44,915 nucleotides of DNA, from positions 1-44,915 of the forward strand of contig CALUZP010000019.1 in the NCBI GenBank assembly GCA_944325325.1. Reading direction: 5' to 3'. This stretch comes from an uncultured Desulfovibrionaceae bacterium (GTDB lineage: Bacteria; Desulfobacterota; Desulfovibrionia; Desulfovibrionales; Desulfovibrionaceae). Positions within the stretch are counted from its first letter, which is position 1. Each line of letters begins with the position of its first letter. This document shows, piece after piece, positions 1-44,915 of this stretch. The notes under the pieces were generated by a model. It saw only the letters and a program-made list of their open reading frames with translations. It searched no databases and was not told the DNA's origin. A program made the position numbers and the translations under genes.

Positions 1-840
1 ATTGACACGTTCTGGCGCAAAAGCGCTGCGCTCTGGCCGGAGGGCAAACGCCCCGGGCCGGGAGGCAGGGAGCTTGTGCGCAAGATCGTAACGCTGGCTT
101 CCATTGTGGAAAAGGAAACCAGCGTGCCTGCCGAGCGGGACAGAGTCGCTGGCGTGTATGAGAACCGGTTGCGGCGCGGAATGCTGCTGCAGGCGGATCC
201 GACCGTCATCTACGGCATCGGACAGGAATTTGTGCCGCCATTGCGACGCAGCCAGCTCAATAATGCCGACAACCTGTACAACACCTACAAGCATCCCGGC
301 CTGCCGCCAGGTCCCATCTGCTCGCCTGGTCTGGCCTGCCTTAAGGCAGCCATGAATCCTGAGGAGCACGACTATCTGTATTTTGTTGCCAGCGGGGATG
401 GTTCCCACCGTTTTAACGCTTCGCTGTCCGGCCATAACCGGGACGTTCGCGCATACCGCCGGCAGGAAAGGTCGGCAGCAAGACAGCAGGTGGCGCAGCA
501 GGCGGACTCCCGGCAGGACGAAACTGAAATGCCGCCTCAGGTTGAACGCCCGGAGTCCCGGCAGCCAGAAGGGGCTCAGACCGCAGGACAGGCCGCGTCC
601 CGGTCTGAAGTTCGCCAGGAAAAGGACGCCGCACCGGCCCAGTCTGCACAGCCTGAAAAAAACGTGGAACAGAAGGAAAGCCCGCAGAACGCGTCGCAGC
701 CTGCCGTCCGTCCGGCTGCGCCACAGCCCCCGTCAGTGCAGGATGCCCGGCCGCAAACGCCGGCGGTGCTGCAGCCTGCACCCCCGTCACCGGCAGACGG
801 TTCGGACAGGACGCCGTCTCCAGAGGAACCGGGCACCTGA
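1..840 (+). CDS. mltG: Endolytic murein transglycosylase MltG, 3' part
   Basis: The reading frame is open from base 1, so the gene starts upstream of the window; the GTG at 76 is internal. MltG is an inner-membrane lytic transglycosylase that cuts nascent peptidoglycan and sets glycan chain length. The fragment has the family core: LASIVEKET around residues 32-40 of the fragment, whose first Glu matches the catalytic Glu of E. coli MltG, then LQADPTVIYGIG, YNTYKHPGLPPGPI and a DYLYFVASGDGSHRF block. After the catalytic domain ends (HNRDVRAYRR) there is an unusual tail of about 124 residues rich in Gln, Ala, Pro, Ser and Glu with no recognisable fold; most MltG proteins stop soon after the catalytic domain. 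The identification is firm; the tail's role is unknown. Confidence 0.93.
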   Translation: MDTFWRKSAALWPEGKRPGPGGRELVRKIVTLASIVEKETSVPAERDRVAGVYENRLRRGMLLQADPTVIYGIGQEFVPPLRRSQLNNADNLYNTYKHPGLPPGPICSPGLACLKAAMNPEEHDYLYFVASGDGSHRFNASLSGHNRDVRAYRRQERSAARQQVAQQADSRQDETEMPPQVERPESRQPEGAQTAGQAASRSEVRQEKDAAPAQSAQPEKNVEQKESPQNASQPAVRPAAPQPPSVQDARPQTPAVLQPAPPSPADGSDRTPSPEEPGT

Positions 841-1385
841 GCCTGAGGCCGGGCAAAGGACTCCGTGAGCAGGCTGACAACACAGGAAGCCTGCAGGGCC
901 TGTCTGACTGGCAGCACGTCGTGAACGTATTTTCAGTTTACAGCACTGCGCGTTTCAAGCCATGCGGCCTGTCGTTTCGCGGGAAAAACACGTTTTTCCC
1001 ACTCACCTTGGGTCGGGGCGGCGCTGTGCTGCCGTCTCGAGTTTTGCCTTTTCCAATGGAACACGCTCCGGTGCCTTTGGGTCCCACCGGTGGCTGCGTC
1101 ATGGATAACAGGCGTGCAGGCATGGACGGTCTGCCTGTCTTCTGCCTTACGTTGTCCGGGGACAGGCGGAGGAGCCCAACAGGGACGGCGCTTTTGTAGC
1201 AGGCCGGGTCAGGCAGCGCTGACACATCCCGGCCGGCAACGTGTTTTTGCAGGCCAGCTGTGGCGGTCCTGACGAAGGGGAAGTACCGGGCTGGCGCACG
1301 ACAGCGTGTGGCAATCTGCCTGCCATGCTTCAGCCGCATAGCCCGGGCGTAAGGGACAGCGGATGTCTTCAAGAAAGAGGTGCCT
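841..1385. other. Intergenic region with repeat copy 1
   Basis: About 545 bases between mltG and the next plus-strand gene. The part from 929 to 1069 is a copy of the dispersed palindromic repeat. In the remainder I see no gene: short open frames on both strands have no recognisable protein features. No clear promoter or T-tracted terminator was found. Confidence 0.6.
929..1069 (+). repeat. Dispersed palindromic repeat, copy 1
   Basis: One of six copies of an approximately 145-bp intergenic repeat. It contains the shared block CGGCCTGTCGTTTCGCGG (here with a C-A change just before it), the palindrome GGGAAAAACACGTTTTTCCC, the third hairpin block with GGCGGCGCTGTGCTGCC, and the closing TTTTCCAATGG. 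Its left end is the most diverged of the six (TTTCAGTTTACAGCACTG instead of TTTCAGTTTGAAACGC), so the first small hairpin is damaged. Confidence 0.85.
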
Positions 1386-2519
1386 ATGAAAGCTGCCATC
1401 GCTGCAGTCCTGCTGGCGGTATGCCTGCAGACTGCACCCGCGCACGCCGAAAGATCCTTCAGTGAGTTGTGGAACGATTCCATCCCGCTGCTGACTGAAG
1501 GAGCGGAACTGATTGCGTCTGGCAAGGAGCTGAGCGAGCGTTCGCTGTCAGAAGTCCTGACGTTCAGGGATGCCAGATTCCCGAGAATTCTGGATGAATG
1601 CTTTACCATCCTGGCCGGGTCTTCCCTGACGGATCTCCTGCACAGACAGAGCGCTGTGGCCGCCGAGATAGCGGAAAAGAAAGCGGACATTGTCGAGCTG
1701 AAGACAAAGAGCGTTGCTGCCCCTGAAGCGTCCTGGAATCCACTGGCACACACGCAGGAAAGCATTCAGCGTGACATTGCCAAATTGCAGGACGAAATAG
1801 CCCGGCTGCAAAGCGCGTTCGAACAGGAGAAGGAAACCGTGTATCTGCGCATGCGGGAGAAGGGCATTGCCCTTTCACGGGAACAGTTCGATCAGTTGCT
1901 GGCCATTGTCGACGCCCCCGAGAAAGCCTCAGTCATGGGCGTAGCCGAAAACCTGAAGCGGATTCATCAGGAAATATGCGTCAAAATTGCAGAGCCCGAC
2001 TCGCCTGTGGAGATGCTGCAAACCTACACAGGCGTTTACATGATGGGGCTTGGCGTCTATCTGTATGCTCTGGAAAACGCTGTTGAGCAGGTGGAAGGGC
2101 AGTACCTGCCCCGCCTGCAGGCGCTGCGTGAGGAGAACGAAGCCAACTATCAGAAAGCGCGTCAGCTGGCAGCGCAGGATTTGTCCCCGCACGACGCGGA
2201 AATTGTCAGAAGAAACATCCTGTCCCAGAAGCGCGTTACAGAAGTTCTTAACCTTTATGAAAAGTACTTGGACAGGGAAGTTCGTCAGCTGAGGGCGCTG
2301 TATCAAAAAACGCAGCAGAGTTTCAACGTGGCTGTCAATACCTATCACACAGTCAAGGTCAGTACAGAGTTGCTGAACCTGATCCGCGCCTCTGAAGAGG
2401 GCTTTTTCAGCCTGGTCACATTCCAGCCGCCTGAACTTTCGCTCCTGTATGACGAACGGCTTGCCGCGGAGTTTGCCGCCGTCACCGGCAAGCTGCGCGG
2501 CCAGAGCAGCACCCTGTAG
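1386..2519 (+). CDS. Exported coiled-coil protein, function unknown
   Basis: I chose the ATG at 1386, 5-6 bases after AGAGG, over the GTG at 1380. The 377-residue product opens with a Sec signal peptide (MKAAIAAVLLAVCLQTAPAHA, positively charged start, hydrophobic core, AHA cleavage site) and has no other membrane segment, so it is probably periplasmic. The body is charged and helical, with likely coiled coils around residues 100-160 (EIAEKKADIVELK, IAKLQDEIARLQ) and 230-320. There are no Cys pairs, enzyme motifs or lipobox. I do not recognise the family. It stands alone between mltG and a convergent asparaginase gene, so context gives little help. A scaffold or envelope-associated role is only a guess. 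Confidence 0.75.
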   Translation: MKAAIAAVLLAVCLQTAPAHAERSFSELWNDSIPLLTEGAELIASGKELSERSLSEVLTFRDARFPRILDECFTILAGSSLTDLLHRQSAVAAEIAEKKADIVELKTKSVAAPEASWNPLAHTQESIQRDIAKLQDEIARLQSAFEQEKETVYLRMREKGIALSREQFDQLLAIVDAPEKASVMGVAENLKRIHQEICVKIAEPDSPVEMLQTYTGVYMMGLGVYLYALENAVEQVEGQYLPRLQALREENEANYQKARQLAAQDLSPHDAEIVRRNILSQKRVTEVLNLYEKYLDREVRQLRALYQKTQQSFNVAVNTYHTVKVSTELLNLIRASEEGFFSLVTFQPPELSLLYDERLAAEFAAVTGKLRGQSSTL

Positions 2520-3094
2520 AAAGTCGATCCCTGCCGTACCGGGGGACGAACGAGCAAGTTGCGATACAGACCGGTACGGCCCTCGAGCGCCCGCACTGTT
2601 GTGCTGGTCTGCCGCCTGTCGCTGAGAGACAGTCTGCACTGCCTGCGGATCCGCGCCAGCAGGGAGAGAGTGCGCGTCAATCCAGCCCTGCAGATGAAAG
2701 TTGCTGGAACACCGCCCGTGGGTCTGCCTGGGGCTTCCGGTGGAGGGAGGCTGCACAGCCCCTGGTTGCGCCTGCCTAGGCGGCAAGCTGGCTGCATGCA
2801 CGCCTGCCGGATGGCGTGACGGCGTTTTGTGTGCGGGGCAGGCCGGAAAAGGATGCCGGACACACCTGCACAGAAAGCAGGATGCGCTTGCAGCAAAGAA
2901 TTCTGGAACGGTTTTGACGCAGTGCCGTTGTTTTTCTGCAGGGCTGACGGAGCCGGTTCGCAATGGAATGCACAGCGGGGAAAGGGACGCCTTGCAAGGG
3001 TGTCCGCTTTCCCCGCTGTCATAGTTACATATCGGATGTTGTCCCGGGATTGTCTGATTCAGAAAAGACAGGCCGGGCTCCCGGAACAGCGGCG
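2520..3094. other. Intergenic region between convergent genes
   Basis: About 575 bases between the coiled-coil protein gene (plus) and the asparaginase gene (minus). No gene is recognisable; the open frames here look like shadows without start signals or protein features. The only clear structure is the long inverted repeat at 2972-3019. Confidence 0.55.
2972..3019. terminator. Long hairpin between convergent genes
   Basis: Perfect 13-bp arms ACAGCGGGGAAAG (2972-2984) and CTTTCCCCGCTGT (3007-3019), with further pairing GGAC/GTCC inside the loop. It lies 75 bases beyond the asparaginase stop codon, between convergent genes, where a shared terminator is expected. Neither side has a run of T, so intrinsic termination is uncertain; it may instead protect mRNA 3' ends. 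Confidence 0.45.
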
Positions 3095-4084
3095 TTATTC
3101 GTCAAACCAGCTCTGCAGCTCGTCGCGATCAGGTTTCTGATCCGGATGGCGGCTGACCAGCAGGAGCAGCTTCAGCCGGGCCTTGGCCGCACTGAGTTCG
3201 CCGCCCAGGATGATGCCCATGGCTTTGGTTGTCTTGACGCCGCCCGGATAGCCGTACACGTCGAGGACACGGCCGCCCGGAGTGCGGGTCGTCAGCACCA
3301 CGGGAATGCCGGCCTTGATGGCCCGCTCAATGCCCGCCATGCTGCCCACAGGGAGATTGCCGCGGCCAAAGCCTTCAATCACAATGCCCCTGGCGCCGCG
3401 TCCGATGGCAAAGTCAATATAGGCTGAGTCAGAGCCGGTCATCATTTTGATGACGTCGACCGGTCCATGGAGCGATGCCGGCAGGATATGCTGCCGGTCA
3501 AGCGGTGCGCGGCGAAGGATCACACGGTCTTCATCCACATAGCCAATGGGCCCCCACCAGGGCGACTGGAAGGTGGCGGGGTTGGCCGAGTGGGTTTTCA
3601 TGACTTCACGGGCGGCGTGAATTTCTTCATTCAGGACGACCACACTGCCGATGCCGCGCGTTGCGTCAGCTGCCGCGGCCTTGACGGCGCACAGGATGTT
3701 TTTGGGGCCGTCAGGGCTGATCTCGGCGGCCGAACGCATGGCTGCGGTCAGGCAGACAGGCTTGTCGCTGTCAATGGTCAGGTCGAGGAAGTAGGAAGTT
3801 TCCTCCACCGTGTCGGTTCCGTGGGTGACAACGGCTCCCGCCACATCCGGCTCAGCCAGGGCCTTGCGGATCATTGCCGACAGGTCGAACATCAGTTCAG
3901 GGGTCATGTGCGGGCTGGGGATGTTTGCAAATTCGCGCACCTCCACGTCGCACACCTTGTCGAGTCCGGGCACGGCCGCCACAAGATCCTCGCCGCTGAC
4001 GGCGGGGACGACGCCTTTGACCGGGTCGAATTTCATGGCAATGGTGCCGCCGGTCGTAAATACGATGACTTTTTTCCGAGACAT
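3095..4084 (-). CDS. L-asparaginase (cytoplasmic type)
   Basis: Hydrolyses L-asparagine to aspartate and ammonia. Start taken at 4084 (MSRKKVIVF), with AAGG about 7 bases upstream; a longer frame to 4147 lacks a ribosome site. The 329-residue protein has both asparaginase signatures: TTGGTIA at residues 10-16, with the nucleophile Thr11, and VTHGTDTVEET around residues 86-96, with the Thr90/Asp91 pair. Length fits the bacterial asparaginase/glutaminase family. There is no signal peptide, which points to the cytoplasmic enzyme and leaves the type (AnsA- or AnsB-like) open. The two next genes upstream on the same strand encode an unrecognised protein and a permease; repeat copy 2 separates them from this gene, so a shared operon is not certain. 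Confidence 0.92.
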   Translation of the reverse strand: MSRKKVIVFTTGGTIAMKFDPVKGVVPAVSGEDLVAAVPGLDKVCDVEVREFANIPSPHMTPELMFDLSAMIRKALAEPDVAGAVVTHGTDTVEETSYFLDLTIDSDKPVCLTAAMRSAAEISPDGPKNILCAVKAAAADATRGIGSVVVLNEEIHAAREVMKTHSANPATFQSPWWGPIGYVDEDRVILRRAPLDRQHILPASLHGPVDVIKMMTGSDSAYIDFAIGRGARGIVIEGFGRGNLPVGSMAGIERAIKAGIPVVLTTRTPGGRVLDVYGYPGGVKTTKAMGIILGGELSAAKARLKLLLLVSRHPDQKPDRDELQSWFDE

Positions 4085-4154
4085 GGTAACACCTTCTTTC
4101 TTTTTATAAAACAGTCCTGGGTACAGGCCGTTCTCAGCGCTGCGCACCGGGCTG

Positions 4155-4297
4155 GAGCCCGTTCAGTTTGAAACGCTTCGCGTTTCAGACCATACGGCCT
4201 GTCGTTTCGCGCAAACAGCGCGGTGTTAAGTTCACTTTTGGCCGGGCTGCGTGGTGCAGTCGCTTCGCGTCCTGCCTTTTCAATGGCAACGCGCTCT
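4155..4297 (+). repeat. Dispersed palindromic repeat, copy 2
   Basis: Carries the left hairpin GAAACGCTTCGCGTTTC (7-bp arms, TTC loop), then CATACGGCCTGTCGTTTCGCG and a right end ATGGCAACGCGCTCT (4283-4297). The right end reaches the stop codon (4296-4298) of the minus-strand gene beside it, overlapping it by two bases. The central A-rich palindrome is degraded here (CAAACAGCGCGGTGTTAAG). Confidence 0.85.
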
Positions 4298-5525
4298 AGC
4301 CGCCGTATGGTTCCAGTTTTTCGCGGCATCCGCGCGCCTTCAGGATGCTGCACGCCTCGTCAAGGCGCGCATGCAGTACGGGCACTGCATGTTTGATGAC
4401 TCTGACATAGCGCTGCACGTCTTCTTCCGTCAAAGCCGGGATAACGTATTCATCAATATAGCTTTGCGGCATGAACAGGCTCAACACGGCGCTGCTGCCA
4501 GGCATGCTGCCGGGGCCGCCCACGAACGCGTGCAGAGCATCGCTCATGAATGTCACCCCGCCGGCGTCCTGACTGGCAACCTGGATCAGGCTGGCCACGG
4601 CATTGACCTTGTCGCGGCCTGTTGTGGCCTCAGCCACACGCTGTGCCAGCGCGGCAAGCCGTTCTCCCATGTTCCTGGTCATGGCGCGCAGAGCGCCGGG
4701 AACGCGTTTGAGGGCTTCACGAGGGTACACCGCAGGATAGCCCAGTTTTTCCAGCGCGGCCAGGTACGCTTCAGCCACCACCACGTTATCATCGTCCGCA
4801 AAGGCGCGGACCACAAAGTGAGGCTTGTCGAACGTGCCGCACAGGGGCAGCACAAACACCTTGCCCTCCACAACGAAGGTTGGCAGGGCATGGAGTCCCA
4901 GTGCTTCCATCACCGGACGTTTGCCATAAAGGCAGGCGTTGCCCTCCAGATCTTCGTTGGGGCCAAGCCCCCCTTCTGTGGCGTTGCAAACGCCCATGAC
5001 CGACACCGGGATACCGTCAAAATCGATCACGGCACCGGCAATCAGGCCGCAGTTGCCCTCGATACCCTCCGGCGCCGCGTGGAAGGACTCGGGGAAGTTG
5101 CGCGCGAAGCTGTCCAGCGCCGCATTGGCCATGGCAGCCTGGAGCGCCACGGCAGGCTCCATGGCGCCTTGTCCGTAGATACGGCCGAAGGCCGCCTCAG
5201 CAAGGGCCTGTGTGCGGATGGCCTGCTGGCCTTCCACATAGTGCGCCAGCCGGGCTTCACTCGGAGTAATGCCGCGCCGGGCCGAGCAGCGCCCTGTGCC
5301 GCCGCTGACGGTTTCTACCTCGAAATAGCCGTCACGTCCCACTTTGGCCCGTACGCTGCGGATTTCGAGCGAAAGCACTGTGGCTTCCTGAAAAATGGCC
5401 AGTACAGCAGCCAGCCCTCCGGAATCGTCCTGCACAAAGCCGTCGTTGCTGTGTGCATGGCCGCAGCCGGCATGACCCGAAATACCGAGAACGCCTTGTT
5501 TTTGAGTGCTTAGCGAAAGATGCAT
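4296..5525 (-). CDS. Conserved-looking cytoplasmic protein, family not recognised
   Basis: Start chosen at 5525 (MHLSLSTQK), where GGAG lies 6 bases upstream; an ATG at 5558 has no such site. The 409-residue protein has no signal peptide or membrane helix. Notable features are a His/Cys-rich segment at residues 17-26 (GHAGCGHAHS) followed by GFVQDDSGGLA, a mid-section GNCGLIAGAVIDFDG and CNATEGGLGPNED, and a glycine-rich stretch FVGGPGSMPGSS near the C-terminus. These look like active-site loops of an enzyme, possibly metal-binding, but I cannot name the family. It lies between an asparaginase and a permease on the same strand, so a role in amino-acid or carboxylate catabolism is plausible. 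Its stop codon is contacted by repeat copy 2. Confidence 0.7.
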   Translation of the reverse strand: MHLSLSTQKQGVLGISGHAGCGHAHSNDGFVQDDSGGLAAVLAIFQEATVLSLEIRSVRAKVGRDGYFEVETVSGGTGRCSARRGITPSEARLAHYVEGQQAIRTQALAEAAFGRIYGQGAMEPAVALQAAMANAALDSFARNFPESFHAAPEGIEGNCGLIAGAVIDFDGIPVSVMGVCNATEGGLGPNEDLEGNACLYGKRPVMEALGLHALPTFVVEGKVFVLPLCGTFDKPHFVVRAFADDDNVVVAEAYLAALEKLGYPAVYPREALKRVPGALRAMTRNMGERLAALAQRVAEATTGRDKVNAVASLIQVASQDAGGVTFMSDALHAFVGGPGSMPGSSAVLSLFMPQSYIDEYVIPALTEEDVQRYVRVIKHAVPVLHARLDEACSILKARGCREKLEPYGG

Positions 5526-5642
5526 GTTCGTCTCCTGGCAAACGCGTTGCGCCGTCATGTCATATCTGACCAGGCTGCTTTTGAAGGAGAGGTTTCAACG
5601 CCGCCCGTCTGTTGCGGGGAAACGCGGTTTGGTCGTTGTCCT

Positions 5643-5664
5643 GGCGGACGCCGTAGCGTCCGCC
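5643..5664. other. Perfect short hairpin upstream of the 409-residue gene
   Basis: Arms GGCGGACGC (5643-5651) and GCGTCCGCC (5656-5664) around a CGTA loop. It lies between the terminator of the permease gene and the start of the next minus-strand gene. There is no adjacent T-run. It could be an operator or a 5' mRNA structure. Confidence 0.4.
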
Positions 5665-5690
5665 GAAGCAGATTGGATGATAAGGATGCC

Positions 5691-5731
5691 TGACAAAAGG
5701 CGGGCTTTTGGCGCTGGCCGGCAGCCCGCCC
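5691..5731 (-). terminator. Rho-independent terminator of the permease gene
   Basis: Read on the minus strand: GGCGGGCT (from 5730), a GC-rich loop, AGCCCGCC, then TTTTGTCA. The 8-bp stem and T-run begin 17 bases past the permease stop codon. This suggests that the 409-residue gene downstream has its own promoter. Confidence 0.8.
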
Positions 5732-5746
5732 GTCACGGCAAGACAA

Positions 5747-7024
5747 TTACATGCCAAGCAGCGTGGAGATCACCAGGGCCACCAGCAGGCCGAACAGAAT
5801 GGACGGACGCTGGAACAGATTGGCGGGCTTCAGTTCCGAACCGGGGATGACGGGGATAACGGTAGCCAGAGCAGCCACGGGCCCGCCGGTCAGGAAGTAC
5901 TGTGTCAGCGCGCCGGCTGAAGCGGCGGCAAAACCGGCCGCAAAGGGATCACCGCCGGCCTGGATGACGATTTGCAGGAAAGGCAGGATGATGGCGGCGG
6001 AAGCGCCGTAGGACTGCGTCAGCAGAGCGGTGAGCATGGCCACAAGGAACATGATCTGTATGGGCGCGACAGACAGAACGGGCTTGAGCAGATCGGCAAT
6101 GACCTGCACGAGGCCGATGTTGCGGATGACCGTGGAAAGGAACAGGAAACCGATGGTCGCCACCAGCGGGGTGGCAATACGGCCCACGCCCTTCATCATT
6201 TCCTGTTCAGACTGCTTGGGATCGCGCTTGGCCAGAATCATGGTGAAGATACCGGCGATCAGGCCCACCAGGAAAATGGGGAAGCCGAGCACGAAGCCGA
6301 TGACCAGCACGATGAAGGGAGCAAAGGCCTGCGCCGAGGTGGCGTGGTATTCCTTGGCTTCAAAGTCTTTCAGAATGGCGGCATTTTCTTCAGCCGTCAT
6401 GGTGATGCCCTTGGCCTTCATATCGCGCGTGAGGCGGAAGTAACTCATGGCAAAGACTGAAAGAGCGGCGATAAGGCCAAGGATGTTGAACAGGCCGAAC
6501 GACAGGCCTGCCGTGGCAATGATGGCCACCTGGGTGGGGTGCGTGAAGCCGAACAGGTTGCCGATATGGCCGGCGTGGCCTTGAATGGCGGCCGCCTTGT
6601 TGGGGTCAACACCCAGACGGACGGCGGCAGGGCCGGTGATGACGGCGGTGATGACTGGCTGTGTGAAGCCGGTCAGAGCGCCGATGAGACCTGCGGCGAT
6701 ACCGCCGGCGGTCACAACGCCGGGGCCTCCGCCGATGCGGTTGCCCACGCGGACGATGTCACGAATGATGACATCAAAGAAGCCGGCAGCTTCCATGATG
6801 CCGATGAAGAGGAGGATACCAGTCATGTCAGCGATAACCGGGTTGAGGCCCGAGTTGATCATGCTGGCGATGGTCACCTCAGCATTGCCGGCAAGCGGGA
6901 ATCCAGCCACAAGTGCCGAGATTGTGGCGCCAATGATGGCCGTCATGTAGATAGGCGTTTTGCCTGTAATCATGATCACCAGAGTCAGCACCATGATAAT
7001 TTGTGCAAGTACCGTCAAAGACAT
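5747..7024 (-). CDS. Ion/carboxylate permease (GntP/CitM-like superfamily)
   Basis: A 425-residue polytopic inner-membrane protein, with GGAGG 8 bases before ATG 7024. Hydrophobic segments run the whole length, with helical hairpins typical of the ion transporter superfamily; glycine- and proline-rich loops such as TGFTQPVITAVITGP and GHAGHIGNLFGFTHP are likely the re-entrant substrate/ion sites. A charged cytoplasmic loop near residues 195-225 (MKAKGITMTAEENAAILKDF) divides two halves of similar design. The family carries gluconate, citrate, C4-dicarboxylates or related acids with cations; the substrate cannot be read from the sequence. The minus-strand genes beyond it (an unknown enzyme-like protein and asparaginase) hint at an amino acid or dicarboxylate, by inference only. 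It has its own terminator at 5691-5731. Confidence 0.8.
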   Translation of the reverse strand: MSLTVLAQIIMVLTLVIMITGKTPIYMTAIIGATISALVAGFPLAGNAEVTIASMINSGLNPVIADMTGILLFIGIMEAAGFFDVIIRDIVRVGNRIGGGPGVVTAGGIAAGLIGALTGFTQPVITAVITGPAAVRLGVDPNKAAAIQGHAGHIGNLFGFTHPTQVAIIATAGLSFGLFNILGLIAALSVFAMSYFRLTRDMKAKGITMTAEENAAILKDFEAKEYHATSAQAFAPFIVLVIGFVLGFPIFLVGLIAGIFTMILAKRDPKQSEQEMMKGVGRIATPLVATIGFLFLSTVIRNIGLVQVIADLLKPVLSVAPIQIMFLVAMLTALLTQSYGASAAIILPFLQIVIQAGGDPFAAGFAAASAGALTQYFLTGGPVAALATVIPVIPGSELKPANLFQRPSILFGLLVALVISTLLGM

Positions 7025-8438
7025 ACTTCATTCCTCCAGTTGTAAGATCTGTTTTGACGTTTTGTTGGTATCTGCTGATGAGGCAGCGTTACTATTGAAT
7101 GACGTTTTCCTGTGTGCCCCCCCTTTTGGCACATCCCTTGTGTCATAAGGACAATCTTTCAAATTATATTTGATGCAAAGTGTTCTATGGAAACATGTTA
7201 TGAATAGTAAAGAAATTATGTTTATGCCATTTTAGTCTGAAGCTGTATTCAAGAGAAAAATTCTTGTTGTGGCATTCAGAATTGGCAAACTATGTATATA
7301 TGCTATATAGAGTATAGAACTCGTATCTGCAAGAAAAGTCAAGTACGCCATTGCAAATTATTTTCAGTTTTTTCAGCATGAGAATAACTTCTGAATATAC
7401 TTATATAGTGTAATGTGCATATATAGTAACTGTATAATAGTTATTTAGAGCCTAAATAAAATTTATTAAGCTCATTTTATAGCTACTGTACCCTGTGGAA
7501 TATGCCGTTGAGAAACATTTCGTTGCAGCAGGGCTCGTGTCAGTCGATTTTGCATTGCCAGATAACAAAACGGCTATACATGCCTGAAAGGATAGTTTCT
7601 GAACGCCTATGAAGATTGCCAGTACAGGTTTTCATCTGTATGACACAATCAAAAGTTCTTGTTACACAACCAATAGAGTTTCATTTAGAATAGACTCGGT
7701 GACGAAAGTACCTGGCTGCTCAGAGGAATGAGGATGTCCTTTTCTTGTCCCATGGCCGGTAGCCGTCGGAAACGCCGTTTCGCTTTTACGCCAAGAGTTC
7801 AGCAGAAGGTATACAACGCTTATGCCTGAGCCATTCTCTATACGTTGCATCCGGCTCTGAGCGGACAGGGGAGAGTGCAGGCCCTCATACAGTCAGAGTC
7901 TGGCACCATGCGGCTGAGAAGATGATCCGGGGTATTGCCGCGCAGCACGTTGGGCACAGTTCTGGATACAGGAGTGAAGTTTCGTACCTGGTATGTGCGG
8001 CGTCTCTGACGCCCGCAAATGGCCATGACCAGTCGTGCGTGGTGAAAACCGGAGGCAGCCGTCAGACATGCAGGGTGCTCCTTTAGCCTTTTCGGCTGGA
8101 GAAGAGGGAACGGAGTACGACTGCCTTGCAGACCTTGTATCGGATAGGATTGACAGAGAAATAGCTTGTGGGATATGAAAAAACATCGGGTGCTCATTGA
8201 AGGAGCGCCCGCAGAGTTCCTGCCGGAGACGAGGAGCTTGCCTGAAGATGGCTTCAGCCATTTCATATGTGTAAGCGGCCCGGGTGCGGCAGGTTTTTTT
8301 ATGCACAATTGCATTTTCCCCCGCCTTGTTGTGTAAGAGCCTGTTTCGCCCTGTCAGCGAAGCGAGTTTTTGCACCCATCCGGACTGCCTGTATTCTCGC
8401 TTGCTTTCGCCTTTTGCATGAACATACGGGAGTCCGTT
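7025..8438. other. Long AT-rich intergenic region upstream of the adhesin
   Basis: About 1.4 kb between divergent permease and adhesin genes. Bases 7140-7480 are very AT-rich compared with the rest of the window, with many TATA-like steps. From 7500 to 8150 composition returns towards average but I find no gene; open frames on the minus strand (for example 7893-8453) lack start signals and family features. A promoter candidate for the adhesin lies at 8150-8179, giving a leader of about 250 bases. That leader contains a hairpin at 8188-8210 (GGGTGCTC/GAGCGCCC, one G-T pair) and a run of seven T near 8292-8298. The size and composition fit a complex regulatory region, perhaps one with acquired or decayed DNA. 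Confidence 0.6.
8150..8179 (+). promoter_or_regulatory. Candidate sigma-70 promoter for the adhesin
   Basis: A perfect -35 box TTGACA (8150-8155), an 18-base spacer and TATGAA (8174-8179) as -10. It lies about 260 bases before the adhesin start. The -10 match is only fair. Confidence 0.45.
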
Positions 8439-11400
8439 ATGGCCAATATTCATCTTGCCAAGCCTGAAGCCCAGGCTTCACAAACCATCCTCAGTGCGCC
8501 GGATGGCCACTTCATTTTTGATTTTCCTGCTGACACGGCTGTGCTTTCCCGTGCAGGCGACGACTTGTTGCTGACCTTTGAGGACGGAGCCGTGCTGCGT
8601 CTGCAGGACTTCTATACTACCTATTCCAAGGATACGATGCCCTCCTTTGAAGTGGATGGCGCAGAGATTGCGGGCGAAGACTTCTTTATGGCCATGAACG
8701 AGCCCGATCTCATGCCTGCAGCAGGTCCGTCCCGGGCCGGCGCACAAAGCAATGGCAACCGGTTTCACGATTATGTGACGGGCGATCTCCTGGATGGGCT
8801 GGATCGTCTGGGAGGGCTTGACATTGGCTGGCCCGGTGGTGACGTGACTCCCGAGACGGACGGAGGGGCTACGACCTCCGGAGATGACATTGACTACAGC
8901 GTGACAGTTACCCCCGGCAATCCCGGCCATATTGACGGAAATACACCTGTCATTGACAACCCCGACAATCCGCATGACGGCGGAGACGCTGCCGTGGCTG
9001 CACGTGATGTGCTCACCGTGAATGAGGCGGGGCTGCGCGAGCATGCACCGGTAACGGCCAATGGCTTCATGCTTGTTGGTGCGCCGGATGGCGTGTCATC
9101 CATTGTGATCGGCGGGGTTGTGGTCTTTAACGGCACGCTGACGGGCGCGACGGTGCCTACGGATGAAGGCTATCTGGAAGTGACGGGCTTTGACGCTGCC
9201 AGTGGACGGCTGGACTATGCCTTCCATCTTACCCAGGCTACACAGGAGCACAAGGGCGCTGGCGCAGACAGTATCGCTCATGATCTCGTGGTAACAGTGA
9301 CGGACAGGGATGGTTCGACCGGTTCCGGTGTCGTGAGCGTGGTGATCACTGACGACGTGCCCACCATCAAGAGCTTTACGCAGAGCGTGACAGAAGGGGA
9401 TGCTGCGGCCGTCACCGGCAGCGCGCTTGACGGCGCGGTAGCCGGTGCGGACGGGGCGAACTTCGCCTGGACGAATCCGGCACAACAGGGCCAGTACGGC
9501 TCCATTACCCTGAACGCCGATGGTACCTACAGCTACACGCTGGATAACAATAACGAGGCGGTGAAGACACTTTCCGACGGTCAGACGCTGACGGAAGAAT
9601 TTACCTATACCTATACGGACGCGGACGGCGACGTGGCTGAAGGCTCGCTGACCATTACCATCAACGGTGTGGACAACGGTATCGTCATCGAACCTTCCGA
9701 TCCTTCTGCAGGCTCTGATACGCTGACGGTACACGAGTCCGGCCTTGCAGGCGGTTCTCAGGCCGGTCAGTCCGGTGCGCCCACCACGGCCGAAGGTTCG
9801 CTTTCCATCAGTGCGCCTGACGGGGTGGCCAGCATCGCTATCGGCAACGTGACCGTGTATGAAAACGGCGTGCTGACGGGCAATACGGTTCCCACGGATG
9901 AGGGCGTGCTGACGGTGACAGGCTTTGACGCAGCCACGGGCGAGCTGAAATTTTCCTATGCGCTGAAAGACAACACCACGGAGCACGGCGACCCCGGAAA
10001 GGACCATGTTTCCCATGATCTGACCGTGACCGTGACGGACGTGGACGGCAGCACGGCAGGCGGTACCATCACCGTGAACATCGTGGACGACGTGCCCACG
10101 GCCAAGGCGGACAGTGTTTCCTTAACTGAAGCGCAGGCGCAGGCGGGAGGCAGCTGGGGCAACGTCTTGACCAACGACGTGTTTGGTGCGGACGCCCCCC
10201 TGCATGAGACGGTAACGTCCATCAAGGGCGGCACACTGGGAAATCCTGTGAGCGGCCAGTACGGCCAGTTGACGCTGCAGGCGGACGGCACCTATGCCTA
10301 TCGGCTGGATCCTGATGTGGATGTGCCTAATGGGCAGGTCTATACGGAGACCTTTACCTACACCATTACTGACACAGACGGCGATACGTCGGAAGCCGTG
10401 CTGACCATCGCCATCACGGGTGATACAATCGTGCCTGTGGTAACAGTGGAAAAGCCCACTACAGGTGGAGCCGACATTGTGGTGGACGAAGGCGTACAGC
10501 CTGAACACGGTGGGGAAAGCCATGCCCAGAGCGGCAGCGGCTCCTTTACTGTCTACCTGCACGGTGAAGACGGCACGATCGAAGTGGGTGGCTTCACGAT
10601 CTCCATTGCCGGTGACGAGGCTTTGATCAGCGGAACAGCACAGTCTGTGCACGGTGTGCAGCTTTCCAACGTGAGCGCCAGCCTTGAGGATGGCAAGTGG
10701 ACGGTGCAGTACGATTACGAGCTTACCGGAGGCAATCAGCAGCATGGCACCGATGCGGAGACGGACGCCAGCCTGAAAGGTGAATTTGCCATCACTGTGA
10801 CGGACGCCACGGGCGATATGGCAAGGGGCTCGCTTGTGGTGGAAGTGCACGACGACGTGCCGCAGGTGACGGTAAACCAGGGTACTATTGACATGGGGAT
10901 GGATGAAGCCGCCATCAGGGACGGCGCTTCAGTGTCCGTGTCTGTCAGCGATCAATTTCAGATCAACCCTGGTGCGGACGGCATGCAGAGCCAGAACTAT
11001 GAACTTACGCTGTCTGATAACGCCGGCGAGGCCAACAAGGGGCTCATGGCCATCGTGGATGGCAAGGCAGTTCCTGTGACGCTGGGTTCCGGCGTAGACG
11101 GCGAGGGCAGAAGTGTCATCGTGGGGACGGCTGGCGAGACAGGCGAGCCGGTCTTCATGGTTCGTGTTGACGCTCAGGGCAGCGTAACGGTGGAGCTGTT
11201 GAAGCCCCTGTATCATGATGCGCAGAATACCGATACGCTGTCCATTCACGGCATTGGCGTGAAACTGACGGTGACGGACAAGGACGGCGACAGCAGCAGC
11301 GCCGAACTTGACTTGAACCTCACTGTTACGGACGACGGACCACAGCTGAGTGTGACGCCGCAGGCGACGTCTGGCGAATATGACACGGCTGACAGCAGTG

Positions 11401-14400
11401 TCTCGGGCACGTTCACGGTTGATTTCAACGCGGACGGCCCGGCGGAAACGCAAAGTCTTACCATAGACGGTCAGTCCGTCGATCTGGAGAAACTGGCTCA
11501 GGGAGAGACAGTGACGCTTGCCTTTGATGGCGGGGGAACGCTCACCCTTTCCAAAGGCGATGCTGAGGGAGCCTATGCCTATACCTACACACATGGCACA
11601 GAAGATGTAACTTTTGGGGACAAGATCTTCACGGTCGTTGCCACAGATGGAGACGGAGACTCCACAACGGACACCATTACCGTCAAACAGGACTTTCATC
11701 CGACGTATAACGGCCAATACGGGGCAGATGAAATCCATGAAACCGTCACGACGGACGAATCGTACATCAGTACCGGCAGTCAGGCCGGGCAGGAGCCAGG
11801 TGACGGTGTGGGCGGATCTGTCATACAAAGCGTTGTCGTTGACCTGCACGGTGAAAATGCGGAGACCACCATTACCGTTACGCATGGCGATAAGCTCCTC
11901 AATTTTACCTATGACGGTATGAAGTGGAGCGCCGGGGGCGAGGATTCTGTGGCGGTCATCCAGGGCGAGTATGGAGAGCTGTCTGTCTGGGTTAACGATA
12001 GCGAGAATAACAATGTAACGATTTTTTATGAATACAAGCAGACCACGGCCTATGATCATGCTGATGCGGCTACCCCGAATGAGACCGCAGAGGCTGCGGA
12101 TAGCTTTGGCATCAAGGTGGATGACAAAGACGGCACGCCGCTTACCGGTACGATCAGTGTGAATATCAGAGACGACGGGCCGTCTATCAGCGTGACAGGG
12201 CTTGGTGAGGCTGTCGATTCCGGGACGACGTCGGCTAACGGCAGCTGGGTGCATGACTTTGGCGCAGACTTGCCTGCTGTGCAGCAGATCACCGTGAACG
12301 GCACGGTGCTGGCGTTGACGGAGGGCAATACGGTGGAGGTAACGGGCGAGTACGGCACGCTGACGGTGCGTGCCGACGGCACCTATACCTACACAGCCAG
12401 GCCCAACAAGGACGGTAGTGACAGCTTTACGTTCAGCATCAGGGATGCGGACGGAGACAGCCAGGAAGCGACGCTGACGGTGGAGGTTGAAGACTCCACG
12501 GTCAAGCCTGCAGGCATGACGTTCACCACGCAGGATGCGGATGTGGCGTCCGTGGGCAGTGACAGCATGACGCTGGAGCTTGCGGCGGGTGTGACGCTGA
12601 CGCAGGCGTCGGTGGATGCGGTGAACGCGACGATAACCTATGGTCATTTCAGCCTGAGCGCTGACGGCAGAAGTCTTATTTTCACGCAGGACAGCGCCTA
12701 TACGCATGACGAAGGCGAAGCCAGCCATACGTTCCCGTCCGTGTCCTTCGATGTCACAGACGCCAACGGCAACGCGACCAAGCTGGACGTGACCGTGACC
12801 ATCGAGGACGACGGGCCGTCTATCAGCATTGATACGCAGGCGACCGGTTCCTATGGCACAGCCGTGACGGGATCTGTGGATATGACGTTTGGCGCTGACG
12901 GCGAGAAGAGTGTTACGGTCAGCCTGAACAACATGTCTGCTGAAGGGGTGAAGGGCGAGGACGGCAACTACATCTTTACCTTCAGTGACAGCAGCACTCT
13001 CACCCTTGACGGTGCAAGCGGGAACTTCAGCTATGATGGCGTTCCTGACTCTGGCACCGGCACAAGCTACGCATTTACCTTTACGGTGACAGACGGTGAC
13101 GGCGACACCGCTACGGCAACCACCACAGCGGTGATTGCGCCCAAGGCCAGTTACCATGGTTCGGTCAGCAGTTCCGATAATGACACGCTGCAGACGGTTG
13201 TTCCTTCGCACAGCGTAGAGTTGCCTGAGATGCCGGCGATTGACAGTATTGTCAGCGGAGCACAGGTAGAGCAGAACGGTGAGGTTATCGGACAGTTTAC
13301 AATAGCTGGTGGAAAGCTGTTCTTTACCCAGTCCGAGGCTTACTCTCATGCCGCTGGCAGTAACAGTGCCACCTTGCCCGCGCATGAGCTCACCATCAGG
13401 GACGAGTACGGCAATGAGCACATTATCTCTGTGGACATCACCATTGAAGACAGTCTCCCCCTGGCTGAAAATGACATTTTCGAGCTGAGAGAGCATGGCG
13501 AAGCAAACATTGATGCTTCCGGCAATGTTCTTGACAATGACACAAAGAGCGCTGACGGCGTCACACTTGTCACCGAGGTGGATGGGCAGGAGATTGCTGC
13601 AGACGGTGTTACGGAGATCAAGGGAGAGCTTGGCACGCTTTTCATTCGGGCTGATGGATCATATACCTACAAGCTTGATGAGAGTACCTCGATTCCTGAA
13701 AACGCTATTTTGCGTGAAGAGTTTACCTATACTATTACCGATGCTGATGGAGATTCTTCCACGGCGGCCGCACTGACCATTCTTGTTGGTAAGGGTACCG
13801 TGCATGTGCAGGAATCGGGCATCGGCCTTGATGCAAACGGTAAAGAGATAGACATTCTTGGAACGCCTTCTGCCACGGGCCATGTGGAAGGTGTTGTGAC
13901 AGGCGTCGAGGTCGGTTCCACGACGTATACGGATCCACAGCTGGCTGACCAGCTCCAGCTTATTGCGGACAAACCGGTCACAGACGGCAATACCGTCACT
14001 ATTCATACGAACTACGGCGATCTTGTCGTAGACACAACTACGGGTGAGTATACCTTTAGTCTGGATGACGATGCGGCCAACCTTTTGCCGAATGGTTTTG
14101 AGATCACGCAGGGCTTTCAGTTCACTACAATAGTAGAGGGGGTGTCGACCCCGCAGGAGGTCGTTGTCGTCATCGAGGGGACCAACGATGCGGGGCAGCT
14201 CAGTGAAGCCGGCAAGGGCGGCAACAGCAACAACCAGCTGTGGATCGACGCCAAGGCGGAAGGGGCGGACAGTGTGGAACGTCCCTATGACGCTACCTTG
14301 CATCCTAATCTTGGGAATACGGACTCAGGAGACTGGGGATCCGACCTGAATCAGTCTGCCAATGGCACCGCACGGCCCACGGGCTGGCTGCCCTTCACCC

Positions 14401-16247
14401 TGCAAGACCCGGACGTTGGCGACAGCTTGACCTTCTATGCGGTGTATAACAATGCGGGCAATGTCAATAGCAGCAATGCGAGTATGGCAGGAGAGGCGTT
14501 TGTTTCCTATCAGGAGCTTCTGCAGAACATAGATAACACGCCGCTCAGCATGGCGCTCTCTGTGGAATGGAGCAAATTCCAGCAGAATTTCTCTTCCGAA
14601 CAGCTGGATACGATGCAATTCTTCCGCAATGAGTATGGGATATTTGCCATCACCAACGAGGCCGTGGAGCTGACGGGCAACAATCTGGAGGGCGCGCAAT
14701 ACTGGTTGACGTTCCTGGTAGATTCTGACGCTGATGTCATCAGGAACATGGCAGAAGGCTCAGACACGGATTCCATGCATGGAAAGATTCTTAATTTCTC
14801 CTTCCAGGTGAAGGATAAAACAGGCAATACCGTCCAGACGCAGACCGGAGGCGGAAACTATGCCGATATCAATCATGTCCTTGTGCATGTCTACGGCTCC
14901 AACGACACGCCTGAGGCAAGGCTTGAGGGGGGCAAGCTTTTCGTACACGATGACGACATCAACAACTTCAATAATGAGGGAAATGCGGGTGGCGATGCGG
15001 AAAATCATAGCATAGTCATATCGTATAATGGAAAAAGTTATACAGGACAGCTGGGAGCAAGTGGTACTCTTACACTGGGAAATATTCGGTTTACAGTGAA
15101 TAGCGATACTCAAGATGGAACAAATTACACGCTAAGCAATTTTGAGTATAAGAGCTGGAGCTCATGGAATGCCCTTTCCGGAAGTCTCGCTATCACCATT
15201 ACGGACGCTCGTGGTAATGCCGCTATCTATCATGTTGATGTCAATGATGGTCAACTGGTAGAGGTTTCCAATAAGATATTTTCTGATGGAACAGATGAAG
15301 CGGAAAATATCTATGGCGGCAGCGGTGATGATTCCCTCTATGGTAAAGGCGGCAACGACTCGTTGTGGGGCGGTGATGGCGATGACACGCTGTATGGCGA
15401 GATCGGCAACGACAGGCTGTATGGCGACTCTGGCAACGACGAATTGTACGGCGGGAAAGGGACAGACATCCTCGTTGGCGGCGAAGACAACGATATTCTG
15501 AACGGAGAAGACGGCAGCGACGTGCTTATCGGTGACGGTCATGGCGACTTGCAGAGCGTTATTGAAGGCGCGGTCAATGCCGAAACATTCCACGATTTTT
15601 TGCAGCTCAAATCGCCTTCGGAGCTGGAAAGCTATGCTGGGCGGTATGAGACGTCGGAAGACGGCAATGACATTCTTCATGGTGGTGCAGGCGACGACCT
15701 GCTCTTCGGCATGGGTGGTAGTGACGCTCTTTACGGTGATGCGGGCAATGACGCGCTTTTCGGCGGCAGCGGCAACGATTACCTTGACGGCGGAGCAGGA
15801 GCCGATACCATTTATGGTGGAACCGGCAACGACATCATTGTCTACGACGCGAACGATGTCCTGGTGAATGGCGGGTCAGGCATTGATATTATGGTGTCCA
15901 ACCAGTCGGATTTGACCCTGGATACGCTGCTCGGCGGCGGTGGAGGCAAACCGGTTGTTCAGGGAGTGGAAGCGCTCATCACTGGCGAGGATGCTCTGAG
16001 TCTGACCAGCATGGATCAGCTGGCTGAAGACTATGGCATCACCATAGCATCTGGCGAGGACGGCAAAGAGACCCTTACGCTGGACATGACGAAGTGGGAT
16101 GCAACCGGCGTCGGCACCTACGAATTCATCGGAGGAGATGCAGATCTCACGTTGCAGCTGGATATGGGAGCTGACGCGGCCCTGCAGAAGACGGACAGTG
16201 ACGAGGCGGCCCAGCAGGTCTTTATCCTGCAGAACAGCAACGGCTAG
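8439..16247 (+). CDS. Giant RTX biofilm adhesin, LapA/DvhA-type
   Basis: Start chosen at ATG 8439 ([10 protein letters not shown]), with GGGAG 7 bases upstream. The 2602-residue cell-surface adhesin has no Sec signal. Residues 1-96 form a BapA-prefix-like retention domain ([28 protein letters not shown]) ending in PAAG at 93-96, the di-alanine type of site cut by LapG proteases. After an acidic linker comes a long array of Ig-like T1SS-143/VCBS repeats, each closing with motifs such as [11 protein letters not shown] and DDVPT, from about residue 185 to 1900. Two blocks of RTX nonapeptides (GGSGDDxLYG type, Ca2+-binding) lie at about 2289-2367 and 2407-2486, followed by the C-terminal type I secretion signal. 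In LapA systems the retention domain plugs the TolC pore and anchors the adhesin until proteolysis. All partners are encoded downstream on the same strand. Confidence 0.93.
9005..10440 (+). repeat. Tandem two-domain repeat inside the adhesin
   Basis: Two successive units of about 715 bases start with [10 protein letters not shown] (9005) and [10 protein letters not shown] (9717). Each has a T1SS-143-like domain ([26 protein letters not shown]) followed by a VCBS-like domain (GQYG..TL.ADGTY.Y, FTYT.TD.DGD). The later repeats are more diverged. Confidence 0.75.
15295..15895 (+). repeat. RTX calcium-binding repeat array (two blocks)
   Basis: Nonapeptide repeats of the form GGxGxDxLx are encoded in two blocks (about 15305-15540 and 15655-15895), split by a 38-residue non-repeat insert containing [17 protein letters not shown] blocks bind Ca2+ and fold after secretion. 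Confidence 0.9.
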
Positions 16248-16252
16248 TTGTG

Positions 16253-16407
16253 CCGGGCCGCCGGCAAGGCGGTCCGGGCAGTTTGCTGTGGAGAGGGGAT
16301 ATGGTACAAGGCAGGCGGCACAAGCCGCCTGCGTGGACAGCTTTTGAGGGCAGGGACGAGTGACAGGAAGCGCCGCCAGCCTTTGCAGGCTGAAAGTCTG
16401 GCGGTGC
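16253..16407 (+). other. Three hairpins after the adhesin stop codon
   Basis: First: CCGGGCCGCC (16253-16262) with GGCGGTCCGG (16268-16277), loop GGCAA, five bases after the stop. Second: AGGCGGC (16313-16319) with GCCGCCT (16324-16330), loop ACAA. Third: GCGCCGCCAG (16370-16379) with CTGGCGGTGC (16398-16407). None is followed by a good T-run. They could slow or partly stop transcription, or protect the adhesin mRNA, setting a ratio between adhesin and the secretion genes. Confidence 0.5.
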
Positions 16408-16440
16408 CTGCCGCCATGTGTATGTGCAGGGCCGGGGTAT

Positions 16441-16588
16441 AGAGCCTTTTCAGTTTGAAGCGCGTTGCGTTTTAAACCATACGGTCTGTCTGTCGTTTCG
16501 CGGGAAGAATGCGGTTTTTCCGTTCAGTTTGGGCCGGGCGGTGCGGGGCTGCCGCCTTGCGTTCTGCCTTTTTCAAAGGCAAAGCTCT
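16441..16588 (+). repeat. Dispersed palindromic repeat, copy 3
   Basis: Intact outer ends AGAGCCTTTTCAGTTTG (from 16441) and AAGGCAAAGCTCT (to 16588). It includes the CATACGGTCTGTC block, with a CTGT duplication not seen in the other copies, and the block GGGCGGTGCGGGGCTGCCGCC. It lies between the adhesin and glycosyltransferase genes. Confidence 0.88.
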
Positions 16589-16780
16589 CCAGCGTCTGAC
16601 CAGAAGCGTCCTGACATAGGCGCATGGCCGTGGACAGACAGCACTGATGCGTTGGCAACCGCCTGCACACAAAGTTACGGTACAGGCTTGGCAGGGGGCG
16701 CAGGCAGCTGGCGGCAGTAAAGGGTGTGTGGATATACCGCGGGGCCAAGGCATGGTGGAATATCGCCTGTTGCAGATGGA

Positions 16781-17917
16781 ATGATGCGAATTTTATTTAT
16801 TAACCACACGTTTCCGGGGCTGTTTGGGGCGCTGGCCTCGGCGTTTGCCGCAGGCGGACATGAGGTGCTGTTTGCCTCCGGGTTCAGGCGAAGGGAATTT
16901 TCCTTGCCGGGAGTGCGACATATTGTGCTGGCTCCGCCGAAGGAGTCCCGTGCCTCCGGTGCATCCCGAAATGCCCCCGGGCTGGAGGCGGCCTTCAGTG
17001 CAGGGGGGCAGGCGGTGAAGGCCTTCAGCCGTCTTGCAGAAATGGGCCTTGCACCGGATATGGTGCTGTCCTCAGCGAGCGATGGATACGGCTTGTTTTG
17101 TGAAGAGGCCTTTCCCAGAGCGTTCCGGGTGGGCTGGGCTGAGGCGCCGGTCAGATTTCCCGGCAGAGAAATGTTGGGCGAGACGGCGTTTACCCGCCAG
17201 CTGCTGCAGTGCCGCTATGCCGTGAGCTGTCATGCCTTTGTATGCCTTGGCACGGGGGAGCCAGGCCGTTTTGCCTCCAGCCTGGCTCATGGCCTGGATG
17301 CGCCCTATGCGGTGAATACGGAATGGTTTTCTCCTGGTGCGGGCATGGGGCCTGAAGTGGTGCTGCTGCATGCCGGAAGGCTGGATGCGGCACTGGTGCA
17401 GCCCGTTGTGGCCGGTCTGCTGGAAGCCCGAGGGAGCTGTCATGTGGCCGTGCTGTGTGAGGGCCGGGCCGCGTGGGAAAGCTGGAGTACCGCGCGCGCT
17501 GCCATGCCGCAGCAGGCGCGTCTGCACCTGCCCGGCACGCTTTCACTGGAAGAATACAGGCAATTGCTGCGTGCCGCGGCGTTACTGGTGTGCCCGCACG
17601 ACGGCCTGCCTGCATCCACCCTGCTGGAGGCCATGAGCTGCGGGGCTGTACCTGTGCTGGAGGAAGACAGGCATCCGGTCTTTCTGCATCAAGGGCAAAA
17701 CGCCTTTTTCTACCAGGGGCGGCTGACGGCGGATTTGCTGGTATCCCTGCTGGAGGCGCACACGCCGCTTGCTGCTGCACGGGCCGGGGCACGGGCTGCA
17801 GTACTGGCCCTTTTTGACGGCAGGACAGTGACGTTGCAGCACATGCGGCTGTTGCTGGACGCATACGGGGCGTGGAAAAGGCGGAGTGTTTCCGCAACAC
17901 CCCGTCAGGCAGAATGA
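16781..17917 (+). CDS. Glycosyltransferase, GT-B fold (family 4-like)
   Basis: Start placed at ATG 16781; the next codon at 16784 is also ATG and the ribosome site (GGA) is weak for both. The 378-residue cytoplasmic protein begins MMRILFINHTFPGLFGALASAF, a Rossmann-type opening with the glycine-rich loop usual in GT-B enzymes. The C-terminal half has the nucleotide-sugar region: RLHLPGTLSLEEYRQLLRAA, then CPHDGLPASTLLEAMSCGAVPV, matching the E-x7-E type motif of family 4 glycosyltransferases (LLEAMSCG). The sugar donor and acceptor are unknown. It lies between the adhesin and its ABC transporter, 55 bases before the transporter start, so it may glycosylate the adhesin before export, or make a surface sugar. 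That link rests on position only. Confidence 0.78.
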   Translation: MMRILFINHTFPGLFGALASAFAAGGHEVLFASGFRRREFSLPGVRHIVLAPPKESRASGASRNAPGLEAAFSAGGQAVKAFSRLAEMGLAPDMVLSSASDGYGLFCEEAFPRAFRVGWAEAPVRFPGREMLGETAFTRQLLQCRYAVSCHAFVCLGTGEPGRFASSLAHGLDAPYAVNTEWFSPGAGMGPEVVLLHAGRLDAALVQPVVAGLLEARGSCHVAVLCEGRAAWESWSTARAAMPQQARLHLPGTLSLEEYRQLLRAAALLVCPHDGLPASTLLEAMSCGAVPVLEEDRHPVFLHQGQNAFFYQGRLTADLLVSLLEAHTPLAAARAGARAAVLALFDGRTVTLQHMRLLLDAYGAWKRRSVSATPRQAE

Positions 17918-17972
17918 CAGGAACAGCCTGCAGCGTTTTCCCCAGGCTTTCAATGAACGACAACGGTGCATC

Positions 17973-20417
17973 ATGACTGAACTTTCTTCTCCAACCTCTG
18001 ATTCTGCGACCCCGCTTTCTCCTGCGGAGGTGGATTTCATGCCTCCTCTGCTGCGCAGCCTTTCCATGCTGCTGCGGCTCAGAGGCAGGCATGTTTCTCC
18101 TCAGTTTCTTCTGGCCGGGCTTTCAGGGGCGGACAAGGTCAGTGCCGGGGCCTGCCTGCGTGCAGCCGAGAGGGCGGGGCTGAAGGGCCGGGTGATGTAC
18201 CGTCCTAAGCTTGACGATATTTCTCCGCTTACCTTGCCGTGCATTCTGCTGCTGAAAGGTGACGACTCCTGCGTGCTTACCGGACTGGAGCCGGAAGAGG
18301 CTCTGGTGATTATACCGGAACTGGGTGACGATGTCCGTCGGGTACCCCGTGCCGATCTGGAGGGGCAGTATTCCGGCTATGCCGTATTTGGCGCTCTTGC
18401 AAGCCGGGCAGATGCCCGCACGGAGCCTGTGCGCCGCAAGCCGGGCAAGAGCTGGTTCTGGGATGTCCTGCGTTTTTACATGCCCATTTACCGCCATGTA
18501 GCCCTGGCCAGCGTGGTTGTGAACAGCATTGCCGTGGTCAGCTCCCTGTTTGTGATGAATGTGTATGACAGGGTCATCCCCAACAGTGCGTATGAAACGC
18601 TGTGGGTGCTTGCCGTCGGTGTGCTGATTGCCTATCTGTTTGATTTCATTTTGCGCAGCCTGCGCAGCCATTTTGTGGATCTGGCCGGACGGAATGCAGA
18701 TGTGGTGCTTTCAAGCAAGCTCGTCGACAAGGTGCTTTCCATGCGCCTGGACGCCAAGCCCGAATCCACGGGCGCGCTGGTGAACAATCTTCGGGAGTTC
18801 GAGGCGTTGCGCGAGTTTTTCAGCTCGACGACGCTTCTGGCCTGCATCGACATCCCTTTTCTGATTCTGTTTTTTGTGCTTCTGGCCTTTATTGGCGGGC
18901 CGCTGGTGGCGCTGCCGCTTGCCGCCATGCCCGTATTGCTGGGCGTGGGCGTCTATCTGCAGATCCTCGCACGCAAGAGTGCAGAAAAAAGCTACCGGCA
19001 CAGCATGCAGAAAAATGCCCTGCTGGTGGAGATGGTCAATGGCCTTGAGACGGTAAAGGGCTGCATGGCCGAAAGCCGCATGCAGCGCCTGTGGGAGGCT
19101 GTGGCAGGCATTTCGGCGCAGTCTTCCAACGAGGCCCGCAAGTACAGCACGCGCGCCGTGGCCTTTGCCACGTTTGTCACCCAGATCGTCACGGTGGGTA
19201 TGGTTATATGGGGCGTGTACCGTATCGGGGCAGGGGATATGAGCATGGGCGGGCTGATCGGCTGCAACATCCTTGTAGGCCGCATCATGGCTCCACTGCT
19301 CCAGCTTGCGTCCCTGCTGACCCGCCTGCAGAATTCCCGCGTTTCCCTCAGGGCGCTTGACACCCTCATGCAGCTGCCCTCAGAAAATCAGGACGAATCC
19401 GCCTGCATGGATTTTGGCGCCCTGTCCAGTGAATTTGTGCTGGATAATGTGCATTTTTCCTATCCCGGGTCACAGGTCCCCGCACTTGACGGCGTGAGCC
19501 TGCGGATCCGACCGGGCGAAAAAGTGGGTATCATCGGCAAAATGGGATCGGGCAAAAGTTCCCTGGGCAAGCTTTTGATGGGGCTTTATCAGCCGCAGGA
19601 AGGGGCAGTGCTGTTCGGCGGCGTGGATATCCGGCAGCTTGCTACCGCTGATCTGCGCAGCCGGGTGGGCTTTCTGCCACAGGAAGTGATCCTCTTCTAT
19701 GGCAGTGTGCGGGACAATATTGCCCTTGGTGATCCTGTCATCAACGACCATCTCATCCTGCGCGCCTCGGCCATTGCCGGTGTGGCTGATTTTGTGAAAC
19801 GCCATCCTGCAGGCTATGGCGCACAGGTTGGCGAGCAGGGCCGTAACCTTTCCGGCGGACAACGCCAGGCTGTGGGGCTGGCCCGCGCGCTCCTGCGTGA
19901 TCCGGACGTGCTGATTCTCGACGAGCCTACAAGCAACATGGACGTGCATTCCGAGGGCCTTGTGCAGCGCCGTCTTGCGCCAGTCCTGGGCAAAAAGACA
20001 CTCATTCTCATTACCCACAGGCTCAGCATGCTGCGTATTGTCGACAGAATTATTGTCATGGATGCCGGGAAAATAGCTATGGATGGTCCGCGTGACAGCG
20101 TTCTGCGTGCGCTGCAGGAGCAGACGGCAGCCAGGCAGGGTTCTCCTTCTGCCGGAACCGGGGATGGCCCTGCGCCTGCCGCCGGCTCGAAGGAAAAAGC
20201 CGGGCGGGGTTCCACCCCAGTCAAGGCCACGCTGAATCTGAACCCTGCTGTGTCCGCATCACGCGGCAGTCTGGATGGCGCACAGGCAGGGTCGATGCCG
20301 GCCGGGGCAAAGCCTGCCCACAGTGGCACACGGAGCGTGTCAGGCCAGATCAGGCCTGCTGTCACCCCGCGTCCGGCAAAATCTTTTCCTGGAGGTACAG
20401 GAGAGACCCGGGGCTAG
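17973..20417 (+). CDS. Type I secretion ABC transporter, LapB/HlyB-like
   Basis: Start taken at ATG 17973 (MTELSSPTSD). The 814-residue inner-membrane ATPase exports the adhesin. Residues 20-150 form a C39-peptidase-like domain without the catalytic Cys (SMLLRLRGRHVSPQFLL), as in HlyB and LapB, so it docks substrate rather than cuts it. The membrane domain spans about 170-460. The ATPase domain has Walker A GKMGSGKSS (522-530), signature LSGGQRQ (626-632), Walker B VLILDEPTS (646-654) and switch His682. Unusually, about 95 residues rich in Ala, Gly, Pro and Ser follow the ATPase domain (720-814), where relatives normally end. The stop codon lies inside a GC-rich hairpin (20405-20431). Fusion-protein and TolC genes follow. 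Confidence 0.93.
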   Translation: MTELSSPTSDSATPLSPAEVDFMPPLLRSLSMLLRLRGRHVSPQFLLAGLSGADKVSAGACLRAAERAGLKGRVMYRPKLDDISPLTLPCILLLKGDDSCVLTGLEPEEALVIIPELGDDVRRVPRADLEGQYSGYAVFGALASRADARTEPVRRKPGKSWFWDVLRFYMPIYRHVALASVVVNSIAVVSSLFVMNVYDRVIPNSAYETLWVLAVGVLIAYLFDFILRSLRSHFVDLAGRNADVVLSSKLVDKVLSMRLDAKPESTGALVNNLREFEALREFFSSTTLLACIDIPFLILFFVLLAFIGGPLVALPLAAMPVLLGVGVYLQILARKSAEKSYRHSMQKNALLVEMVNGLETVKGCMAESRMQRLWEAVAGISAQSSNEARKYSTRAVAFATFVTQIVTVGMVIWGVYRIGAGDMSMGGLIGCNILVGRIMAPLLQLASLLTRLQNSRVSLRALDTLMQLPSENQDESACMDFGALSSEFVLDNVHFSYPGSQVPALDGVSLRIRPGEKVGIIGKMGSGKSSLGKLLMGLYQPQEGAVLFGGVDIRQLATADLRSRVGFLPQEVILFYGSVRDNIALGDPVINDHLILRASAIAGVADFVKRHPAGYGAQVGEQGRNLSGGQRQAVGLARALLRDPDVLILDEPTSNMDVHSEGLVQRRLAPVLGKKTLILITHRLSMLRIVDRIIVMDAGKIAMDGPRDSVLRALQEQTAARQGSPSAGTGDGPAPAAGSKEKAGRGSTPVKATLNLNPAVSASRGSLDGAQAGSMPAGAKPAHSGTRSVSGQIRPAVTPRPAKSFPGGTGETRG

Positions 20418-20431
20418 CCCCCGGTCGGGTC
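20405..20431 (+). other. Hairpin over the ABC transporter stop codon
   Basis: Outer arms GACCCG (20405-20410) and CGGGTC (20426-20431), inner arms GGGG and CCCC around the stop codon. No T-run follows. The 258 bases from here to the fusion-protein gene hold no gene that I can recognise. Confidence 0.4.
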
Positions 20432-20689
20432 CTGGCGTGTCTGAGGTTTCGACGCCTGGCCGTGTGTGCGTTTCCACCTGAGACAGAAGATGCCGGGCAG
20501 ATCCTGTATCAGTGTGCCAGATGCAAACGAGTGCGGATGCTGCACACACAACAGACGCTGTAACGGTGCACGGAATCTCCCTCTTCAGGAAGTGCGGACA
20601 GTGCTGGAGCGAAACAGTGCAGTCAAAAGACGCAGCCTGTTTCAGGCGGCGTGCGGATTCTATGCGACAAGTCACAGGGGATTGTTCCC

Positions 20690-22192
20690 ATGGATGAAGA
20701 TACCAAAGGAAGAAACGAACGGCCGGAGCTCCCTCCAGAGTTTGGCGGTGTTTCCGGCGTGAGTGGAAAGCCCTCTCCGGAATCGGGGGCAGCACGGAGC
20801 CTGTTTGAGCCTGTCGCTCTGTTCAGTCAGCTCCTTCCTGAGGATCTGCCTTATGCGAGCGAGGTAGAAGCGGCGCTGGCGCGTCGTCCAACAAAAAAAG
20901 CCCGTTGGCTTTCTGCCGGGGTATTCTGTTTTTTTGTAGCGTTTCTGGTGTGGGCTGGTTTTGCTGTGCTCGATGAGGTGACCCATGCCGAGGGCCAGGT
21001 TGTACCATCTTCCCGCACGCAGATTATCCAGAATCTGGAGGGTGGCATCCTCAGTGAGGTTGTCGTGCATGAAGGCCAGATTGTGGAAAAGGATGACGTG
21101 CTGGCCCGCCTGAATAACGAAATGGCAGAAAGCAACCTGCGTGACATGCTGTACAAGGCCATGGAAAACCTGATTGCCATCCGGCGTCTGCGCGCCACTG
21201 TTGAGGGCACGGCCCTGGATTGGCCGGAGGATATGCGCGGCTGGCTGGAACGGGGCACAGGCTATAATCTGACCGGGGAGCAGATTGATCAGGGCATCAG
21301 AATGGCTGAGGTGCAGAAGGAAACCTTTGCTGTGCAGAAGCGGCAACGGGAGTCCGAGATTCAGGTGCTCATGGCGCAGGCGGAGCAGCGCCGTCAGGAA
21401 GTCAAGGAGCAGCTTGCCCGCAAGGAACAGCTGACCCGCAGCCTTGCCCTGATCCGCCAGCAGCTCGGCATGGCTGCATCGCTGTTGGAAAAGCGCAGCT
21501 ATTCACGCGCACAGTATCTGGAGCTCCAGGAGCGATCGGTACAGACCCAGGGGGAAATCAAGACCCTGGAAGTGTCCATTCCCAGAGCAGAGGCTGCGGC
21601 CGCCGAGGCTGAGCTTCGCATAACCTTGCGCAAGGCTGAGCTTGACGGTGTGCTGATGGAGGAAATAGGGCGGCGCAGCCTGGAGCTGGCTTCCCTGCGT
21701 GCGGGCCTTTCTGCCGGCAGTGACCGCGTGACCCGGACAGAACTGCGCTCCCCGGTGCGTGGCACCGTAAAGCAGATCTATATCAATACAGTAGGTGGTG
21801 TGGTCAAACCGGGCGAGCCCATTATGGAAATTGTGCCGCTGGATGACACGCTGCTGGTGGAAGCCAGAGTGCGCCCCGCGGATGTGGCCTTCCTGCGCCC
21901 GGGGCAGAAGGCCATGGTCAAGATTTCCGCCTACGACTATTCCATCTATGGCGGGCTGGACGGTGTGCTTGAACAGATCAGCGCCGACACCATCGAAGAC
22001 AAGCGGGGCGAGTTCTACTATCAGGTCAAGGTGCGCACGCCGAAGGCCGCTATTGCGTATCGGGGCGAGGAACTGCCCATCATGCCTGGTATGATGGCCA
22101 CTGTGGACATCATGACAGGCAAAAAGACTGTGCTCAACTATTTGCTCAAACCTATCCTTAAGGCGCGTCAAAATGCCTTACGTGAAAAATAA
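20690..22192 (+). CDS. Type I secretion membrane-fusion protein, HlyD/LapC-like
   Basis: Start chosen at ATG 20690 (MDEDTKGRNE) with AGGGG about 9 bases upstream. The 500-residue periplasmic adaptor links the ABC transporter to the TolC channel. It has a soluble N-terminal segment (1-70), one membrane helix (about 73-93, WLSAGVFCFFVAFLVWAGF), a first lipoyl half (EGQVVPSSRTQIIQNLEGG), a long helical hairpin (about 145-350, many QAEQRRQEVKEQLARKEQ-like heptads), a second lipoyl half (RTELRSPVRGTVKQIY), and the beta-barrel/HlyD signature region ending EELPIMPGMMATVDI. Length and order match LapC/HlyD proteins of the PrtE/HlyD family. It is followed after 198 bases by the outer-membrane channel gene, which may have a separate promoter. 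Confidence 0.94.
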   Translation: MDEDTKGRNERPELPPEFGGVSGVSGKPSPESGAARSLFEPVALFSQLLPEDLPYASEVEAALARRPTKKARWLSAGVFCFFVAFLVWAGFAVLDEVTHAEGQVVPSSRTQIIQNLEGGILSEVVVHEGQIVEKDDVLARLNNEMAESNLRDMLYKAMENLIAIRRLRATVEGTALDWPEDMRGWLERGTGYNLTGEQIDQGIRMAEVQKETFAVQKRQRESEIQVLMAQAEQRRQEVKEQLARKEQLTRSLALIRQQLGMAASLLEKRSYSRAQYLELQERSVQTQGEIKTLEVSIPRAEAAAAEAELRITLRKAELDGVLMEEIGRRSLELASLRAGLSAGSDRVTRTELRSPVRGTVKQIYINTVGGVVKPGEPIMEIVPLDDTLLVEARVRPADVAFLRPGQKAMVKISAYDYSIYGGLDGVLEQISADTIEDKRGEFYYQVKVRTPKAAIAYRGEELPIMPGMMATVDIMTGKKTVLNYLLKPILKARQNALREK

Positions 22193-22245
22193 TAACTATT
22201 AAAATAAAGAATATTAATATGTTAAATATGTAATAATAATTATTA

Positions 22246-22273
22246 TTGAAATAGAGACAGCACGCTGTATACT
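22246..22273 (+). promoter_or_regulatory. Candidate promoter of the TolC-like gene
   Basis: TTGAAA (22246-22251), a 16-base spacer and TATACT (22268-22273), set in an AT-rich gap (22193-22290) that contrasts with its GC-rich surroundings. It would allow the channel, lapG and the HD-GYP gene to be transcribed independently of the upstream genes. Confidence 0.5.
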
Positions 22274-22390
22274 ATGCATAAAATAATGTGACCGTACGGG
22301 ATAGGTGCGTTGGGGCGCGACGCAACGGTGTCAGGGGCCAGGACGATTAGACAAACTTCATCCAACGTAAGGGTAGATAAAGGATTTTGT

Positions 22391-23818
22391 ATGTCGCTGC
22401 TCTCTCTCCTTATGCAAAAATTTGTGCGTGTGGCTGTACGGGAAAACGTTCCTGTAAAACAATGTGCGGTGCTGGTTGCATCAGGCTGTCTGAGTGTGGC
22501 GCTGTGCACGCCCGCCCTGGCGGCCAGGGATGCGTCCATAAACTTGAAGGACTCTGTTGAGGCCATGCTGCGCTATAACAACTCGCTGAAGGCCATCCAG
22601 GAAAACCGCAGCGCTGCCGGCCACGATGTGGACAGGGCCAAGGCCGGATATGGCCCCCGGGTGGATTTGACCCTGCGCGGAGGGGTCGGCAAGCTCAGTG
22701 ACAGCACAACCCGTTCCTATGGGTATGACGAAGTCTCGCCATACGGCTCCACGTCGCTGCTCATTACGCAGCCGTTGTGGGATGGCAGGCTTACGCGCGG
22801 CCGCGTACGGGAGGCTGAAGCCACCTACCGTTCCCTGGAGCACCGTGTGCTGGACAACGCCAACAGCCTGGCGCTGGATGCCATCATTGCCCATGTGGAT
22901 GTGCTGCGCCGGCAGCAAATCTACAAGCTGGCCCAGGACAATGTAGCACGTCATGAAGAGATTCTGGAAAAGGCCCGCGCTCGCGAGGCACAGGGCGTCG
23001 ACACACTGGCTGACGTTTCCCAGGCGCAGAGCCGTCTGGCCCGTGCGCACTCTACGCTGACGGAGGCGCGTGCTTCCCTGCGTATAGGGGAAGACACCTA
23101 CACGCGTCTTACCCGTCACCCTGCCGTGAACCTCGGGCAGGTGAGTATGCCCGGCGGCATGTATAAGGATGCCGGGGCGGTTCTCGAGGCCGCCCGCAAG
23201 GGCAATCCCAAGGTAGCCGCATATATGGAAGACGTGAAGGCGGCTACAGCCGTGCGTGAGCAGGCGCGTTCAGCCTACAGTCCTTCCCTGAGCATTGAGG
23301 CCGGTCCTTCCTACTCAGACCGGGACGGCAGAAGCGAGCTGTGGACCGCTGAAGTCGGTGTGGCGGCCGTGGTGCGCTGGAATCTGTTCAACAGCGGAGC
23401 CGACGTGGCCAACAGCAAGGCTGCTGCGGCGCGTATTCGTCAGAGCCGCCGTGTTCTGTATGACTATATGGATGACTTAAAGCTCAATGTAGAGGAAACA
23501 TGGACACAGTATCTTTCGGCACAACAGCAGCTTGATTTTTATACTGAAGCCATTGGATACAACAAAACAACACGCAATGCTTATGAAGAGCAGTTCATCA
23601 TGGGCCAGCGAAGTCTGCTTGATGTGCTTGATGCAGAAAACGAGCTGTTCAACTCTTCCACACAGGCGGCTACGGCATGGGGCAACACGATGATTGCAGC
23701 GTATCGCATGAAGGCGCTTGCCGGTGAGCTGCTGCCAGGGCTCGGCATCAATCCCGACATTTTGAAGGCCGTGCCTGAGGACAGGGAGCCGCTGGACAGC
23801 ATCAGTCTGCCCAAGTAG
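22391..23818 (+). CDS. TolC-family outer-membrane channel, LapE-like
   Basis: Start at ATG 22391 (MSLLSLLMQK), with AAGGA 7 bases upstream; a longer frame from 22310 has no such site. The 475-residue product has a signal peptide with an unusually long N-terminal region, core CAVLVASGCLSVALCTPALA, and cleavage expected after ALA-A. The mature part shows the TolC duplication: two similar halves with long helices and porin strands (first half YGPRVDLTLRGGVG, second half YSPSLSIEAGPSYSDRDG), and the family's terminal FIMGQRSLLDVLDAENELF. It forms the trimeric outer-membrane exit duct in which LapA-type adhesins are held. It is followed by a strong hairpin (23839-23873) and then lapG. Confidence 0.94.
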   Translation: MSLLSLLMQKFVRVAVRENVPVKQCAVLVASGCLSVALCTPALAARDASINLKDSVEAMLRYNNSLKAIQENRSAAGHDVDRAKAGYGPRVDLTLRGGVGKLSDSTTRSYGYDEVSPYGSTSLLITQPLWDGRLTRGRVREAEATYRSLEHRVLDNANSLALDAIIAHVDVLRRQQIYKLAQDNVARHEEILEKARAREAQGVDTLADVSQAQSRLARAHSTLTEARASLRIGEDTYTRLTRHPAVNLGQVSMPGGMYKDAGAVLEAARKGNPKVAAYMEDVKAATAVREQARSAYSPSLSIEAGPSYSDRDGRSELWTAEVGVAAVVRWNLFNSGADVANSKAAAARIRQSRRVLYDYMDDLKLNVEETWTQYLSAQQQLDFYTEAIGYNKTTRNAYEEQFIMGQRSLLDVLDAENELFNSSTQAATAWGNTMIAAYRMKALAGELLPGLGINPDILKAVPEDREPLDSISLPK

Positions 23819-23838
23819 GGGATCCGCAGGATGAAGGG

Positions 23839-23873
23839 CCCTGGCGGCGGCGTAGCGTTGTCTGCCGCCAGGG
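23839..23873 (+). terminator. Strong hairpin after the TolC-like gene
   Basis: Perfect 10-bp arms CCCTGGCGGC (23839-23848) and GCCGCCAGGG (23864-23873), 20 bases after the stop codon. It lacks a T-run, so it may be a partial terminator or an mRNA-protecting structure rather than a full stop before lapG. Confidence 0.45.
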
Positions 23874-24072
23874 TACAAGCGCCGGAGTTCGCGTGTCAGA
23901 TGCCGGAGAGGGCCTGGCTTTCAGGGGGCTGTAATGAAAGCCGGCAGGTGCTGCACGGGCAGGAAGCGGTTTGTCAACGTGCCGGAAAATGGAAAACGGG
24001 GAATTGAGCATCATTGTTTCCCGGCATAGTACGCGGAGGGCGGAACAAACAAGCGGGGGCGAGAGGACAGTC

Positions 24073-24714
24073 ATGGACAAAGGAACAGCCTTTTTCCGGC
24101 GCATGCCGGTTCTGGGGGCTTTTGCCATGCTGCCGCTTCTGCTCCCTTCCGGGGCGCAGGCAGGGCCACGGCTTTTCAACACGGTAGAGTTCCAGATGGA
24201 GCTGAAAAAACCGTCGTCCTGGCTCAGCGCCATGGAAAGAAACCGCAATTCGCCTATTTTCTTTGACGAAAAGCGGTTTAACGCCTCGACGCTGTGGAAG
24301 GATTTGAAGCAGAAGGCCGCTGGAAAGCCGTTGCTGGAGCAGCTGGGCATTGTCAACAGTTTCTGGAATCAATGGCCCTACCGGACGGACAAGGAAGTGT
24401 ACGGGAAGGCCGACTACTGGGCCGCACCGTATGAATTTCTTGCCAGATCGGGTGATTGTGAGGATTACTGCATTGTCAAGTATTATACGCTGAAGGCGCT
24501 TGGCGTGCCGGCGGATCGCATGCGCATTGTGGTGGTCCGCGAAGTCATCCGCGACATAGGGCATGCAATACTGGCTGTATATGACACAGACGGTGAAATT
24601 TATATCCTGGACAATCTTTCCGAGGCGGTACGGCCTGCCCAGCGGGTGCGCAACTATGTGCCGCAGTTTTCGGTCAATGAGAAGCATCGCTGGATCCATG
24701 TGAAGCCTCGTTAG
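24073..24714 (+). CDS. lapG: LapG-like periplasmic cysteine protease (BTLCP family)
   Basis: Start chosen at ATG 24073 (MDKGTAFFRR), with AGAGGA 6 bases upstream. The 213-residue protein has a signal peptide (FFRRMPVLGAFAMLPLLL, cut near AQA at 28-30) and the bacterial transglutaminase-like cysteine protease domain. The triad is Cys129 in RSGDCEDYCIVKYY, His164 in IGHAILAVY and Asp180 in YILDNLSE; the acidic residues next to the Cys (D128, E130, D131) fit the Ca2+ site of LapG. LapG proteins cut the N-terminal retention module of LapA-type adhesins at a di-alanine site, releasing the adhesin and dispersing biofilm. A suitable PAAG site is present in the adhesin encoded upstream. The next gene encodes the likely LapG-sequestering receptor. 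The closest described relative that I know is DvhG of Desulfovibrio vulgaris. Confidence 0.93.
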   Translation: MDKGTAFFRRMPVLGAFAMLPLLLPSGAQAGPRLFNTVEFQMELKKPSSWLSAMERNRNSPIFFDEKRFNASTLWKDLKQKAAGKPLLEQLGIVNSFWNQWPYRTDKEVYGKADYWAAPYEFLARSGDCEDYCIVKYYTLKALGVPADRMRIVVVREVIRDIGHAILAVYDTDGEIYILDNLSEAVRPAQRVRNYVPQFSVNEKHRWIHVKPR

Positions 24715-24771
24715 CGGCAGTGCCGGGCTGTAGACAACGCAGAACGGCAGATCCTGCAGGCCGTGCCGTTT

Positions 24772-24915
24772 AGAGCGTTTGCCATTGAAAAGGCAAAACG
24801 CGAGGCGGCAGCACAGTGCTGCCCGGCCAGAAGTGAGCGGAAAAACCGCGTTTTTCCCACGAAACGACAGGCCGTATGGTTTGAAACGCAACGCGTTTCA
24901 AACTGAAAAGGCTCT
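24772..24915 (-). repeat. Dispersed palindromic repeat, copy 4 (inverted)
   Basis: The only copy in reverse orientation. Both ends are intact (AGAGCGTTTGCCATTGAAAA at left, AACTGAAAAGGCTCT at right). The inner hairpins are well formed: GGCAGCAC/TGCTGCC-type block, GGAAAAACCGCGTTTTTCC and GAAACGCAACGCGTTTC. The copy lies between lapG and the HD-GYP gene. An open frame upstream of that gene runs through it but is not likely translated. Confidence 0.9.
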
Positions 24916-25051
24916 AAAGTTGAAGCGAGACAGCGTGGCGCTGAGTTGCAGCACAAAGCCGGCAGGTGTGGCACTGATTGTGAAAACGCACAACGGGTAT
25001 TTTGGGTATAAGGGAATGCCGCGATGCCCCACACAAGATGGAGGATCGGAG

Positions 25052-27112
25052 ATGATCGGCCGAGAGGATGTGAATTATTCCGGCTTTTCCAGAAAGTCGG
25101 TGCTGCTGGCCGCACTGGGCCTGGCGCTTGTATCGGGAATCATTGCTGTGTTTTTCTGCTTTTCCCGCATCGAGTCACGGCAGCACGAGGTGCTTGGCTT
25201 TTATGAGCAACAAGTGGGCGCCTGGCTCAACGATGTGGCGCGGACCATGGAAGCCTGGGACAAGGAAATGGCCGCCCTTCGTCTTCGTGTAAGCGGTGCT
25301 GAGACCTATAGACTTTTTGCAGGGGACCTGTTCGGGCTCGACAAGCGGGTGACGGGCAGCATCAACAGCGGGATTCCCGGAGGCGAGCTTTCCGGCAACA
25401 TCGCCGTCCTTTCCGAGGAAGTGCCCGTCATTCGCCGGATTCTGCTGGAGTTCATGAATTACAACGGGCTGCTGGACGCACGCCTTGTTAATCGGGAAGG
25501 ACAGACGATCCTTTCCGCCCTGAGCACGCCTACACCTCTGTCCCCCGAGCAAAGTCGCGCAGCCCTGCGGGCCATGGAAACCGGCGACACCGTATACCTG
25601 CCTGTTCGCAGTTGTCCCAACGGCCTGGCCATGGACGTGTTTGAGCCCATGGTTGATCTGGATAATGCCGAACGGCGTGTGGCCACCTTCATGTTGACCG
25701 TGCCGGTACTGGGCAAGATTTCGCAGTTTACGGCCATGCCCAAACAGCATGATCTTGCTGCGGCCTATATGCTGCAAAAGCGTGGTACGATCTGGGAGCG
25801 GATGCAAACGCCGGAGCCGGTGCCGCTTGACGAAACCCTGAGTCTTACCCTGAGCAGAGCTGGCGGTCAGCTTCCCTTTGCCTTGCGGGACAGCGTGGCC
25901 GAGGGTGGTGGGAAGGTGTATTCCATGTCGACATTCCTGCCTGTTCCGGGCTGGTGCATCGTGCAGGAAACGCCTGAGGCTGTGATGAAGAACATGCTGT
26001 TCCGTGCAGCCCTGCCTGCCGTGGTGGTGAGCGTACTTGGCTGGCTGAGCTTTATCCTGCTGTGCGGGCTGCTGTGGTGGATGGGGCTTGGCCGTCAGCA
26101 GCGCGCTGTGACCGCAGAGCTCAAGCGTCTTAACCAGCTCGTTTCCCGCCAGAAAGAACTGCTTGACAGTGTCAATATTTCACTCGACATCGGCCTGTTC
26201 ATGGCGGATGTAAAGGGCTATATTCATGTGTGCAATCCCGCGTTTGCCGCCATTGTTGGCAAACCGGAGCAGGAGGTGAGCGAGCAGGCGCTCTTCTCGT
26301 GCATGCCTGCGAAGGTGGCTTCAGAGCTGCTCGACCGGATTCGCCAGGTGGCCATCAACAACGCCAGCGACGGCTGTGAAATCTATCTGGAGCAGAACGG
26401 CGAACAGCGTCTGTACCGCGTGACGATCTTTCCCTTCCTTGATGCAGGGGAAAAAAGCGTGCGCGACAGCCTGCGCGGCGCTGTGGTGAGCATGCGGGAC
26501 ATTACTGAATTCCGCCGCCGCAGCGAAAGGATGCGTCAGCAGCAGCGCGGCCTTATCGAGGCTTTCACCCGGGCGGAGGAAAGTGTGGATCCATATCTTG
26601 CCGGGCATTCGCAACGTATGGCGGAACTGGGTGGACTTGTGGCCACAAGCATGGGCCTGGATGAAGACAGCCGGGATACCATCGTCATGGGGGCGAGGTT
26701 GTCCCAGATTGGCAAACTGTTTATCCCGCGTGCGCTTTTGACCAAAAAGGGACGCCTTACGCCTGAGGAACTGGCAGAGGTGCACAAAGCCCCGGATCAC
26801 GCCTTCAAGCTGATGGAAGGCATTGATTTTGATCTGCCCATTGCCCGGGCTCTGCATGAGATGTATGAGAACATGGACGGGACAGGCTACCCCCGCGGCC
26901 TGCGTGACAAGGACATCCTGCCGGAAGCCCGTGTGCTGGCTGTGCTCAACGCCTTTTGCGCCATGATGAGCGCCCGTTCCTATCGTGAAGGCATGAGTGA
27001 GAAAAAGGCGCTGGAGGAACTTTCGGGCGACGTTCGTTTTGATCAGCGCGTGGTGGAACATCTGAAAAAAGTGCTGGAAACGCCGGAGGGCCTGCACGCC
27101 GCGCATGTCTGA
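25052..27112 (+). CDS. Membrane PAS/degenerate HD-GYP protein, LapD substitute (DvhD-like)
   Basis: Start chosen at ATG 25052 (MIGREDVNYS), with GGAGG 7 bases upstream; the longer frame from 24779 is read through repeat copy 4. The 686-residue inner-membrane protein has TM1 at about 16-37, a periplasmic Cache-like domain (38-315), TM2 (about 320-345), a short coiled coil, PAS (about 370-490) and HD-GYP (about 500-680). The HD-GYP domain keeps His519, DGTGYP (GYP 612-614) and the general fold, but the HD pair is Ser551-Gln552 (LSQIGK for LHDIGK), the next metal His is Ala, and the DVYDAL motif is LNAFCAM. Hydrolysis of c-di-GMP is thus unlikely; binding may persist. Placed right after lapG, it fits an inside-out receptor that holds LapG when c-di-GMP is high, a role filled by GGDEF-EAL LapD in Pseudomonas. 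Confidence 0.85.
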   Translation: MIGREDVNYSGFSRKSVLLAALGLALVSGIIAVFFCFSRIESRQHEVLGFYEQQVGAWLNDVARTMEAWDKEMAALRLRVSGAETYRLFAGDLFGLDKRVTGSINSGIPGGELSGNIAVLSEEVPVIRRILLEFMNYNGLLDARLVNREGQTILSALSTPTPLSPEQSRAALRAMETGDTVYLPVRSCPNGLAMDVFEPMVDLDNAERRVATFMLTVPVLGKISQFTAMPKQHDLAAAYMLQKRGTIWERMQTPEPVPLDETLSLTLSRAGGQLPFALRDSVAEGGGKVYSMSTFLPVPGWCIVQETPEAVMKNMLFRAALPAVVVSVLGWLSFILLCGLLWWMGLGRQQRAVTAELKRLNQLVSRQKELLDSVNISLDIGLFMADVKGYIHVCNPAFAAIVGKPEQEVSEQALFSCMPAKVASELLDRIRQVAINNASDGCEIYLEQNGEQRLYRVTIFPFLDAGEKSVRDSLRGAVVSMRDITEFRRRSERMRQQQRGLIEAFTRAEESVDPYLAGHSQRMAELGGLVATSMGLDEDSRDTIVMGARLSQIGKLFIPRALLTKKGRLTPEELAEVHKAPDHAFKLMEGIDFDLPIARALHEMYENMDGTGYPRGLRDKDILPEARVLAVLNAFCAMMSARSYREGMSEKKALEELSGDVRFDQRVVEHLKKVLETPEGLHAAHV

Positions 27113-27156
27113 AGGCCTGGCAGAGGCTCTTGTGCGTCTGTTTTCATTGTGTTTCA

Positions 27157-27303
27157 AGAGCCTTGTCAGTTTGAAACGCGTTGCTTTTCAAACCATACGG
27201 CCTGTCGTTTCGTGGAAAAAACGCGGTTTTTCCCGCTCACTTCTGGCCGGGCGGCGCTGTGCTGCCGCCTTGCGTTCTGCCTTTTTCAATGGCAAAACAT
27301 TCT
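27157..27303 (+). repeat. Dispersed palindromic repeat, copy 5
   Basis: Starts AGAGCCTTGTCAGTTTG, carries CATACGGCCTGTCGTTTCG, GGAAAAAACGCGGTTTTTCC and the block GGCGGCGCTGTGCTGCCGCC, and ends CAATGGCAAAACATTCT. It lies just past the HD-GYP gene, before the terminator of the opposing operon. Confidence 0.9.
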
Positions 27304-27401
27304 ATGGGGGGAAGGACTCGTGCGGGGTCTTTTCCCCGTTTTTTCTTCTGGTCTTCAAGAGAGCTACAGCGACTGAGTCGCTTTAGTGCTCAAGAGGTTG
27401 T

Positions 27402-27451
27402 TTTGTAAAAAAACAACAAAGGGATGGCAATGTTGCCATCCCTTTGTTGTT
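27402..27451 (-). terminator. Strong terminator of the phosphorelay operon
   Basis: Perfect 19-bp inverted repeat (27412-27430 and 27433-27451) separated by only two bases; the sequence GGGATGGCAA pairs with TTGCCATCCC. Read on the minus strand, the stem ends in GTTGTTTTTTTAC, giving a T-run. It lies 184 bases past the last kinase gene and also blocks transcription coming from the adhesin locus. Confidence 0.88.
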
Positions 27452-27635
27452 GAATCTGCGCAGCGAATGAAACCTTGTCCGGAGGCTGGTCTGCACAGAG
27501 GCGGTGGGGAAGCTGCGGTGCTGCTCCCCCAAAACAGGCGCCTTCATTGTGTGCGTTTCAGGCGCTGCCGGACATGATGCTTGCTACTGCTGCGTGGTAT
27601 AATATTGTGCCGGCAGCATGGTATGGGCTGCATGT

Positions 27636-30215
27636 TCACGCAGGGGTCGGCATAAGGTGCCGCTGCAAAAGGCTCAGCAGGATCTTCATATCCAGGGGCT
27701 TGGCAATATGGGCGTTCATGCCGCTTTCAAGGCAGAGGCGGATATCTTCTGAAAACGCATCTGCCGTCATGGCGATGATGGGCACGCTTCCGGCATCCGG
27801 CCTGTCCATGGAGCGGATGGCCCGGGCTGCCTGGTAGCCGTCCATTTCTGGCATGCGCACATCCATGAGTACAAGGTCATAGTACCCCGGAGGAGACGCC
27901 TGGAACATCTCCACGCACAGGCGTCCGTTTTCTGCCCAATCCAGTGTGAATCCCCGTTTTTGCAGCAGGGCGCTGGCAATTTCCCAGTTCAGTTCGTTAT
28001 CCTCGGCCAGAAGGATGCGCCGGCCCTCCCAGTGGCTGGCTGGCTCTCCAGCCCGATCTTCGGTAGTCCGGTCAACCAGGGGCTTGAGCGCATGGTAGAG
28101 CGTTGACTTGAACAGGGGTTTGGCGATGAAGCCGGAAATACCGGCCTGGAGGGCTTCGTCTTCCACCTCACTCCAGTCGTAGGCGGAAATGAGCAGGACA
28201 GGCACTGTTGTGCCAAGCACGCGACGCAGCTGCCGGGCAGTCTCAACACCGCTCATGCCTGCCGTCATCTGCCAGTCCAGCAGGATAAGTTGATAATCCT
28301 GTCCCTTCTCGTGCTGCTGCCTGGCCATTGCCACGGCAGTGGCACCGTCGGTCGCCCACTGCGCCTGCACACCCATGGCCTGAAGTGAGGAAGTGGTGTC
28401 GCGGCACAGTTCTTCGTCATCGTCCACAACAAGAGCGCGCCAGGGCGGCAGTCTCAGCGGCTCCTGCGTTTCCTGTACAATTTGCATGTCCAGGGTGATG
28501 TGAAAAAGCGTGCCTCTGTCAAGTTCGCTTTGCAGATCAATGGTGCCACCCATTTCGTCCACAATATATTTCATGATGGCCATGCCCAGGCCTGTGCCCT
28601 CAGTCCGGCTCACGCGGGAATCTTCTTCCCGTGAAAAAGATTCATAAATCCTTTTCTGAAACTCCGGGGACATGCCTTTTCCGGAGTCCTGCACTTCAAT
28701 ATGGGTGCGGACAAAATCTTTTCCCTGCGGGGAAGCTTCCTGATACAGGCGTACCTGAATGCTGCCGTGTGGCGGGGTAAACTTGAGTGCGTTGGAGAGC
28801 AGGTTCAGGATCACCTGCCCGAGGCGCACGCCATCAGAGTATACGTTTTCCGTGAGGATGTTGTGAATGGTGATATTGAACATCTGTCTTCTGGCTTTTA
28901 CCAGCGGCTGCACCACGCCCACCACTTCATCCATGACTTCGCGCAGGGAAATGGCGCTGATGTTCAGAGAAAGCTTGCCGTGCTCGATTTTTGACATGTC
29001 CAGGATGTCGTTGATGAGACCCAGCAGGTGACGGCTGGCCAGCGTGATTTTCATCAGGCAGTCCTGGACGAGCGTGGCGTTGCCGGGATTGGAGGAGGCA
29101 ATGGCTGTCATGCCCACAATGGCGTTCATGGGCGTGCGGATGTCATGGCTCATGTTGGAGAGAAAGTCGCTCTTGGCGTGATTTGCCCTGTCGGCTTCAT
29201 CCCTGGCCTTTTTGAGCTCAGCAATTTGTTTTCTGGCAAAGCGGGAATAGATAAAAAACAGGGCCAGAATGGGCAGGGGCAGCAGAATACCGGCTCCCAC
29301 AGCCGTATAGACGCGTTGATTCCACAGACTGGCTATGATGGCGTCAAAGGAGCCTTGTGGCAGAGTAGTGACCAGATACCACTGGGAATGGGGCAGGGGG
29401 GAGTAGTGCACATAGAGCCGCTCCCCGTTGACCTTCATGAACAAAAAATGATCATGGCCCCTTGCAATATCGTTTTCCAGGGAATTCAGCACGTCTTGAA
29501 CTCTTTTTCCCTCAAAACTGCCCTGATTGCGGATCCAGTCGTAGCAGTTTCCTTCTTTTACAAACTCGTCACGCAGTACGAAATCTCCATTTTTGCGGAT
29601 AATCTGGGAGAACATCAGCGTTTCGTCGAGCTGCATGGAAAGCAAATCGTGGATGTATGCCAGCGGTACCCCGGCCACCAGGGCGGTGCAGGTGCCTCCG
29701 TTACGCATGGGATACCCTTCTGAAAGCGGGTAATCCACAGAAACCCCTATGAGCAACAGCCGCTGGCCTGAAGCGGTAACGGCAGAAGCAACATGCCCTT
29801 GTCCTGCATTCAGTGTCTGTAGGAAAATGTCACTGGTGACCTTGCTTTCCGGAAAAATTTTTTCACCAAGAAGGACGTCCGCGTTGCCTTTGGTGTCGTA
29901 CAGGGCAAGGTAGGTGAATTTTTGGGAGACGGCCCCGGCTTTCATTCGTTCTCGCGAGACTTCCTCGGCGTCTTTTACGGATTCAGGCGGGGTGCTCAGG
30001 ATGATCCCGGCCACCTGTTCCAGCTTCAGGTCGATGATGGAACGGAAATGGCTCTGCATCTGAAAGTTCACCGCGTTGATGTAGACGTCGCTCAAAGCTC
30101 TGCTGGCCTGGACGCCCTGGTGGATCATGGAAAGCGTGCTCCATGCAAAAATACCAATGCAGAGCGCAGCGCAGATGAGACTGGCGAGTAGAAAGTAATG
30201 CGTATCCTTTTTCAT
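27636..30215 (-). CDS. Hybrid sensor histidine kinase with two receiver domains
   Basis: Start at ATG 30215 (MKKDTHYFLL), with AAGGGA about 6 bases upstream. The 859-residue inner-membrane kinase has TM1 (about 8-30), a periplasmic Cache-like sensor (31-300), TM2 (about 303-323), HisKA with His357 in SHDIRTPMNA, an ATPase domain (LLSNALKFT 472-480, DSGKGM 510-515, GTGLGM 540-545), receiver 1 with Asp647 (LILLDWQM), and receiver 2 with Asp785 (LVLMDVRMPEMDG). There is no attached Hpt domain, so the free Hpt protein of the same operon is the obvious partner. The signal is unknown. It is the last gene of the operon, 25 bases after the other kinase. Confidence 0.93.
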   Translation of the reverse strand: MKKDTHYFLLASLICAALCIGIFAWSTLSMIHQGVQASRALSDVYINAVNFQMQSHFRSIIDLKLEQVAGIILSTPPESVKDAEEVSRERMKAGAVSQKFTYLALYDTKGNADVLLGEKIFPESKVTSDIFLQTLNAGQGHVASAVTASGQRLLLIGVSVDYPLSEGYPMRNGGTCTALVAGVPLAYIHDLLSMQLDETLMFSQIIRKNGDFVLRDEFVKEGNCYDWIRNQGSFEGKRVQDVLNSLENDIARGHDHFLFMKVNGERLYVHYSPLPHSQWYLVTTLPQGSFDAIIASLWNQRVYTAVGAGILLPLPILALFFIYSRFARKQIAELKKARDEADRANHAKSDFLSNMSHDIRTPMNAIVGMTAIASSNPGNATLVQDCLMKITLASRHLLGLINDILDMSKIEHGKLSLNISAISLREVMDEVVGVVQPLVKARRQMFNITIHNILTENVYSDGVRLGQVILNLLSNALKFTPPHGSIQVRLYQEASPQGKDFVRTHIEVQDSGKGMSPEFQKRIYESFSREEDSRVSRTEGTGLGMAIMKYIVDEMGGTIDLQSELDRGTLFHITLDMQIVQETQEPLRLPPWRALVVDDDEELCRDTTSSLQAMGVQAQWATDGATAVAMARQQHEKGQDYQLILLDWQMTAGMSGVETARQLRRVLGTTVPVLLISAYDWSEVEDEALQAGISGFIAKPLFKSTLYHALKPLVDRTTEDRAGEPASHWEGRRILLAEDNELNWEIASALLQKRGFTLDWAENGRLCVEMFQASPPGYYDLVLMDVRMPEMDGYQAARAIRSMDRPDAGSVPIIAMTADAFSEDIRLCLESGMNAHIAKPLDMKILLSLLQRHLMPTPA

Positions 30216-30240
30216 GGTGTTCCCTTGGAGGAAAGGTCGC

Positions 30241-32784
30241 TCACACTCGCGGGTGCCGTTTATCTTTTTCCATAACATCGATCAGCATTTGGAAAAGATA
30301 CCGAAAATCGATGGGCTTGGCTATGTGCATATCCATGCCCGCCGCCGTGGTTGAAGCAATGTCTTCAGCAAAGGCGTTGGCTGTCACGGCAATGATGGGC
30401 ACGCTTCTGGCGTCTGGCCTGTCCATGGCACGGATGAGCCTTGCAGCCTCGCAGCCGTCCATTTCCGGCATCTGCATGTCCATGAGCACGGCATGGAAAA
30501 AGAAGGGGGTGGAAGCGGCGAACTGTTCCACAGCCTCGCGGCCATTCCAGGCCTGCGAGACCTCCATGCCGTTTATGGTCAGCATTTCCGCGGCGAGCTC
30601 CATATTGACCTCGTTATCCTCTACAAGCAGGATACGCATGCCGTGCAGCATGTGCAGATCAGGAGGAGTGCCAGGGGCGTCCTTGGCATTTTTTTCTGGC
30701 TTGGCCGTGGCAAACGGCAGCACTATGGTGAAGGTGCTGCCTTTGCCCAGCATGCTTTCCACCCGGATTTCACCGTTCATCTGTTCCACAAGGTTTTTGG
30801 CTATGGGCATGCCCAGCCCCGTGCCGGCCACATGTTTTGTGCTGTACCGCGTTTCTCTTGTGTACGGTTCGAACAGATGAGGCAGAAATTCGCTGGAAAT
30901 GCCTATCCCTGTATCGGCGACTACAATTTTGTATTTGGACACGTCCCCTTTTTCCAGCTGGGAAACGGACACACTGATGGTGTCTCCCCTCGAAGTGAAC
31001 TTGAAGGCGTTGGACAGCAGATTGTTCATAAGCTGCACGATACGCATCGGATCGCCCATGACCCAGGCGTTGGCAATGCTCATGTCCACATGCAGCGTCT
31101 TGCCCTGCATCTCAGCCTGGACATGGTATGTCCCCAGGCATTCCGAGAGGCACTGTCTTAACTCTATTTCGTGATTGTTCAGCGCGAGCTTGCCCTGTTC
31201 CATGCGCGACATGTTCAGGATGTCATCGATGAGGCTTTTCAACTGCCTGGCTGAAAAAATGATTTTTTCAAGATAGTTTCTGATTCGTTCCTTGTCGTCA
31301 AGGCAGTTCGTCACCAGTTCGGACATGCCGATAATGGCGTTGATGGGCGTTCGCATGTCGTGGGACATGCTGCTGAAAAAGGATTGTTTGGCCTTTTCGC
31401 TGCGCTGGGCGCTTTCCAGGGAATCCTTGAGGAGTTTTCGTTCCTGGAGCTGGCGTTGCTTTTCCCGCTCCACCTCGCGGAAGCAGAGTACCACTTCTTC
31501 GGGCACGAGAGTCTTGTCAAACAGCACATGGACGCTGACCCAGCGGTACTCCTTGCCGAACAGACGGCGGAATTCACCGCCGAAGTCACTGATTCGCTGG
31601 GCCACCAGGGAGCGGATATGCTCACAGGAGAAAGTCCGCATATATTCCGTGCGTCCGTCCGGTTCGATCAGGCTGGCAATTGTGTGCAGCAGTTCGTCGT
31701 AACAGCCGGAACTGGGCAGATCTTTTTGTATGTAGGGAGAACGTTTGATGGTTTCGTAGGTGTTTCGTCCAAAATTTACTCTGTACAAGGCATAATAGGA
31801 GTTGCCCAGCACGCGGACAGTTTCGTTGGTGCGTTCTAAGAAGGCGTTTTCCCGTACAAAGCGCATGGAGTAGATGACAAGGAAGATAAAGAACAGACCG
31901 GTGAACAGCGCAAACAGGTAGAAAAGCAGATCTGCTTCCTGCAGAATGGTGGCATAGGGGATGGTAAGAATGGCGTACCAGCCATTGGGGATGCGTGAGT
32001 AATATACGGCCCGCTTTTGTCCCTTAAGATCAATGACGTAGGAGTCATAGGTGTCAAAGCCGCCATTCCGAATTTTAGTAAGAATGCCGTCAACGTAGTC
32101 TTGTATGGCGTTATCAGGGGCGTCCAGTGTCGTGTGCCGGTAAAGCAGATTGCCTTCTGCATCACACAGGAAAAAGGAATCACAAGGGTTGTGGTATTCC
32201 GGCAAGAGCTGGGAATGGAAGTTGTGGGAGAAAATGTCAAAGACAATGACTGCACTGGATATCCGGCACCGGCGTGCGGCGGTGATTACGGGCTCTCCGG
32301 TAGCCGCATCCTCGTACACGCCGGTAAAGATGGTTTTTCCAGGAGCCGCCATGGATTGCCGGTACCAGTCACGCTCCGCGGGATTTATACCCTTAAGCTG
32401 CACTTCCTGGCCGTACTGATCCCACACCTTGCCGTTCAGGATGATGTAGGGGTTGACCATGTCCTTGCCCAGCACTTTCTGAAGCCTGTCAAAAAAGACG
32501 GTCATGCTTTGCAGCATGTCCTGTTCGGTGTCTTCCTGCAGGCGGATGTCTATAGCTGCTGCACCAAAGTCCAGCAGCGTTTCGTACACGGAAAGTTTGT
32601 TGCGCTCTTCCGCGGCGTAGTTGTTGGCCAGCGTCATGCCTGTGCTCCTCGCGTTCTGGAGCAGAATGTCGCGAAACATATACATGCCGACACTGGACAG
32701 AACAACAACCATCAAGAACAGGATGATATTAAAATATATCCCGTAATTGAAAAAGAATTTAGAGGGAAGTGGCTTGAAGTGCAT
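30241..32784 (-). CDS. Hybrid sensor histidine kinase with one receiver domain
   Basis: I prefer ATG 32784 ([10 protein letters not shown]), which has GAGG six bases before it; ATG 32790 and GTG 32796 are in frame but would sit on or before that site. The 847-residue protein has TM1 (about 17-38), a double-Cache-like periplasmic domain ([13 protein letters not shown] and [10 protein letters not shown] are typical), TM2 (about 285-308), a PAS-like linker (325-440), HisKA with His475 in [10 protein letters not shown], an ATPase domain ([24 protein letters not shown]) and a receiver with Asp769 ([12 protein letters not shown]). It has no Hpt domain. Cache domains usually bind small metabolites. 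It shares the operon with the second hybrid kinase, so two inputs may feed one Hpt protein. Confidence 0.93.
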
Positions 32785-32891
32785 TGGCATCCTCACGAGG
32801 CAGGGGGATGTGACAGGAGCCTTGCGGCGCAGGAAGCTTTCCGCTTCCGGCTCCGCAAGGCATTGCGTGCACAGGGTACGAGGCAGGGCGC

Positions 32892-33251
32892 TTAGGACAG
32901 GTTTTCTTCTATGGCGCGCAACACCGCGGCATAGGCCTGCTTGATGTGCGGCATGAGCGCTTGCGCTCCGGCCTTGTCATCCGTACGCAGGGCATGCACC
33001 TGTTTGTCCAGCAGAGTGAACAGATTCGTAAATGAAAGATTTGCGCACACGCCTTTCAGCGTATGCGAGGCTTCCAGGGCAGCTTCAGCGTCCCCGGCCT
33101 CCATCGCTGTGGAAAGCCTGACATAGGTGGTGTCTGCCGGAAATTTCTTCAGCAGCCGGATCAGGAGCGCTTCGCTGCCCATGCAGCGATCAAGCAGGCC
33201 CTGCATGTCAATACCGCCGTCTCTAAGCAGGTTTTTCACGCGTTCATCCAT
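32892..33251 (-). CDS. Free-standing Hpt phosphotransfer protein
   Basis: Start at ATG 33251 (MDERVKNLLR); it overlaps the stop of the upstream regulator gene by 8 bases, so translation is probably coupled. The 119-residue cytoplasmic protein is a helical Hpt domain with phospho-acceptor His63 in ASHTLKGVCANL, the family motif. Hpt proteins shuttle phosphate between receiver domains: here from the hybrid kinases downstream to the response regulator upstream, both of which lack their own Hpt. This gives the operon all parts of a His-Asp-His-Asp relay. The wiring is inferred from gene order. Confidence 0.92.
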   Translation of the reverse strand: MDERVKNLLRDGGIDMQGLLDRCMGSEALLIRLLKKFPADTTYVRLSTAMEAGDAEAALEASHTLKGVCANLSFTNLFTLLDKQVHALRTDDKAGAQALMPHIKQAYAAVLRAIEENLS

Positions 33252-34344
33252 GACCGTTCTCCTTTCCGTTGAGACTGTACAGCTTGGCAAGTTCGCCTTC
33301 CACGGCAAAGAACCGATCCAGCAGCAGGGGATTGAATACCCCGCACTTGTTGTTTCTGATCATATACAGTGCTTCCTCTCGGGAAAAAGCCTGTTTGTAA
33401 CATCGTTTGTTCACCAGCGCGTCATAGACGTCTGCCAGGGAGACGATCTGCGCCCAGATGGTAATTTCATCGCCTTTCAGACCGTCAGGATACCCCTTGC
33501 CATCCCACCGCTCATGATGGTGACGGGCGATGTCGTACGCGTAAATATAGGATTCATGCTCACGCAGCTGAGGAATCTTTTTCAGCATTTCAGCCCCTTG
33601 GACAGTATGCGTCTTGATGATTTCGTATTCTTCGGGGGTGAGCTTGCCGGGCTTGTTCAAAATGGAATCGGGAATGGCTATCTTGCCCACATCATGCATG
33701 ATGGAAGCCAGGGCAATGTGCTCGATAGTCTCTTTTGACAGCCCGGTGCCTAAATCCGTATGCAGCAGAAGGAAGCTGGTGATGTCATGAATGCGCCGGA
33801 CGTGTTCGCCGGACTCGCCATTGCGAAATTCGATGGCTGCAGACAGGGCCTCAATCATGCCTTCATTCAGCCGGATAATTTTCTGCGCCTGCAACAGCAG
33901 CTCCGACTGCTGCTCCTCTACCTTGTTGCCCAGGAGCTTTCGGGATCGAAACAGCTCTACCACTGAATTAACCCGTCGTTGCACCACATATGGCACCACG
34001 GGTTTGGTGATGACGTCCATCACTCCCAGCTCATAAGCTTCCCGGGTGACAGCGTCACTGGCCTCCCCCGTGATGAGAAAGACGGGGAGCTTTGCCAGGA
34101 AGCCACGTTCATTCAGCTGCCGTAATACTTCAATGCCGTTCATTTCCGGCATGACCACGTCCAGCAGAATGGCGCAATATTTGTTTGGTGCCTCGAGGAC
34201 GGCTGCAAGGCCGGCTTTGCCGTCAGCCGCATGCTCCGCCGGATAGAAGGGAGCGAAGATGGCTTCGAGAAGATCTCGATTGATGTCGTTGTCATCGACA
34301 ATAAGCAGAGTGTCGGCAGGTGATTGTTTGGAAACCTGGGGCAT
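33244..34344 (-). CDS. Response regulator with active-looking HD-GYP phosphodiesterase
   Basis: Start at ATG 34344 (MPQVSKQSPA), with AAGGGG 7 bases upstream. The 366-residue cytoplasmic protein has a receiver domain (1-125; acidic pocket DD at 17-18, phospho-acceptor Asp62 in LLDVVMPEMNG, Lys114), a helical linker (130-165), and an HD-GYP domain (about 165-345). All metal and signature residues are visible: His181, His217-Asp218 (MHDVGK), His246, HHHERWDGKGYP (275-286) and Asp305 (ADVYDAL). HD-GYP enzymes of this RpfG-like design degrade c-di-GMP. Phosphorylation via the relay would change c-di-GMP and so could trigger or prevent LapG release. First gene of the operon; a recombinase gene is divergent from it. 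Confidence 0.93.
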   Translation of the reverse strand: MPQVSKQSPADTLLIVDDNDINRDLLEAIFAPFYPAEHAADGKAGLAAVLEAPNKYCAILLDVVMPEMNGIEVLRQLNERGFLAKLPVFLITGEASDAVTREAYELGVMDVITKPVVPYVVQRRVNSVVELFRSRKLLGNKVEEQQSELLLQAQKIIRLNEGMIEALSAAIEFRNGESGEHVRRIHDITSFLLLHTDLGTGLSKETIEHIALASIMHDVGKIAIPDSILNKPGKLTPEEYEIIKTHTVQGAEMLKKIPQLREHESYIYAYDIARHHHERWDGKGYPDGLKGDEITIWAQIVSLADVYDALVNKRCYKQAFSREEALYMIRNNKCGVFNPLLLDRFFAVEGELAKLYSLNGKENGHG

Positions 34345-34922
34345 AGTTTTCCCCTTGTATGCGATGAGAAGTCCCCCCCGTGGCAGCCGTGCCATGCACG
34401 AGCGGTCCCGCCTTGCTGTCCGGGGATGGGTTGTTATACCGCGTCATTGTGCGTTTGTCATGGGGAATATGAGAAAGCGCATGACGTGAGCCTGCCTGAA
34501 GGGTTGTCCGGGCAGGACAGAAATTGCCCGGGCTGTTGTCGCAAGAAAAGCATGCCTGTTATAGGTACGGCAGGTCGTACTGCGGCCCTGTGGCAAGGGG
34601 AGTTCAGAAGGCTGCCTGAAAGGCCCTCTGACAGCAAGGTGCGCCGCTCGCGTGTCCCAGGGCAGTGCAGCCTGAGACTTTGCACCAGGGAACCAGCTCC
34701 GGAGCCTGGCCGGAGTGATTGATAACAAACGAAACAATCCTCGTCAGATGCTATGATGCAAGGCAGCTTTCACACGGGGCCTTCATGATGGAAATCTCCA
34801 GGCGCTGCATGAGCATCAGAATGTGTGGCGACACGGCCAGCCGGCTGGTTGACATTGTCTCCTCCCGTGTACCGTATGGCGCGTCAGTTTGCCTTATTCC
34901 CTTTTTCTCAGGAGAACAGAAC
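34345..34922. other. Divergent intergenic region, regulator/recombinase
   Basis: About 580 bases that must hold the promoters of the phosphorelay operon (minus) and the recombinase (plus). I see no gene and no clear consensus promoter. A TATGAT at 34752-34757 lacks a convincing -35 partner. Frames upstream of 34923 are open but have no ribosome site. Confidence 0.5.
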
Positions 34923-36071
34923 ATGTCAAGCCATACCACGGCATCACGGGGGGCGTCGGCCTCTTTCACTCTTTGCAGAAAGCCCTCTTCGGCGTCTCCC
35001 GTCAGCTGTGAAGGCTTTGCGCGCATGGCGTATTTGCCGCACATCCGGCTGCGCAAGCGCAGCTGGCAGGTCGATGAGCGCATTCTGCGGCAGCATATCA
35101 TGCCGACCTTTGCTGCCTTTGCTTTGTCGGATATTACCAGAAGCGACGTGGAGGGGTGGCTGTATTCACTGGCTAGGCAGGGGCTTGCACCAGCCTCATG
35201 CAATAGAATTTTAAGTGTTTTTAAAAGCCTGTGTTCACTTGCCGTCGTCCGTGGAGTGATTTCTCATTCGCCGTGCACCGGCGTGGCGCCACTTAAGATC
35301 CGGCAGATGCGCGAACGTTACCTGTCACACGACGAAGCCAGGCGGCTTATCCTGGCCTTGCAGAAATCATCCAGGCCAGAGGCAAGAGTCCTTCAGTTGC
35401 TGTTGTTGACGGGCGCACGGAAAAGCGAAATCCTGAAAGCCCGCTGGGAAGACGTGCATTTAGATCGTCATCTGCTGACAGTCCCGCTTTCCAAATCCAA
35501 CCGGCCGCGTCACATCGCCCTGTCTGACGAGGCTGTGGCCGTAATCCGAAATCTGCCGCGCCATCCAGGCTGTTCGTGGTTGTTTCCCGGGCACACGCCG
35601 GACAAACCTCTTTCTGACATCTATCTTTTTTGGAATGACCTGCGGCAAAAACTGGGGATTGCCGAAGTCCGCATTCACGATCTGCGTCACACGTTTGCCA
35701 GTATCCTCGTCAATGCCGGGCATTCCCTTTATGAAGTGCAGCGCCTGCTGGGCCATAGCGACCCGCGCACGACCATGCGTTACGCCCATCTGGGACACTG
35801 TTCCATGCTGGCCGCTACAGGAACAGTCAGCACATTTTTGTATGGCGCCTGCCCGGAGACACTCGCAAACGCACACGTTCCTGCTGTGAGCGCATTACCA
35901 AAGCTGCGGAGGCATCAGCTGGACTGGCCGTGCAGACAGTGTCGTCAGCCGAAACCACTGGCAGCCAAAAGCCGGCTCAAGGCCGCACTGCCAGTTCGGC
36001 AATGGAGGAAAAAAGCGCGCGCCTATGACCGACATCTTTGTGAGAGCAGGGCCGGGCGCTGTCAAAATTGA
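34923..36071 (+). CDS. Tyrosine recombinase (phage-integrase family)
   Basis: Start chosen at ATG 34923 (MSSHTTASRG), with AGGAG 9 bases upstream; the frame is open to 34719. The 382-residue protein has a core-binding domain (about 35-120) and the catalytic domain with the full set of residues: Arg166 (TGARKSEIL), Lys191 (LSKSNRPR), His252 and Arg255 (HDLRHTFAS), His278 (LLGHSD) and the nucleophile Tyr287 (TTMRYAHL). A basic tail of about 85 residues follows. No phage, transposon or cargo genes surround it, so it may be a remnant of an integrated element or a dedicated site-specific switch enzyme. The second idea is supported by the 19-bp inverted repeat that begins 35 bases past its stop codon. 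Confidence 0.9.
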   Translation: MSSHTTASRGASASFTLCRKPSSASPVSCEGFARMAYLPHIRLRKRSWQVDERILRQHIMPTFAAFALSDITRSDVEGWLYSLARQGLAPASCNRILSVFKSLCSLAVVRGVISHSPCTGVAPLKIRQMRERYLSHDEARRLILALQKSSRPEARVLQLLLLTGARKSEILKARWEDVHLDRHLLTVPLSKSNRPRHIALSDEAVAVIRNLPRHPGCSWLFPGHTPDKPLSDIYLFWNDLRQKLGIAEVRIHDLRHTFASILVNAGHSLYEVQRLLGHSDPRTTMRYAHLGHCSMLAATGTVSTFLYGACPETLANAHVPAVSALPKLRRHQLDWPCRQCRQPKPLAAKSRLKAALPVRQWRKKARAYDRHLCESRAGRCQN

Positions 36072-36105
36072 TAGGTAACTAATTGAAAAATAATATAATT
36101 CATGC

Positions 36106-36278
36106 ACAGATACACTGTCGATGAGAAGTAAGGAATTAAATAACATAGCTTGTCTTATTTGGCAATATAGCATCTATGTAATTTAAATAGTATTTATGCA
36201 TAAAAAAACTTCTATTTGATCCATAAGGATATTATAATAATATATAAAAATGACTGTTTTCATCGACAGTGTATCTGT
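36106..36278. repeat. 19-bp inverted repeat flanking an AT-rich segment
   Basis: ACAGATACACTGTCGATGA at 36106-36124 and its exact reverse complement at 36260-36278, with 135 bases of very AT-rich DNA between. The segment has promoter-like TATAAT (about 36233) on the plus strand and TTGCCA-17-TATTTA on the minus strand. Too widely spaced for a terminator, it resembles the crossover sites of an invertible promoter element, next to a tyrosine recombinase gene. Confidence 0.7.
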
Positions 36279-36921
36279 CTACAATGCTTCTTATGGTTGT
36301 TGTAGATTTAAAGTTGACATTTTTAGTGTACATTATGCTTGCGGAAACCATGAAGTACGTCCTTGGTATGCTTTTTTTATATAGAACACAGCTATCAAAT
36401 TCATGCGGATCGTCAGCGTGCTGAACGTGGCAGCGTCATGGCTGGCATGGCTCTGGGAGGGGGAATAGCCGGCAACGAGCAGAGAATACAGCCTGTATGT
36501 TGGGAGGACAGATGTTTTCAGCAATATGGACAGCCCAAATTTTTCGTGGCAGCCTTTATGCCCGCTGAAAGCAGTATCGGGTGAGCGTGGGCTGGCCTTT
36601 TGGCATCGGTGAGTTATATGCAATAGCAGGCTTGGCTTCACCAGAGGAAGTCCGTATTGCCGTCAGAGGAAAATTGAGGTCTGCTGGATGTCGGGATTGA
36701 TCTGTGCTGTGGGCAACGGGTGAAATATCTCGCGCAGCACGGGCGAAAGTATCGCCACAGACCGGCCGATGGTGTCAGGTTAACGGAGTGTCAGAGGATG
36801 GTTTTCATGAAAATGAAGTGTCATCTGGAAGTATCAACTCCGTACAATGTTTAATAGTGCTTATGGTAAAAGCCATATCGAAAGCCTGACTACGTCAGAA
36901 AACTGTACAAGGAAGACTGTC
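36279..36921. other. Intergenic region upstream of the GGDEF gene
   Basis: About 640 bases. Two small frames (36363-36584 plus, 36333-36641 minus) overlap each other and have no recognisable family. A TTGACA at 36314 has a TATGCT only 14 bases further, short for a normal promoter. No other structure was found. Confidence 0.5.
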
Positions 36922-37893
36922 ATGCAACATTCTTCAATACAGCATATATATACACTTCCTGAACTTAAGAATGAAATAAATGTTCTTAGACGCACATTTC
37001 ATAGCGTGCGTCTGGTTTCTCCTGCTGAATGTCGTGTGTTATGCATGGACGAAGATAAAATTTCTTTGTCTGACAATTGCCACAGTGTGTGGAGACGTTC
37101 TTCTCCGTGCGAGTATTGCCTTTCGCGCCGTGTACTCATGTCACACGGCACAGACATGAAGACGGAGTTCATCGATGGCCGTTTTTTCCTTGTGCTTGCC
37201 AAGTATGTTCTTCTGGAAGGTAAAGAGTTTTCCCTGGAGATGATTTCTGAGGTAACGGATCCTTCCGGTTTTGGGAGTGAGGAGCCTGTCTTTGATGAAA
37301 TATCCCGCCTGGAAAAAGAAAATTCCCGCCTTATGCGCGATCCGCTGACCAACTGCTACAGCCGTCATTATCTGAATGAAAATTTTCAGCACTATGCACG
37401 GGTGGCAAGAAACCGTGGACAGGATCTTTGCATCGCGCTGTTTGACATGGATAACTTCAAGGGCATTAATGACAGATACGGCCACGCCATCGGGGATGCC
37501 GTACTGCAAAGCTGCTGCTCCTTCTGGCTGAAATATTTTGATGTGCCAAGCTGGGGATTTCTGACAAGATATGGCGGAGATGAGTTTGTTATCGTCAGTA
37601 TGGTAAGCAGTTATAAGGAGTTCTGTTTCAGACTGGTGCAGCTGGCGGGCTCCATGCGCAAGACCATTGTCATGCCTGACGGCAGTTCCATTCCTTTTTC
37701 TTTCACCATGGGGTGCGCTTCCATGAGAGAAACGCACATCCTCGATGAGCGTATTGTATGGAATGCCATGCTTCCGCTGGCAGACCAGCGCATGTACCAG
37801 GGCAAAAGCGCTGGCCGTAACTGCATCGTGACAGGGCTTGGCGGGATGCCATGCTATCCCGGGGAGCGCGGTTCGTCCTCTGATGAGCGCTGA
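36922..37893 (+). CDS. Diguanylate cyclase (GGDEF) with Cys-rich PAS-like sensor
   Basis: Start chosen at ATG 36922 (MQHSSIQHIY), with AAGGA 7 bases upstream; the frame is open to 36847. The 323-residue soluble protein makes c-di-GMP from two GTP. The N-terminal 115 residues form a PAS-like sensor with DNCHSVWRRSSPCEYCLSRR (Cys53, Cys63, Cys66), a pattern that could bind a metal, Fe-S cluster or respond to redox state. A coiled linker (125-138) leads to the GGDEF domain: DPLTNCYSRHYL, DMDNFKGIND, then GGDEF at 218-222 intact. No RxxD product-inhibition site precedes it (PSWGFLTR instead), so feedback by c-di-GMP is likely weak. It lies downstream of the recombinase and inverted repeat. Confidence 0.92.
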   Translation: MQHSSIQHIYTLPELKNEINVLRRTFHSVRLVSPAECRVLCMDEDKISLSDNCHSVWRRSSPCEYCLSRRVLMSHGTDMKTEFIDGRFFLVLAKYVLLEGKEFSLEMISEVTDPSGFGSEEPVFDEISRLEKENSRLMRDPLTNCYSRHYLNENFQHYARVARNRGQDLCIALFDMDNFKGINDRYGHAIGDAVLQSCCSFWLKYFDVPSWGFLTRYGGDEFVIVSMVSSYKEFCFRLVQLAGSMRKTIVMPDGSSIPFSFTMGCASMRETHILDERIVWNAMLPLADQRMYQGKSAGRNCIVTGLGGMPCYPGERGSSSDER

Positions 37894-37989
37894 GCATTGC
37901 TGTAATGGCACCGCACTGTGTGACCGTCGTATTTCAGGGGGGGCTATACGGCGGAAGAGTGATAACAAAGCGTAGCCGCGCAACACATG

Positions 37990-38036
37990 GGTAAAAAAGC
38001 AAAGCCCCACAAGATGTTAGCTACCTTGTGGGGCTT
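37990..38036 (-). terminator. Terminator after tRNA-Ser
   Basis: On the minus strand GCCCCACAAG pairs with CTTGTGGGGC (arms 38004-38013 and 38025-38034), followed by TTTGCTTTTTT. It sits 16 bases after the tRNA 3' end and probably also stops transcription from the GGDEF gene on the other strand. Confidence 0.85.
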
Positions 38037-38051
38037 ACTGAAACCATTTTC

Positions 38052-38144
38052 TGGCGGAGAGAGAGGGATTCGAACCCTCGATACAGTGTTACCCGTATAC
38101 CCGCTTAGCAGGCGAGCGCCTTCGGCCGTCTCGGCCATCTCTCC
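38052..38144 (-). tRNA. tRNA-Ser (anticodon GCU)
   Basis: A 93-base class II tRNA read on the minus strand. The acceptor stem GGAGAGA pairs with TCTCTCC, the 3' GCCA end is encoded, the T arm is GAGGGTTCGAATCCCTC, the anticodon loop is CTGCTAA (anticodon at 38107-38109), and the long variable arm is the one expected for serine. It reads AGC/AGU codons. Confidence 0.97.
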
Positions 38145-38558
38145 AATGCGCAAAACACGCACAGAAAGCTCTATCCTGTTTGAGGGGGACTGTCAACCGC
38201 TTCGTGATCTGCGCAGGAAGAAAACTTTGATGCCCGGGAGCTGCACAGACGTTCCAGGCAGGTCTTGAGAGAGTCTGGGACATTGTTGATGGCTTTGTTG
38301 TGTATGCAGAGCGTGTGGCGTCCGGATTGCCCCGGGCATTGTCAGGGGCACCAAAGGAACGCGGCAGGTTGGATTCCAGCCTGGCAGCCGTCGGGGACAG
38401 GCCGGATCCGGCGCAGCCATAGGCCGGGTGCCGGGATGCGCAGGCAGAGGCACGTGCTGGTTTATTGCATCACAATTCTTCATTCGATTCATAACAACGG
38501 CGGCCGCCATACAGAGTTTAATGCATGGCGGCCGTCATTTTCTGGAGAACACAAAGTA
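38145..38558. other. Intergenic region with hairpin after hysA
   Basis: About 410 bases between tRNA-Ser and hysA. A hairpin with arms CGGCCGCCAT (38501-38510) and ATGGCGGCCG (38525-38534) lies 25 bases past the hysA stop and may end the hydrogenase transcript, though it has no T-run. No gene is seen in the rest. Confidence 0.5.
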
Positions 38559-40037
38559 TCAGGCGTGCAACACGTGCACGGCACAGCCCAGTCACGGATC
38601 AAAGGCGCGCACAAGGCGGCCTACATTGACGGGACTGCCCGGATCCGGCACCGGCACGCCGAGCATGGCCTCTTCAAGCGGTCCACGGATGCCGGCGTCG
38701 CTTCGTGGCGCCGCATTCCATAAGGTGGCCGGGAGGATCTGGTAGTTGTCGATACGGCCGTTTCTGAGGCGCAGGTAATGGATGAGTGCGCCGCGTGGTG
38801 CTTCTGTCAGCGCCCAGGCTGCGCCTGTATCGGGTATGGACGGCGTTTTGAACGTTTCCTCACCGGGGTGAACTTCTCTGAGCCAGGCTTCAACGTGGCC
38901 AAGCATGAGATACGTTTCCTCGGCTCTGGCCAGATGACGGCCAAGCAGCGAGAAAGCCAGATTTTCTCCCAGATCCCGGAAGCGTTCTGCCCGCAATCCG
39001 TAGTAGTTCCAGAGCATTTCCTGCCCCGTGGCGGACAGGGGCGTATTGCTGATCCACAGGCGGGCAAGCGGGCCGACTTCCATAGGCTTTCCGTCGTACA
39101 GGGGGGTCTTGAGGAAGCTGTAGGCGTCAGGTTTGTCGACATCCAGCACCGTTTCACCGTGGGCAATGTCTCGTCCTGTGGTGACGTTGTCGAACCATGA
39201 ATGGCCGACCTCTTCGGTAATTTTGGCAGGATCAAGCGGTGAGAACGTGCCATCGGCGTACACGCCGGCCGTAAAGACGGTGCGTGTGGCTTCGTCATTC
39301 AGCGGGAAGCCTCCTGCGCACAGGGCGCTGCGCCGGCCCTGGCCGAATCCGGCAAGATCCTTGTAGTATGACCCTATCAGATAGACTGTGGGCAGGTATT
39401 TGTCCTCTACAAAACGCCGGACTCTGGCGAGGCGTTTGGCATACGCCTCCAGTGATGTCCTGTCCGGCACCTGGGCAGTGCCTCCTGCGAGCAGGCCCAC
39501 GGCATGGGGCATGCGGCCACCGAACAGTGCGGCCATCTCATGGCAGATGGCCCGCATGTCGAGCGCTTCAAGATACTGAGCCACCCCTTCGGCGTTGAGT
39601 GCTTCGGGCAGGCGCAGATCCGGCCTGGCATACCGGGGGATGAATGGCGCACTGTCCGGACCACGCAGAAAGTCCTGTCCGGACAGGTGGTAGAAATGCA
39701 GCAGATGCGACTGCAAGTAGTTGGCGCCCATGATCAGGTTGCGTACAAGCCGTCCGTTGGGAGGCAGCTCCGTGCGGGAAATGGCTTCGAGCGCCAGGCT
39801 TGAAGCTGTGCCGTGCGAGATGGGGCAGACACCGCAGATGCGCTGGACGATTTGAGGCGCGTCGCGCGGGTCGCGGTTTTTCAGGATGCTTTCGAAACCA
39901 CGGAACATGCCGCCTGTGACATGGGCGTCGACGACATGGCCGTCAGCCACTTCAACCTCAACCTTGAGATGGCCTTCGATGCGGGTGACCGGATCGATGG
40001 ACAGGCGTATCCGGTTCCGTGCGCTTTCCGTTACCAT
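38559..40037 (-). CDS. hysA: [NiFeSe] hydrogenase large subunit, selenocysteine-containing
   Basis: Periplasmic hydrogenase subunit carrying the Ni-Fe site for H2 oxidation. ATG 40037 overlaps the stop of hysB by 7 bases. The first ligand pair is RICGVCPISHG (Cys68, Cys71). The conventional frame stops at a TGA at 38592-38594 just after RAFDP; reading through it gives DP-Sec-LGC-AVHVLHA and a stop at 38559-38561. That restores the second pair (Sec482, Cys485), the family end, and the His where the maturation protease cuts off a short tail (VLHA). The protein is thus 492 residues. Ending the gene at the TGA would remove half of the Ni ligands. A hairpin just after the TGA fits a bacterial SECIS. 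It is exported by the Tat signal of its partner. The selenocysteine genes are not in the window. Confidence 0.95.
38562..38594 (-). promoter_or_regulatory. UGA selenocysteine codon with candidate SECIS hairpin
   Basis: After the UGA (38592-38594) the mRNA can fold as GGC-U-GUGC pairing with GCAC-GCC (38562-38588), with a bulged U and a 12-base apical loop. Bacterial SECIS elements lie in the same place, within about 40 bases from the UGA, and recruit SelB. Confidence 0.7.
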
Positions 40038-40987
40038 AGCACCTCCGGATTGGCATAAAAGGGTGATGTGCCGTCAGGAAAGGCCGGTGACGTGCAGCCG
40101 ATGCAGGTGGCATTGGCAATGCACCAGTTGACGTGCCCGTTCCAGCCGGTTTTCCATGCCGTGCAGGCCGAACGCGGTCCCTTGCAGCCCAGAACAAACC
40201 GGCAGCCCTGTTTGTCGTTCATGGTCTTGCAGTAGTGGCCGCGCTCAAAATCGGGCAGATAGGGACAGTTGATATGAACATTGGGATAGAACCAGCTGAT
40301 CCGTCCGGCCGTGTCCAGTCTGAGCTTGAGGAAGGTGTCCAGCATGCCTGCGTCAATGGCCTGCAGGGCCAGCAGGAGTGAACCGACAATCCACTCAGGA
40401 TGCGGCGGGCAGCCCGGCACATTGATGACCGGTGCATGGATGTTGTACTGCCTGAGCAGCGCGTTGACGCCCATGGCTCCGGTCTGGCTGCCCCGGGCGG
40501 CCGGGATGCCGCCATAGGCTGCGCAGGTTCCCAGAGCCAGCGTCACGGCAGCCCCTGGAGCGAGCTGCCGTACGGCTTCAAGCATGGTGATGTGATGTCC
40601 TCCGTGCTCGGCAATGACACAGGTTCTGCCTTCCCAGTTCACAGGGATGGAGCCTTCGATGGCCAGCACATACCTGCCCTGGCTGGCCCTGGCGGTTTCA
40701 AGCAGGAATTCCCAGGCCTGTTCGCCTTCAGCAGCCATAACGGTGGGCTGGTAGTCAAGGCTGATGATCTTCAGCAGAAGATCGGCGACAGAGGGCTGCA
40801 CACTGTTCAGCAGGGTGACAGTGCAGCCGGTGCAGGCCTGCCCCTGCAGCCACAGGACGGGCGGGCGCGTGCCATTCAGAACGACGGCAAAAATTTCGTG
40901 AACCAGCGGGCTGAAGCCCTGCGTCAGGCTGACGCCTGCAGCCGCCGCGGTGCACAGCCTGATGAACGTTCTGCGGGAATGACGCAT
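40031..40987 (-). CDS. hysB: [NiFeSe] hydrogenase small subunit
   Basis: The 318-residue electron-transfer subunit passes electrons from the Ni-Fe site through Fe-S clusters to a periplasmic cytochrome c. AAGGAGG lies 7 bases before ATG 40987. The N-terminus has a Tat signal (SRRTFIRLC, residues 4-12, then a hydrophobic AAAAGVSL stretch), so the folded dimer is exported by Tat. Cluster ligands are visible: proximal QACTGCTVTL (near 50-59) with GTCAAYGG and VPGCPPHP, and a C-terminal set with NCPYLPDFERGHYC, GCKGP and NWCIANATCIGC. The last bases overlap hysA (ATGGTAA), suggesting coupled translation. No maturation protease gene is adjacent. Confidence 0.95.
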   Translation of the reverse strand: MRHSRRTFIRLCTAAAAGVSLTQGFSPLVHEIFAVVLNGTRPPVLWLQGQACTGCTVTLLNSVQPSVADLLLKIISLDYQPTVMAAEGEQAWEFLLETARASQGRYVLAIEGSIPVNWEGRTCVIAEHGGHHITMLEAVRQLAPGAAVTLALGTCAAYGGIPAARGSQTGAMGVNALLRQYNIHAPVINVPGCPPHPEWIVGSLLLALQAIDAGMLDTFLKLRLDTAGRISWFYPNVHINCPYLPDFERGHYCKTMNDKQGCRFVLGCKGPRSACTAWKTGWNGHVNWCIANATCIGCTSPAFPDGTSPFYANPEVLW

Positions 40988-41578
40988 GGCAAGCCTCCTT
41001 GCGTTTTTCTACACGCAGCTGCCAGCTTCTGCAGGCGCGTGGAAGCCCCAGCCAGAGAGCGACGGAGTAGGAATTATGTGCGTCGTGTCCGGTCCTGGCG
41101 TGCGCTTTCATCTGCAGAGGCGGCGGGTCTGCCGGTGGCAGAGGGTGTTGTCAAGTGTCTAGCTGGGTGTGTTTGAGAGGGCAACCCGCTTAGATCTTCC
41201 TGTCTGGCCGTGGTCAGCGGCTTTGTGCCAGAGGGACGGGTGGGCTGCGCTGATGCGGGGCGGCGGGCTGCCTGCAACGCTGTTTTGGGGACGGTGTGCG
41301 GGAGAGATCCGGGGCTGTGTACCGTTCAGGGGCGTCCGGAGCGCAGTCGGGGAACCAGGAATATCTTTCAGCGGAGAGGCTGTCTGCTGCGTGCTAGGTA
41401 CCGGTTTTTGCGGCATCCTCTGTCCAGGTCGGTTCTGGCAGGCAGCCGGCTGCGTTGTCTGTATCCATGTGAGTAAACAGTGGGCTGGCCGGGACGGCAA
41501 CGCGGCATCAGGAGTCTGCGGCAGGCTGCGGCGGAGGTTTCTTCAGACTGGCGTAGTTGTGGAATCTGGTTAAAGGCT
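40988..41578. other. Intergenic region upstream of hysBA
   Basis: About 590 bases between hysB and the terminator of the MFS gene. It should hold the hydrogenase promoter, but I see no clear consensus. A plus-strand frame at 41169-41573 has no ribosome site or family signature and is not called. Confidence 0.5.
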
Positions 41579-41608
41579 GCCGCGCTGTCCTGTCTGGGAC
41601 AGCGCGGC
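41573..41608 (-). terminator. Terminator of the MFS transporter gene
   Basis: Arms GCCGCGCTGTCC (41579-41590) and GGACAGCGCGGC (41597-41608) form a perfect 12-bp stem 24 bases past the stop; the minus strand continues AGCCTTTAA, a short T-run. Confidence 0.7.
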
Positions 41609-41631
41609 GTGGCATGGAAAAACAGGAAACG

Positions 41632-42795
41632 TCAGGCCCGGGAGGCAGGCAGGGAACGCAGCAAATGCACTGCCGTGACGCCAAGCACGGCGGCGAGCGT
41701 CATGCTCTGGAAAGCGGCAGGCAGGCCGTAGTGGTCGGCAATCCAGCCCAGCAGCGGGGCGACCATGCCGCCCATGCTGGTGGCAAGCCCCAGGGTAACG
41801 CCTGAGGCAAAGCCGATGTTTTTGGCCAGGTACTTCTGCCCCAGAACCACGATAGAGCTGAACGGCGCATAGAGGGTGAAGGCCAGGGGCAGCAACAGCA
41901 GCATGGCCAGCACCGGGCTCTGAACAAAGCCGAACAGGGCGATGCAGGGCACGAGCAGGATGAACGAACCGCGGATGACGCGCAGATACCCGAAACGGTC
42001 AGAGAGCATGCCGCCGATGATGTTGCTGATGATACCCACGGTACAGAAGACGGTCAGGGCGGACGCGCCTACGGCCTTGGACTGGCCGAACACGTTGATC
42101 CAATACAGAGGAATGAACGTGTTCATGCCCATGAACAGCACGGAGCGGGAAATGATGGCCAGGGTCAGTTTGGAAAATTCCTTCCAGTCGTTGGACTCCT
42201 CGGCCGGCGTTTCACCTGAGGCCCCGTCCTGGACAGAAGTGATGCGGGCACGCGCAAAGTGGGCGATCTGATAAAAAAGGATCCCGGAGACAACAAGTGA
42301 GATAAAGCCGAAGATGGTTGTCCCTGTCATGCCGAAGTGCTGGACGGCAAACACCGCCACAAGCGGGCCCAGCACAAAGCCGCCGTTGCCCCCGATGGAG
42401 AACAGGCTCATGCCGGTGCCCTTGGACTGGCCGGAAACCTTGTTGGCAAAGCGTGCCCCTTCGGGATGGAAGAGAGCCGCGCCGATGCCGCTCAGGGCAA
42501 CCATGAAGAAGATGCTCCAGTAGCCGTGCAGAAAGCCTATGGAAGCAAGGCCGCCTCCGGCCAGCAGGACGCCGACCAGCATAAACCATGGCCTGGACAT
42601 CTTGTCGGAAATGTAGCCGAACACGGGCTGAATGACCGACGAGAGAAAGGAGTAGGCAAACATCAGCCCTGCAGCGGCCTTGTAGCCAAAGCCGTATTCA
42701 GTGATCAGAAAGGGCAGGATGGCTGGCAGCGCGCCGCTGTTGATGTCACAGGCCAGGTGTCCCATTGATACGATGACGATTTTTTTCTTGTCCAT
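41632..42795 (-). CDS. MFS exporter, fosmidomycin-resistance (Fsr) type
   Basis: The 387-residue inner-membrane protein has about 12 helices; ATG 42795 has AGGAA 8 bases upstream. It opens MGHLACDINSGALPAILPFL, the typical Fsr start, followed by GYISDKMSRPW as the loop 2-3 MFS motif and ALFHPEGARFANK, strongly conserved in Fsr proteins. A charged central loop (around residues 190-210) separates two six-helix halves, and GGMLSDRFGYLR is the matching second-half motif. Fsr proteins expel fosmidomycin and some other compounds by proton antiport; the natural substrate here is unknown. It is monocistronic, divergent from hisG, with its own terminator. Confidence 0.88.
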   Translation of the reverse strand: MDKKKIVIVSMGHLACDINSGALPAILPFLITEYGFGYKAAAGLMFAYSFLSSVIQPVFGYISDKMSRPWFMLVGVLLAGGGLASIGFLHGYWSIFFMVALSGIGAALFHPEGARFANKVSGQSKGTGMSLFSIGGNGGFVLGPLVAVFAVQHFGMTGTTIFGFISLVVSGILFYQIAHFARARITSVQDGASGETPAEESNDWKEFSKLTLAIISRSVLFMGMNTFIPLYWINVFGQSKAVGASALTVFCTVGIISNIIGGMLSDRFGYLRVIRGSFILLVPCIALFGFVQSPVLAMLLLLPLAFTLYAPFSSIVVLGQKYLAKNIGFASGVTLGLATSMGGMVAPLLGWIADHYGLPAAFQSMTLAAVLGVTAVHLLRSLPASRA

Positions 42796-42985
42796 AAGAA
42801 AATTCCTGAAAGAGGCAGGGTGACGATGTCCTCTGATGAGATGCAGAATTGTGAAAACTATCTAAGGAAAAAGCAAGATGTTTTGCGAAAAAACGAAATC
42901 CGTTTGACCCCGGCAGGCTTCCTCCGTACACTGGCTTCGCGTCTGCAAGGCGACATTCTGTGATGAAGATGTAACGAGGTATCGC

Positions 42986-43858
42986 ATGTTTTTGCTTAAG
43001 CTCGGGTTGCCCAAGGGCTCTCTTGAGGATCCCACCATTGACTTGTTTGCCCGCGCCGGCTGGAAGGTTCGCCGGCACCCCCGCAATTATTTTCCGGAAA
43101 TCGATGATCCGGAAATCACCGCGCGTCTCTGCCGCGTGCAGGAAATTCCGCTGTACATCCAGGATGGCGTGCTTGACGCCGGCCTGACCGGCAAGGACTG
43201 GGTGGCTGAAACCGGCGCGGATGTGCATGTGGTGTCCAACCTGAACTACTCGAGGGCGACCAGCCGTCCTGCCCGCTGGGTACTGGCTGTGGCCGGCGAT
43301 TCCCCGTATCAGAAGCCGGAAGATCTGGCCGGCAAGCGCATCGCTACAGAGCTGATGGGTGTCAGCCAGGCGTATTTTGACCGTCTGGGCATCCCGGTGA
43401 ACATCACGCACTCGTGGGGAGCCACCGAGGCCAAGGTCGTTGAAGGCCTTGCCGACGCCATTGTGGAAGTCACCGAGACCGAAACCACCATCAAGGCGCA
43501 CAACCTGCGCATCATTGACGACGTCTTTGTGACCAACACCGTGTTCATCGCCAACAAGAAGGCCATGGACAACCCGGACAAGCGCCGCAAGATTGAACAG
43601 ATTGATCTGCTCCTGCAGGGCGCGCTCCATGCCGAAACCCTGGTCTGCCTCAAGCTCAACGCGCCGGCGGCCAACCTCGACGCGATCCTCGATCTGCTTC
43701 CGGCCCTCAATTCACCCACGGTGTCTCCGCTGCGTGACTCCAGGTGGTTCTCAGTGGAAACGGTGGTGAGCACCGGGATTGTCCGCGATCTTATTCCCCG
43801 CCTGCGTGAGGCCGGTGCAGAAGGCATCCTGGAATATGCGCTGAACAAGGTGATCTAG
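42986..43858 (+). CDS. hisG: ATP phosphoribosyltransferase, long form
   Basis: First enzyme of histidine synthesis: joins ATP and PRPP to give phosphoribosyl-ATP. ATG 42986 has an ACGAGG site upstream. The 290-residue protein has the N-terminal LGLPKGSLEDPTIDLFARAGW, the effector/PRPP region DGVLDAGLTGKDWVAE, and ADAIVEVTETETTIKAHNLR, matching the HisG signature E(V)TETGTTLxANxL. The C-terminal ACT-like domain (from about 215, LLLQGALHAETLVCLKLNAP) marks the long hexameric form, which is inhibited by histidine and needs no HisZ. There are no other his genes beside it, so it stands alone, with a strong terminator after it. Confidence 0.96.
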   Translation: MFLLKLGLPKGSLEDPTIDLFARAGWKVRRHPRNYFPEIDDPEITARLCRVQEIPLYIQDGVLDAGLTGKDWVAETGADVHVVSNLNYSRATSRPARWVLAVAGDSPYQKPEDLAGKRIATELMGVSQAYFDRLGIPVNITHSWGATEAKVVEGLADAIVEVTETETTIKAHNLRIIDDVFVTNTVFIANKKAMDNPDKRRKIEQIDLLLQGALHAETLVCLKLNAPAANLDAILDLLPALNSPTVSPLRDSRWFSVETVVSTGIVRDLIPRLREAGAEGILEYALNKVI

Positions 43859-43881
43859 GACGCAGTGTACAAGCGTGCATG

Positions 43882-43924
43882 AAAAAAGCCAGGGCTCCTG
43901 CGGGGCGCTGGCTTTTATATTTTT
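43882..43924. terminator. Terminator after hisG
   Basis: AAAAGCCAG (43884-43892) and CTGGCTTTT (43908-43916) around a GC-rich loop, followed by ATATTTTT on the plus strand; the minus strand also ends in a T-run, so it works for both directions. Confidence 0.9.
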
Positions 43925-43996
43925 GCCGGATTGCGTCGTGGCCGATCCAGGCGTCCGGGTGCCGTGTGGCGTATCAAGGAAAGGACAGCGTGCTTT

Positions 43997-44138
43997 AGAG
44001 CCTTTTCAGTTTGAAACACTTCGCGTTTTAAACCATACGGCCTGTCGTTTCGCGGAAACACCGCGGTTTTTCCAATCAGTTCTGGCCGGGCAGTGCTGTA
44101 CTGCTGTCTCGCGTTCCACCTTTTCAATGGCAAAATCT
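43997..44138 (+). repeat. Dispersed palindromic repeat, copy 6
   Basis: Begins AGAGCCTTTTCAGTTTGAA, has CATACGGCCTGTCGTTTCG, CGGAAACACCGCGGTTTTTCC and the third hairpin as GCAGT/ACTGC, a set of changes in both arms that keeps pairing. It ends CAATGGCAAAATCT. It lies between convergent hisG and the amidohydrolase gene. Confidence 0.88.
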
Positions 44139-44536
44139 TTAGCCTGCCGCCGAAAGCGCAAGCAGCAGACCCAGAACAGCCGGGACTGTCCTGAGCCTGT
44201 TCCTTTGTAATATGGAAACAGGGCGCAGCCGCACAGGCAGATCCATGGGCGGCGTGCTGCATGAGATAGACGGACTGCCTTATGAATACAGGCGGCAGTC
44301 CTGGGTGGCGGGCGTCACCTTGCCGGCTTCCGTCAGACATGCGGCGCGTCTTTTTTAGCGGTTCGGTGCAGGCGGGCGTGCCTGCGCTGCACCGGCATGA
44401 CGGCCCCAGAGCGTGTCTGACTTGCGCGGCGTTTTTGGGCTCCTGGCGCGGCAGCATCCGGTGACTGCGGGGAGGCGAAGACGTTCCGCGGCCGGACAGA
44501 CCGTCGGGTCTCAGCGCCTGCCCCTGGTATGGACAT
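44139..44536. other. Intergenic region, no gene seen
   Basis: About 400 bases between repeat copy 6 and the amidohydrolase gene. Frames on both strands (for example 44282-44464) have no recognisable product. No clear terminator was found for the gene to the right. Confidence 0.5.
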
Positions 44537-44915
44537 CTATTTATAGGCTGCGGGCACGCGATCCGTGAATACCGGGCAGGCCGCCCGAACCCGGTCAAGC
44601 AGCGTGAAGTCCAGATCGGCGCTCAGCACCGCGTCGTGTTCGTCGGCCTGAGCCAGGATTGCACCATCGGGCGCGATGATCATGGAGTGGCCGCCAAACG
44701 TTTCTGCGCCGGTGACGCCGCTGCGGTTGCAGGCAACGACAAAAAACTGATTTTCAATGGCGCGGGCGCGCAGCAGAGCGCACCAGTGCTCCTTGCGCAC
44801 AAGCGGCCATTCGGCACTGACGAACAGGACTTTTGCGCCGTCCAGCGCTGTGGCCCGTACAAATTCGCAAAAACGGATGTCGTAACAGATGACCGAGGAG
44901 CAGGGGATGCCATCC
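44537..44915 (-). CDS. Nitrilase-family amidohydrolase, C-terminal part
   Basis: The frame is open to the right edge, so the N-terminal part (with the catalytic Glu and probably Lys) is outside the window. The visible 125 residues hold the catalytic Cys motif SSVICYDIRF at the edge, then VSAEWPLVRKEHWCALLRARAIENQ and VACNRSGVTGAETFGGHS, the classical order of the carbon-nitrogen hydrolase fold. The GTG at 44800 is internal, inside the PAEWP-like motif. Members hydrolyse omega-amides such as alpha-ketoglutaramate, nitriles or carbamoyl groups; the closest look is to the YafV/omega-amidase branch, but the substrate cannot be fixed from this part. It is convergent with hisG. Confidence 0.9.
   Translation of the reverse strand, partial: DGIPCSSVICYDIRFCEFVRATALDGAKVLFVSAEWPLVRKEHWCALLRARAIENQFFVVACNRSGVTGAETFGGHSMIIAPDGAILAQADEHDAVLSADLDFTLLDRVRAACPVFTDRVPAAYK

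Follow-up and report, generated by a model that had tools for sequence, protein, structure and literature searches.

We identified a putative site-specific inversion switch in a 44,915-bp stretch of DNA (here, the window) from an uncultured Desulfovibrionaceae bacterium. According to this reading, to which we assign a probability of about 0.82, a tyrosine recombinase flips an adjoining 135-bp promoter segment, a downstream diguanylate cyclase gene is currently OFF, and the locus belongs to a multi-locus system. We favor it because the sites are linked to the recombinase, their crossover spacers match, the segment contains a conserved internal box, and an orthologous locus occurs in opposite orientations. 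A first-pass annotation had proposed a fim-type invertible promoter beside the recombinase; an invertible promoter switch is the best-supported interpretation, but the enzyme is not fim-type and the promoter-like box points at the recombinase.

The 19-bp sequence ACAGATACACTGTCGATGA at positions 36106 to 36124 recurs as its exact reverse complement at 36260 to 36278, as originally reported, and the 135 bp separating the arms (36125 to 36259) are indeed AT rich (79% A+T). The first arm lies 34 bases beyond the end of the recombinase open reading frame (ORF) at 36071. This is the sole inverted repeat of ≥15 bp in the window with arms >100 bp apart (within 500 bp); the window's other perfect inverted repeat is a local hairpin at 27412, and Markov-1 randomised windows contained a mean of 0.0 such repeats of ≥15 bp. 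Comparison with relatives revealed that each 19-bp arm forms the inner portion of a 25-bp dyad site. The two sites lie on the plus strand at 36100 to 36124 and on the minus strand at 36260 to 36284, with the consensus TCATCGACAG-N5-CTGTCGATGA derived from ∼55 pairs. The left site reads TCATGCACAG-ATACA-CTGTCGATGA and the right site reads TCATCGACAG-TGTAT-CTGTCTACAA, so that the inner half-sites are perfect, the outer half-sites are degenerate, and the left and right spacers are reverse complements of each other. Core sites of tyrosine recombinases usually consist of two half-sites flanking a short crossover spacer. The 25-bp dyads look like such sites, and their inverted pairing around a short segment is the arrangement of an inversion switch.

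The adjoining gene (34923 to 36071, plus strand) encodes a 382-amino-acid tyrosine recombinase that matches PF00589 above the cut-off (E = 2.1e-31). The complete catalytic set attributed to it at first was verified, as R166, K191, H252, R255, H278, and Y287 are all present and aligned in 17 relatives, which places the protein within the tyrosine recombinase superfamily. Descent from the fim-type enzymes was not upheld, as the protein scored 21.1 bits on the FimB/FimE-type invertase model (NF007370/PRK09870), whose cut-off is 221. Among solved structures, the nearest matches are XerA, an integrase, and XerD. We considered and rejected a Xer identity based on scores far under the equivalog cut-offs for XerD (100.2 versus 329.6 bits) and XerC (96.0 versus 335.15 bits).

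Close relatives of the recombinase were detected in 42 of 288 Desulfovibrionaceae genomes. The search for the arms in relatives that the annotation had recommended yielded ∼55 site pairs across the family. With up to 2 mismatches allowed, the 25-bp site occurs in 19 of its genomes. Eighteen of these 19 also encode the recombinase, which would be the enzyme acting on the sites, compared with 42/288 overall (Fisher P = 3.6e-16); the only site-bearing genome without it (G005) is an incomplete assembly. Start-to-start distances of paired sites are mostly 153 to 166 bp. Some pairs lie 30 to 230 bp downstream of a recombinase gene (in the window and in genomes G088, G106, G113, and G145, among others), and many others are found at other places in these genomes, unlinked to it, including among the five dispersed site loci of the single-contig genome G088. 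Based on this distribution, we infer that one invertase may act in trans on dispersed sites that have no recombinase of their own. The annotation had named absence of the repeat beside a conserved recombinase as an observation that would count against a switch. This was found in part: recombinase orthologues in G002, G013 (contig C56), G027, G153, and locus L040 have no paired sites adjoining them, but G013 and G153 carry sites elsewhere in the genome. One lone site in the window's genome (G000:C138:4140) has no partner and was discarded as a chance match.

The locus-specific spacers point to recombination. Among 55 pairs picked on their half-site letters alone, the 5-bp spacer is identical in the inverted copy in 52, while unrelated pairs match fully in 4.5% of cases; some 30 different spacers are used, varied between loci and matched within pairs. 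Strand exchange by tyrosine recombinases needs identical spacers, and static operators do not, so this pattern favors recombination over an arrangement in which two operators, bound by a recombinase-like protein or another regulator, flank a promoter that never inverts. The retention of all catalytic residues by the recombinase also argues against such a static element.

Within the segment, the claim of promoter-like elements was sustained, but their direction is leftward, at the recombinase. Alignment of 40 segments in a common orientation revealed a position-conserved TTGCCA-N17-TATTGA box, in which the TTG is present in 40/40 segments and the first two −10 bases are present in 39/40 and 38/40. 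The −10 ends at a fixed distance of ∼11 bp from the nearer arm and is without the conserved final T of sigma-70 promoters, and the promoter function of the box is thus uncertain. In the window, the box occupies 36137 to 36165 on the minus strand (−35 TTGCCA, 36165 to 36160; −10 TATTTA, 36142 to 36137; 17-bp spacer), and transcription from it would cross the left arm and enter the recombinase gene at its 3′ end. When run on the window alone, automated promoter scans did no better than chance, and their output was set aside. An earlier candidate promoter pointing away from the recombinase was overturned by the 40-segment alignment, which reversed the ON and OFF assignments.

Orientation was informative both for and against flipping. 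At one orthologous locus with flanks 89% identical, the box faces the gene in G145, whereas in G005 it faces the opposite way. A doubled arm lies on the gene side in both genomes, and there is great divergence between the segments themselves, one of which has grown to 372 bp. At a third, more distant locus (G145:C1), the box also points away from the gene, and trans loci, which have no linked recombinase, face both ways (∼8 towards the gene and 11 away). On the other hand, the box faces the recombinase at every one of the 15 recombinase-linked loci where it is readable (the window included, as well as G088, where the box is weak), an outcome with a chance of ∼6e-5 if both orientations were sampled equally. 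Flipping at linked loci must therefore be rare, biased, or absent. The uniformity may reflect rare or biased flipping, or else antisense transcription into the recombinase gene that stabilizes the state. Although this uniformity, together with the conserved box and spacing, fits the static-operator arrangement, the spacer matching and the opposite orientations at the orthologous and trans loci make that arrangement unlikely. Doubled arms with the same spacer, 44 to 45 bp apart on the gene side, were also noted at L135:5553-6018 and L079:1783-2017, and the L135 segment contains a palindrome-rich insert with GCTTTAGCCGG-type hairpins.

The assemblies contain possible traces of inversion. Contig ends fall within ∼200 bp of ∼8 of 59 elements, compared with 1.2 expected (P = 3e-5; expectation calculated manually using rounded numbers of contigs), an excess for which AT-rich inverted repeats could be responsible instead of flipping. 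At its end, contig G013:C20 continues past the right arm with 17 bases that match the left flank exactly in reverse complement, as expected from reads of a flipped form, which supports inversion but is not proof of it. Taken with the opposite orientations between species at the orthologous locus, these traces favor flipping, again as support and not as proof.

The first-pass annotation suggested that the switch could serve either the cyclase or the recombinase; the present orientation faces the recombinase, and the cyclase is a plausible target. The proposed switched gene (36922 to 37893, plus strand; start at 36847 or 36922) encodes a GGDEF-domain diguanylate cyclase (PF00990, E = 2e-23) with an intact GGDEF motif in its translation. 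It lies 563 to 638 bp from the switch, and no terminator-like site was found between the two. Orthologues 50 to 66% identical to it occur in nine genomes of another genus, and in five of these the gene diverges from an orthologue of the response regulator with an HD-GYP domain encoded at 33244 to 34395 (minus strand) of the window (74 to 76% identity for the two compared). Four of the five genomes have 279 to 350 bp between the two genes and the remaining one has 903 bp, and in none of the five does this gap contain a recombination site or a recombinase. Most likely, the recombinase and switch were inserted as a cassette between the cyclase gene and its ancestral divergent neighbor in the window's lineage. 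This insertion makes control of the cyclase by the switch plausible and is the strongest reason to regard the cyclase as the switched gene. With the box directed towards the recombinase, the cyclase is predicted to be OFF.

We propose that the recombinase would bind the half-sites of both 25-bp dyads and exchange strands within the matching 5-bp spacers, thereby flipping the 135-bp segment, whose promoter would read out through one arm. As presently oriented, it would fire into the recombinase gene from its 3′ end and leave the cyclase without a transcript from it; after inversion, it would drive the cyclase and raise cyclic di-GMP. Neighboring genes in the same cell encode an RTX adhesin along with its type I exporter, as well as a LapG-type protease. 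The recombinase may also act on distant sites. The cassette or the switch alone precedes many surface-structure genes of the Desulfovibrionaceae. The window itself contains, at 8370 to 27112, a Lap-like adhesion locus built around a 2,602-amino-acid RTX/cadherin-like adhesin, with genes for a type I secretion ABC protein, HlyD, OEP, a LapG-type BTLCP (cysteine) protease, and a PAS-HD-GYP protein, plausibly under cyclic di-GMP control. Given how Lap-type systems operate, a cyclic di-GMP switch would have obvious local outputs here.

A rival possibility is that the recombinase serves a phage or genomic island as its integrase, with the repeats being attachment-site remnants by a tRNA-Ser gene (38052 to 38144). 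The phage-integrase family match of the recombinase and the tRNA gene 1.8 kb away fit such an origin, but just this cassette lies between the cyclase and its ancestral neighbor, and tRNA or tmRNA genes, of different kinds, occur in just 3 of 29 related loci scanned. Moreover, the conserved partner of the recombinase is an inverted pair that recurs at scattered loci in a complete genome, no relative was confirmed on viral contigs, and none exceeded 60% identity in phages or plasmids. We therefore regard an integrase origin as very unlikely.

Elsewhere, the elements sit mostly in front of genes, and their neighbors include autotransporters, capsule and glycosyltransferase genes, DegT aminotransferases, flagellins, a chemoreceptor, two-partner secretion, an RTX/DUF4347 protein, and polyketide synthases. 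The numerous scattered copies, whose interiors are related, and the entry of the recombinase-plus-switch cassette into the cyclase locus might suggest a MITE-like small transposable element, bounded by terminal inverted repeats, that the recombinase mobilizes. We consider this highly improbable because the elements mostly precede genes and each terminal repeat has the two-sided dyad structure, spacer included, of a recombination core site. In addition, the G088 autotransporter copies are alike in the element and also in their flanks and gene starts, indicating duplication of whole gene units, and no empty site was found to indicate that the unit of roughly 185 bp had been inserted precisely and by itself. 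Finally, the dyads could fold in RNA into hairpins whose 5-nt loops, complementary by sequence in nearly all pairs, kiss and so control transcript fate, but this is scarcely credible when the predicted start site puts just one arm in the transcript, the often degenerate outer halves would weaken the hairpins, and the linked recombinase and opposite orientations are left unexplained.

One close parallel to an inversion switch of this kind is Clostridioides difficile pdcB (Cdi2), where a 174-bp invertible promoter with 19-bp repeats lies 840 bp upstream of a cyclic di-GMP enzyme and colonies in the reference orientation (∼99% reference) are OFF (PMC9286219). Several loci inverted by RecV flip within one C. 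difficile genome, and pdcB encodes a phosphodiesterase whose switch has no identified recombinase (PMC9286219). The two systems are alike in placing an invertible promoter, a putative one here, upstream of a cyclic di-GMP enzyme, in a reference state that is OFF (predicted here), and in having several loci. They differ in lineage, which is unrelated, and in the enzyme, a diguanylate cyclase in the window; here, too, the recombinase is often linked, and the 25-bp dyads have locus-specific spacers and a conserved promoter-like box. In Escherichia coli fimS and ipuS, a surface adhesin is under the control of an invertible promoter segment with a tyrosine recombinase (FimB, FimE, or IpuA) next to it, and one recombinase can act on distant elements (PMC6083910). 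The fimS/ipuS repeats are shorter (7 to 16 bp) and the ipuS segment is longer (260 bp) (PMC6083910). Unlike the fimS enzymes, the recombinase reported here falls outside the FimB/E subfamily by NCBIfam score. The Mpi regulon of Bacteroides fragilis comprises one invertase, a serine recombinase, and many dispersed invertible capsule promoters. The Desulfovibrionaceae arrangement is Mpi-like in its many dispersed switches before surface genes, but the enzyme is a tyrosine recombinase, not an Mpi-type serine recombinase, and sometimes occurs as multiple copies, every one of them linked to a switch of its own. XerC/XerD-dif shares the superfamily and the two half-sites around a short spacer, whereas the sites here are inverted pairs before surface genes and the recombinase scores far under the Xer cut-offs.

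Our search of the open-access literature found no description of phase variation via invertible promoters in Desulfovibrio or other Desulfovibrionaceae. Invertible promoters are a known kind of switch, and the family-wide, multi-locus form is apparently new, a provisional assessment. We tentatively suggest that the loci might form a family-wide phase-variation regulon in which 5-bp spacers isolate individual switches, mobile cassettes capture new targets (in the window, a cyclic di-GMP synthase), and antisense transcription from a linked switch into its own recombinase gene keeps that switch mostly OFF; we hold this broader idea as possible rather than probable. Desulfovibrionaceae are common gut sulfate reducers. 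If the idea is correct, a few recombinases would randomize capsule, glycans, adhesins, flagellin, and cyclic di-GMP signaling across the family, with bearing on colonization, phage escape, and biofilm formation. The covarying spacers would also offer a natural set of parallel recombination sites for studying crossover specificity.

Several other loci were observed. A second pair in the window's genome (G000), at C102:8658-8866 (L076:5659-5867), lies between a Chlam_PMP-repeat autotransporter gene and a capsule synthesis gene, both transcribed outward, and one flip there could swap one surface structure for another. Four switches precede large polyketide-synthase-like genes (L143:4822-6006, L181:7411-7595, L184:7075-7263, and L078:5267-5495), three of them adjoining a recombinase. 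At the first of these (G106:C22), 1,160 bp separate the sites, and the sequence between them is a different, unrelated one. A further inverted pair, AACAGGCGTATTGTTGGT, with copies 143 bp apart at L036:1842-2020 in Desulfovibrio sp. ZJ369, is possibly a diverged switch. Locus L158 carries two near-identical switches (6056 to 6238 and 9676 to 9858) 3.6 kb apart on one contig. An MBOAT acyltransferase gene separates the two, and the second is followed by a more distant paralogue of the recombinase.
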